DNA from: Watersipora subatra | Lineage: Eukaryota > Bryozoa > Gymnolaemata > Cheilostomatida > Watersiporidae | Direction of reading: 5' to 3' | Length of the DNA: 64,000 nucleotides | NCBI RefSeq assembly: GCF_963576615.1 | Contig: NC_088711.1 | Location: forward strand, 58,818,248-58,882,247 | Shown: piece by piece, positions 1-64,000 of the stretch | How the letters are laid out: each line of letters starts with the position of its first letter | How positions within the stretch are numbered: the first letter of the stretch is position 1 | Translations under genes and position numbers: made by a program | The notes under the pieces: generated by a model | Told to the model about the DNA's origin: nothing | The model's database searches: none | Seen by the model: only the letters and a program-made list of their open reading frames with translations

Positions 1-966
1 CCAACGGATGGTGAAGAAGAGTTTGCAGACTTGCAAACAAGATTTGCGGCATAAACCAAAACACAAGATTGCGGTATGCACACAACCTTTTCCAAGCATT
101 TGGCGATGGCTCTCCAAATGGGAATAGATTATCTACCAAAACAACTATTGAAAAACAATAATTGCTGATCATCAAAATAATCTCGATCTTTATATAATAA
201 AATCATAAAACTAATACACTCTCTACTGTAGTAAGTGTACAAGCCAAATATAACAATTCTCCTTGTGTTCCACGAGTTCAGAATATGTGTGTTCAACTGA
301 TGCATTAAATGTGTAACACAAGAATTGTAGATAATGCTTGACACATTAGCATAGCCTTAGTGTTGTTGGCATTAAATGAATATCCAACTCACTATGATAT
401 CGCAGGTAATTATTCCACCTCAACTCAAGGGGTGCAGACGCCACAAATTCGTTTACACCAGGATGCATACGCAGGCATTCATGCTCCCCTCGGTCAAGGA
501 GACAATGCGCAAACTCAGCATAATGGCAGCACAAACATTCAGGAAGAGATGGCATGTCTTGACAACGCTCACAGGCACACCACTCTGTAGCCGGTGGTAA
601 TAGCTCCTAAAGAAATGAACAGATATGTCTATGCAACCATAGCTAATACATCAGGTCGATGTTATCCAACAGTATATCAGTGCAGCACTAGATTTAAATA
701 TTAAAATTGTTAATGTTGTCATTCGAGAAAAATCTGTAATTATTTTTTCGCAATATTGAAGCGATAATTATCATCATTAAAATCATATATAATAATATTC
801 GTTCTATCACTCTCAAGCTAAAACTATTACTACTAGCTAGCTTGGCACATAAGAGCTGGCTAGTGGCGGTGCTTACTTGCTGGGAGGTTTGATTCTGTTG
901 AGGATCTTCTTCAGATAGAGCGTCAGGCTCGAAACGCCAGGGTCTTAACTCTTCAGAATTTGACAT
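1..966 (-). CDS. P2RX7 C-terminal-domain protein, 5' part (runs off left edge)
   Basis: Three exons read on the minus strand: 966-877 (start ATG at 966, 30 codons, donor GTAAGC), 606-393 (acceptor TTTCTTTAG, donor GTGAGT) and about 111-1. The first two join in phase 0 and the next in phase 1. Exon 2 has the cysteine-rich signature WCACERC...PECLCC, then a conserved Cys-Leu-x-x-His; exon 3 has NAWKRLCAYRNLVFWF, matching the N-x-x-x-R-x-x-AYR-x-x-x-x-W core of the P2RX7_C family. This domain is the cytoplasmic tail of vertebrate P2X7 and is widespread in invertebrates as a stand-alone protein, often in many copies. No P2X channel helices are visible. After the FWF motif the family-like reading appears to move to another frame near base 60, so the copy may be frameshifted, or exon 3 may end differently. 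Function is unknown. Confidence 0.6.
393..606 (-). CDS. Exon 2 of P2RX7_C-domain protein
   Basis: Minus-strand acceptor TTTCTTTAG at 608-607. The first codons read ELLPPATEWCACERC. It ends after TATCATA before GTGAGT, phase 1. It holds the cysteine cluster that identifies the domain. Confidence 0.6.
877..966 (-). CDS. Exon 1 of P2RX7_C-domain protein
   Basis: Encodes MSNSEELRPWRFEPDALSEE followed by a Gln/Ser-rich stretch. The acidic PWRFEP-type N-terminus is usual for stand-alone P2RX7_C proteins. It ends at CAGCAA before GTAAGC, phase 0. Confidence 0.6.
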
Positions 967-1004
967 TTTTTATGATCGCAACTCAGACATGAATAGTCGA
1001 ACGG

Positions 1005-1370
1005 AATGGCCAAGCTGAAACTGTAAAGTAGCGAGCATCTATATTTGATACGGGGTCTTAGGTAAAACCCGAAGTGATTATCATAAACTATTGCTACGAT
1101 AAGTTTGATATTGAGCTTTTTATTGGCCTTTCAATTCACGCGAGAACATCACGTGACAAGACAATAACCATACAGCGCGGATACGTCATCGAAATCAAGA
1201 GATTCCAATCTACGGCGGCTTTTTGTTTTTGAGCTTTTAAGAGCTTTTAATCACATTTCCACATATTTGGCACCTACCACACAACAGAGTAAAACATGGC
1301 GAATCTTTTGATACCAAATAACTGTAATGTGAATTTTGTTGCAAGTCAACCTTTAAGCTAGGCTAACAAC
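1005..1370 (+). repeat. Foldback-family repeat (R1), partial copy
   Basis: Colinear with the reverse complement of about 45,150-45,550. Shared landmarks are CCAAGCTGAAAC, CATCTATATTTGATACGG, TTTCAATTCACG, ATAACTGTAATGTGAATTTT and GTTGCAAGTCAACCTT. This copy has one arm plus the interior of the element at 45.1-46.1 kb and lies just upstream of the P2RX7_C gene start, where its promoter should be. Confidence 0.75.
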
Positions 1371-1589
1371 ACATTTAGTAGCTGTCAATGTAAAACATTG
1401 TACAAGTCTGTATGCAAAATGCATTTAACATTTAGTTTATTGTTACACTTTTATATTAGTTTAAAAAGAAAAACTATGATAATAACTGCATTAGCAACAA
1501 TTCAATATATTTCACGAAACAGCAGCTGGAAAATCCACCAGTGAAATGCTGCCATAATAGTGGTAAACTCGATTTCTATTAGCAAAACA

Positions 1590-1880
1590 TTTAAGGTGTC
1601 ATTTGAAAAACCCCATCTATTGCAAACCTACCTTCTGTCGGTCTTCCCTTGTCCTCCCTTCTCCTTTCCCTTACCCCTCCCTTCCCTTTAAGGGCATCAT
1701 CTGTGCTCAACCTCTCTTCTACCCGGACGATCTCCCCACTCCCGTCCTTTTCCCGAGCTTCTCTCATCCTTCCCCTTCTTATACTTCTCTCCCAAAACAT
1801 TCCCCCCTTCTTCTACCCTACCCCACCCATCACCCCCTACCCACCTTTTCCCCTCTCCGACCATTCTCCTTCCTCATAAG
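1590..1880. other. Pyrimidine-rich (C/T) tract
   Basis: About 290 bp in which the plus strand is mostly C and T, with runs such as CCTCCCTTCTCCTTTCCC and few purines. It is much more C-rich than its AT-rich surroundings. Open frames here on both strands are composition artefacts. Confidence 0.8.
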
Positions 1881-2743
1881 TTCACCAGCCATAAAGCTTC
1901 AAGTATCATCTAATATTTGGCAAACAAAAAAGTAGACAAGATTCCATGAAAATAAGCTGGTCCAACGGTGGCAAACTGCTAAATTGCAGGTACAGAGGTT
2001 AATAAAAGTTTTTTCAAACCAAACCAAAGCTACTCATCCACCACTGTTTTTGCAAGGGCATAGTGTTTATCAGCCAAGTCTATTGTGATCAAACTCCCTC
2101 TAGCAATAACAGAAGCTTGTAGCTGCCGATAAGATGAGGTAACAGCATTGATTTTTACTGACCTTGCGGTAAAATCACATTTTTCTGTACTCCTAGGCGC
2201 TAACACACCTGATTAGCTTGGACATTATGTGGTTAAATCGGTAATTACACTAGTTTTGGAGAATGTTCCTTGGTATTACTCTTGGTGAGGTTAGCATTCC
2301 AATTGGGGGTGTATCCTACATGCCTTAGGAAGCTCTTACTCTAAGGCTGAGAAATTCAGAACACAGGCTAACAAATTAGGGAGAGAAATACAATTTGTTA
2401 CCAAAAAAGCAGTTTAATTCCTTGTCATTCCATCTTTAATTGGAAAGGTCAAAGAGTTTTAGGATTTTAAGTGCAATAAGCAAGAACAGTACCTCCAGTA
2501 ATGAAAAGATGACCAAATACTAGTTCTTCCAAAATCTAATTATTTTTTTGTCAAGAAAAGACATAGAAAGACCACATTGTAAGCAACGGTTAAAAGAGTG
2601 CAATATATTAATTCAATTTTGAGCAGCTAGTTCCTTGAACAATGAGCCCCATAATACAAGTACTTAAATACCGTTTCACGCTATGATGAAAAATGTTTAT
2701 GTATTTGACTCCTTTTATATCCTCAAATAGTCTAATTGTTTGT

Positions 2744-2883
2744 ATAGGTGGTTACATGTTGGCAGGTTCTGTACAGCGGTACCGTCTTGATACCTACAGC
2801 TGGTCACCTATTCCAGCAGTCAATACGCACCAGCTGCGTGTCTCAAAGGCTTTTGTCTTGCGAAATTCAATACCGAAAGTTTA
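2744..2883 (+). pseudogene. Possible kelch-like fragment
   Basis: Reads GGYMLAGSVQRYRLDTYSW followed by SPIPAVNT. The spacing GG...YRLDTYSWSPIP resembles one kelch blade (GG, then a Tyr-x-x-Asp-x-x-x-x-x-Trp strand). The frame stops at 2882-2884. A TATAG acceptor-like site precedes GGTTAC, but no partner exon was found. It could be a lone exon, a relic of another kelch gene or chance. Confidence 0.3.
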
Positions 2884-2899
2884 ACAATGCACACGAAAA

Positions 2900-4412
2900 A
2901 ACATTGGTCATGTATCCGCCAGCACAGGTGTTGTTAAGTCGAGTATGATAGTGCGCGCCCTGCTACAGTTGACACCTTTATTAAACTGACTACTTGATAA
3001 TTTATCATACTTTCACACAGGAAGATTAGAAGGTAAGGAGATTAGAATTAGGACTAAAATTTATGTCAAAAGTTGGCAAGGAATTCTCATATTTGTATAA
3101 AAATGGTTTATAATGAGCACTGAATTGCTTTTGGCTAAAGAATTTAGCAGAAAACTATAAATGATAAACAAGGTTAGGTGCATGGGCTAGTAATCTTTGC
3201 TTAGAGACCAATGAAAACACTTATAAGCAAACGCTGCTGTATGGCGATACAGATAAATCATAAAAATGTAGTTGCTGACAAGTTGAGTTGATCTGCTATT
3301 GGTTGCCGTAAATCACTTCAACTTGACGTAGACTTGGAGGTTGATCTACCTTTTGCACAAGAGAGTTGTCTAATAGACCATTGCTTAGCCTAAACTTGCT
3401 TACTGATCAGCGCTGACATGTTTACAGAATAATGCTGACTTACAGGGCTGCAAACAGATTACCAATTAAAATTATTTTGGCATAAAGTTATTAAATTGCT
3501 TTTTGTTGCCGTTTTAAATTTAAACCACTTTGATATTTCAGTTGAAACTTTTCAAAATACCATTTTAAATTTAATCATTTAGTAAAAACTATAAGGATGA
3601 CTAATTTTGCAAACTGGAAAACTGTCAGATTGCTAAATTTAACACAGGAGGACACAACCCTTCTACAATATCTCAAAACATAATTTGTTAACGAAATGTT
3701 AAGGTTATATATAGTACAGATGTATATTCTATCAACTGTATAACAAAATTCGATGTTACTTGCAATTTTTCATTAAAATGTTTAAGGGCCAACCAATCAC
3801 AGGTAAGTATCTGGTAAGAGCTAAAATGAAGTGCTCTAAGAGAGAAAAATATTTCTGTCATAGGTAAGTTAGCAAGCGCATACCTAGCGTGTCATTACTT
3901 AATCCATAAACTTGATATAGGTACCTCATCCATATAAAGTAATTTTTAACTTTTCTAATGTTTGAATTTAGATATGCCTAAGTTTTAATAATAAAAGTTG
4001 CTATTATTAAAAAAAATTAGATTTAAGGAAGCCACACATAGTGTAGAATATATATTTGTTAAAATCCTAACCCATGCAGCGATATGGTATATAAACAATG
4101 TCTTCATGTATTGCTGCATCTAAAAGGTGTTGACTGTACTAGGAGTTATAGTTGCGGATTATGACTCGCCTTCCAATACGGTTATCATGGCTATAGTATT
4201 ATTATAGACCGCACATGAGTCGAAGGATTAGGTGGTGTTGAGCCAAAGTTCATTGATAAGGCATGCCAACAGCTTAGCACCTGCGAATCCATACCTCTCT
4301 CTTGCCACGGATTAGCTTTGAATCTCATAAAACTGTTGGATTAGAACACAGAGTTTATTGGAGGCAGCTGCCAGAACAAGTTTGACATTGCCGTCACAAG
4401 GTATAACTTTGA
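2900..4412. other. Intergenic, nothing recognised
   Basis: AT-rich, with stops in all frames and no repeat or RNA gene that I recognise. The upstream promoter of the receptor gene probably lies here, but no core element stands out. Confidence 0.6.
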
Positions 4413-4457
4413 ATGAGTGGATCTTTCTTCATCATTTCTTTAGCTGCTGTTGGCTGA
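4413..4457 (+). other. Upstream mini-ORF with signal-peptide-like sequence
   Basis: ATG at 4413 reads MSGSFFIISLAAVG then TGA. It has the hydrophobic core of a secretory signal but is in a different frame from the receptor start at 4487. A strong acceptor-like tract (TTCTTCATCATTTCTTTAG) ends inside it at 4443, so it may instead be intronic. Confidence 0.35.
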
Positions 4458-4486
4458 GAAGGTTTTTGCCGTCAAATATCTTTACG

Positions 4487-4551
4487 ATGCCAAAAGAGAG
4501 TGAGGATGATTTTTTGCTGACGGAGGAAGAGATCTTACAGAAAAGAAAAAG
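4487..4551 (+). CDS. Receptor exon 1 (putative first coding exon)
   Basis: First in-frame ATG at 4487; encodes [20 protein letters not shown], then Lys and a split codon (phase 2), donor GTAAGT. The frame stays open upstream with no ATG, and an acceptor-like site at 4442-4443 suggests the exon may begin at 4444 with the true start further 5'. Confidence 0.55.
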
Positions 4552-7500
4552 GTAAGTACTACTAAAGAGTTGCTGCAGCGCTGTTTTTCGGCGAGGGAGC
4601 GCTTATCAGCACAATGTTGTCTCTAGTTGTAATTACAGAGTGTTAAAATATAGATAAAGAGACAAGGAACACCTGTTGCTCAGTTAAACATGATAATATA
4701 GATTCTGCGCCAACATTCTTTGCTTTGGTTAGTTTGCCAGCTACACACCGATTCTCGTTGCGTGGTGATTCGAGCAGCTTCAGGTGACAGGACTGTCAGT
4801 GAGGAGGTATTTCTCTCTCTCACTTTTAATGGTAATTTATTCTCCTATTTGGTTTTAAGAAGAATTACGTGCTGAAGTACAAGTTGGTTTCTTGAATAAT
4901 AAGTCCGACGGAAGAAGAATTGCCTGGCATTGTTTATGTTCGCCGATTAACAGCTCCTGCCGCCAGGTGCTACCGGAGTCTGCGAGCTGTTGAGGCCAAT
5001 GATGGGTAGATAATAATGCCAGAAGCACAAACAAAAACTAGTTGAAAGGTATTGACTACCTTTACTGAAACACTCACGAGTTTACTCTATGATAGACAAT
5101 CCATTTATGTATATGGTAACTCTATGAATGTGTGCATGTACATTAAAGGCTGCAGCACACTGGAGAAATATTTACTAAGTTTATGACCAAATTTGTGAGC
5201 AATGGCGCTGCAGCTGACCCTAGTGGAGAAGAGTTAAGTATTCACAGGTACATTGGTTGCCTGATTGCCAGAGTTCTTATTTTAAAACTGGAACTGAAAA
5301 ATAGTAGCTCAACTTATATGAAAACGGAAACACAGTTGGTCTAAGATAATATAACGTAACGCCATGATGAATAAAATTTGCTTACTAAACAAAATTATCA
5401 AAAATGAATACTAAAGAATTTATATACCAACCGTTAGCAAAAAGACATGTCTATTAATGTCAAGGACAAAAAATGACGCTCACTCATGTTTCTCGCATGC
5501 TGTACGATGCGTTTTTGCAATGCTGATGCTATGACTAGCATTTTGCAACAGTTTTTGTATCATCTCCAGTATGCTCCAGCTTTCTATGCAATTGTAACAA
5601 CTCTGTTTTCACTGATTATATTCTTGTTATGACACGGAAAGCTGATGAAACTTTATCTTTATTTTTAGAAATTGTCGATGTTGTTTCTCAAACACAAAAT
5701 CTTAATTTCGTTTACTTGGTACGCGTAGTCGTTCAACTTGCTATTTTTATGGACATGAGACACTGCCAAGGTGCTGTCAGCGACACTTAATTCATTGGCT
5801 CACCATTCTTGATCTCTAGAGCTTGTGTAAGAAATTTCTGTATATTCTTGTATTTATTATTAGGAGAGAACATATAAGACTAACGTGTCAATATACAGAT
5901 GGCAGTCATGGCAAGTGCTTGCTGTGACAGATATCTCAAGGAGATAGCGTATAATCATCATGCCCGAGAGTATTATGTATAAATCCATAGATTTTCCTAA
6001 AAATGATGGATGGATAAAATGGATTATCCGTCGTCTATTCTTGCCAGCAAATCACATTACAATCCTGTAGCGGTATACGTTGGTCGATAGCAAGCATTCA
6101 CGGAATGCTACGCTGTATCAAAGGTTTTCACCTTGGCTTAACATAATATTTTTTTAAGGGGTTAAGAATTTTAGAAACAATTTTGATACTTCTATTGCTA
6201 CTTCTATTGATACTTCTACTTGACTGAACTCTGTGGTGTGTGAATGGCATTCTCTTTGTTTAGTGAAAATAAGCTACCCTACTTGTATAAACAGGCGATT
6301 CGGTCGGCGTCTTTCACTCTAAGTTTTTTTGTAAAGTTATAGTTAGGCGAATAAAGACTCTGCGTTTGGTTAAAGAGCCTAAATTGGATATAAATCATTC
6401 AAGTAATACAAACAGAACGACGTATTGAAATGAGACCAGCGTTTACAATAGTGTCAAAGGCTAAAAGAGTCATACTTGCTCTAGGGCTCCATTGAATACG
6501 ATTAGCGACTTCATCAGTTGGTCTAACGTACTTCACACAAAGTTGGACAGTCGAAAGACATTCTGTGTATTGTTGGTGAAGAGATTCAACTCGGACTTGT
6601 GAAAAGCAATTAATTGGAATGGAAATAACCTCATTGAATATTCAAATAGAGAAGTGACTACTGGAGGCAAGGAAAGTTTTTTCGAATTACCGTGTAGCTA
6701 GTCAAAGATGATTTATTGGCCGTCTAGAGCAAGCAATTAACTCCCTCGCTCTCAGTGCTAAATTCACACAAATTCAACTGCTGTCAATAGCTATTCCAGG
6801 TTGTAAACGATTGTATTCGCCTGCTTTTAGCCAATTACGTAAGATAGTTAGACACGGTATATGCGGGCAGGCGGTTGCTCGGGTGGACAATAGGACAATA
6901 CTGTTGAAATCAAATTATATAGCAAAAAATTTAAAGAAATAAAACACGGCCAGCTTGTCTTTATGTGAGATATTTAACAGACCAGAACCTTCTGAATTGT
7001 CTAAAACAGAAATCACATTTACCACTCACTGTACGTGCGGTCATTTGATTGAAGACTAATTGACCAATAGGAAAGCATCATTGCACAGTGGCTAAACATT
7101 TGTGATTAGTAGTGCTACTAAACTGCTGAGTATTTTGGCTCAGTAGTAATTAATTATGAACAGGAAATAATTAATTTGCTATTTCCATTTGCTGTTGTAA
7201 GGAAATTTAGGGCCCACACTAAAAGTAAAAGGGTTTATGTGTGATAGCTGGCTGACCTGGCAAAGCTGGCTAACCTGTTTGGCTACGCTTGGCGGAATTT
7301 TTCTCTGATAAACTTACACAAAATCTTTGTAGACTTTATTTGAAAGCATCAGTATTTTTTCTCATTTGCGATCGATTTTTCGTTCCGATTTTTAGGATGT
7401 TTCAAGATTAAAATCAATAAATCGCAGTTAAAATGCTCAGATCAATTGAAAGTGTGATTATGATGTCTATAGCTGCAGAGACAGACAGAATAGAGACACG

Positions 7501-10500
7501 TATAGAGATGCATAGTGTTTCAACTTGATTACAATAGCTGATATCAACTATAGCAACAATTACAGCTAATGACATGATTTCGCACGTATTTCTTTAAGCG
7601 TTTTAACTCTGATCCAGTTTGGTCAATTCCAAACTTGAAACATCTTGGCAGTCAGATGACCTCAAACAACAACAAGAATCACAAATTGTAGAAAACTACC
7701 GATACTTTCATTTAATATCGACAAAAATTTGTAAAAGTTTGTTCTTAAAACCAAAGTGTGTAAAAATAGTAATTTACGGCTGCGTAATATCAGATGGTGT
7801 TCAATGGAAGCAAAGCCTATATTAATATAATATATCTAATTAAGATATTGTAATATCTAATAAGATATAACAAATAATAAGACATTAATTATAAGATAAT
7901 ATGTAAGAGCACATTAGCAGGAAGAGAGCTTATCTAATGGTGACGCGCACATTTTTACAAGACACACAAACTGCGCACATTGTTCCAAGGCATACAAACT
8001 GCGCACATTGTTCCAAGGCATACAAACTGAGGCAAAAGGCGAGCATATCCTTAGTATAAACTGGATGGTGCATTTTAGCTGACATGTTCTGCTGATATTT
8101 CCTTTTTTAGCCACACGGGATATACCTACATCGTGTAGTCGGAGTCACATGTTCAACTCTAAAACATTATTATGTATTTCAGTATGATTGTTTACGCAAA
8201 AGAACATACATATATGTATAATAGTTGAAGAGATTTTATGCATATAAAACGAGTCACATAAATTTGACATGGTTTGGATGTTGGTATATCAGCTCTGGTA
8301 ATCTAGCTTGCTGATCGTTGAATGTGGAGACATACTTATCTCTCATATATGTTACAAATCACCAGAGTGGATGAGTATATCTCAAATTGTAATGTTTTAT
8401 GAAAATTAGACTGGAACATTTAAACTGCCTTGCGTTTATTTATTCTTTCCACTCAGCTATGTTGAAACCATCAGAAATACCTATTTACTGATATGATCTA
8501 GCCCTAGAACTAATGTTCAACTAAAAAAAAGAACTAGGTGCCAAAGCTATTTTTACTCTAGACATCAATTATTGTATTCTGCAGCTCTTAACAATGCAAT
8601 TCTCCTTTCAGCAAAAAGGAGAGACAAGATAAAAAACAGAAACGTGAGCGAAAAAGGTTAAAGAAGACTCAAGAGAATATGGAGAGGAAATCTTTTCGAA
8701 TGATGCAGCCTGCGACTACGCAAGCACCAGCCATATTGGGCGAGGGCCGTCGACTGAGATCGGATATTTCTTCGGATTTAGGCAGAGGTAAGAGCAAGGC
8801 TAATTCCATAACAAACTAACAAACAAACACCTTGTTGTTATTGTGTTATCGAGTGCCGGAGTAAATCGCCTGTATGACCTCTGACCGCAGTATCGACTGA
8901 CTGCAGTGCCAAGCAGGATTACCAGTTTAATAAGACAAGTGAGGGATAAAATATGAGCAATGCATTAGCTAAGAGGCGCCATCCGCTCATCGCTCCAAAG
9001 TTAGTGTCTGACTACGTATCAACAGCTTCAGGAATTTCAAGTTTATATCGCTTGCAGTAGTAGCATACCCATTTAGTTTATTTCTACTGCTAGCAGAGGA
9101 ATTGCCTATTGGTTTGATCTCTGCAAGAGACTTCAACAATAATCAAACAGTTTTTAAGGTCAAAAGTTTTTGATATTCTCGCAACAATTTTGGTTTCAGA
9201 ACTGTAAAGTTACGAACCACTCCAAAGTAATTATGCATTTGTTAGATATTTTGTTAACTGCATAAAAACACTAAACTAGTAATATGAAGTAAAGGTGCTC
9301 AAATTTTTAGAAAAACTGAGGTAAAATGGTGGATTTCGCGTTGTACAAGTTTAGCCAACTGGCTACGGTTCAGTCAGGTATCGAGAGCTGCAGCAAAAAT
9401 GACACCTAATTTGCAACCATTCTTCTCTGACGATTTTGCATAACTATTAAAGGTAAATTTTAATTTCTAAAATTAGTTAGTCGCCGTCTAGATAATACAA
9501 CAGCAAAGAAAATAAATTGTGTACACACTTGCAACCTCTTCAGATCTGATTGAAGTTGTTCGCAAGCGTTGGAATGGAAACAGCCTAAAGAATTACATAA
9601 CGCCGTGTGGTCTGCCACTAAGCGTCTATAATGAGCTCTGAAATGCGGAGTGAGCTCGGAGAAGGCACTCGAGAAACAGCCTTATAATACCCCCTCCAGG
9701 TGTGCGAGAGTATTTAAATAAAAGAATATTCCGGAACTTAGCTGTTTGGACTCTTAAAGATCAACTACAGAAATTCTTAGTAGACTTCATCAAAAAGTAT
9801 CGATATTTTTCTATCATCTGAGATTGTTTTTGATGTTTCAAGATTAAAATCAACAAAACTTCATCGCGATTAAAAAGCTCAGACAAGAAATGCGTGCGAA
9901 ATGACATCACTAGTTGTTATCGCTGTGACAGGTGATATCGGCTATTGTGTTCAAGTTGGAGCGTTACGCGTCTCTATTCTGTTGGTCTCTTTGCAAATAC
10001 ATGTATATAATCACATAATTTGTCAATCGCACTTTTGCTTGATCTGAGTGTTTGACCCGCGATCAAGTTTGATCGATTTTAATCTTGAAACATACTGGCA
10101 GTCAGATCACCTCAAGCATAAAAAACAATCGCAAATGTTAAAAATACTGATATTTTCTGATAAAATATCTTAAAATTTTCTGCAAGTTCATCTTCAACTG
10201 TTCTCAGATAACTTGTTTGTAAATAACGAAAATTATTTTGTTTTGTTTATCAACGAAATTCGAAATCCGATTCAAAACATTTTTTGGTGGTTTATTTATT
10301 CATTCTAGGACCATCTGTATTTTTTTCAATTTTTTATCTTCTAGTAACGATTGAAACAAACATGGATGCATCTAGCGAGCCCTATCCAAAGGTGCCGGGT
10401 ATTGTATTAATCATCCGTCATTGTCTTTGGTGTTTCATTAATCATTCTTATTCTTGCATTAGGTAACTAGTTTTATGAATTCAACTTACAGCCAAGGAGG

Positions 10501-13500
10501 TAGTTATAGCATAAACTGAACGTGGTACAACAGAACCTCTGCTTGTGGTAGCCTTAACATGCGAGTTTTACCTGTGAGGTAAAATTTAGACAAATATTAG
10601 GCTTAGCTCCTGAAGTAATTTTTATAAGATATGGCAGTTTTATAAACAAAAGTGAAAGGGCTAAAATAAACAGACAAACATACTACAATTTTACTTATCA
10701 AGCAGGCTTTGAAAAAATTTAGATTCGCGTGTAGCAGTTCCACTACTTTCACGTTCAACTTGACTTCCTTTAAAAACAGGGTGATGGAACAGATTCTACA
10801 CTTTGATCTTGGCATGACTTATGCCAAAACCAATTATGTGTTTTGTCTACATAATTTGTAAAGATTAAATACATTTTGACAAAAAGCACAGCAATTCCTG
10901 GCTGTAGCTCTCTCACTAATAGCAGGGGGCATAAATCCAAAAACAATTTATTGTTGAACCCATCAACTATGACAAACCTTTTTCATGATTCTCGATTAAG
11001 TTTATGGTTCAACTTTTTTGCTTTTTGTAGACTTGGCCGAGCTGAGGGCAAACGATATCAACTCAGACGATGGAAGATTTTTAGGTCGACAATCAACGAG
11101 TAGTAGCATTACTCCATCTGCTAGAGAAACCTTCAACTGCGTGTGCACCAACTGCCCCGGGGAGGCGAGCACTTGCACCTCTGACTACATGGTGAGCTGA
11201 AAACTTGACAGATTGAGTGTGTTTTGCCCCTCCCTTGCAGAGTCCAGGGCAGCCCAGTACTAACGGATATACCAGCAGGTTGCACCTACCTGTTTGAATT
11301 GTCAGAAGAAACACAAATGGATCTGATTGAATATTTTAACTAGCTTATGCCGTATGCATCGTATAGAGTAGCCGTTTTAGTTAAATTAGCTCTAAAAATA
11401 GACCCACTCGCAGCTTCTAATTATAAAGGTGCTCTTACACCAGGACGATTTGTCAGGTGTTTCCGCTGAGAGAGTCAGAATTAGAATAGCTTCCAATCTG
11501 TTTAAGATTTGAAAAACGTTTTTTGCAAATACTTTATAACAAACCAATTGAACTTCGACTGTACAAAATGCGTCATTTTTAGCCAATGAAATACAACATC
11601 GATATCTATTCCATATGCTTGTATTTACAATGTTATGAACATTGCGAGATATTATTGGTCAAGTCTATATTGTACTCCGTCAAAGATGGCTGTTAAAAAT
11701 GGACAACAATAGTATGTAGCATTTTACTAATCTCGTGTTGGCAACTGGGAAAAAGCTGCTTTTCCAACCGTTTTTCGTTTTATACCAAACAGACTTTGTC
11801 GGCGTGGAAGCAACTCCGGTAAATCGTCCTGGCGTAAACGCAACTTTAAACACAAAACATATACAAACCGATGTGGTAAGTTAAAAGGGAGGCAACAGCA
11901 TCAGCTCTAGGCCCACCTTGTTCTGTTCAAGGTGCCAACATATCTTTCTCATCTCATCGACTAACTCTGCAAATGATACACACACTCTATATTTGAGAGA
12001 GTTTCCAGAAATGATTGTTTTTTATTGAATGAAATGAAAAAATTGTTGCAAGTTAGTTTTGCCAATATGCAGGGAGTGTCGGAACTATTTTCAAACAATG
12101 AACTTCAAATACGGGATTGTGAAAAAAACCTTGGCAAGATTAACTCTTTAGTAGTGTCACCTGAATGACATTTTCTAACTTAGCAACCATGGGCAGCGTG
12201 ATCAGGCCATTAATGTAATATGCACCTTTGTGTCCTGCCGCCACTCAGTCACGACAGAGAAAGCTAATCTTAAACTGCATGCAAAAATGCTAAATAAGCC
12301 CATTTCAAGAATTTCAGCAAATAGATGTCAGCGCATACTCAGAAAAAAAGGTCAGCAGCTGCAATGAGAAGCTATTGATCTTGGGCCAATCTGTACGACT
12401 GCAGATAAAAAACTACAGGCCTATATAATCACGCCCCGTCGATGTGAAGTTAAACCATTCCATTATTGGCTTTGTATGTTAAAATCACTGCACGTTGGAG
12501 CAAATATTTTTATAAACATGTATTATAATTTGTTTAATTCGTTCCAGAAAACAATAACAAATATTTCAAGTAACTGCATATAGCATTAATACAAATACAT
12601 TATACAGGATTGTGAAATACTAAATCTAAAATCATATGTTAAAACTGAAGTACTAATCTATAATTTAATAATCTATAGAAAGAGGGTTTTATTATTACTG
12701 TATCCCAAGACACACGAACATACATGTAAGTGTTGACTCAGCAATGAATAAGTTCAAGGGTGGAATGCATGATGGAGATATGCTTACTCTAACTTACACC
12801 AAATATAATATAAATTAATGTAATTTATTTTCTCTTATTATTTATAAATTTGATTTTTAAAAGTCTACCAACATTTTTGCATTCTTTATTTACAAAACTT
12901 TAATGTTTCAAGAAATCTTGGGCATCGTATGCTCGACTTAGTTTGTATGTCGAATCAAGTTTTATTTTGTATGTCAAACCAATTTGTAGAGCTGATCGTA
13001 TTTATCCATGATTATGCTACAAATTCATCTACCAAAAGGAGTTGTCCCTGCATGCGCTTTTTTGAAGAAAAAATCATTCTATGTGATCGAAATATTCTAC
13101 ATATTTTACTATCTGCAAATTATTTCCTACACTTTCAGTGCACGGCCTTGACATTCAAAGACGAATCGGGCGAATACACTACCTACAGCTGTCTCAATCA
13201 CTCAGAAAACTTCATGCAGTTAGCGTACTGCGAAGGTGGCCGGGAAGGAAAGTCTACTCAAAACACCATACGGACAATCTGCTGCAGCGGTGATATGTGC
13301 AATGACGTTCCGGCACCACGACTTCCAAGCACAGACATAACCATTATACAATCTCGTGAGTCTGATTTCTTTTATAATTTTTGCAGTAAACTGTCTGAAT
13401 TTTATCGAAACAGTTTACTCGAAACAAAAAATAAACTGAAAAAATTAGATCTGTGCTTTTGCGGCATAGCAGTATTCAAAATCTTCCAAAACATTGAGCT

Positions 13501-16500
13501 TTAAACCAGTTTTGTGCTAAAACTAGTGAACATTGCGAACTGTGTAAATCACAATAAGGCTGTTCAATTTTTAAACCTAAAATTAAAAAATTTTTTTATA
13601 ATTTGATGAAGTATAGTTTTGTTGATCTTATATGAAAGCACGGCACAACGTCGGTGCACCTTGCCACACACGATGTACAAACAGATACATATCATAATAA
13701 ACACAATAATGATAATGTTATACGTCTGTACAAATACGAGTAGCGTCAGCAAACAATCTAAGCCGTCGTGAGGAATGCGCTGTCGTTAAATAGATACATG
13801 CGTGTATTATATAACAATACCTTTAGGTAATATAATAAATATTTGTCAAGATGCTTTGAGCTATTATCACATTGGAGGTAATCAAAACATTCTCATAGTC
13901 ACTCAATATATCCCATTATTCGACCGGACCACACAAAGTCGCCAGGATGGGAATTTGACTGAACAAAAATAATAGCGATAGCAATGCGAGATTCTCAGTC
14001 TAATTCTATATTGACACTTGGGGTCATTTGTTGGATGTCCCTATAATTTGAATGCTCTTTGTAATAGCTTTTGCTAATTGCTGACAATAGAATGACTGAC
14101 AATCAAAGAAACGTCTTGTATTGATCGCATTGGCCTTTTAACCTGTTTCCACTCACCCGCGACTTCTACCAGGCAACTTACTGTCGTGTCTTGCCAAAAT
14201 TGTAGCTACCTAAAACGGTAATTTGCACAAATTTATGAGACTGTAGAGTGTAGTGTAATTAGGATAACATGCCTCATGCCATCATAACAATCCATCATAA
14301 CCTAAGTGTTCCGCTCTGTTTTATAGTGATGCTATCAATTAAAAGTGAATCGCGTTTTCCTACAAGACACTTGGTCAGACACCCTGTGCAGGTGCTCTGA
14401 AGATGCTCATAGGAATTCGTACTTGGTAAATGATATATAGATTGCTCTAGAATTAATCATCCATCAGAACCAGATGTTTAGAAGTATTTTTATTTCTGCC
14501 AGATTTTCTTAATTACAATTTCGTATAATCCCAATTCGCAGGTGGGGAACATTATAGTTTATTTCGACAAATACAAACAGCATCGAGTCAGATCAACTCT
14601 GAAACAATGATTCATGCGAGGCTGAGAGCCAAAAGGTTTATCATGTCAGTAGATATACAAATATGGTAGAACAATAGGGCTATTATAGGCAGCTGATACC
14701 AAAGTTATTGCCTAGTTTTGACCAAATTGACATCTGCAAAAATTTAAACAAAATTCAAACATGAAAACTAAAAAAGCTGGTACAAGAAGTATAACAACAC
14801 ATTTCCTTTCTCGATGCCAGTCTCAGTTTCCGCTGTCATCCAACATTTATTTCCTAGTTAAATTTTGCTAATAGAAAACAGCTGTTTAAATTATTTTATA
14901 ACTCAAGTTTTCATATTGTTATTATTAATATTTATGGTACACATTCTATTTAAAATAGTTTTGGCTATATCTGCATATCTACATATATTCATGTACACAA
15001 ACTTCTTCTACTTGTCACAAAATTCAAAGCATAAATATTTAGACTGCATACTTTAGTAACCCTTTCGTACTAACTCTCTTGTAAAAACTTACGTATATTT
15101 TCATGTAAGCTCCGAATAACATCAGTGGGATCTAAAATATATATTTTAGATTGAGTTGATATACTGAGAGAATACAAGCTGTATGTTGTAATAATAGCTG
15201 CCAAGCCTGTTATCCTTTGTTAACATTTTGCTACACCAAGTAGCATGTAGTACAACAATACGGCGGTGCAGTTTCCTCTGTAACTACTCAATGCCCAATA
15301 TGGATTTCCTTTTACCATGAGCAAACAATGAAGGCCTCACTGTAAAGCAAATTGAAAAAGGCTCCATGATACTCTTTCTCAAATATACTTAAAGTACTGA
15401 CATAACATAGACGCAAGGTACAAATGTTACATCTAAGCAATATCCAATAGATGTATCACGATGTATTCTATTTCAGAAACAGAAGGAGTTTCTTACATCC
15501 ACCCAGCTGTATTTCTAGTTGTCCCCTCCGTGCTCTGTATTCTCCTCCTTCTCCTCACCATCCTTTTCATCTACAAAAGATTCACATCTTCGCAAGAGAA
15601 ACGGAAGGAGAAAAAGAGGGTGCGCAACGATCTTGGTGACAACCTCTCAGCCCAGCCTCTCACAGATGACTGTAGCATTGAGGTAATTTATGCTGCCTTA
15701 CATAATAAAAACTTAGGAACACATGCTCAATAGACCTTTCTTAACCCTTTATGACCTATTTTAAAAGAGCTGCTATAGACAAGAGTGATTTAGCCCGAGT
15801 TATAGCCAAGTTCTGGGGGTTACCGCAGTAGCTTTAGACTTTACACATCTATGGTTCTTTTCTATAATAAGAGCCGTGTCCGTTCATTTTTCCGAAGCCA
15901 CGCTAAGAGTGTAAAAAAAACAATTGCACTGCATGGGAATTGAACCCAGGTATCTGATTTCAAGCCAAGAGTACTACCACTATCATAGTGGCATAATGCC
16001 ACTCGATATCCTTACTTCATCACAGAATAATTATCCATTTAGCTATTACACGTGATGATCTCTCAAAGCATTTGGACTGCCTGATATCTGTACCAGTAGA
16101 TATAACATGAGAAGTCTGTGAGTCTGTATGTTTGTGTCTGCACAATCCTCATGCATATATTTTCAAACAGCTGCACAGAATCTTTTGAAAGTTTGTATGT
16201 AGACTACTCACTTCTCAATGAAAGTCTGTCACATAAAGTTGTTAAAAATTGAATTTCACTTACATATATAATCTTCATTAGCTGCCATCTTGAATTTCTA
16301 CAAATCCACTCAGTAATGGATTTAAACGACAAGTTTTGCTATTTCAAGTGCTCCGCTTGGTTTTAAGTATATGCTCAGAATATTTGTGACGTTTATTTAA
16401 TATACAAACATGTGACAATAGAAATGTGAGCATTTTAATTTGGAATGTTTAAAAAGTTAATCGTGGTGCTGCGTACGAGTTTCTATAAGAAGGTTTCATA

Positions 16501-19500
16501 GCGGATGTTAGATTATCATTATGAATGCTGACATGAAGCATTTCCATCGAATAGTTTTACAACATTTTGTGCCCAAACACAGCATTAACGACATTTATTA
16601 ACCTTTAAAAAGGAGTGAAGGAAAAGTGGAGAAAAATGATAGTTTGACATTTAACTCGTTGTAACAAATGAAAAATTTGTAACAATCAAATAAAAATCAA
16701 ATTATTGCTGCTTATTGTTTCTGTTCATTGTCTTACGAAAAACCCGATATAGTGCATGATTTGTACATAACAATTTATGTTTTCAAGCTATGGCGAACTA
16801 TGAAAGATATGAATCACATTCATACATTTCATGTAAACTCCTTCCAGTAGAAACAAAAACTTATTATTTGATTTATTGTTTATTAATAGTTTGTGGTTTA
16901 AAAAACAGAGTTTGGCACTGAAAACATTAAAATGAATCTTTATATAAGTGTAAATATGAACTGAATCTCGTCTGACGTCATTTCCACCGCCATAATTGGT
17001 TGACTCTAATGTCACAACCATCTTTCTTCACTTGTACCAAATCTATTCATTGAAATAGCACTGAAATATATCCATACTGAAGTATTCAGGGTGTAAAAGT
17101 CTGTAGGTTGGCTGCCACATTCTATTTCAAAGGAATCACAGAGCCAAGTATAGGCTCCATGTCTGGATCAGTAAATATGCATCGGAATCTGAGTCATGAT
17201 TCATGATTCATCATTCATTAGTTTTCTTTTGTCTAACTTTGTCTGAGGATCTACTCAAATTCTAAAATTGTTTTAACAATTTTGTTCATATTTTCATTCC
17301 TTATTAGTGAAGAGAGCGAGTAAACACTGGCAGGTTAAGTGTTTGCTGTTTTAATGAATGTTGTTTGTTGTTTTTAGTTGCCTGACCCAACTAGTGGAAG
17401 TGGATCTGGTATGCCAATGTTAGTACAAAGAACCATCGCTAAGAGTGTCACACTCCTCGATCAGATTGGTATGTATTTGTTTAAGATTGTAAAAACAAAC
17501 CATTTAACCCAAGCTGTGTCAACATGAAACATTGAATGTAAACTAATGCATTGGGCGGCAAAATAAGAAAACAGGTTTGAGGCCCTCACGTGCGTTCAAA
17601 TGGGCATTTAAAGAAATTTCTTGAAAATTTACGAGTCTTAGTTTAGATTTAATTTGATTAAAGTTTGAGAAATTACTTAGAGATGGAAAGAGTGGCTGAA
17701 TCATTATTCGGCTGGTCTGAAGAGGCGGAGAGGGGAGATAAAGCATGCTCGAGGGGCAGCCAGTACAAACACTTAGTGATAACAATTAGCTTATACTCTC
17801 GACTGAATGGCTTGCCAATCGCTACTCACCTCTCTTCTATGCGCGAGCAATTTGATTATTACACATTTTACACCCGCCGCTTTGTTCTCTTTTTCCCTGC
17901 GCGTTTGCTTAAGTCACGATGTCGCCAGTTCTTTGCCTCTATTAGTCTCAATCATTCATTATGCACTGGCCCCGCGGCAGCACCGACGCTTATTATTGGG
18001 TCAGCCAGCTCACTGAGCATTTACCTCACGGCGTGACACATGGCTGCTTCTTACTCGCTTTCCGGAAGTTTCTAAACATTCCAAAAACTTGTCATTAATG
18101 ATGACGCGAACAAGATGATAGTTTGAAACCTTTCTGCATAGATCAAATTACAAATAAATTGTATTTTACTTTCTTTATTGTCATTTATGAACACGGATTT
18201 TCGTGTCGCTTTAGAGAAAGTTGTGGTCATGTCCGGTATGATTAATAACAATATTTTACAGCTTAATATAAGGAAAGGGACGGTTGTATCGCGTCTCTCA
18301 TCGTGATAGCAATAAAATAAAGATTAGCCTTTAGAAACTAGGTTTTATTAAGTTGCACTGTGACTGGCACCGACCTTCATAGAACCCTGGCTAACAAATT
18401 CGTGTCAGTTTAATACCCTTAAGCAAAGGTTGAGCAATTTGACAGCATGAATATCTGAACTCTTATTCATTTTCAAACTGAAAGTTGCCCGTGTTCAGGG
18501 TATGATTTGATTCCGTGTTTTTTCATTCTAGTGGTAACTTAGACTTCCAAGTTACAACTAACTTACATGTAGGTGTCGTCTGCTGAGACTCAGTTTTAAT
18601 ACTCTGTCAGAACAGGACAAGGTATTCACATCAATAAACACGTACAAGCTTTATGTTTCATATAATCTTAAAAAAGGCCATGCTCGAGGATTTTTAGAAT
18701 CGTTGAAACATTGTTAAAAAAAGCTTCACATTTTCCAGCGAATGGAAATGTGAAGTTTTGTGTTTATATGTTCATAAAGTGTGTTTATATGTTCATAAAG
18801 TGTGTTTATATGTTCATAAAGTGTGTTTATATGTTCATAAAGTGTGTTTATATGTTCATAAAGTGTGTTTATATGAAAAAAAGTGCCATAATTAAAATTG
18901 ACATTTTCCAAATGATTGTCTGTGTTTTTTCACTGTTTTTAAAGCTTAAAGGTTTTGCAAGTGATTGGTACAGCCATCGGTTTGATTCTGCAACCTGTCA
19001 GGTTAACATTATTGTTACGACACAATGAGTTATGGAATATGCAAAACAATTTGTATTGTTTTGTTTCTAAAATGCACTAATGTCTATTAGACTGTCACAT
19101 AAGTTAGGCAATTGATTAGATAACACCTGCTGACATCTGCCAGGAGCAACGCAACCGATGTTAATGAATCTCCTTAGTGGCTGTACTGAAAAACCATCCA
19201 TCACTGATCAGTTCTTTCCTTCCAGTTGTGATGAAACATTCAATCTTATACCTCCTTTTTAATCCTGTTACAAAAAGCAAAGCCTCTCGCATTGACGTTA
19301 TCCTCAGTTTGGTGAACTTGCTCATGCTCAGCAAAAATAATATATTATTTTAATATGGCATTTTGCAGGCACAGGGAAATATGGTAAGGTGTACAAAGGC
19401 CTGTACCAGAGCAGTCCAGTAGCTGTCAAAATATTCCTATCAAAAGACGTGAATAGCTGGGCGTGGGAGAACGAAATTTACACAACCCTTCTTCTCCGCC

Positions 19501-22500
19501 ACGAAAACATATTGGGATTCATAGCTTCTGATATGATCTCTTCAGACTCTGTCACACAGTTCTGGTAAGCTGTTCGCTGAATTGCTGGTTTGTTTTTTAT
19601 AACGCTGACGCTCGAACGCGTGTAGTAACCATAGCGATAAACAATATTTAATATGCTGTTTCATGTAAAGTAAAAGTATTTTATGGCAGCACATTTTAAT
19701 AGTGCTTCACGGTACTGTGCGGTCAACCACCAGAAGATGCAGTTCATAAATTCTTTCAACTTGAGTTCAAATTAGAACTCAAAGCACTTTGGTGGTTATT
19801 GAATAAACTCACCATTTTGTTTCGTTAATTTTGTTATTTAAAAAAACGTCAGTTTGTCAAACTGCGTTTGACAAACTGGCGTTTGTAAGATCGTTGCGCA
19901 TGCTCTTTATATTGCCTTGACATTTTCCTTCGCGTGTGTTATAGCTCTAGTGTTATTATCTATAGTAAAGTTATCAAATACCAGCCTTCTATATACATAC
20001 TTGTAAAGCTGTTCATGGAAACAAGGCTGAATCAAACTCTGAAAAGTTATGTTATAAGTGGCATGTTTTACCGCCACAAGACGAAACATAAATTTAATAG
20101 CTGTGCACCAAAGAGTTAAACTATAATCTTGTAAGAGGTGACAACCCTTTCTACTCTTGTTTTGCCAAATAAATTTTCGGTTTTTAGTAAACTTACAAAG
20201 AAATGAACCCGATGATTAACACATTTTTGTGGGTTCAAACATGGCCATGCATGTAATTTTTTTGTGTAATGTTAATTTATTGTTTAATTACCATGTTTTT
20301 TGTATTAAACCATGCTGCCAATATTTGCTCATGTTCATGCATGAATATTTAAATGATGTGTCTTTTTACAAGTTGGCGTCAACTGGTCATAACAATGGAC
20401 TTTCTGGTCACAGAACGCCTTATCTCACATGATTAATGAGTTTTTGGACTTTATAGGCTCATATGCCATTACCACAAGGACGGCTCTCTCTACGACTTCT
20501 TGAACGAGCCGTACAACGTAATAACCCCTTCACAGTGTCTACTTATGCTATATTCAGCCGCATCGGGGCTTGTACACCTCCACACAGAGATCTTTGGAAC
20601 TCAAGCTAAGCCAGCTATCGCGCACAGGGACATCAAGGTTGGTTTTTAGAAGTTCTTTATATCAATATGTGTTCATTTCAGTTTTGAATGTTTTTTGTTT
20701 GGAACTTGCTTTTTGAATGTCAAAAGTTGCCTTTGAATTAGTTGACGAAATTTAGTGGTTTTTCTCATCTGATAATCTCCTAGTACTGACCACGTCTGTC
20801 GTGATAGGATTAGAGAGAAATCACAGCTGTCTTATCTAATCAGAAAAAATTGTGGCACAGCCCACTTGAGTCTGATGGGAAGAATTATTAAGCACTTGTT
20901 TACTTCAAACATTAAAATATTGAAAGTGAATTTACACAAAACTTTTGTAGATTTTATCAGAAAGTATCAGTATTTTTTCTATCATTTGAGATTGTTTTTG
21001 ATGTTTGAGGTAATCTGACAACCAGGATGTTTTTAGATTAAAGTCTGCAAAACTTCATCGCGATTAAAACACTCAGATCATGTGAAGGTGCGATTATGAC
21101 ATCTATAGTTGCAAAAAGACCGACAGAATAGAAACGCGGAACGCTGCAACTTGAAGGCGATAGCCAATAACAACTATAGCAATGGTAACAACTAGTGATG
21201 CCATTTCGCGCATTTTTTTTTTTGAGCATTTGAACCGCAATCAAGTTTTTCGATTTTAATCTTGAAACATCCTGTCAGTCAGATCACCTCAATTTTCAAA
21301 AACAATTGCAAATGATAGAAAATTACTGATATTTTCTGATAAAATATGCAAAAACTTTGTGTAAACTTAGCTTTAAAACAAGATGGAAAGAGCAAAGTTA
21401 TCTCCTCTTGTATTTAAATTTTTCGTAGCTCAAAATATATTTAATGCAACCTTTTCAGGCCAATTTTATGAGAACATAAAAATACAATGCTGTTTTAAGC
21501 ATTATTGTTGACAATTTAAAATGTTCAAGTTCAACTTTATGTAGTAGTTGTACTAAGCATTCTACGGAACATTCTAGAGCAAAAACATTCTGGTGAAAGA
21601 GGATGGTTCCTGCTGTATAGCTGACCTTGGACTCTCTATGATGCACAAATCGCAAGAGAATGTCCTCCAGTCCAGCTCTACAAACACTATGGTTAGTACC
21701 ATCTACACTGTACTTCAAACACCCAGTCATTCAGAGATCTCATTGGCTGATTAAACCATGCCTTTAATAATGACACGGTCATTCCAAGGTCATAGCGAAC
21801 ATATTAACTGTATCTGATTCACAAGAGGTTTACTCTTGCTAACAAATATTTACAATGACTGATTAAATATTATAATATCAGTGGTTTGGCTCTGACTATT
21901 GCTTCTATTTATAAGTTTTGCACTGGTCTAGGAAAGGAATAGTTTTAATAGAACGTGTCACAACACGTCATTGAAAATACTACTACACATTGTTAGCATT
22001 ACATAAAGCAGCGGTGTAATGCAGTGATGGCGGTGATACTTATATAAAATGACATTTGATTTCAGGTGGGCACGAAGAGGTACATGGCCCCTGAGCTCCT
22101 CGACGAGACTATGAATCATGATGATTTTGAAGCCTACAAAAGGGCAGACATTTATTCCTTCAGCCTGGTTATTTGGGAGACCGCACAGTGCGCCATCAAG
22201 GATGGTAAGCATTGAAATTTTCATTTGAGTTTCACGATCTACGAAAATCACCAGACGATTCGATATTGAAAATAGATGATTCATGATATATCGCGATATT
22301 ATTACTATGTAAAAAAACTTGTAAATTTTTGTTGATATTTTTTTTATATTTCAACTTAAAAAGAAATTATTTCGTGTTCATAAGAATTAAAAACATGTAT
22401 TTCATGAATACCCTTGTGTTTAAAAGGCCATGGAAGGAGCCTATTATATGACTAAAAAGCCCGTGACTTTTAGTTCCAGTCCGACTGGAACTAAAACTCT

Positions 22501-24173
22501 AGCGATGACTCAAATTGCATATGACTCTAGCGATTTTCATATTTTCTACCTTAAAAATTACTACCACACAATTAACTCACCATATCGCAAAGCTCTAATT
22601 TTCATATCATGTCATATTACTGTCAAGCCAATGGGTAGATGGTAGGTGATGAAGAAAGAAAAATTCTTTGAAAGTGCTAAGACCGATCAGGCATATTCAT
22701 TAATTAAAAAGGCTAGCTAGCAAGATGGTTCTGACCTGTTATTTGCATATCCTAGAAGTATATGCAGGAGTTGTGTTTGTATGACTCAAATTGTCAAGAA
22801 TAAACTGAAAAAGTGCCTTAATGGGTGGCGACTCTCCTTTGGACCATGATAAACAAATATGTGTGGTTTCTTTTGTTCAATATTTCATATTGCTTTTGTT
22901 TTTTCAATAGTTAACTGTTACAGGATTCCATTAGTGTAAGCCCAAAAACTCGTTGTGGTTCAGTTGTTTTCATAACTTGGTGAGAGAAAATATTGCACGG
23001 AGCCTCCTATTGTAACTAATAGGAGGCTCCCTTCTACTAATCCATTTGTTACATACACAAGCAGTTCCCTCTTTTATCAAAAAAACAATGAGCAGTCAGA
23101 GTTAAGATGTTTTTATATGGTTCTTAACTGCACAAAATTTGGTAAACAACATGCCTTCTTATTTTGAGCTAGGTGAGAAATCGTCTTACCTCAGCGATCA
23201 TGATTTTTGGCAACTTTTGCTGTGGCTGATGTATATACTCAATACGTGTACTATTAGTGTAAATGGTTCAAATCTATTCTGAATATTATTTATAGTAGAA
23301 AATGACTTGAAAAGTCTAAAGTCATGTGACCTAACACTGAACACTTGCATCTTTGTGGCAAATACAACTGCAAAAGCTTAACAGCTTGCTCTTTGAACAG
23401 GCCAAGCAGAAAAGTACCAGATGCCGTATGGAGGAGTAGTTCCTAATGACCCAACCTTTGAAGAGATGAGGCAGGTGGTTGTAGCCCAAAAGAAGAGACC
23501 TCCTATACCATGCCACTGGAATAATGACAAGGTAAATTACCACCCAGCCAGTTTGGAATAAGTATAATTGTTACGGATGGACACGAGCTATCCCAGAACT
23601 AGAGCACTTGCTGTTAGTTGCCTTACAAGCAAGCTGTGTAGTCTGCCTGGCACACCTTACTATATGATGATAAGCCCTTCTGGCTCCGTGTCACAGCTCA
23701 TATCGCAGTACTTGAAGTATATAGATATATAAATAAGCACGATTATAATAATTCTAGTGCCAAATATGACAAGCTTGAACCATAAGCCAATCATTGACTA
23801 GCCATGTGTCGTAGTAGCACCTTATCAAAGCTGTCAGTATTCCTAAATGAAACTACTAAACAAAGAGGGTTACTCGGAGTTTAAGAATTTTCACAGATTC
23901 TCCCCAGCTCTCCCTCATATTGAGCCGATCTTGCTAACCCAGCTTTGCTTTTTGATCCAGATTTTAAAAAGATTTTGCTAGGGATTATGGTAATGCTTCA
24001 AGGTCAGTGTTGTTTATGCCACGCTAATTTGTTTACAGATATTTCGCTCCATAAGCAAGCTGATAAAAGAGTGCTGGAGCAACTCGCCCACAGCTCGTCT
24101 CTCTATCCTTCGTGTCAAGAAGAATTTGAACTCTTTACTCATAGAAAGTAGAGACTGCAAGGAATTTGTTTAA
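4487..24173 (+). CDS. TGF-beta/BMP type I receptor Ser/Thr kinase, ALK1/ALK2/Saxophone class
   Basis: Exons: 4487-4551, 8612-8787, 11031-11191, 13139-13355, 15477-15682, 17378-17468, 19369-19564, 20457-20637, 21578-21691, 22066-22204, 23401-23531, 24039-24173. All are GT-AG with compatible phases; the total of 1812 nt gives 603 residues. Layout: basic N-terminal extension (1-110); three-finger ectodomain 117-190, opening CVCTNC and closing CCSGDMCND; membrane helix about 217-239; GS box TSGSGSG at 280-286; kinase from about 306. Catalytic Lys326, HRDIKSKN (Asp429), ADLG (Asp447), TKRYMAPE, and C-terminal ECW...ARL...RVKKNL. The L45-loop phrase [15 protein letters not shown], plus [17 protein letters not shown], point to ALK1/2 (ACVR1, ACVRL1, Saxophone) rather than BMPR1. 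It should phosphorylate BMP R-Smads after activation by a type II receptor. No signal peptide is in frame. A poly(A) signal lies at 24587. Confidence 0.88.
7313..7745. mobile_element. TIR-type MITE, family R2, copy A
   Basis: About 430 bp with degenerate long inverted ends: ACTTACACAAAATCTTTGTA on the left and AAAAATTTGTAAAAGTTT on the right, inner landmarks GATGTTTCAAGATTAAAATC and GAAACATCTTGGCAGTCAGA. Related copies lie at about 9.78, 20.93 and 43.75 kb. It sits in the first receptor intron. Confidence 0.7.
7961..8031. repeat. 28-bp tandem repeat, about 2.5 units
   Basis: Unit near GCATACAAACTGCGCACATT plus GTTCCAAG, inside receptor intron 1. Short and nearly perfect. Confidence 0.75.
8612..8787 (+). 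CDS. Receptor exon 2, Lys/Arg-rich
   Basis: Acceptor TCTCCTTTCAG, donor GTAAGA. Encodes a very basic stretch ([18 protein letters not shown]) and then [12 protein letters not shown]. The phase fits both neighbours, but a type I receptor normally has nothing like this before its ectodomain. Confidence 0.6.
9775..10185. mobile_element. TIR-type MITE, family R2, copy B
   Basis: Shares AAAAAGTATCGATATTTTTC, GATGTTTCAAGATTAAAATC and, inverted, GATTTTAATCTTGAAACAT with copy A and copy C. The interior is in the opposite orientation to copy C. It lies in receptor intron 2. Confidence 0.75.
11031..11191 (+). CDS. Receptor exon 3: linker and start of ectodomain
   Basis: Acceptor GCTTTTTGTAG, donor GTGAGC, ends in phase 0. 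The Ser/Thr-rich linker is followed by [19 protein letters not shown], the first cysteines of the activin-receptor fold. Confidence 0.8.
11192..13138. other. Receptor intron 3, nothing recognised
   Basis: AT-rich, with no repeat, RNA gene or extra exon that I recognise. Confidence 0.6.
13139..13355 (+). CDS. Receptor exon 4: rest of ectodomain
   Basis: Acceptor CACTTTCAG, donor GTGAGT. Cysteines at residues 135, 152, 165, 182, 183 and 188 complete the three-finger fold, with the family-ending pair CC and the CND box. One N-glycosylation site, NHS, at 154. Confidence 0.9.
13356..15476. other. Receptor intron 4
   Basis: No gene seen. The only structure noted is a perfect palindrome, ATCTAAAATAT/ATATTTTAGAT, near 15130-15151. 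Confidence 0.6.
15477..15682 (+). CDS. Receptor exon 5: transmembrane segment
   Basis: Acceptor TCTATTTCAG, donor GTAATT. Hydrophobic run from [17 protein letters not shown] into TILFIY, then a basic stop-transfer stretch (KRF...EKRKEKKR). It matches the single-pass helix of type I receptors. Confidence 0.9.
15869..16010 (-). mobile_element. tRNA-derived SINE
   Basis: On the minus strand: AGTGGTAGTACTCTTGGC (A-box region) and GGGTTCAATTCCCA (B box), then a tail with GGACACGGCTCTTATTATA. The tail matches the SINE copies near 29.5 and 42.5 kb. Confidence 0.65.
17378..17468 (+). CDS. Receptor exon 6: GS domain
   Basis: Acceptor TTGTTTTTAG, donor GTATGT. Contains TSGSGSG followed by [16 protein letters not shown], the regulatory segment phosphorylated by type II receptors. 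The usual Leu-Pro-Leu/Phe is Met-Pro-Met here, at the FKBP12-contact site. Confidence 0.92.
17680..18060. other. GC-richer island in receptor intron 6
   Basis: About 380 bp with clearly higher GC than its flanks, and open in one plus frame for 123 codons. The predicted peptide resembles nothing I know and lacks good splice context, so coding is unlikely. An intronic regulatory element is possible. Confidence 0.3.
18758..18871. repeat. 21-bp tandem repeat
   Basis: Unit TGTGTTTATATGTTCATAAAG plus or minus a base, repeated almost perfectly about five and a half times. Because 21 is a multiple of three it stays open on both strands (CVYMFIK one way, NTLYEHI the other). It lies in receptor intron 6 and is not evidence of a gene. 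Confidence 0.92.
19369..19564 (+). CDS. Receptor exon 7: kinase N-lobe
   Basis: Acceptor TTTTGCAG, donor GTAAGC. Glycine loop [17 protein letters not shown] with the ATP-binding Lys, [13 protein letters not shown], and the L45 loop that selects Smads. Confidence 0.93.
19850..19878. repeat. Perfect hairpin, 12-bp stem
   Basis: CAGTTTGTCAAA and TTTGACAAACTG around a 5-base loop, in receptor intron 7. Confidence 0.8.
20457..20637 (+). CDS. Receptor exon 8: hinge to catalytic loop
   Basis: Acceptor ACTTTATAG, donor GTTGGT. Encodes [12 protein letters not shown], then AASGLVHLH and AIAHRDIK with the catalytic Asp. Confidence 0.93.
20932..21368. mobile_element. TIR-type MITE, family R2, copy C
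   Basis: Best-preserved copy. The left end ATTTTATCAGAAAGTATCAG mirrors the right end CTGATATTTTCTGATAAAAT over roughly 150 bp per arm. It ends about 210 bp before receptor exon 9. Confidence 0.8.
21578..21691 (+). CDS. Receptor exon 9: Mg-binding and activation segment
   Basis: Acceptor ACATTCTAG, donor [26 protein letters not shown]; the usual ADLGLA ends in Ser here. The activation-loop insert MMHKSQENV resembles the VMHSQ of ALK2. Confidence 0.92.
22066..22204 (+). CDS. Receptor exon 10: APE motif and alpha-F
   Basis: Acceptor GATTTCAG, donor [23 protein letters not shown] and [14 protein letters not shown]. The usual DIWAFGLVLWE is [11 protein letters not shown]. Confidence 0.93.
22468..22496. 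repeat. Perfect hairpin, 13-bp stem, 3-base loop
   Basis: TTTTAGTTCCAGT, CCG, ACTGGAACTAAAA, in receptor intron 10. Confidence 0.85.
22999..23030. repeat. Perfect hairpin, 13-bp stem, 6-base loop
   Basis: GGAGCCTCCTATT, GTAACT, AATAGGAGGCTCC, in the same intron as the preceding hairpin. Confidence 0.85.
23401..23531 (+). CDS. Receptor exon 11: C-lobe
   Basis: Acceptor TTTGAACAG, donor [26 protein letters not shown] matches the PFYDVVPNDPSFEDMRKVV region of ALK1/2. Confidence 0.92.
24039..24173 (+). CDS. Receptor terminal exon
   Basis: Acceptor [31 protein letters not shown] then NL is the conserved end of type I kinases; the stop is TAA at 24171. The tail after NL is 17 residues. Confidence 0.88.
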   Translation: MFRSISKLIKECWSNSPTARLSILRVKKNLNSLLIESRDCKEFV

Positions 24174-24586
24174 ACACATTTTAGAGGGATATCTTTATTT
24201 CGACTATCTATTGCTTGTAAACGTACTACATCTTCTTGGTTAGCATTCCATATTTTTTGTTACAGAATTGTAATATTTTATATTATAATGAGTATATTTA
24301 TTTTTCTATGCAAAAAGAATAAGCTAATTTTTTTTAATGTAAATAATGTATTTTTTGTCAGACGCAAACTGCGTGTTGTCGTGCATCTAATCACTGCTTC
24401 CTGTGAGGGAAGAATCTTTTTATATAATTTCTCATACCAAAGAATTGCTGCCCGATATTTGTACATAGATTGTAGACAGGTTGTTTTGTTCTAGAACATT
24501 CTTGCCGCTGTTTGTTGAAGCACACTAACCCGTTGCAATGCCTCCGCACAATGATATTACTGACTATTTTTGAATGAAATTGTTGA

Positions 24587-24592
24587 AATAAA
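24587..24592 (+). terminator. Poly(A) signal AATAAA for receptor gene
   Basis: AATAAA lies about 415 bp after the receptor stop codon. It is the clearest canonical signal downstream; actual usage is inferred. Confidence 0.45.
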
Positions 24593-24599
24593 CCAGCAT

Positions 24600-27500
24600 A
24601 AAGAGTAACCCTGGTCACTGTGGAAGTGATTATTTTGTCTTCCCAAGCGTGAAGAGATGGTGGCTATTTTGCATAACGTCGAACGATGTTACATAACGAA
24701 ATACAACAGATGTTAGCTTTAGTTGCGGGATGAGTAAGAGATGGACTCTCCGACTGATTGCCTTCTTATGGTAATGGAATTTTTGCACCGAGTACAAAAG
24801 ATCACTCGGAGATGTCGACCTCAGGAATCAAATTGCAGAAAAATTAATCTAAGTTCAAAGAAAGTTGAACAATGCTGCTTTGATGAGCCGGGAAGGTGTT
24901 GAAATTAAAGATGCCTATTAACTTGTGTTTATCGCATCTCGGTATGTAGTAATGTTGATTATACAGCAGACGAATCTAAAATAGAAGTTGGTCACATTCA
25001 TAAATAAGAGAGTTGACGATTGTGCGAGTGCATTTTGAGTAAAAAAACTAAAGAAAAGTGAATATAAATTGGATTTACTCTGGAAGCATTATATGACAGC
25101 AGTAAATGATTATTAGTTAAATTCTCTAGTTGCAGAGTCCACAACTGTTTTAAAAGACTTGAATATTCAATCTCAAAAATATATTACTTCTGGAGAATTG
25201 GTGACATGTTTGACAAGTACATCAAAAAGCCATGACATCACTACCATTACTTCATGCCATTTACTCAATCAGCTCTTGCCTGAAGAAATCGGAAAAGAAA
25301 TGGAAATTGAAAACAGAGCTCGGCTGAGGAAAATTGAAGAGAAATATAAAAAGTTACACTTATTACAGAAGTTACCTCTCTGTATTTTGGTAAATGTAAA
25401 AGAAAAGTGGAAGAGCAGCAGAATGTGCAAAACTCCTTATAGTAGTAAAAATTAGAAAACTGCATCATCAAGCATGAATAATGAACAGCTACTGATTTTA
25501 GGAAATGTTAGATAGAGAAGATAACTACATGTTTTTTAGCCTCTTTCACTAAACAGTAAGTGTGCAACTGTGCATCTAGCAAAAGTTTGATATATTATTC
25601 TAGGGAGAGGCATCAAGAGAAAATGGTAAAATGCTACGCATCTGTTTAGCAATGAAAAACCAGGTTATGCAAACCACTAACAAGAATTACGCAACTAGAA
25701 ATCATTGTAAACAAGGCCTTGATAGCTGGGAGTCCTCATGCCTGATTATACCATTAAAAACACTGGCAAGGCTTTTCAAACCAAAATATGCGGTTTCAGA
25801 AAAAAGACGAGCGTAACACCTGCTTGGCTCTGTGAATCAAACAGAGATTATTTTAAAAAACTGTTACATAGAAACCGTCTTTTTCTGTTTGTTTATACTC
25901 AAATTGGCTCGCGATGATACCTTTGAACTTAAGCTAGCACCTGCAGCAACTGGATACACTCCTGCAAGCACCTGCTCGCACTTGCATAGGAAGGTTGCCA
26001 TTTGCCAAAGGCTTTTCCACCCTTACTGATCAGCCAACAGAGTGGTTAGCAAACTAGTTCCCCAAGAATTATCTTGGCAGAAGTCCATTATGACTATCCA
26101 TTAAAAAAGTACAGTAAGTGAAAGGAGTTATCTTCTTTGCGTTATTAAATGAGTCTGGAGTGAAATGTTAGCTTTATTAAAGATGACACCACTGTTGATA
26201 TTTGAGGCATTGTTTGCACCATGTAAGGTCATCGACAATCATATATGTGAATAAAAAACTTTTGGGTGTGGGGAACAGGTAAATGAAGAAGTTTAAATGC
26301 TTGACAAATTACTTTTTTTCACAAGTTAGCTCAAGAGCTGCCTGATACAGCCTTAATACTAAACATTCAACAGCTCTGTGACAAATAATAGTCTACTGTA
26401 GTACTAAGATGAACAGTTTGAATATATTTCTTTACCAGCCCATCTCTGCCAATCAAGGTTTCGCAGAAGAGCTGATAGTCATAATTACTAATCCATAGCG
26501 AGTAGGGGAAGCAGGGTAGGCTAAAAGACTGTCACCAAAAACTGTTGACAAACTCGGCTATATTTGGTTTACCAGTATACATAGAAACTATCAGCATCTA
26601 GTATTTTAGACTAAAAAAAGTTATTTGTACAATGTGTGATGAGTAATGTGAACAACGGTTGTCTCGGAGCAAGTCTGAGATAGTCAAAATTTCTACAGCT
26701 CATTTTTTTAATGTAAAGTTTGTAACTAATTTTATAAGAACCTATAAACGTAATATCTGTCTGCTTGCAGCTCGTACAACCATCATTTAGAGTCCACAGC
26801 TCCACTTTGGGAAACACCAGTGTTATATCCTTAATAAGCCAACCTGAGGAGGCTTTAACAGGTGATATAAGTACTTCTACTGATCTATTTTGTGCTCTCT
26901 ACTTCTACACTGGACTGTGTTAAATGTCTACCTATTCAACGTTTAAAGTGCCTCTTTATTTTTTTATCGGCACCACAATGAGGTAATAACACATACTGTA
27001 TAATATTGTAGAATTTATAACATGAATTGAAATTTTTTTCATCAATTTTCCTTCCTACAGAAACTGTGCTGTTGATTGGTTATGAGATTTATAGAAATTC
27101 AACAACTGATTTCAAAGGTGCACAGTTAGCAGTTATAGCTGCACAGGTTTTGGTTGCGAACTTTCTATATAGCTCCTTTGCTGCATAGTTCCTTGGCTAC
27201 ATAGCTCCTTGGCTAAATAGCCCCTTCGCTAAATAGCACCTTTGCTACATAGCTCCTAAATCAGATGTGTAATAACCATCTCAACAGAGCACCTTTTGGA
27301 AAAATGAATAGTCATCACTTGTCTATGTGCATCATAGTCATAGCTTAAGGTACAGCAAAGCTCGCTTGTGAGCGATAAAGATTTCAACCTATAGTAACTA
27401 ATCAAACTCTGTTAGGCTAAAATAAATATAAAAATGACATTTGTATAAAAATATTGCAGTTCCAAACATTCCATTTAATTTTATTGGTCAACCATGGTGA

Positions 27501-28557
27501 AATTGTTTTGGTTCAAGTAGCACATAAACACTAGTTCGATACATCTCTGCACTGATGCTACTGAAAAGAATTGACTATTCATTATGACATAAGTCTTATG
27601 CATTGTCAATAACCCTAAAGGAAGCTGACTATGATGGCTCGATTAAGTAACAACCGATATGAGTTGCCATTGAAATTTATTTTTATCGGAAATATAGATG
27701 AACAGAGAAATTAGATACAGTCAAACATATAGTGATCATAAAAAATGCAGCAAAGAAAAATAATTCAAAAAAAAATTTGTCAGATCGGTATTTTATTCTA
27801 TGAATTTTAATACACAAACATATGAGTATTTTTAAGCATTTAATATGGAAACTTAAGAGATACTAATGCAAAATATATTTAATACATAGTAGGTATTTAT
27901 TTTATTGTAATAATCAGAAAACCAATTAGCAGTAATTTTAGGGAACAACTGTAACTTGAGGTGATGACTGTAACATTGAGCTGATTAGACTTGTGACAAT
28001 GTCAGGTAATTCAGAGTTATCTTCACAGGGATCTTCATAGAAATTAAATACATCTTTTTGCTATAACACAGATTCAGTAAGGATAATAAAAAACTTTCTA
28101 GAAGTGTCCCTTGTCAAGGTTTACAGGATGTGACATCAAATGTCCCACATATTATCCTCAACATGATCAATTCCAAACGAAAAAGATTTGAATTGTCTCA
28201 TTATTCAGTTTACATTCACTTTTATTAATATACATAATTCCTTGATTTCAGCTGATATTCATTATAAACCTTTGGACTCTGCACTGCAACAAACTGTTAA
28301 TTTGACTACTACTTTTTATTTATACTTCAACCTGTGAAAACTTAGACGAGTGAAAGGACGCATAACTCCAACACTTAAGAGACTAAATGATCCCTACTGA
28401 TTGAATCTTGACACTTGTCCAATTGTAAAAATTGAACACAAAACCATGATTAACATTCTTCAGCGGTGATAGCGAGAAAAATTGACTACTGTACGTGAGA
28501 GTAATAAATATACATTAGCAAGATGGATGGATGATGGAACACTGGCACACATAAAAT
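24600..28557. other. Intergenic region between convergent genes
   Basis: Holds the 3' ends of both host genes and unassigned sequence. A 98-codon plus-strand frame (25159-25455) has a Lys/Glu-rich helical stretch (EEIGKEMEIENRARLRKIEE), but I recognise no family. A stretch at 26771-26870 is bounded by TTGCAG and GGTGAT and is open, but has no partner exon. A short GCTACATAGCTCCTT-like tandem repeat lies at 27165-27255. Confidence 0.5.
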
Positions 28558-28746
28558 CTAACTGGCTGAGGCAGCGTGAAGGGTCTGTTCAGTTTCGACA
28601 GCAGGAGACCGGTCAATTGAGTCAATGTACGGCGCAGGTACACCTAGCTTAGCCAAGTCGTCCCGTGAACATTCCCGAATCTTGGGTCTCGTTTCAGCCA
28701 GCCTTTCCCAAGAGAGATCAGCCAGGGACCGGACAGACAGCCTTAG
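28558..28746 (-). CDS. KLHDC10: KLHDC10 terminal exon
   Basis: Acceptor GTCAATTTCAG. LSVRSLADLSWERLAETRPK, then SRDDLAKLGVPAPYIDSID and a 19-residue tail; stop TAG. It matches the LVVPSLLELAWEKLL...LSRTQLLHLGL end of the family, which carries the elongin-binding box. Confidence 0.88.
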   Translation of the reverse strand, partial: LRLSVRSLADLSWERLAETRPKIRECSRDDLAKLGVPAPYIDSIDRSPAVETEQTLHAASAS

Positions 28747-31700
28747 CTGAAATTGACATAAAAAATTCTATGAAATATGAAAAAGCATTCCTTTAGATGT
28801 CTAAATGAAAAATGAGGTCACACATATGTTGTTATATGATCAGCTAGATGAGGGTGTGGTCCGATTCGTGTGAGCCACCGAGCGTGCCATGTGACAGTTT
28901 TTTAGGAGCATTCCTGGAGCGAGCCACCATTTGGCTAGTGTGGGCCAATTTTATGCACTGGGCTACATCGACAGCCCTCACATGCTGGTGTGTTACAAAA
29001 ACCAGCCGTTGTGATAAACAGAGTTTCTTCTTCCTGTATGATCGTACCGCTGAGTAAATACAGAACGGTGCTCTGTCATTCATTAAGATTTGTCCAGAAG
29101 TCGCTGGATTGGATGCCTCCATTTCGTTTTTACTCTTAGGTGATTGGCTGACAGTACTCCAATTACTAATTACCGTTTTCATAAGGCTGGGCAAACCAAA
29201 AGAGTCCTTGCTGAGGCCCTATTTAAAAAATTCCTACAGGGCACAAGTCTTTCATTATACATATATATACATGTATATAATATATATATATAATATATAT
29301 ATTACATGTATGTTAGTACACTGGCAGTCCTGTGAGTTGTAAGAGATCATCAGGTATAATAACTATGTGCACAATTATTCTTAAATGTGTAATAATGGTT
29401 GAGTGGTGCAGTTGGTAGGGAGCTTGGCTGGGAATCTGAATATCTAAGTTCTACTCCTGTGCAGAGCAATACTTCTCCTAATGCTCTCAATGTGGCTCCG
29501 GACAGACAGATGGACAGACAGATGGGCAAACAGATGGACAGACAGATGGACAGACAGATGGACAGACACAACTCATATTATAATAAAGATATTTAAATGA
29601 CCGTATGAAGGAAATAGAGCTGCTGTGATCACAAATGCTAAGCATTGCGGTTCAATACCTCTTAGCTAGTTTTCTATCATAGCAACTTGGATTCGATATT
29701 TTCACCGTTTCTATGCGCTACCAAAAATTTAGTCTTTTGATCCTGATTATGAATGGCAACGGCTCACGGTTCTCGACAAAACTGCTTCAAGAGCTGAAGT
29801 GGTAGTAGCAGACATCACTTTGTATTCACAGGACTGCGGGTGGTTTGGTATAGCAATGCTATAGAAAGCGGCTGATAAAATCACAAAAAAACTATTGAAT
29901 GTGTGAAATAAATGTAGATGGGAAAACATTGAGCCGATGAACTAAATACTGTCATAACATTTTGATATGATACGAGCAGCAAGCGCGGCATTGCCTGGAA
30001 TCTCTTTCATTCTCAATCAGATAGCATGGCATGCATGTAGACATTCAACACGAATATTTACACTGCTTTCACGACAACAATCCATGAACTTATTCATTGA
30101 AAGAATTTGTCTTTATTGCACAAGGCGGAACATTCTAGTTTCTAATCAGATCGTAGGGCAGTTATATGGATCAGACCGCAGGGCAGTTATATGGATCAGA
30201 CCGCAGGGCAGTTATATGGCAAACAAAAGCTCTAAAGTTGCCCATTGAGCCCTAAAGTTGCTTAGAGCAGCCCTGATTTTTCACATGAAATAAGCCAGAA
30301 GTAACGCATCAAGCTCTGCCAGTCTGCTTTTACAACTTTTACCTTGTGCGAGAACTTTTTAACATCACGGAAAACGACTCCTATTATAGTAAAGATTATT
30401 CCGCAATGCCAGAACGCGTCGATTAGCGCAGCTACAAACTGAAAGTCAAGAGATCGAGTCCCATGCAAAGCGATGTTTTATATAGCACTTTATCCACTGC
30501 CTATACCTATTACATTCTAATTACAAGCTCAGAATTTCATAAGTATATACATACATGACAACCTCTGTTGAGAGAAATTAGAGGAGGTGTGGCATAAAAA
30601 ATTGCCAAGCTTTATTCAGTAAAAACTTTTAATATTTTATTTCTCAAAAGGGCTTTAGATTTATCTTCCTCCTTTTACTCATTAAACGATGTTCAAATGC
30701 TGCCGACTACACATATTGATTGCTGCCGATGCAATCACAAGAAATACTTCATATAACTGTGCATCTATAGCAACAACCGAAAATACGGGTTGTTTCACAT
30801 TTCTAGCATAATGAAAATTTGAGGCTATGCATCTGCTGCTCCTTCAGAATATCCAAGCATTAAGCTGGGCAATGCCTGAGATTTCTTATATGTTCAATCA
30901 GATAGCTGATCAATCAGATAGCTGATCAACCAGATAGCTGATCAATCAGATAGCTGATCAATAAAATAGCTGATCAATCAGATAGCTGATCAATCAGATA
31001 GAGGCTGTTTCTTGGAAACCAAACGGAACTTCGAAACCAAATATTTTTAGCGACCTGGTGGAAGGCATAGAATTTCGGATGAAATTGGCCAAAACATGTG
31101 AAAATACACTGACATACAATGACAAGGTGAGATTTCTTAGTAAAAAAGAAGTTTATAAAAAATCACACGAACATTTAAGTAATACTAAACTTGGCTATCT
31201 CTAATATTACTATCACAATAAAGATACAATATTACTCATATTGACTGGCAGCGGCACATGGTATATCTCAAGAGGCAATAACTATGCATACACAAGTACA
31301 GGTATGATTGCTACAACAAATAATTGGATATCTTAAAAATATTCTACAAAATCATCGAACAAAAGCCTAATAATTGAGATAACCTGAGTTTTGAGAATTA
31401 TACGTAAAAAAACTGCCGCATATCTTGTTGTTAACCTATTATTTTACATCACAATAATTTGATTACAAAAATAAAAAACCTTTGAACAAAAATCAGCGCT
31501 TAAAATATCGACCTGCTGTCTCCTGTACAGGTCTACCGCATACTAGGAACTATGTCTGGGCATCTGGCTGCTTTTAGGTTTATTACTGATGTGCATGTAC
31601 ATACATGAAATTCATAACTAAATGAGAAGATAACTTCAAACACATTTTGTCACGGAAAGAAAACAACTCCCAGATATATGGACAAATGAACCGGATTGTT

Positions 31701-34700
31701 CCAGATGGAGCATTACTTAACTTGTCTGTTAAATTCCAGCCAACTATATCAGTAAATTGCTACATAGGTTAATAGCAAGCAATATTAATGGAATCCTACT
31801 CTTACAATTTTGCATTAAAACAATGACCCAAAATCTTTGCTATCTCACCAAGACATCACCGCAAAGATAGCCTCTGTTGATGTCACGATTGGCTGACGAT
31901 AACTAAACACGCGCAGCAAATGGCTAGAAGCATGAAAAAAGAAACACGAGCAAACAAATCCTACTAGATGATTTGGAAAAACTTGGCAAGCGCTATTTTG
32001 ACATATGAAATAAGTGCCTAATCCAAACCCTCAAATATCGACATCAGTTGAATATCAACACTAGTTCTGTTATAAAGATGTTAAAAAACTACCTGTGACA
32101 AATTTCTCAGCCTTTCTTCACTAGAGCCGCGTGCCTCCATACCCTTGACTCCTCCAAAGGAGTATATTGTGGACCCATCCTGTAATAGTACAACCACAGC
32201 TGACATCTTCTCCAATCTACACCGAATAATAGAGGTGGAACGAGACAGGTTTTTTAAGTTCGAGACGAGACTCGAGACACTGTCTTGTAAAAATTCGAGA
32301 CTCGAGACAGTAAAATAATATGCATTTGGTGATGATTTTACTACACAAGGACTAGCGTACTAAATATATAAAATTGATAAACCTCTTTATAAATTGAATT
32401 TTCTCCTGGTGTAAACGATTTAAATACAACATTTTAATTGCGACATGCATGTATTTTTTGTAAACAAAAGTGACACAAACAGTTCTAAAATAGCGAAGTT
32501 ATATATTTCTAAGAATTTTGAGCTTGATTGATACTAATTATTATAAACATATTGCTTTGTACATGTATATTTGTTTTAAGTTTGTTTGTGTATTAACTGC
32601 AGTATGTGATTTATATTTAAATTGTACTCATGAAATTATATGAATTACTGTATATATTCTTATATTGAACTAATGATAATGTCATTGTTACCCGAACACG
32701 AACTATGGTCGACACGGCCTTTAGTTCGTTTCTTCGTGTACGGGCAGGTTTTACCCGCAATTGGTAGTATACAAAAGAGGCCCGAATTTTATGAAGGGCA
32801 AATGGTGTTTAGACACGATACGATAAAATACAGATATTTTACCCGCAACAGTCTTATTTATTAAATCAGATTATCCGGAGGGTAATTGGATTCGACCCGG
32901 TATCTGTTTTTAGGACACAGAACCGGACTACAATATATTAACAGGGCTGTTTTCTGGACTACATGATTAGACTCGGCGGCCAACATAATCAATAACAACA
33001 GGTAGTAATGGACCTAGTATAAGTTTAAAGACAGTTGTCCGCAATCCATTACAATATATGGAGTTGTTGTTACCGCGAAAGCCATGTTTTAACAGCCGTG
33101 CGCAAGCGCTTTAGTTCTATGTCCTGTCTCGAGTTTAGCAATAGTTAGGTCGAGACGAGACAAATACGAGACAAGACAGGTCAAGACTCAAGATGTCTCG
33201 TTCCACCTCTACCGAATAATGCATTTTACTGCTTAGGTGATTGTAAGCATTTATTGCCTGGCCTGCAGGGTTCACCACCAAATACATCATGGATAGAGTA
33301 CGAGGTCCTCTACACTTATCCTGCGTGCAGAGGATGAATTGAGGATACATTTGCTTTTCAAATGCTAAGTGATAGTATACCATATACAATGTTTGACTAG
33401 TACTTCAGAGTGAGTTGATCTTTTGAGTGGTACTTCATAGTGAAATGATATGAATCGATTAGTGCTTTAGAGTGGGTTGATATGATTCGAGTGGTATTTT
33501 AGGGTGGGTTGATATGATTCGAATGGTACTTAAGAGAGAGAGTCGACTGATTCGAGTGATACTTTAAAGTGAGTTGATTTGATTCAAGTGGTACTTTAGA
33601 GTTATTTGTAGGATTTTAAATCCTTAGACGGTGAACAGATTTGAACTTATTAACAACACATAAAACTGATCTTAATACATGTGTACACAGAGAAATGTGA
33701 AAAAAATGAAGTAGTCACTAAAAGCATCTAATAAAACACAAATTCAAATCAGTTCCAAGAGAGAGCCAAAACTAAAAAAAAGAAGACTCACTGGAGATGC
33801 GGTCATTGCATGAAAGTAGGTTTTCTCTGAAAGAGAATAGGGGAGTTTAGACCAACTCCGAGTAGGGATATTGTACTTCCACATGTCCCTGAAACATGTG
33901 GAGTTGTCATTCCCTATCCCTCCAGATATGTACACATCTAAAATGTGCAGAATATAAACATTGGAGACACCCAAACAAATACTTTAAAGGCGCAATACCA
34001 ACAAAACTTGTCCTTGTTTTCTGGGTTTGCAATAATAATAATTTGAAGTCTTTATTGCTAATTTTTAACAAAGCCAGCTATATGAATAAAAACCTACACT
34101 GAACATAGAAGACCTCCATTTGTTTTACGAAATGCCTATCAGGAAAGTTTTTATTTGGTCAAGTGCTAGATTTTGAGAAACAAAGTGCAACCATTTTAGA
34201 TACCTTGTATCCTATTGCTATGACTACAATCGGCATCGGGTCTCTATTCCTTTCAATTGGGTGTAGGTAGAAACCTCATCAGATTCTTGTTTTAATTAAA
34301 ACCCCTCCACAGTAGAATGTTAAGACAATCAGTTGTATTGCAAAGACTTGTTAAGTCAGCCTTGACAACAAAATATATGAGCAACTTGAAGGGTATACCT
34401 TTCAGGCAACTTAAATAAAAACATCCTACCATTTTCAACTACGACTTAAAGCCATATCAAAGTGGATAACAATGAACGGTACAGAGTGAAATTTCTGAGC
34501 AGTGAACTCAAAATCACTCTAAAAAGTACTCTGAAAAATTAATGCACGAAAAAACAAATCCAATCAAAAGCCGTAGCAAATCCAATTAACACCGTAGCAA
34601 AATCTGCAAAGTAGAAACAATATTTTTCTAAATTATGGGCCACAATTTTAACCTTTAGAGCATTAAAAATCCTCTCTAACCTTTTGCAATTACTAGATAG

Positions 34701-37700
34701 GCAAGAGCATGTACATGTCCATGAACAAGTCGCATACTTGTATATTACATTACATATATAATGTATATTACATTATATATATAATTTATATAATATTATA
34801 TATATAATAATGAAAGCCGTGAAAAATTAACGAGAACTGAATGGCGGAATATGACTGGGTAGAAAATCAGAGTAAAGTCAAGGCTAAAATATTTTGAGCC
34901 AATCAGCATCAAGATAGGTGAATGATAGAATCCGCTTAGTGGCGATTCTCTGGACATGAAAAGCGGTTTGAGCTGTTCTTAAGAGATTCTATATCTAACA
35001 CTGGCATCAACAAGATCACTAGTAAAGGACTTTCATATCTATAGACAGTGCACTCTCATGCCTTGGAGACGAGACTGACAGTATAACACGGCGTATTTGT
35101 ATGGAAATGAAGGCCATTAAGAACCTGTGATACAGTGAATTGGTGACAGTTTAATCTGGTAGTAGGAGGATTATTGTAGTCAACAATTGATAGTAGTAAA
35201 ACTGTTGTATGAGGCATTGATTATGATACAATATCAAAAATGCCGACTCATCAAGGACAAAGAGATGACGAGACTCACCTGGGCCAATTTGCACACAGCC
35301 ATGGCATTTTCTTGCCTTTGGATACCCTAAAAAATTAATGTCCCACGGTTGAACAAACACATAAAAATTAAGGATTATTTTTTGGAGATGCGAGGTAAGG
35401 CATCCGTCAAATGTAGCAATTGCATATCAGAGGTGCTTGTCATTGACCTTATGACCCATCCTGCTATTTTGACAATGCAAAAGTAAGATGTTTCTATTTA
35501 TGGTAATTATGTAGTCTTGGGCATGTGAGGTAAGATTTTATAATGCCAGTGCTCGAGCACGAGTAGTAACAATATTGTTTTGATTAGATGTAACATTGCT
35601 CAGACATGCACACATCAGTGTTGATATGCTGCACTGACACCATATACCTCCTGCTCTATAACAAGCGGTCTAAACAGGGTAATAGCTAGCCTGTCTTGAC
35701 AAACTGTTCTTTTTGGGGAGTTGTCCCCCGTTGAGCGGGGCGAGCAAAACAACAGCTTGTCACAAGACGCACTGCACCCAATGCATCAGCTGCACTGAAA
35801 AGGAGTTGTTCTCTTCCGTCTATGCGGCTTGGCTGCGATGTTATGCTGGTCACTCCATTGGTAATTTTTACAGAACTCGCGCAAAAATTTATGTAGAAAA
35901 AAATAAGATGACTGTGTGTAACTAGAGACCAGTCTCTGCGGTAAACTTTAGTAGAAGTTAAGAACTTAGGCAAAAACAGCAACTAAACATGTTGTTATTT
36001 GTGCGCTCAGTCAGTTTTATTTGTATTTTTGTATCAGTAAGTTTTGTTTGTTCTTATTGATTTTATTTTTAATTTATTTATTTTTAAGTTCTACTAAAGT
36101 TTAGTTTAAAATGTTTAGTCACTGGTGTTGCCTAAGTTCTCAAGTTCTGCTAAAGTTTACCGCAGAGACTGGTCGCAGGTTAAACGTTGTAATCTTATTT
36201 TTTCTACATAAGTTTTTGCACGAAGTTCGTTATGATTACCAAGGGAGCGACCGACAACATCGCAGCCAAGTCGCACAGACGGAAGAGAACAACTCCCTTT
36301 CAGTGCAGCTGATGCATCAGGTGCAGTGCGTCTTGTGACAAGCTGTTGTTTTACTCGCCCCGCTCAATGGGGGACAACTCCCCAAAAACAAGTTTGTTAA
36401 GACAGGCTAGGTAATAGCCTGACAAGCTTGTATTATGAACAAGAAATCTAATACTACAGTCAACCCTTGTTTGTTTGGACTAATATAAACTTGGCCATGT
36501 ACGGATATTGAAAATTTTAGTGTGGATTCACTTTCCAATGGCTCCTTCGAAAATCGTTTTCATTTATTTAAAACAAATAATTATTGGCTTCATAACTATG
36601 ATACGATTCGTACTACTATTTTGAAGCTAATATTTGTGGTTAACACACAGTGTTCAAGCTGCACACATTGCTAAGTTTATCTTTGTTTACGTGAATTGGC
36701 TGTTTATTTATTTATAAAATTTAATTGAATCTGCTCAACCTTTCTTGCATACAAGTGACTCATCCTTTTATCGTTGAGAAATATCTCGCTGCTATATACA
36801 GTTTTATATGAAAGATCTAGCCCTAGTTCTAAACATTGCTTTGGGCAAGCGAGTGAGGAAACTCAGTGAAAACTATACAAGAAAATACATGTAATTCCTT
36901 CTAGGACTCACTCTATGCTTTTATCACTTTTCCTTTCGCCGATGTGCTGACCACAGAAATACGATGCTTCAAAGAAACTGACATCAAATGATGAAATTTA
37001 CTCAAAGAGTCAAATATTTGTCGTAATTCAAATTATATGTTGTAAAATTTGGATATTTAATTGTAAACACAGACTATCATAAACAAATACCTCTTTTTAC
37101 ATTTAAGGATGAGAAGAATTGTACCACTAGCCAGTGAAATTACTTGTTTGAAACAAATTGCTTTTATACTAAATAAATAACCATATTTTGACGAACTAAA
37201 AGTGAGTTGGGCTGTGACAAAACCAACCATTAAGATGTAATATTTTTTGAACAAACACCAGAATTCAGCTATGATGTTAATGGTATTGAAAGTGCGTCAA
37301 TTGTGTGTATCCACGTCTTTTAGAGAACCATTAGCGTGCACAGCACCAACGAGCGTACTTTCTTTGAAACTAACACTAGAGTTTCATGAAGGCATGAGTA
37401 GAGTAAAAAATAACATATCCAACCTGTCTATAAGAAAATACATCATTTTCTTAGTTCCCATCCGCCGCGGTGTGTGCAATTTGGCAACAGAAAAAGGATC
37501 TGGCTATAACTAATTGCCTAACCTACCTAGCCAAAACAGTCAAGATGGTGTTTAACAAACAGTTAGATTCGACATTAAGAGAAAATGACATAACGTACCA
37601 TGGTGATCATCTCTGACTGTATTCAACTTCCGCCATTTCAAAGCCTTAGAACCACCGTTCGAATCTGCACTCGGATCGAACTCCCACACCTAAATTATAT

Positions 37701-40700
37701 ATGAAACTTCAGACAATTTGTGGCACAAAACCAAGTTGAATTCTTTAAACATAAGTTAAATGCCATAAGTTAACCAAATAACACAAGACTGTTCAAGCAC
37801 CTTATCTGATACCATATACCTTGTCTTTACAGCATACACCTGTCTGATACTTATGAAGAAGCAATGAATTTTCTTACATCCTGGTTCAGAATAAACCCTC
37901 AGAAAAAGAAAGTCACACTTGCATTATCAAGAAGGAAACACTGAGTTAGGATGCTTACGAGAGATGAATAGATGAGTGCAGGTATTATTACATAAAATTG
38001 ACTAGTTCAGTCAAACACTAAACTTTGATCACATGGCGTCTCTATACAACAATGTATGCTGATTTGTAGCTAGTCATTGCTTTGCCATTTTACTTACTCA
38101 GTAACCTCCAACAGACTGGATTGTAAACTGGAAAAATTTGTCAATGACTTGAGACCTTATCTACTATTTGATGCTATTTGATTGACATAATGGAAAAACC
38201 ACCTTACTACACGTGCTTGCAATGGCTCAGTTTTCTGCTTGTCCGCATTTTTACGCATGGTAAAGACCCAGCAGAGGAGACAAAGGTCAGCTGGTAAACA
38301 TCATCCAAACATATTGAAACTCTAACCGCTAATATTCATTGCAATAATTCTCTCTCTATCATGATGTACGCAAGGAAAAAACTTAAATTTATTAAGTATG
38401 ACTTCGGTAAAGACAAAGATATTAGCTCGGATGTCAAGGATCCAACATAAAGAAAGCTCACTAGGTGATAGACATAGTAAGCTTACAATATCAAGTGGCT
38501 CGCAGGTTGTCGAGGTGCCACCACCGAACACGTAGACTTTATCATCATACGCTGCAGTTTCATGCCGGTATCTGCAAAAGATAATTTTTAGGTTCATGAA
38601 CAAACTTTCCTACGAGTGAAAGAGTGAACATTTCCACACACAAATAATGGCAGACTGTTTGCAGCAATTTTTATCTCCATGCAGATAGTAAGTTACTGAT
38701 ACGCATTATATTGTCGTTTTATCTAGCAGTCTTTTATAATAATATTATGTTAATGTTGTAACATCCTATTAAATAACCTATATGTAATAATTATCACTAA
38801 ATACAGTTTATATAATGTACAAATATATATCGTTTGAAATAATATATTAAATATAATGTTAAATAGTGGCCTTACTAGTACATGTTAAAGCTATTATAAA
38901 AGAACTCGTGTAGAAAGTAAAAAAAGGTCCAAAGATTAACATTACAGATTACTCACCAGGACACCACAACACACAGACATATGTTTCTCTATCTTGTAGA
39001 TATAAAGATATCAACCAACTAATTCAAAACTAAAATAGAAGTGAGCCTTTACAACTAAATACTTGTAAATCAGACTCTGTTAAGCTTCTACTACGAATCA
39101 TAGAACCAGGCAACTAGCATTATGCTTCTGGAACTATATACGACTATTTTAATGGTTTTTGAAAATTTCTATGTATCGAAAAGTCTGTGAAACACGCAAA
39201 GCATTTACAAAAGAGTTGATGAACATAGCGAGCGTAGAATGCAAAGGGCTGTTTGATATCTTTAATAAAAAATTATAACACAATTTTTTGTAAACCTACC
39301 GATTGCAACTTTTTAACAAATAAATAATATAATATTGACTGAAATAAAAAGCCGTGTACGAAGATCGAAAAAAATATTGCATCGTACAGGTCTCAAACTT
39401 GCAACCTTTAACAAAATAGACCAACAGTTTAACCACTGCCCATTCTGTTGCTTTGCCATAGTCTGAAATAATTGTGAAGTTATTTATTAATAGACGTGAG
39501 GATCTCTCATGGCACACCAGACTGCTATGGTACTAGTACATTCAGTACACTTAATACATTTACAGTGAAACCTCTACTTACAATTACCTCAACATACAAG
39601 TTTCCAACATACAATGTAAAATTTGAGCAAGTATTTGACTCTATCCTAAAGTAATTTTCAACATGTAGCTCTCAAAGTTTCTTAAACCTTCCCAGTTTTT
39701 CAAGTGAAGTTAACAGACTGGTGAAAATTATAAAGAAAACGCAAAAAGTATAATCATACAGGAAAATACAGACTAGGTTAGCCTTAAATTAGCCTTAAAT
39801 TAGCCATGTTGCATATCTCTATCACCACCTTTCATCCTGAGCCTACGTATGGTCAAGCCTACATGCCCATTCACATGTCCCTAAGATGAACTATTGATAA
39901 AACATCTTTCAATAAATTATTACATTATCATTAATTTAGTTTTTACATATATGGTTATTTAGCTTTATACATAGTTTTATGTAATACATTTATTTTATTG
40001 CTGTGTACTTGAAAGAATTGTTTATTACAGAGTTATCTTTAGTTGGTGGGTTGAGAAAAGAATTAAATGAATTACGGTGTATTTTTATGAGAGCATTTGC
40101 TCTGAAATAATTGGTTTTTAATACACAAAGCAGCGTGTGAAGGAAATTAACTTCATATGTAAAAAGTTGACTTTATTATTACTTTGTTAAAGTGATTTAT
40201 AATAAATGTTCAGCTTACATACAGTTCTATTTTAATGTATTAATTAGCTCTTCTGATGTCCAAGAATAGAAGTGGACACAAAAAATTAAACAACACTATA
40301 TTTTACGTGAAACAATAAATGATAGACTCCGTCTGGTTAAACAAGAAAAATAAAAGAACGACCTTGTTAAAATAAACGAACACGAGAGGACAATGACAGT
40401 TATTCCAGCTGAATGACCTTTACATTTTCCTCAAAGTAGTTCCACCACTCAAGCACATATATGATGTTGCGCACTTTCAATAATGAAGATTGCAATAATA
40501 GCGTTTCCATGATTTAGAATGAATTCAGAGTGGCTTCCACTCTGAATTGGCGAGAGAACGGTAAGATAGGTTAGTAGAAACAGTAAAATCGACACCATTT
40601 TGTTTTGCCAAATCTGTGTGAAGGCATGCGCTGTGAGAATTCAATAAGACATCATATAAACATTCACTGCCGATAGATTCAAATCGATACTTGGCTAAGC

Positions 40701-43700
40701 TCTAGAGGTAAAAAACTGAAAAAGAGGTAAAAAAGTAGAGGTAATAAAAGTTTCAGCGCATAACGACACGGATCTCTGCAACGAGAACATTCTACTGTTA
40801 CTCACTACTGTTTCAGCCTGACTTCCTGCTCGTACACCAACATTTACATGCCAGGAAGGGTTACTCGAATGAGGATGGCGAATTAATTTCGTTTTCAAAT
40901 CTGGTAATTGAGATGAATGTGACCAATGGTGACCTTGACCCGAAAGTGAGTCTACTTTTACAAGTTTTGAGGGATACATCACGAATCTTTAAAAAATCTA
41001 TACAGCGCAACTTGGAATCATTGAAACGGTAAGATGTGAAATCGTCGGCAGCAGCCAAATCTGAGCTTATTAGACGCACGGAAACAAAGTGAACATTAAT
41101 AATAGCCTCTCTCGCAGTTGTACTGAGGCACACATTTTTTCTTATGCCATAAGTAGATGAGATGAAGATCGAATGTGGTTTCTAAGAGTGAACCTTTTAG
41201 TGTCAAAGAATTTTGAGCCTGGCAATGTGATGGAAGAGAAATGTGGTGAATAAAAGGAAATCAAACACAAACCTGGCAGATGGGCTGAGGTCGGGATTAC
41301 TGCTTCCCCGAAGGAGCTCCCAGTTAAGAGTGTCAAGGTCAAGTCTGTACATATCATTAACATAGGAGAAGCCAACAGTGCCTCCGAACAGATAGATGTA
41401 CTTGCCAATGTGGGTCATGCTCTGCAAACACCTTGTTATTTCATATAAGATGAAACCCTCAACATTTGACTACATTTAAGGATATGATATACATAACGCA
41501 TATATTGAGGATAAGATACACATATATTAAAGATATGATACACATATATATTGAGGATGAGATACACATATATTAAGGATAAGATACACATATATTAAGG
41601 ATATGATATACGTATATATTAAGGATATGATACACATATATTAAGGATATGATACACATATATATTGAGGATAAGATACACATATATCAAGGATATGATA
41701 TACGTATATATTGAGGATAAGATACACATATATTAAGGATATGATACACATAACGTTATAAGGGAAGCTCTTATTAGTAAACTTACTCAAATTATCCACT
41801 GGCAATGTGCCAGGCTAATAACAAGTGACGAGTAATTATCATTACCTCTCATTGTTTTTAAGCTGATCTTTAATCCCCGGGTAGCACAGCTAGTTATTTA
41901 ATAAAACCTGGTATTTGGTCAAAATCGGACAAAAATTATTATAGAACTCTAATCTGTAATGTTTTCTGCCGCTGTTGCTGCACAATAAAAATATGTGCTG
42001 CCAGTTAAATTTTAACCATCTGTACTCACATGGCCGTAGACTTTAGAAGGCCGTCGTTTCTCATCGCACTTAAGCTTGGTCCATCGATAATTTGTGAGGT
42101 CGCAGCAATACAGCTCATTACTGCGAACTTGAGCAAATGGATAGCCTGTACCGCCAAAGAGCAGTAGCCTATGGCCTATTAAGACGCCTACAACAGAAGG
42201 CAGAATGAATCAAATGCTAACAAACTTAGTACAAAACCAACCACTGCTTTAAACTAAAACTATCAGATGGAAACTTTCCAACTATTCTTTGATGTGAATA
42301 ATAGCAACACTAGTATGCTGGCAGTCCCGCGCGCCATGAGAGATCATGTGTAATAATTCTGCGCACAACTATTCTGTGGTGCTGCAAGGTGGTCTAGCGG
42401 TGCATTTGGTAGTACGCTTAGCTGCTAATTTCGGATACCAGAGTTAAATTCCTGTGTGATGCATTTTATCCTAATGATGTAACCTTGGCCTCGAACAAAA
42501 GGACACGACTCTTATTATAATAAAGATTGATGAAATTGTAAAGCTAGCTTTCGCTGTTTGACCACATAATCACAATTGCATGGCTATATGCAATGGCTGG
42601 TCTAAAACGATACATAAACTAGAGGGTAGTTCTATGAAATGACACCAAAACATCCTTGAATATGTGAGACTAAAATACTCCAGTTTTCATGAAATCTATA
42701 GCTTTGTTAAAACATTGAAGCATTGAAAAAAGGTTTGCTAAGACATTGCGAAAACTTGAAATATAGTGTAGGGCAAATTTTACATATCACGATTGTGTGA
42801 GCGATCACTTAAACTTTCTTTATTAACTGTGCAATGCTGGGCATTCAGCTAGTCTCTAGCCACTGCTGGAGACTAGGAAAAAAGATTGCACCATAGGAGA
42901 TCTGAACTCACAACTTTCTGCTTGATGGGCCAACATTCTAATACCAGCACTGATCGACCACTTCAGACTAATTGTGCAAATAGTGATTCGCTGATCTTTA
43001 TTGGCAAACCTGACGATCCCTCACAGCACACCAGACTACCAGAGTACTTGGCATATTTGCCAAGTCTCCCGGTTTGGCCAGGCCAGGACCCTCCAGTTTT
43101 TTAAGTCAGTCTCCCTTTTGCACAAAATCTCCCATTTTCCTCCAGCTTTTTCAATAAAAGTAGTGGTTTAATTTTTTACTTGCCGTTTTCCCTTTCTTAA
43201 CTAGTTGAGAGCCCTCATCATCATACAAACTTAGCAACAATGAAACAGATCGCTATTAAACCGTATGTTTGCCATAAAACCTGGGCTACTCAAATTTAGC
43301 AACATTGATGTCTAACGATTTGTTCTACAGTTCTTTATCAATAAACAAAGAATATACATGAAGCTGTGACATATCGTTGGTAAACGACCATGACCTCACA
43401 TTGCTAGTAGAGTACCTGAACATTAAAGAAAATCGTCGAGGGGCCTCCTATGTAGGTACTGATAGAGAAAAAAAAACATCACAAAGAAATCTAGGCTTTA
43501 GATTCAACTACTACATTTGCCCTCAATCTCACGCTTTTTTTTCTCAACTACAGTGAAACTCGGATAACTCAAACTTCAAGGGACCGAGCAAAAGTGTTCG
43601 AATTATCAGAGTGTTCAAGTTATCAGAGCACTGTCACAAGTCCATGTATTGACTTATTTATTAGTAGACACATGAACATATACAAACTATAATATAAATC

Positions 43701-45086
43701 AAAAGCACAAATGGCTTGTTTCAAATTAAATGCTTCTAATGTAAAGTTTAAAACGTTTTTATCAAAAAGTATAGAGATTTTTCTATCACTTGAGATTGGT
43801 TTGTTGTTTGAGGTGATATTATTGCCGGGACGTTTTTTAGATTGACATTGGCAAAACTTGATCGTTGCTGAAATGCTCAAAGAAAAGACATCTTTTTCTT
43901 TTGAGCGTTTTACCCACGATCAATTTTGCCGATCTTTCTTGAAGTTTTTTGCAAAGATTACCTTACTTTACCTGGGATTCGTTAAGAGCAACACTCCGAG
44001 GCAGTTCAATTAAAAGTTTTACGAGGTTTTACGGTACATTGTATATCACTCACGTTTTTTGAATGGATACTTATTGAATGTACACACGTATTTTGTGTTT
44101 AGGTCAAACGATGAATAGTTTTTTTTAGCTAAGACAACGTATACGTTTAATTACAACAATTTTTAAGACGTTTTAAACATTCAACATTCCGACGTTAATT
44201 CAACACGGTATCAACGTCGGAAAACTATTCATCACGGGCTAGCCGGGTCACGCACTCAAGGATTTTCGCCACGCAAATACAAAACAAAAACAACATGCTG
44301 TTTTTGTTTTGTATGTGTGTGGCGAAAATCCTTGCGCTCGTGACCCGGCTAGCCCGTGCTATTCATCATATAGCAGTATAAATCACATTTCACCAAACCT
44401 TTAGAACAGTCATTGACAAAAATATTTTGCCGATGGAGGTAATAACGACGCTTATGAATTACGAAAAGTTGAGGTTTACCTCTATGGCTTGGAATAAAGT
44501 GATTTTCTAAAGCGATAGCAACCGTTTCGGTAGCCGTTGGGCAAAAAACAGTTCGTTATAACAGTGTTGAATTCGAGTTATATAGAGCCATTTATCATTG
44601 CGTGGGAACGGACCACGCAAATCCATTCGAGTTAACCATGTGTTCGCTATATCCGAGGGCGAGTTATCAATGTTTCACTGTACTTGGCAAGTATGGTACT
44701 TAGTATAAATAATACTCCATTTAATTTTGTATTTAGTTATGCCTGACTGAACCAACACTGTTTTGTTTTTAGCTAAGCCGCAGTAAGGCATCTCACAGAT
44801 AATGTCAGAAAGCTACCTTGACCTTAAGTAAAGAACATGAACATACATGCGTAAGAAGCGCTTTCCTCTGGTTTAGTGCCTGTGGTAGAGAGCCGTCGCC
44901 AGCGTTTGAATGTGCAGTTGTACATCCAAAGCTCCCTGAACATAGGAAACTCATCCATATTGCGGTGAGGTGAATCGCGCTGTCCAACAGGGTCTACGGG
45001 ATTGTACCCTCCATAGCAGTATATATTCTGTTTAGCATCCATCACTATCCTGTGTCCACTTCTGGCATGTGGACCAGCATGTGGAC
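28558..45086 (-). CDS. KLHDC10: Kelch-repeat protein, KLHDC10 orthologue (N-terminus not found)
   Basis: Nine exons in transcription order: 45086-44847, 42187-42030, 41421-41273, 38571-38487, 37689-37599, 35326-35279, 33937-33792, 32179-32093, 28746-28558. All are GT-AG with matching phases; 1193 nt give 396 residues and a stop. Six kelch blades are visible by their double glycines: YCYGGYNP, LFGGTGYPF, LFGGTVGF, VFGGGTS, ISGGIGND, SFGGVKG. ARSGHR at the start, FPMFRELWMY, YRHETA, ARKCHGCVQI, YFHAMTASP and the ending LSVRSLADLSWERL all follow the KLHDC10 order, not that of other kelch proteins. The family forms a beta-propeller and acts as a substrate receptor of Cullin-2 ubiquitin ligase through the C-terminal BC-box-like tail. 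The first exon (about 60-90 residues in vertebrates) was not located. It is convergent with the type I receptor. Confidence 0.88.
28844..29194. other. Doubly open stretch, not recognised
   Basis: About 350 bp open in a minus frame (116 codons) and partly in a plus frame, in the last KLHDC10 intron. Neither peptide resembles a family I know and no splice sites bound it. Possibly old transposon coding sequence. Confidence 0.25.
29258..29312. repeat. TA-rich simple repeat
   Basis: TATATA-type low-complexity sequence immediately before a SINE. Confidence 0.85.
29314..29596 (+). mobile_element. tRNA-derived SINE with internal minisatellite
   Basis: Head ACTGGCAGTCC...GAGATCATCAGG, a tRNA-like part (GTGGTGCAGTTGGTAGGGAG), then a 12-bp GACAGATGGACA-type array at 29497-29572 and a tail TCATATTATAATAAAGAT. 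Head and tail match the copy at 42.3 kb. Confidence 0.65.
30143..30222. repeat. 25-bp tandem repeat, three units
   Basis: Unit near ATCAGACCGCAGGGCAGTTA, nearly perfect, in the last KLHDC10 intron. Confidence 0.85.
30375..30490 (+). mobile_element. Possible tRNA-like SINE fragment
   Basis: TTAGCGCAGCTAC and GATCGAGTCCC resemble A and B boxes. The spacing and the missing acceptor stem argue against a functional tRNA. Confidence 0.35.
30893..31003. repeat. 16-bp tandem repeat, about seven units
   Basis: Unit CAGATAGCTGATCAAT; each unit carries the palindrome TGATCA and half-palindromic AGCT. Confidence 0.9.
32093..32179 (-). CDS. KLHDC10: KLHDC10 exon, sixth blade
   Basis: Acceptor GTACTATTACAG, donor GTAGTT. 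DGSTIYSFGGVKGMEARGSS. Confidence 0.85.
32230..33211. mobile_element. Non-autonomous hAT-like element with 8-bp TSD
   Basis: 982 bp. Left end TAGAGGTGGAACGAGACA; right end complementary, GTTCCACCTCTA. The copies of CCGAATAA at 32222-32229 and 33212-33219 are a perfect 8-bp target duplication, which with TAGAGGTGG ends fits hAT. Subterminal GAGACGAGACTCGAGAC repeats are inverted at the other end. No transposase frame remains. It lies between the exons 32093-32179 and 33792-33937 of KLHDC10. Confidence 0.88.
33405..33605. repeat. Minisatellite, unit about 38 bp
   Basis: Degenerate units of GATATGATTCGAGTGGTACT with TTTAGAGTGGGTT, about five copies, in a KLHDC10 intron. Confidence 0.75.
33792..33937 (-). 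CDS. KLHDC10: KLHDC10 exon, fifth blade
   Basis: Acceptor CACATTTTAG, donor GTGAGT. VYISGGIGNDNSTCFRDMWK, RSWSKLPYSL, EKTYFHAMTASP. Confidence 0.9.
34738..34812. repeat. AT-rich palindromic tract
   Basis: ATTACATTATATATATAATTT-like alternating sequence, self-complementary. Confidence 0.75.
35279..35326 (-). CDS. KLHDC10: KLHDC10 48-nt micro-exon
   Basis: Acceptor AATTTTTTAG, donor GTGAGT. YPKARKCHGCVQIGP equals the human FPAARRCHSCVQI segment; the phases on both sides fit. Confidence 0.87.
35687..36409. mobile_element. 723-bp foldback MITE, MULE-type, 9-bp TSD
   Basis: Arms of about 300 bp are inverted copies: TAGCCTGTCTTGACAAAC at the left, GTTTGTTAAGACAGGCTA at the right, with a roughly 110-bp centre. 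Both sides carry GGTAATAGC (35678-35686 and 36410-36418), a perfect 9-bp target duplication typical of Mutator-like elements. No coding capacity. It sits in the intron between the 35279 and 37599 exons of KLHDC10. Confidence 0.9.
36420..37598. other. KLHDC10 intron, nothing recognised
   Basis: AT-rich sequence without a recognisable repeat or exon. Confidence 0.55.
37599..37689 (-). CDS. KLHDC10: KLHDC10 exon, strand with Trp
   Basis: Acceptor TATAATTTAG, donor GTACGT. VWEFDPSADSNGGSKALKW: the Trp-bearing strand of the fourth blade, with a short insert. Confidence 0.82.
38487..38571 (-). CDS. KLHDC10: KLHDC10 exon, fourth blade
   Basis: Acceptor TCTTTTGCAG, donor GTAAGC. YRHETAAYDDKVYVFGGGTS. 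Confidence 0.9.
39330..39535 (-). mobile_element. tRNA-derived SINE
   Basis: On the minus strand: CTGGTGTGCCATGAGAGATC head, AATGGGCAGTGGTTAAAC and AAGTTTGAGACC (A and B box-like). Confidence 0.6.
39566..39740. mobile_element. Solo end of a pogo/Tigger-like element
   Basis: TA followed by CAGTGAAACCTCTACTTAC, sharing the CAGTGAAAC terminus with the element at 43,551. No opposite end was found nearby. Confidence 0.45.
41273..41421 (-). CDS. KLHDC10: KLHDC10 exon, third blade
   Basis: Acceptor TGTTTGCAG, donor GTTTGT. YIYLFGGTVGFSYVNDMYRL and LDTLNWELL, matching the TTGYIYSTDLHKLDL region of the human protein. Confidence 0.9.
41474..41755. repeat. Minisatellite, unit about 21 bp
   Basis: Roughly a dozen units of AAGGATATGATACACATATAT, in the KLHDC10 intron just upstream (in transcription) of the third-blade exon. 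Confidence 0.9.
42030..42187 (-). CDS. KLHDC10: KLHDC10 exon, second blade
   Basis: Acceptor TTCTGTTGTAG, donor GTGAGT. HRLLLFGGTGYPFAQ, ELYCCDLTNYRWTKL and RRPSKVYGH. Confidence 0.87.
42308..42535 (+). mobile_element. tRNA-derived SINE
   Basis: Head ATGCTGGCAGTCC...GAGAGATCATG, GTGGTCTAGCGGTGCATTTG (A-box side), GAGTTAAATTCC (B-box side), tail GACACGACTCTTATTATAAT. It gives the clearest full layout of the family. Confidence 0.7.
42860..43062 (-). mobile_element. tRNA-derived SINE
   Basis: Minus strand: GTAGTCTGGTGTGCTGTGAG head, TGGTCGATCAGTGCTGGTAT and GTTGTGAGTTCAGATC. Opposite orientation to the neighbouring copy at 42.3 kb. Confidence 0.6.
43745..43960. repeat. Diverged R2-family segment (copy D)
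   Basis: Shares TATCAAAAAGTATAGAGATTT, CACTTGAGATTGGTTTG and TTTGAGGTGAT with copies A-C; nested in the TA-flanked element. Confidence 0.5.
44232..44358. repeat. Long hairpin, arms about 58 bp
   Basis: CACGGGCTAGCCGGGTCACG...GGATTTTCGCCAC is mirrored by GTGGCGAAAATCC...CGTGACCCGGCTAGCCCGTG around AAAACAAAAAC...GTTTTTGTTTT. GC-rich arms with AT-rich tips. Confidence 0.85.
44847..45086 (-). CDS. KLHDC10: KLHDC10 exon with first kelch blade
   Basis: Starts in phase 1 after acceptor CACGCAG. Encodes PHARSGHRIVMD, CYGGYNPVDP and FPMFRELWMYNCTFKRW; donor GTATGT inside an open frame, confirmed by the phase of the next exon. The foldback element begins about 10 bp upstream of the acceptor. Confidence 0.85.
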
Positions 45087-45096
45087 CTGCGTGTTA

Positions 45097-46131
45097 CATC
45101 AGATGTTAATATAAACCATGCTTTGGCTTCAGTATGTAAGCAAACAAAGGGCTGCATTACTTGAAGGTTGACTTGCAACAAAATTTACATAACAGTTATT
45201 TGGTATTAAAAGGTTCACCATGTTTTACTCTGCTGTGTTGTAGGTGCAAAATATGTGGTAATGTGGTTGCAAGCTATTAAAAGCTCAAAAATGAACAGTT
45301 AATCGCAGCTATCTCGAAAACTCGGTAGGTTGAAATCCATTACTCAACTCGACGTGGTTATTGTTTTGACATGTACTGTTATCACGTGAATTGAAAGACC
45401 AATAAAAGGCTCAACATAAAACGCCTCGTAGCACTAGTTTATGACAAACACTTCGGGTTCTACCGGACTGCCCGTATCAAATATAGATGCTTGCTACTTC
45501 ACAGTTTCGTTTCAGCTTGGTCTAATCATTTAGTCGTAATCTGATCATGTGACTCATACTTCCTGCCAAATGGCGCGAACAATTTCTGCAGCATTTTTCG
45601 ACTATCACAAATGACTAAAAGGCTCCTCGTGTTTATCAGAGGATAATATGCCCTCCTTCGAGCTAAGGTTAAAAAACTAAACTAATTTTTAGGCTAGGTT
45701 TTGAGATATCAGTGCTCAAAGTGACAGCATTACAATGATGATGAAATAGATGTGCAAGGACAATAGACATGGTTTTATTGAATGCTTGAAGTTTATTTGC
45801 GAGAAGATTTCGACAAATGAGATTGCATGAAAGTGAAAACAGGAGCACATCGTGTTCAACTACATCCATTTGAGCCATTTTGGAGAGGGATTCAAAAACG
45901 GTGGTGTTTTTGTGATGGCTGCGATTAATTGTTCGTTTTTGAGCTTTTAATAGCTTGCAACCACATTACCATATATTTTGCACCTACAACACAGCAGAGT
46001 AAGACATGGTGAATCTTTTAATACCAAATAACTGTAATGTGAATTTTGTTGCAAGTCAACCTTCAAGTAATGCAGTCCTTTGTTTGCTTACATACTGAAG
46101 CGAAAGCATGGTTTATATTAATATCTGATAT
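45097..46131. mobile_element. Foldback element R1, full copy
   Basis: About 1035 bp with arms of about 218 bp: ATCAGATGTTAATATAAACC at the left and GGTTTATATTAATATCTGAT at the right, both containing AAGTCAACCTTCAAGTAATG or its complement. The interior (45315-45915) includes the part shared with the partial copy at 1.0-1.37 kb. No transposase. Its left edge abuts a KLHDC10 splice acceptor. Confidence 0.85.
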
Positions 46132-46242
46132 TATTTACTCAATAACCATAATTCTGCTTAAAATTCTGTAAAAAAATCTGACAAGTCGACTAATGTCGAA
46201 TATAGACATAGAAAGCAATATGCATGCTAATTCTCTTACAGG

Positions 46243-47650
46243 ACAAGCTGCGCTACCCGACGTTGCCGGGGTAATAAAAAAGTCTTTGGTCAAAAAATTG
46301 ATTTGTAGTTAACATACAACAATATTTGTCATTCTAATTTTCAAACTACATTTCATGAGAAAAGTGTTTCGTGTAATTCAAATAAATTAGGAGAGAAAAT
46401 AAAAACAAATGTAAAGGTTTTCATATGTTGTCAAACAACTTAAACTTCATATCACGAGGGATATGAAGGTGTCATATGAGGTATCATGTTTCGTGCAGGT
46501 CAGTTAAAGTAAAGACAATCAAATGACTATAAAAAGGTTTAGATGTAAATGTGAAATTATTAGAAAGTAATAGCTGTAATAAGTTGGTTTTGCTACAATT
46601 ACAATAAAAGATGATTAGGTAATGATACAATTAATATGAACTGAGAAAACAAAATAAAAATCCTGAATATGTAGAATTAATAATAACAATTCTTGCATAG
46701 AAGTGAGTGTGTATAAAAAAGGTAACTGTTCCACCAGAAGCTATTGATAAAAACTTGGATTCCGATGATACGATGACAATAAAATTGTCCGCGCAAGAAA
46801 AATTGGCTTTGACCCCAGATATAGCAATCAAACCTTACGAAAAATATTTCTTTACAGAAGCATCGTAACTCGTGGCCGCATTGGTAAAATAATCAGCGTG
46901 CGCTATAGCCGAAATGACAGATCCTCAGACATGCTTTGAGAAATATATATAAACTATCTGTGCTACCTGGCGTTGCCCGCGTAAATAAAAAAGTTTTTGG
47001 TCCGAAAATTGATTTGTATTTAACATATAACAACATATGACATTCTAGCTTTCAAACTACATATCATGAGAAAAGTGTTAGCTGAAATAATTTAATAGAA
47101 AATAAAAACAACTGTAAAGGTTTTCAAACTTTGTCAAACCACTTTTAATCTCACATTTCCTCATATCATGAGGAAAATGTTTCGTGCAGGTCAAATAAAT
47201 TAAAAAAATAAAACGGCTATAAAAAGTTTATAGATTTAAATGTGAAATAACTAGCAAGTGATAGCTAAATTAAGTCGGTTTTGCTACGGTAATGATACAA
47301 TTAATAAGAACTAAAAAAAAATAAAAATCCTGAATATGTAGAATTATTAATAATAATTCTTGCATAGAAGTGTGTGTGTATAACAAAGGTTACTATTCCA
47401 CCAGAAACTATCCATCAAAACTTTGAATAAGAAAACACTTCTACTCTATGGAGACTCTTCTCACGGAGAAAATGTAATTTTCCGCGCGAGAAGAATTGGC
47501 CTTGACCGAAGATATAGTAATTGAACCTTACAAAAAATATTGCTTAACAGGAGCGTTGTAACGCGTGGCCGCATCAGTAAAATAATCAGCGTGCGCTATA
47601 GCTTTATCTATAGCCGGAGTGCAGACAGACACACGACAAACACATGTTGA
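46243..47650. repeat. Diverged tandem duplication, two units of about 700 bp
   Basis: Units begin TGCGCTACCCGACGTTGCC (46,248) and TGTGCTACCTGGCGTTGCC (46,961) and stay alignable to CGTGCGCTATAGC near both ends. Shared phrases include AAATTGATTTGTA, CATGAGAAAAGTGTT and TCCTGAATATGTAGAATTA. The TACCCGGCGTTGCCCGGGTA-type start is a common interspersed-repeat end in invertebrates. Confidence 0.75.
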
Positions 47651-48082
47651 GAAATTTTCTTAAAGGATTATAATATTGTACTGTGCTATTTACATTTTAG
47701 TCGCTTTCCTTTTTAAAATGTTTATTAATTGTATAATCTCAATCAGATGTGATAGATGTTTTTAATAACCTCACCTTGAATACTGTTACCCTTTTGAGGA
47801 AATATGGTTTTCCATCGAGTACTCATGGTTGCGCATGCATGCTCCGAGTATCAATGAATGCGCTCAGTTGCTGGCTGGTATACTTCTATCATACACTTAC
47901 AGTGTGAAACATCAACTCGTCATGTTCATTAGTTAATCTGAGACACACTTCTGCTAAACCTAAAACAAAAACCAAAACTTGTGTTGACAAATATAATCTT
48001 TGGGTGCGCAGATATTCATTTCATATTCATCGGATGGATTGAATCATGGTTCAGTAACCAGGCTTCGGTAATGCACTCTGTT

Positions 48083-48363
48083 GGTTTCAGCAGAACACAA
48101 GTGAATTGGTTTCAGCAGAGCACAAATAAGTGGGTTTCAGCTAAGCACAAGTGAGGTGGTTTCAGCAAAGCACAAGTGAGTTAGTTTCAGCTAACTCCTG
48201 TTAGGTTCAGCAGGTTGTATCGCAGGAAGCATTGGGTTCAGCGCATTATGTTAGCTCCAGTAGAGCACAAGTGAGTTGGTTTCAGCAGAGTACAATTGCG
48301 TTAGTTTCAGTTAACTCTTGTTAGGTTCAGCAGGTTGTATCGCAGGAAGTTTTAGGTCCAGCA
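48083..48363. repeat. Complex minisatellite GGTTTCAGCA...CACAAGTGA
   Basis: About five units of 29 bp near GGTTTCAGCAGAGCACAAGT, followed by a longer duplicated block containing AGGTTCAGCAGGTTGTATCG. Confidence 0.8.
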
Positions 48364-48579
48364 CAGATATGCCAAAAGTAAGAGTTGTCTCCACCCCACT
48401 CTAACGAGTTTATAACAGTTATTCTCAGCAACGTTTTACTTCAAGTTGATTCAAATTCATCTTGAGTACACTAACGTTTTGCTATTTAAAAACAATGCAT
48501 ATATAATCATTGAACACATATCTGGGCAAAAGATGGAATTAATTCCAATCTTTTGAGTGACTTACGGCCTTATTGCAAC

Positions 48580-48768
48580 CATACCTGCTAACTCTCACAC
48601 ATTGGGCGTGAGACTCACGCAATCACTCCAAAGAAAAAATGAAAATGCGTGAGAAATGCGTGAGATTTTTGCCCCAATTTCCACAATTTTATATATACGA
48701 TCATTGATACATCAATTGCCCCAAAACCAAATCTCACGCATTGCCCCACTCTTGGGTTGGCAGGTCTA
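48580..48768. mobile_element. 189-bp hAT-type MITE with 8-bp TSD
   Basis: Ends CATACCTGCTAACTCTC and GGGTTGGCAGGTCTA are imperfect inverted repeats. ATTGCAAC flanks both sides (48572-48579, 48769-48776). The interior repeats GCGTGAG motifs in both orientations. No coding capacity. Confidence 0.85.
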
Positions 48769-49190
48769 ATTGCAACATAGGCAGTTACTAACATGACTGC
48801 TTATGTGCATGTCAAAATATGAAATAGAAAACCTGATAGAAAAAAGTACGATAAAATCATGAGACAGTTTTACTTTTCACGATTACTTCAGAAATGAATC
48901 GCTAGTCACAAACCTTTCCAACGGCTAAGTCGCCGTTTCCACCAGCAATAAAGACTAAACAATTTTAGCTTGCTACGTTCTAGATATGTCGACACCCACG
49001 TTTGAAAACCTAAGCAATATTAATGATAACCGTAGAAGTCTACCTCTATGATGGTAGCTCTATGATGGTTTACTATATCTATGTTTAAAACCAACGGTAA
49101 TCATTCTGCAACATCACGATCTTGTCGCTATTCTGACTGCGTATGCTGCATCTATGTTTCTAGAGTGCCCATTACCGTGTATTGTTAAAC

Positions 49191-51200
49191 GGTGACAGGT
49201 CTATGTTCCGCACGCCCTATGTTCCGCAAGGCCCTATGTTCCGCACTTTTCCGCAAAATCGGATAAAATTTCTGAAAAGGACAGACAACTTCTAAAGCAA
49301 ATGCAATTATTGCTGTTTAAATTAAAACCGTCGTTGTGAAATCACGCCGTTGGGAAAATACAAACCGCTCTGCTGAACTTGAGAGAAAATAAAAAGATCT
49401 GACGAATGAACGTTCACTAAAATTTAGTAGTGATAATACACGAATTATCAAATTAGAATACGCAAAAAAAACCATCTTTTTCAGTCATTTTTATTTTAAA
49501 GTAATATAGATAAATTCAAAGGCTACTTCATTTTTTATTTAATTATAGACAAGCGTTCATGTAAGCCTACATTTCTAATTATAAAAGCCATAAACTCTAT
49601 ATATCTCACTCCATAACAATATTAACATAATTATGTAAGCCTATGTTACGTACTTTGTAATATTATACAATTTTTCTTCTAGGCGTAATGTTCCACCATA
49701 TGATATTGTATGCCAAGAAAACCGACGCTCTACACTAAATGATATAGTAAATAAACATAATCATGAGGCTATGTTCCTCACTCAATTATAATACTGTGTA
49801 AATATAATCATGAGGTTTATACTCCTCACTCAACTATATTATAAATAAAATCATTAGGGCCAAAGTTCCTCATTCGATTATATTATAAATATAGTAATAA
49901 GGGCCTATATTCTTAATTCTATTATATTATAAATATAATCATGAGGGCCTATGTTCATCACCCTAATATATTATAAATATAATCGTGATGGCCTATGGTC
50001 TACACTCTGTTATAAAGATAACCCTGATGGCCTGTGTCCTTCATTCTATTAGCATAAAAATAAAAACCGTGAAAGGCCTATGTTCCTCACTATACTTTAT
50101 TATAAATATAATTATGTTATATTATAAATATTTTATTAGTTAAATTATTTATATTATTAGCTATGTATAGTTACGTATATTATAAACATAATATGTTTCT
50201 CATTTTATTGTAATATAAACATAATCATGAGAGTTTTTGTTCGTCACTCTATTTTATTATAAATGTAACAATGTTGTATTATATATATTTTATTAGTTAA
50301 ATTATTTATATTATCAGCTGTATATAGTTATGTATATTATAAAATAATATGTTCTTCATTTTATTATATTATAAATGTAATCATGAGGGTCTCTGTTCCT
50401 CACTCTATCATGTTATAAATATAATAATGAAGGCCTATGTTCCTCGCTCAATTATAATATAAATACAATAATGAAAGACTATGTTCCTCACTCTATTTTA
50501 TTATAACTATAACAATATTATATTTTTAATATTTTATTACCTAAATTAGTTATATTATTACTAGTTACGTATATAGTTACTCACTCATAACTATATATAG
50601 TTATTTATATTATAAATATAATATGTCCCTCATTCTATTATAATATAAATATAATCATGAAGGTCTCTGTTTCTCACTCTATTTTATTATAAATATAATA
50701 ATGAGGGCCTATGTCCCTCACTCAATTATAATATAATTATAATCATGAGGGCTTATGTTCCTCACTCGATATTGTACAACGTACTCGCTTGAGCCTATGT
50801 TCCTCACTCGAGATATTACGATATAAGTATTCACTAGGGCCTAAATTCCTAACTCCATAACGAGCATACTACACTTGCTTGGGTCTATGCTCCTCACTCA
50901 AGATTGCGCAATATACTCAAAGGGCCTATATTCCTCACTTCATAATGAGCATATTATAAGCCCTTGGGTCTATGTTCCTCACTCGAAATTGGGCAATATA
51001 ATTAAAGGGCCTATACTCCTCACTTCATAATGAGCATGTTATACTCACTTGGGTCTATGTTCCTCACTCAAGATTGCGCAATATACTCAAAGGGCCTATA
51101 TTCCTCACTTCATATTGGGCAATATACTCCCTTGGGCCTAGGTTTCTCACTCGATTGCTTGGGCTTATAATCCTCAATTGGTAATGCGGAACATGCTCAA
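49191..51200. repeat. Left composite terminus of the MULE
   Basis: About 2 kb. It starts with three CTATGTTCCGCA units; 49.77-50.75 kb has degenerate units of about 45 bp (CTATGTTCCTCACTC with AATATAATCATGAGGGC); 50.76-51.15 kb has longer units with TTGCGCAATATACTCAAAGG and CTTCATAATGAGCAT. It is the inverted counterpart of 60.87-62.51 kb. Confidence 0.9.
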
Positions 51201-51744
51201 AGAGGCTATGTTAGTCACTCAATCCTGATATAAATACAATCAGTAGGATCTGTGTTCTTCATTCTGTTATATCATGAATAGTCATATGGCCGAGGTTTTT
51301 CCTTGATATTGCATGTTAGTCTTGCTAGATCATATAAAGCTCTTAAGATCTCATAAAGTCAGACACGGCCATTTTTGGCATGATTGTGAGGCGCAGCACA
51401 TTGGAATGCTCCCTCGCATACTTTACAGCCTAGATGTGAACTTTTGCTATCATTTATGCTGCTTTAGGCAGCACTTGGCACCAACTATCACTGAATGAGG
51501 TTTCATCCTTGTCATGTAATGGATTGAAAAATTATTAAATATCAAACCTGGTGTGATAACCATAATTTGACATCAAAAACTGATTTGTGATCAATTGCAA
51601 AAATCTTCTGAAGTTTTTGACACATGATATTATTGTTCAGCAAGCTCATATCTCTACTACCCTTCTACTAAAAATATGTACTGTTTTGTTTTTTAGGACC
51701 AAGTTTAATGATTCTGTGAGGTTTGAAAGAAGACTACCACCTGT

Positions 51745-51785
51745 GACGCGCGGAACTGTGACGCGCGGTACTGCGACGCGTGGGA
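51745..51785. repeat. 15-bp tandem repeat, three units
   Basis: CTGTGACGCGCGGAA, CTGTGACGCGCGGTA, CTGCGACGCGTGGGA. CpG-rich in an AT-rich setting and in frame within an 83-codon plus ORF (VTRGT repeats) that has no known family. Confidence 0.85.
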
Positions 51786-51983
51786 CAAGAATAACACTAC
51801 GAAAAATCCAGAATTTCTCTACGTTTTGTAGTATTTAGACAACAAATTGTCATGATTTGGAGTCACAACATCTACCCATATACATGTGGTCAACCAACTA
51901 ATAATTTAAAATTAGTATATATTATACTTATTTTATTTAACCGTGAATTATAAGACACATACGATTCAAAGATTGTGAGACTT

Positions 51984-52684
51984 TTATGCAGTAAACAATT
52001 TTTTCTTAAAATCGTCATATTCTGCCGTTATCATTTTCTCATTTTTTAGTAAAAAGTACCACAGTGACCTGATAGTTACCCCTGGTGCAATAACTGGAGA
52101 TACTTTAAGAGGAAAGTTCATCTGGGTGGTTCTTTTGTCGTTGGGGTTTGGCTGCATGAACTTCTTGCGTGCACTGTGCATGTACTTTATAGTTCAGCTA
52201 CTTTCATTGGCCTTTGCAATGAGAATTTCTCCCGTGTTGACTTCAGAGTCATAGGCCAATGCGACCAGCATTTGTGGTGAAAACTCCATTAATGTTTGTG
52301 AAGTATCTCTTGTGGTAACTTCTTGATTAGGTTCGCTGCTCTGTGTGTGTGGAATTGGCTGCCAGGTGGGATCAATCAATCAGAGCAACATAACTATTTT
52401 TTAATTGCAATGTGATGGCACGATCAAATGCCATGAATTAAAGGCACCATGGACCAGGGTTCTTTGCACATTTGCGCAGTTTCAGTAATCTTATCTTTTG
52501 AGATAGAGAATATCTTTATTGGTTTCGCTGATTTGGAAGTTATTGTTGTTGCAGCTTTCGCAAATGACTGCAGAGTTTACGACATACTTTTTTCCGGTAC
52601 ACTGCCATTAGCACCTGTTGTTTGATGCTTTTCCTCAATACCATCTATTACACCTTCGCCATGCGATGTGATTTTTGTAATCAT
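51984..52684 (-). pseudogene. Broken reading frame inside the MULE
   Basis: Minus strand. It starts with ITSHGEGVIDGIE, then after a TAA reads LQSFAKAATTITS and SAKPIKIFSISKDKIT; later MLVALAYDSEVNTGEILIA, then TGA where a Trp would fit, then TIKYMHSARKKFMQPNPNDK to a stop at 51984. The order SHGxGxxDG ... AYD ... K(F/Y)MH resembles the C-terminal part of uncharacterised proteins found in many invertebrate transposon-rich loci. The last two pieces are in one frame, split only by the TGA at 52194-52196. Confidence 0.5.
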
Positions 52685-52699
52685 ACATTAAAAACACAC

Positions 52700-54790
52700 A
52701 TTCAGTTCAAAGATTACCTCACAATTTGACGGGCATCACGCCAAGTGTTTGTATCAGTAGGGTAATATTGACCAACTCCATGTTTTGAGTTCGAAACATC
52801 GTAAATTAATTCTAATTTTTTATTTCTCTCAAAGAAACTGGCTTTTTTGCCTTGGAATATCCAGCGATGTTTTCCCATGCAAGGTATCAAAATGAAATCT
52901 CAAACAAAGGCAGACATCGTCATATTATTAAAATTGTTCGGCGTGTCACAAATACTTCCATGTGCCCATAAAACCGAAACTAGCTATATTTTCAGCTCAT
53001 TAGCAAGTTTGGCTGGTCAAACTCGCCAATTCTCGCCAAATCTCGTTTTATAGATAAAAGATTTTTACCTCAGATAGCTTAGGAAGAACAGGCTGCAACT
53101 AAATGCACTAAAATTGTGACACGTGGAACAAGCTATTCTTTGCTCACGCGAATGGTAAAAAAAAGTTGCATTTGTTAGGAAAAAACGCCTAAGCTAAAAA
53201 TCTACTTTTGTATTGATTATAAAAGAAAAGCAAAATTTATTTCAGAATGAATAGCAAAATTTTAAAAAAGATGACCTATTGTGCCGCCCGTCACACACCA
53301 TACCAGAAAAATCTACTTGCATACCCCATATCATCATGAGAGATTATTTCATTATAAAAACTTTCTTGTTTCTGTATGTCTGAACATGTTTACTCACTAA
53401 TTGACAGAAAATTATGATCACAAAAAAGTAAAAAAAAATTGCCTATGTGTGTGACCCTATGTTTGGCTCTGCCCGGTCGGATTTTTCTTGCTTGTTCTCG
53501 CGTAAAACAACTCGCTGTTGCTCACTGGGGTGAGCCATGCTGAAACTGACAATTCAGTTATGTATACTGTATACAAAAAAAAACCTTTTTTTTGGCATTA
53601 TACAAAACATGCCTTTATAAATGACCTCAAGACTCAAATTTTGGAGTAATACATTTACACTCTTTCCTTTTAGAATACAAAAACCTGTGGTGAAACCTTA
53701 TGATGCTCAAGTTAATCAATAACTTTTGGGAACTTGGGTTTGGGAACGTTCAGGAAATTCAATCTTATTGCATTTTAACCATAGTGTGATGAGGTATTCC
53801 AAGTAGTGATGAGATTTTGAATTTAGCGATGTATAATGTATTTGTGTTTACTTGCTACCAAGCCAGCAACAGCGCATTTTAAGCAGCTTTGGAAAAATTT
53901 GCAACTGACCAAAGAGGTGCAGTTTATCTTACAACTACCAGCAAGTATGTTTGGGGCCTATGCTTATGTGATGTTAGGCCTATTATAAATGTAGGTTATT
54001 CAGGGAGTCCTGTTTGTCATTCTACTCTAATTCAACTTTGCTTATGCAGGCTCCCTGGGTGGTGTTCATAAAGCTGAAAGATCATATTTCACATCAGAAG
54101 GTTATGCTCGCAGCAACAATAAATATGTCGTATGTTTCAGCCAACTCATACTCACTCAGGCTCTGTAACTCTGAGTCTGATCATCAGGGACCACCGAGAA
54201 AGGAGATGGCTGTAGATAGCCGTTTTCTTATGCCTATGGTGTTTTTATAAAAGCACCTATACTGATCATCCCACTGAACACGTAGCCAGCAGAATAAATC
54301 AGGCTTATGGGGGAATATGGGCACTAATTCAGGACTGACAACTGCCAGCTTATCAACCTGAGAATTGTTTTTCACTTTTTTAGTTTTCCTTGTGCCCAGC
54401 AGCAGTTGAGCATAAGTTATGTTGTGACATTATTATTTGTGTTCATAAAAATTAAGGCTATTGGAGGGTATGTCAGAAAAGTGTCTTATTGCAGCCACAT
54501 TTATATACATGTAGTCGTAAACATTTGCTCCGTTTGATTGTCTGACTTAATAATTTAAGTCAGAAGTTTAAGTTCTTAAAATAATGTTTTTACTTTGATA
54601 AGGTTTATCATCACCGCTATGTACAATATCTTTAACATACCATGAAATTTTTAGTAAGTGTTTGTCTCAACACACAAAGTAATGACATTACATGAGGTCG
54701 AGTTTTTCAAAGCATTCTCTTTTTGCAAATTAAAATAAAAAGGCAAGTAAAAATAATAAAGCATTAAGGCTTTACTGTATACATTTGTAG
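52700..54790. other. MULE interior, no gene recognised
   Basis: Short open frames on both strands without recognisable motifs. The missing N-terminal transposase exons would be expected here, but I could not identify them. Confidence 0.5.
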
Positions 54791-56713
54791 ATGCTCAAGG
54801 TAGTCAACGGCACTGAAGAATTCAGTGCCTTTGAGGTTGTTTGCGACTTTGAGATCAGTCTGCACGAAGCAATAAAAGCAGCAGGACCCAATGTAGAAGT
54901 ATGTGGGTGCTATTTCCACACCACCCAAAGTATTTCTTGAAAGGTTGCAGCTTTTGGTTTGAAATTGGCATACAATAAAGATTGTAATGTACTAGAGATC
55001 GTACAAACATTCTCAAGTATAGGATCTTTTTCGCCACATCACGTGATCGGGGCATTGAGTAAGTTGTATTAAATTAATATGATTATTGTAAGGTAGATTT
55101 TTGTTGTTATACATTTTTATTAATTTCATTTGAATATTATTTGACATGATAAACATTTGAACAAAAGCTGATCAGCAATTGTGCGCATTAAAAAGTTATT
55201 TAAAAGTTAATACACCTGGTTATCGAAAAATGGTGGTGATAGGACTAACGATCAAATCAAGAGTGGAAAGTATTTTACTGATTAATAAGCAAACTACAGT
55301 AGAAGTTGTTTAATGCTATAGTAATCAATGCAGTTCTATGCCTGGAAGATTAGCTCTACATAGAGTATTTGGTTAATAGAATCTTACAAAAATATATGAA
55401 ATGAACGCTTACATTAGTATAAATGGCAATTCTTTACAAGTGGATAGGCATTTTTAAGGCAAAAATTGTATTATTATAAGTATTACTCATGTATAAGTTC
55501 ACCCCGCTATTCCAGAATATTTTAGAAGCACTATAATTGTATCGATTGTTGCTATCCGAAAAAAAATATAGCTTTCAAAAGTTTTTTATTCGATATGATA
55601 AATAGAGTTCATCGGCATGTTTTAAATGAGGTTTTGGTTGACTCACTTATGATATTGTTTGTGAATGGATCACATGCTAAAACAAAAGTTAAGCATTGCC
55701 TGTTCTCAATTGGGTGTGGGCTGCTCAGGAGGTAGTAAAAAAACAAACAGTGCATGCATATCTATAGTCTATTTAGAATTTACAGTTGGAATATTTCGCC
55801 TAATGTTTTCCGAATATATTACTTGTTAAACTTAAAACCGATCGGTAGTAGTTCAGCATAACATTAGCGCCTGCCATATTATGATTGAAAGTGATGTACT
55901 AAGCATGTTCAGTAGAAATATATATGGTATCTTCGCTGATATTTGATACTGGTACTTCTGTGAAATAGCTTTAACATTTATATGCTGAACTATCATTAAT
56001 ATGAGTGTTTGTGAATCCGTAGACAAATGCATGCTTCGTCGCCATTAAATTTGCTATTTGGCTTATTTGCTATTTGCTATTTATGAAAGGGTTTCAATAA
56101 TAACGGCTTTTGCTGGAAAGTCTTTTGTCTTCAACAACCATGAACAATTGTTTTTTATTTATCCACATTGCTCGTGCCATCAAGATTTTGTTAATTAGTA
56201 ACTGGATAGTATGAACACGAGCTATATGGATAAGAATTGATTTTCATATTTTGTAAAATAGATTTTTTAAATATTTTACTGCATATGTGCATATAAAATT
56301 TTATGTAGACAACAGTGCGAGTGCGCAGTCCTCAGTATTTAGGCTAAGATCCTAAAAGGCTAGTGAGCTAACAGCAATCTGCTGTAAATCAGAAACAAGC
56401 TTCCACAAGGTTAAAATAAAAACTGTATGCGATTTTCATCCAAAATTTTGGGTTGAAAAAGATAATTCGTATAGCTTAATCATATTATAAGCTTATTCAG
56501 CAAAGTGTTTTTCCTTAATGCCTAGCCTGGAACAGTCATTTCAATGCATGGTTGGAAAAAGCACCCTTCGATATAGCTTCTCATTTCATGTTTAGAGGAC
56601 GAAGAAGTATTGTATAAACAACAAGCCGCAGCAGCTGCTGAATATAGGAACTATCATTGTAATCTACTTTCTTTGGCAGACTTTGTGTGACATAATGATT
56701 AATTTGTATTGCT

Positions 56714-56768
56714 GAGTGAGTATAAATTGTGTCATAGAGCAATAATTGCTCTATGACACAATTTATGC
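56714..56768. repeat. Hairpin, stem about 23 bp
   Basis: ATAAATTGTGTCATAGAGCA and TGCTCTATGACACAATTTAT around a short loop. Confidence 0.9.
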
Positions 56769-57480
56769 TTAATACTTAATTACTTATAGGCATAGAATTT
56801 ACCAAGTGTAACTGAAAAAAACCTCATAGTCTCAGATTTTGATGATTTTTTAATATGTTGTTGCCTATATTGAAAAACGCTCAAATCCCAAATTTTTATC
56901 CTCTAGGGTCATCGGTTCAGGTGCTATGAGGATTTGAACTTTGACTATTTGTCGCCTGAGTTTGAGGGCAAGTCACATCTAGCTTACTTTAGACTCATAT
57001 AAATTCAAGAATATACAAGTTAGAGGTCTAGATTTTTATTTGTCTACACACAATTTCAATATTTACACAAACAAATAGGTTTGAAATTTTTCGGATGAAT
57101 AATGTGGGAGATAACTCCGAACAAGAATGACCGAAAATGCTATTTTAGCCACTATTCAAAAACAATTATCACTATTAACATATAATTTGCCATTGTTTCT
57201 GTTAATATTTCTGAAATTCTCCAGGCCTCAGCTATCCAAAACAAGTCTCATCTTCTCTGTCGATTCATCGGGTCAGCATCTAGAAGCCATACAAGATTAA
57301 GCTCTTTGTAGAAATACTGCAAAAGTAGAAGTCAAGGTCAACCTGTGGTTTCAACAAAGTCACACATTTTTCTCATGTTTCATACCAATTAACATATGCC
57401 AATTTTATTAAAACCATCAAAAGTTTGTGTTTCAGATTGTAAAATGCTTAAAATTGAGTTCCAAATTCAATGCCCTCCAG

Positions 57481-57962
57481 ACACCTTTGTAAATCGCCTT
57501 AATTAAATGAGATTATCCCCCCTTATCAAGCTTTAACTTGGCTGATTATTATCCTATTGAATTCAAACTTGCTGTGTGCTTGTGGTTTGTGATAGTAATG
57601 AGTTTTAAAATATTTTCTTAACTTACATTTCTCAATGTTATCCATTGTTGTAGCTTGGTAAAATCTATGCCTATAAGAAATTCTATTTGACGCATACATG
57701 TATATATATATATATACATGTATATATATACATGTATATATGTATGTACGCGTCAAATAGAATTTCTTATAGGCATAGAATTTACCAAGCTACAACAATG
57801 GATAACATTGAGGAATGTAAGCTAAGAAAATATTTTAAAACTCATTACTATCACAAACCACAAGCACACAGCAAGTTTGAATTCAATAGGATAATAATCA
57901 GCCAAGTTAAAGCTTGATAAGGGGGGATAATCTCATTTAATTAGGCAAATTTACAAAGGTGT
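57481..57962. repeat. 482-bp near-perfect palindrome
   Basis: Arms of about 217 bp (57481-57697, 57745-57962) differ at only a few bases, around a TATATA/ACATG centre. Ends ACACCTTTGTAAAT and ATTTACAAAGGTGT. Each arm encodes the same 40-codon frame (MDNIEECKLRKYFKTHYYHK start) pointing away from the centre. It lies between exons c and d of transposase copy 1. Confidence 0.92.
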
Positions 57963-58159
57963 TCATATATTCCACTATTCATATATATGAATAGTGGAAC
58001 TGATAACAAACCCCAAAATGCTTTTTAAATGCATTTTTATTTATATGCAATAACTTTCATTTCAGGGAAACTGATAGTTCGCAGGCGGAAAAAATAACAG
58101 AAGTTAGAGGAACAGATTCAAAAGCTCAAGAGACAGCTGGAGCAGGGAAAACGAACAAT

Positions 58160-60127
58160 AAATAGCTACTGGCGGGAATGCTCTGGAGGTTGTTTGTGAT
58201 TTCGAGATTAGTCTCCACGAAGCGGTAAAATCAGCATGGCCCAATGTAGCAATATGTGGGTGCTATTTCCACTTCACCCAGAGTGTTTCTCGGAAGGTGG
58301 CAGCGCTTGGTCTGAAATCCGCATACCAGAAAGATTGTAATGTTCAAGATATTGTACAAAAGCTATCAAGTATGGGTTTCCTTCCACCACATCACGTGAT
58401 CGGGGCATTTGAGTGAGTTGTATTAAATTAGCATGACTGTTTAATGAAGATTTTTATTGTTATATATGTTTATTTATTTCATTTGAAATTCCTATAGTAA
58501 AAACGTGGTCTGCCTTAACATGATAATCATTTGAACAGTTGAAACTGGGTTGTGAAATGTATATATCCTTGGATAGTTTTCTCAAGTTAAACACCTTTAT
58601 TAGACAAAGTCCAGGCAACAACTGTTACAGGTGCGATGACTAATTATGCAATGAACTGGCTTATTAAGATATAAATTATCTAAACATACAAGTAGGAGAC
58701 AATAATGATGTAAGGTCACAGAGAAAGGGTTATAGTACCATTTTCAACATGAACAAATGCTGATCAGCAGATGTGTGCATTAAAAATTGGTTTAAAAGCA
58801 AATAGGCCTGTTTTCTGAAATATGGCATTGATAGGATTAACCATCACTTTATTACTAACGAATATATTGGATGAAACCTTTCATCTGGCTTCTTCAAAAA
58901 TAATATAACTTATAAGTATAATATAACTTCAGTGTAAATTCAAAGCAACCAAAAAATATGAGCTACCAATTGCCATGAAACAGTTTTACAAAGTACATAT
59001 TTTGCAAGAGAGCAAATGCAGCAAACGTTTGAGTTCGCCACCTATAAATCCAACCAAACATCTCATAGTATGATTTCCACCATGCTTCCTCGATGACATC
59101 TGAATCCTTAATTAATATTTTCTCATTTCCTATTGTAGTAGCTTAAAGAGCTCAGTAGCTGTAAGAGAGGCGGCGAAACATTTCCCAGCCATGGAGATGT
59201 TACTAGCCTATTTCCATGATACCTTTATACACGGAGTCATTCCAATCAGTGTATGGAATGTATATTTTCGAGACATAAGCACACGGACTAACAACTATGT
59301 GGAAGGTGAATATAAAAAGCTGAAACAAATTACAATATCAAAAAACTCAGACATCGTCCTTTACACAATATTAGTGATGCTTGGAAATTAGGCTTCCCCA
59401 GTTATTGCATATTGTTTACATTTGTGGAATATGTTGAATCTTGTTAACAAAAATATCTGTCAGCAAAACAATTCTCGCCAGCAGTATGCAGGCAGATTTT
59501 TATTCTTAAGACTATATTCTATAATGATACATCATGTGCCGATATCCTTTGATTCTGATTCATATTATTCTGCTGTTTTAACATATTGAAAACCAGCAAA
59601 GTTTATTGACACTCAATTTATAATTTTGTCTTCCTCAAAGTAATTCAATAAAAAAGAGAAGCGTTCAAAAAGCCGCTGCCTTCACTACAAACTTTAAGTA
59701 TTTTACTGCATATGTGCATATCAAACATTACGTAGACGACAGTGCGAATGTGCAGTCCCCAGTATTTAGGCTAAGATCCTAAAAGGCGCGTGAGCATACA
59801 GCAATCTGCTGTAAATCAGAAATAAGCTTCCACAAAAAAAATAAAAGCTGTATGCAATTTTTATCCGAAATTTTGGATTAAAAAAGATCATTCGTATAGC
59901 TTAATCATACTATGAGTTTATTCAGCAGTGTTTGTCTTTTATGCCTAGCCTGGAACAGCCATTTCAATGACGTCGTTGGAAGGAAGCACCCTTCGATATG
60001 GCTTCTCATTTCATGTCTAAAAGATGAAGAAGTGTTGTATAAACAACGAGCCGCAGCTGCTGAAAAAGGTTTGTCTTTTTACGAAAAAATATAGGAACGA
60101 TCATTATAATCTACCTTCTTTGGCAAA

Positions 60128-60160
<33 letters not shown>

Positions 60161-60355
60161 CTAAACGCTTTTCAAATGCATTTTTATTTATATGCAATAA
60201 TTTTCATTTCAGGGAAACTGATAGTTCGCAGGCGCAAAAAGTGGCAGAAGTTAGAAGAACGAATCCAAAAGCTCAAGAGACAGCTGGAGCAGGGAAAGCG
60301 AACAATAACTAGCTATTGGCGAGCGATAAAATATGCTGTGAATGAAATAATTTAA
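58160..60355 (+). CDS. MULE transposase, C-terminal half, copy 2
   Basis: Four exons with matching phases: 58160-58412 (donor GTGAGT), 59139-59305, 59949-60068, 60213-60355 (stop TAA). Motifs: VVCDFEISLHEAV with the catalytic-Asp region, CGCYFHFTQSVSRKV (the C-x-x-H of MULE transposases), MGFLPPHHVIGAFE, WNVYFRD...RTNNYVEAW (catalytic Glu region), VGRKHPSIWLLISCL, and a Lys/Arg/Gln-rich coiled C-terminus (WQKLEERIQKLKRQLEQGKR). No stop or frameshift interrupts it, but the 5' exons are absent: the frame begins at the duplication junction. Confidence 0.78.
60127..60162. repeat. TA microsatellite
   Basis: Pure (TA)n of about 34 bp, inside the last intron of transposase copy 2. Confidence 0.95.
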
Positions 60356-60867
60356 AATTACCCGCAGTCACTTCATAAAAATCTATTGTATATTGTATTT
60401 ATTGATTCAGTTGATTGTCAGAGAACACTTTTTGTATGTAAAATTATTTATTAAAAAATAGTTCATACCTGTTGGGGCTCTCAGATGAAATTGCTAGAAC
60501 AAGATAAAATCCTAAATATATCGGCTATATAATATCCAAATAATCCGTTAGTTACTTGGCTGGTTTGTTTATGGTAGATGTTTAAAACACATTTTATTAT
60601 TATAGTTACATAATATATTATTACATCGATTAGCTCATTTCTTTTATTTAAATTAGGCATGTGAAGAGTAGAACATGTAAAGTAGAAAGAGGATATGTAG
60701 AAACTTTTTTAACAAGCACTTGTTGCAATTTATGGCACTAATGTCACATGAGGATATTTTACCAGTTTCCACTAAATAAATTACTAGACAATGTCATCAT
60801 TTAGTTGCTAGATATAACTACATGTACTTGGTTCTGTTGCTGCTTTTTTGAAATACCTATTAAGTAA

Positions 60868-62509
60868 GGAACATAGGCCCTTTGAGTATATTGTGCAATC
60901 TCAAGTGAGGAACATAGACCCAAGCAAGTAAAATATGCTCATTATGATGTGAGGAATATAGGCCCTTTGTGTATATTGCGCAATCTCAAGTGAGGAACAT
61001 AGGCCCAAGCAAGTAAAATATGCTCGTTATGATGTGAGGAATATAGGCCCTTTGTGTATATTGCGCGATCTCAAGTGAGGAACATAGGCCCAAGCAAGTA
61101 AAATATGCTCATTATGATGTGAGGAATATAGGCCCTTTGTGTATATTGCGCAATCTCAAGTGAGGAACATAGGCCCAAGCAAGTAAAATATGCTCGCTAT
61201 GATGTGAGGAATATAGGCCCTTTGTGTATATTGCGCAATCTCAAGTGAGGAACATAGGCCCAAGCAAGTAAAATATGCTCGTTATGATGTGAGGAATATA
61301 GGCCCTTTGTGTATATTGCGCAATCTCAAGTGAGGAACATAGGCCCAAGCAAGTAAAATATGCTCATTATGATGTGAAGAATATAGGCCCTTTGTGTATA
61401 TTGCGCAATCTCAAGTGAGGAACATAGGCCCCTTGATTATATTGCGCAATACGAAGCGAGGAACATAGGCCGAAGCGAGTGTATTGTACAATATCGAGTG
61501 AGGCCCTTTGACTATATTGCGCAATATGAAATGGAAATATAGGCCATCATGGTTATTTTTATAAAATAATTGAGTGAGAAACATGGTCCTCATGATGATT
61601 TTTATACTATTACTGTGTGAGAAACTTAAGCTTCAATCATTATATTTATATTATTATCGAGTGAGAAATATAGGTCCTCATGATTATATTTGTAGTTGGT
61701 TAATCTTCATTGAAATAATATTAATATCAAATATAATATTATTTGCGCTTCTATTTGCAGGCAAAAATAAATATCTTCAATTATATTTCATGAGAAGGAA
61801 ACTCCCCATCTGTAGGTGAGATTGTCAGATGTAAATAACGAAACGGTTATGTAGAGAGGGTAATTACAAGTAGCAAAATAAAATCATACTGGCAGCAAAC
61901 AGAAATTGCTTCACGGCAAGACTTATATGCAGAGTTTATATACAAGACAATACAGAATATATTGTAATTATTAATTTAATCACATTATATTAAATAAAAT
62001 AATTACAAATATAGAATTATATTTGTAATATTTTTGAGTGAGAAACATATACCTTACTGAGTGCATTGCAAAATATTATGTGATGAACATCAGCCCTTGC
62101 GAGTATACTGCGCAATATTGAATGAGGAGCATAGGCCTCCATCATTTTATAGATGTTATTATTCAGTGAGGAAGATATGCTTTGATGATTTCATTAACAA
62201 TCAGCGAGTAATATACGTTTTTTGATTATATTTACAAAATCAAATAATCAGAAAACAGGCTTTAGTTTTTTTTAATTTAATTATAATACAATCGCTTGGA
62301 CAACTTATACAGTACGCATTCCTACATAAACTTGTTTATTGTATTCTTGCGTGAGAAACATCGGCAGAGCTAATGTGCTGAGACGAATCATCAGTCACTT
62401 TTACGTCCGCAACGTCTAGACAGCAATAAATTTACTGATTGAGCCGTAGCGATTTGCGGAACATAGGGCCTTGCGGAACATAGGGCCTGCGGAACATAGG
62501 GCTGTCCCC
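60868..62509. repeat. Right composite terminus of the MULE
   Basis: 60870-61430 holds about six near-identical 85-bp units (AGGCCCTTTGTGTATATTGC, GTGAGGAACATAGGCCCAAG, ATATGCTCGTTATGATGTGA); 61.5-62.2 kb has more decayed units; 62462-62500 has three GCGGAACATAGGG units ending at the terminus. Inverted relative to 49.19-51.2 kb, with higher copy identity. Confidence 0.92.
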
Positions 62510-62934
62510 TGTTAAACACGGCCCTGAACGTGCCAAGCTAGGGAAAGCGTGTCGCTGTTATTTGCTTTTGCTGTATTTACGTTAGTTTTGAATTAAAATT
62601 TGTCAGGTGCTGGTTTATTTGCTGAAAAGTCTTTTTTTACGCGCTAATTACTAACAAATATATCTGACAACTATCCTTTCAAATGGCACTGACTGAATTC
62701 CTGCACTTGCTATTTAATAGGAAGTTCAGAGGGCAGCTACTTATGTTGTATAAATGATAAAAATTTGCATGCACTCAAACAAAAAAAGGAGAAAATAATC
62801 TGTCTTTTGTTCCATATTTTTATATACTCCTAATCTACTAGCTTTACCCACTAACTTTATTCGCTAGCTTAACCAACCGTCTTTAAGCTCAGACACCAAT
62901 ATAGCCGGAGCCTAACAAATTGTAATATACAACA

Positions 62935-63505
62935 ACCTAATGACTGTCAATATGGATTTAAGGCTCAAAGAGGTTGTGAGTCGAAGCTGTTGTTTCTGGT
63001 CTTAGAGTATGTTAATAATTTTGATAATAGGATTCAAAATGATATGTTTGTACAAGGCATTGCCAAAGCCTTTGATGTGGTCTCCCATAAAAAAAAACTG
63101 GTCTATAAGTTAGCTAAAAATGAAATACGTCCACATTTAGTAGACTGTATTTCTAATTGGTTTGGGGAGCGATCGTATTTTGTAAGCATTAATGGTGGCA
63201 CTTTCGTTCTGCATAGGGTAACGTCGAGAGTGGCTTCAGGTTCAGCGACGGGATCGCTTTTGTTCCTTATTTACATAAATGTCACACCTGATACAGTGCA
63301 AAACTCGAGGCAGAAACTTTTTGCTGATGACTTGTTATTTCGTTCTGTTGAGAGCCCTGTAGGCATTGTTGCTATGCAGCAAGACTCGGACCATTTAGTA
63401 AAATGGGCTGATGATTGCCAAATGTGTTTCCACGCTTGTAAGTGTGTAACTATGTCTATTGTCAGATCAAACTGCCTGAAACAGCATTCTTACTACCATA
63501 TGTAG
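62935..63505 (+). pseudogene. Non-LTR retrotransposon reverse transcriptase fragment
   Basis: Open from the upstream CQYGFKAQRGCESKLLFL to stop. Motifs in RT order: KAFDVVSHKKKLVYKL, IRPHLVDCISNWFGERSYFV, GSATGSLLFLIYINV (normally GVPQGSVLGPLLFLIYIND), FADDLLF catalytic box, and WADDCQMCFHACKCVTMSI. This order is that of Jockey/CR1/L2-type LINEs. Endonuclease and 3' end are missing, and the region before FADD is altered, so it is a dead fragment. Confidence 0.8.
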
Positions 63506-64000
63506 GGGACCCACTTATTAACAACCCTCTCTTTTTTTAACTTTAGTGGGGTTACAATCAATGATACACAATCATTTGGTGAACATTTACCGTAAAACCT
63601 TTATTTGAACGCCATGGCGCTCTGTCTTTCAGTCCTATTTTTAGAGTGGCACTTTGTTGGAAGTGATGCTCAAATAAAGTGTGGCGTTGTATTTTTCAAA
63701 CTCCTCGTCAGAATATTGAGAAGATAAATTTAACCCTTAACGAGTGAATTGAATGTCGCCCATATGTTGCACTCTCCTTTGGGCTGTGCGACATTAACCC
63801 TTTTGGATGCAAGAAATTTGCTTACCTACTTTCAAGTTGTCATAGATCTCTAAATAAATTTACGCAAGGAAGCCTATACATGCCTCTACCAGTTGACATA
63901 TATTCCTTGCAATTAACCTACGGTGATCTTATAGCCTGCGTTGCAATAAGCAAAAGCTTTGCAGTTTTTTATTTCATTTTAAATTTGAAGGCATATTTTC
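63506..64000. other. Unassigned right edge
   Basis: Contains CCGTAAAACCTTTATTTGAA and CAAATAAAGTGTGGCG, which look like facing ends of a small DNA element near 63590-63690. Otherwise AT-rich without recognisable genes. Confidence 0.4.

Follow-up and report, generated by a model that had tools for sequence, protein, structure and literature searches.

The segment at positions 49191 to 62509 of the window (the whole stretch of DNA analysed, 64,000 nucleotides) raises the question of whether two oppositely oriented tandem arrays are the ends of a single mobile element and, if so, what the arrays do. The segment was found to belong to a DNA transposon present in many copies, of which it is one (13,319 bp, + strand), internally deleted and with a sibling, C3_0.24, elsewhere. 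The sequence TGTTAAAC is perfectly duplicated at its exact borders, with the left target-site duplication at 49183 to 49190 and the right one, which directly abuts the element end, at 62510 to 62517. The outer 55 bp of both ends form a collinear inverted repeat of 92.7% identity, of the kind expected at MULE termini: the left tip (49191 to 49245, +) displays three CTATGTTCCGCA-type repeats 16 to 17 bp apart, its first 60 bp being identical in the 10 fully read copies, and the right tip (62455 to 62509, −) is an inverted copy of it, likewise with three repeats. The duplicated border and matching outer ends of the preliminary description were thus confirmed. A scan of the genome (784 Mb) with the tip pattern detected 119 tips, 59 in forward and 60 in reverse orientation, compared with 0 and 0 for a control pattern; 100 of the 119 were listed, all within two mismatches. 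Target-site duplications were checked for 35 tip pairs, the window's own included, and found to be (i) perfect at 8 bp in 29 pairs, all 29 of different sequence; (ii) perfect at 9 bp in one and at 7 bp in another; (iii) of 8 bp with one mismatch in one; and (iv) missing in three. The duplication length of 8 to 11 bp known for MULEs was therefore observed, and other copies carry the 8- or 9-bp duplications that had been suggested as a check; the prospect that no other locus would have the same paired ends did not hold, as many loci do. No consensus indicative of a target-site preference was detected among 26 insertion sites. Empty sites were recovered for another copy, C55 (19.4 kb): in all eight paralogous repeats fetched, the target was present once, with the joined flanks matched at 1 to 3 mismatches in 72 bp around a single GTTTGAAT.

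Inward of the tips, arrays of ~44-bp and of 85-bp units were identified in both arms by Tandem Repeats Finder. The left arm (+) holds a diverged outer array of ~44-bp units at 49751 to 50767 and an inner array of 85-bp units at 50749 to 51154, with two cores per unit 41 and 44 bp apart; the right arm (−) holds an inner array of 6.6 copies of an 85-bp unit, 97% alike, at 60867 to 61431 and an outer array of ~44-bp units at 61534 to 61691. The left arm measures ~1.96 kb from the tip to the inner array edge and the right arm ~1.64 kb, in agreement with the earlier estimate of about 2 kb and 1.6 kb of tandem repeats in opposite orientation. The orientation was evident from CTATGTTCC, which occurs 22 times in the window versus 0.34 expected in shuffles; all 22 sit in the arms, 10 on the + strand in the left and 12 on the − strand in the right. 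Allowing up to one mismatch, each arm holds 18, all on + in the left and all on − in the right, with none of opposite polarity in either; with two mismatches allowed, opposite polarity appeared 3 times and once in the arms. Cores follow one another every 16 to 17 bp at the tips; in the 85-bp arrays their spacing is 41/44 bp, and in the outer left array it is less regular. The array classes common to both arms lie in opposite orientation and reach 83% identity over 373 bp; inward of the tips the arms are not a base-for-base inverted repeat. The inverted termini are long, repetitive internally, and variable in length, a trait shared with Foldback elements; however, because only the 55-bp tip is collinear and the arrays differ between the arms, we describe the ends as Foldback-like without classing the element as Foldback.

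The satellite-like structure of the units could alternatively reflect independent satellites around an unrelated region, with TGTTAAAC repeated by coincidence, which the preliminary description had named as grounds for its refutation. Counter to this, the 29 perfect 8-bp duplications all differ, and C55 has empty sites. In addition, a search with the 85-bp unit yielded 505 matches, reported for 40 of 134 candidates; the listed ones, which were the best, fell into 25 loci, of which 22 were inside elements with duplications and three within 1 to 8 kb of a right tip. The listed arrays are restricted to elements or their vicinity and hence are not free satellites, so this explanation, which we consider exceedingly improbable, was rejected. 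The arrays are also variable in length, with the right 85-bp array ranging from 6 to 36 units across nine copies.

The nature of the transposase was examined in three fuller copies of 18 to 20 kb, which carry FLYWCH and MULE exons. FLYWCH (PF04500) was detected in a fuller copy at an E-value of 3.9e-7 (30.6 bits versus a cut-off of 23.6). After exons were joined by hand at approximate borders, MULE (PF10551) was detected at an E-value of 3.5e-9 (37.4 bits versus a cut-off of 27.6) and FLYWCH at 2.1e-6, above its curated cut-off; the MULE catalytic domain scores below cut-off in exon D alone, as does the MULE piece in the part of C10_1.2 that matches 54791 to 55060 of the window. The transposase of the fuller copies is split over exons, as read from exons A to E, with a complete frame, including the first and last coding exons, that is putative; exon E of copy C2_8.3 has a 2-base gap. 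An N-terminal FLYWCH zinc finger is characteristic of Phantom/Muta and was found in a fuller copy, and by their FLYWCH and MULE exons the fuller copies can be assigned to this type; the window copy is without FLYWCH. By comparison with other copies, the window retains exon D (58176 to 58414, +; first 32 nt missing), with a CDFE motif that presumably includes the catalytic Asp of the transposase, and exon E (59144 to 59589, +), with RTNNYVEGE and a stop at a point where the frame continues in several other copies. A diverged extra copy of exon D, 82% identical to that of C10_1.2, is located at 54791 to 55060 (+). A Pfam search of the reverse transcriptase-like ORF adjoining the window element and of two ORFs from inserts in other copies returned no family. 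An 8-bp duplication, and nothing else, would also fit a hAT element; the MULE domain above the curated cut-off, the FLYWCH domain, and the one 9-bp duplication speak against it, and with this transposase a hAT identity was rejected as having a negligible chance of being correct. The earlier reading of a 13.3-kb MULE was instead borne out by the FLYWCH and MULE domains, the 8-bp and rarely 9-bp duplications, and the empty sites of another copy, and we regard the identity of the segment as a MULE-type transposon copy as nearly certain.

Since three transposase exons of the fuller copies (A to C) are missing from it, the window copy is a non-autonomous deletion derivative, a point absent from the preliminary description. 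Its sibling C3_0.24 likewise is without exons A to C and the start of exon D, and has in common with it a near-perfect palindrome (57481 to 57962; arms of 239 nt, 95% complementary). The two were distinguished by 17 substitutions and 15 gap bases over 13.2 kb, together with one unaligned stretch of 121 against 58 bp, and have different target duplications; thus, the exon-deficient sibling, with a duplication of its own, moved in trans. Copies C10_1.2 and C9_3.07 share 99.83% identity across 8.3 kb, which suggests that the family was recently active; outside the right array they match at 99.5 to 100% in long aligned stretches, and only two exact right-array units are common to both. Overall, we estimate a probability of about 0.8 that the window holds a non-autonomous, internally deleted, recently active Phantom/Muta-type (FLYWCH plus MULE) transposon copy with ends that resemble those of Foldback elements without matching them in full.

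As for the arrays, transposase from the fuller copies would act in trans by cut and paste and would recognize the CCTATGTTCC core at each tip. Inward-pointing repeats of this core, one every 41 to 44 bp, would be accessory sites for binding, increasing occupancy and aiding the joining of two ends separated by more than 8 kb. Binding of transposase to the core arrays, as raised in the preliminary description, is plausible, and we give a putative accessory role an even chance. Consistent with this role, CTATGTTCC is common to the tips and the arrays of both arms, and its polarity is uniform within each arm. When the 44-bp and 85-bp classes are compared, a core of 19 bp, with limits chosen post hoc after the sequences were seen, keeps 15 to 16 of 19 bases versus 9 of 22 for the spacer. 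Also in favor, copy C2_61.0 has both arrays although it shows none of the five exons, and among the 100 listed tips (of 119) convergent neighbors are never less than 8,169 bp apart. Against it, the second core of the 85-bp unit is one base off the tip core in the right consensus and two bases off in the left one, and tests of core conservation within the arrays gave no significant result except for one low rank (3 of 85). Among 85 circular shifts of the 85-bp unit, the variability of the 10-bp core was not below that of the other positions (rank 47 right, 34 left), and a 14-bp core ranked 21 right and 3 left. The left and right 85-bp consensus sequences have 9 differences, 2 of them in the 20 core bases, which is about chance. 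With spacer-anchored alignment, identity was 0.58 in the core versus 0.54 in the rest for the left 44-bp array and 0.75 versus 0.64 for the right, which has 6 units only.

That a clear core constraint was not found inside the arrays would also be expected if the transposon is real and its arrays are neutral passengers of slippage or unequal exchange in long arms, with no role in transposition. The 6- to 36-unit range of the right array in nine copies, and the siblings C10_1.2 and C9_3.07, near-identical except in that array, likewise favor this explanation, to which we assign a minority share of the probability; however, arrays were kept in both arms of the 10 fully read copies, also in one (C2_61.0) with none of the five exons, each arm in the window has a single core polarity, and the core was kept while the spacer class changed. 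The arrays may instead bind an element-encoded or host regulator and act as a promoter, enhancer, or anti-silencing platform, like VANC sites in Arabidopsis VANDAL MULEs. According to the portion of the report cited, the sites bound by VANC are short motifs lying within tandem repeats, with variation from one related transposable element to another (PMC5735166), and the arrays here flank the gene and vary in length; the presence of the array core in the tips as well speaks against a regulator platform, no second, VANC-like protein was noticed incidentally, and we find such a platform quite unlikely. Returning to transposase binding, a stronger form, which we consider doubtful, is that the arrays are an obligatory long-range scaffold, with dozens of phased sites (41/44 bp, ~four helical turns) loading a multimeric transposase that pairs ends 8 to 37 kb apart. 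Were this true, the MULE would escape the usual length penalty, and array length tuned by rapid expansion and contraction would be explained, as would the absence of array-less miniature derivatives: among the 100 listed tips (of 119), no array-less pair was found. In the part cited, the authors of a Galileo binding study describe a binding-site function of Foldback and Phantom tandem repeats as untested (PMC3688188). The question is directly testable in this family because closely related natural copies have 6 to 36 array units and distinct duplications, and many empty sites are available for one copy.

Known systems were compared on the basis of the portions of the reports cited. Long, internally repetitive TIRs are also found in Galileo of Drosophila (P superfamily), in which the THAP domain of the transposase binds secondary sites in the tandem repeats; the transposase superfamily is unrelated, and the likeness is in workings only (PMC3688188). 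VANDAL21, with VANC, is similarly a DNA transposon with fast-changing tandem repeats of a short, protein-bound motif, but is a plant element whose repeats sit in non-coding parts of its interior, where an anti-silencing protein binds them (PMC5735166). Closer is Phantom (group 20), with which the family shares FLYWCH (in some but not all Phantom members), a MULE transposase, animal hosts, and 8- to 10-bp duplications; TIRs of 18 to 613 bp are given for Phantom and, unlike here, kilobase arrays are not listed in the part cited, which also places Muta with Phantom (PMC6446971). Muta1 of Aedes aegypti measures 3.2 kb and has a TIR of 145 bp, nine repeats of 12 bp, and more than 300 putative non-autonomous derivatives; Muta families are called type 2 Foldback by the authors, and 10 of 12 long-TIR families there have subterminal tandem repeats (PMC5225508). 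Like Muta, the present family is a MULE with duplications of 8 or 9 bp, no evident preference for a target sequence, long TIRs in which subterminal tandem repeats accompany a tip motif, and non-autonomous derivatives; unlike Muta1, the three fuller copies read are 18 to 20 kb, the window arms are ~2.0 and 1.6 kb, the units are 44 and 85 bp with up to 36 in one arm, and an array-less pair was not found among the 100 listed tips (PMC5225508). Tm1 of Meloidogyne, also Mutator/Foldback with a Phantom-type transposase, a variable number of tandem motifs in its TIRs, and 8- to 10-bp duplications (mostly 9 bp), differs in that its repeats are ~14 bp, with 1 to 9 per TIR, and its outermost 7 bp do not form part of the inverted repeat (PMC3169594). 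Thus, the earlier proposal of an animal MULE family was correct, yet the suggestion that the combination is undescribed was overstated, because the animal MULEs Muta1 and Tm1 have tandem repeats in their TIRs. The arthropod MULEs of a recent survey, as excerpted, extend up to 9,972 bp with TIRs up to 1,193 bp, a length that copies of the present family far exceed (PMC13359780). Overall, the family follows the same plan as Muta1 of the mosquito and Tm1 of the nematode, both at much smaller scale (PMC5225508, PMC3169594), and since these smaller relatives share its design, it represents a known kind of element at an unusually large size.

The element at 49191..62509 (window copy, 13,319 bp) belongs to a genuine MULE family of the Phantom/Muta type that has moved recently and whose ends, built of arrays, are exceptionally long. 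The preliminary description had reported a TGTTAAAC duplication at both borders, matching outer ends and inverted arrays, all of which were confirmed at the positions claimed. The core motif CTATGTTCC was found 22 times in the window compared with 0.34 in shuffles, with (i) 10 occurrences in the left arm, all on the + strand; (ii) 12 in the right arm, all on the - strand; and (iii) zero elsewhere. The genome (784 Mb, 239 contigs), in which the window is G000:C4:58818248-58882247, was then searched with the outer ends, as the preliminary description had proposed, and many loci with the same ends were recovered, many of the matches being identical. The left outer 210 bp gave 40 matches (40 of 117 candidates scored) and the right outer 210 bp gave 42 (40 of 129 candidates scored). 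A tip pattern (at ≤2 mismatches) was detected at 59 forward and 60 reverse sites genome-wide, with 100 of the 119 listed, while a reversed control gave 0 + 0.

Borders were inspected in 35 left-right tip pairs, the window copy among them (sets of 9, 20, and 6). Perfect 8-bp duplications were present in 29 of the 35, and all 29 sequences differed; no target-site consensus was seen among 26 sites. Three further copies displayed a perfect 9-bp duplication (C7_5.1), a 7-bp duplication, GAGCGAC (C3_44.7), and an 8-bp duplication with one mismatch, read by hand after a register shift (C1_35.6). The 3 pairs without a duplication were C6_55.8, C10_29.7, and C2_8.43, whose ends lie 78 kb, 64 kb, and 20.7 kb apart, respectively. 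Duplication-bearing copies ranged from 8,169 to 37,062 bp; long, unrelated open frames (1405 aa and 593 aa) occur inside C4_15.7 and C4_45.9 and are probably nested retroelement insertions. Four tips of one variant sequence were also observed on G000:C7 near 1590489, 1724363, 1833436, and 1951331, at ~110-135 kb spacing, which may represent a segmental duplication or another subfamily.

Copy C55 (19,418 bp) sits inside a repeat, and its flank gave 41 matches, own locus counted. All eight of the paralogous sites fetched from these 41 had joined flanks and a single GTTTGAAT, with 1-3 mismatches per 72 bp. These sites, all paralogs of the locus of C55, a copy other than the window copy, constitute the empty-site evidence; they carry the target once, and therefore tips and arrays inserted as one unit, duplicating 8 bp.

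Five transposase exons were identified in copies C10_1.2, C9_3.07, and C2_8.3, the fifth of C2_8.3 having a 2-base gap; the GT/AG borders of exons 1-3 and of the exon 4-5 junction were assigned visually. The exons encode a FLYWCH zinc finger, a linker, an IDGTF motif, a CDFE stretch followed by FH, and RTNNYVEGE; the individual catalytic residues among these are putative. When joined by hand at approximate borders, the exons scored 37.4 bits for MULE and 28.3 bits for FLYWCH, both above curated cut-offs. The FLYWCH exon had 19 genomic matches, of which 7 were full-length and 5 of these stop-free, and by position all 5 lie within copies bearing a perfect target-site duplication. A diverged exon-4 duplicate (82-83% identical) was present upstream in 9 of 10 copies read. 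Window 54774-56637 and 58186-60062 form a diverged pair, 82-87% alike where matching, with a similar pair in several copies; this sequence likeness suggests that the 3′ transposase region was duplicated within the element long ago.

The window copy is without exons 1-3 and the start of exon 4. Against its sibling C3_0.24, it shows 17 substitutions and 15 gap bases across 13.2 kb, plus one stretch that does not align (121 vs 58 bp). The exon loss is identical in the two copies and their duplications are different; therefore, a transposase-deficient derivative moved recently, with the enzyme presumably supplied in trans. Copies C10_1.2 and C9_3.07 were 99.83% identical across 8.3 kb. A 482-bp near-perfect palindrome (window 57481-57962) lies inside the stretch common to the window copy and C3_0.24, and copy C2_61.0 has coding-like sequence similar to it.

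Outside the element, window 41499-41752 is a distinct 22/46/68-bp tandem array (83-88% matches), and window 62873-63505, adjoining the element, is a 210-aa open frame with no Pfam match that looks like a reverse transcriptase fragment. Window 13000-22200 contains receptor-like exons, including an Activin_recp-like ectodomain exon (E 0.0055, below cut-off), an SGSGMP motif at 17399, and a further 12-residue protein stretch at 22066, which together resemble a putative TGF-beta/BMP type I receptor gene and thereby suggest that the host is an animal.

The 85-bp unit, another search proposed in the preliminary description, gave 505 reported matches, and the best ones, those listed, fell at 25 loci all in or near elements: by position, 22 inside elements that have target-site duplications and 3 at 1-8 kb from a right tip. 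The smallest copy (8,169 bp) has both arrays and none of the five exons seen. The right 85-bp array had 6 to 36 regularly spaced units in the 9 copies counted. Only 2 exact array units were common to C10_1.2 and C9_3.07 despite a 0.11% difference over a 4.7-kb unique stretch; thus, array length and order can outpace the rest of the element, probably, we infer, through block loss and gain from a longer array. Between the window copy and C3_0.24, a six-unit array order was kept with one base changed.

The tip core recurs through both arms of the window copy with a single polarity per arm, is found within the 85-bp arrays at alternating intervals of 41 and 44 bp, and has a few stray matches in the interior of other copies. 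This polarity and spacing suggest accessory transposase sites, as demonstrated in vitro in tandem repeats of Galileo (PMC3688188), and we give a probability of about 0.5 that the array cores are such sites. Counting for a binding role, 15-16 of 19 core bases, within limits picked post hoc with the sequences already in view, were kept between the 44-bp and 85-bp classes vs 9 of 22 spacer bases. Counting against it, the core was not clearly better conserved than spacers within one array, and 2 of 9 differences between left and right unit consensus sequences fell inside the core; the arrays may instead be neutral passengers, a tentative possibility, or, improbably, have another regulatory role. 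No array-less pair was found among the tips listed (100 of 119), a further point for the binding role, and the binding-site reading of the preliminary description is plausible.

Among known relatives, Muta1 makes 8-9 bp duplications, carries nine 12-bp repeats in its 145-bp TIR, and is mobile in yeast (PMC5225508); Tm1 has TIRs with tandem motifs and a Phantom-type transposase (PMC3169594); the Phantom TIRs listed span 18-613 bp, with Muta grouped with Phantom (PMC6446971); and the arthropod MULEs listed reach at most 9,972 bp with TIRs of at most 1,193 bp (PMC13359780). An animal MULE with kilobase tandem arrays was not found in the open literature searched. The element is a Phantom/Muta-type MULE, a known kind, and its exceptionally long array-built ends are a new variation.
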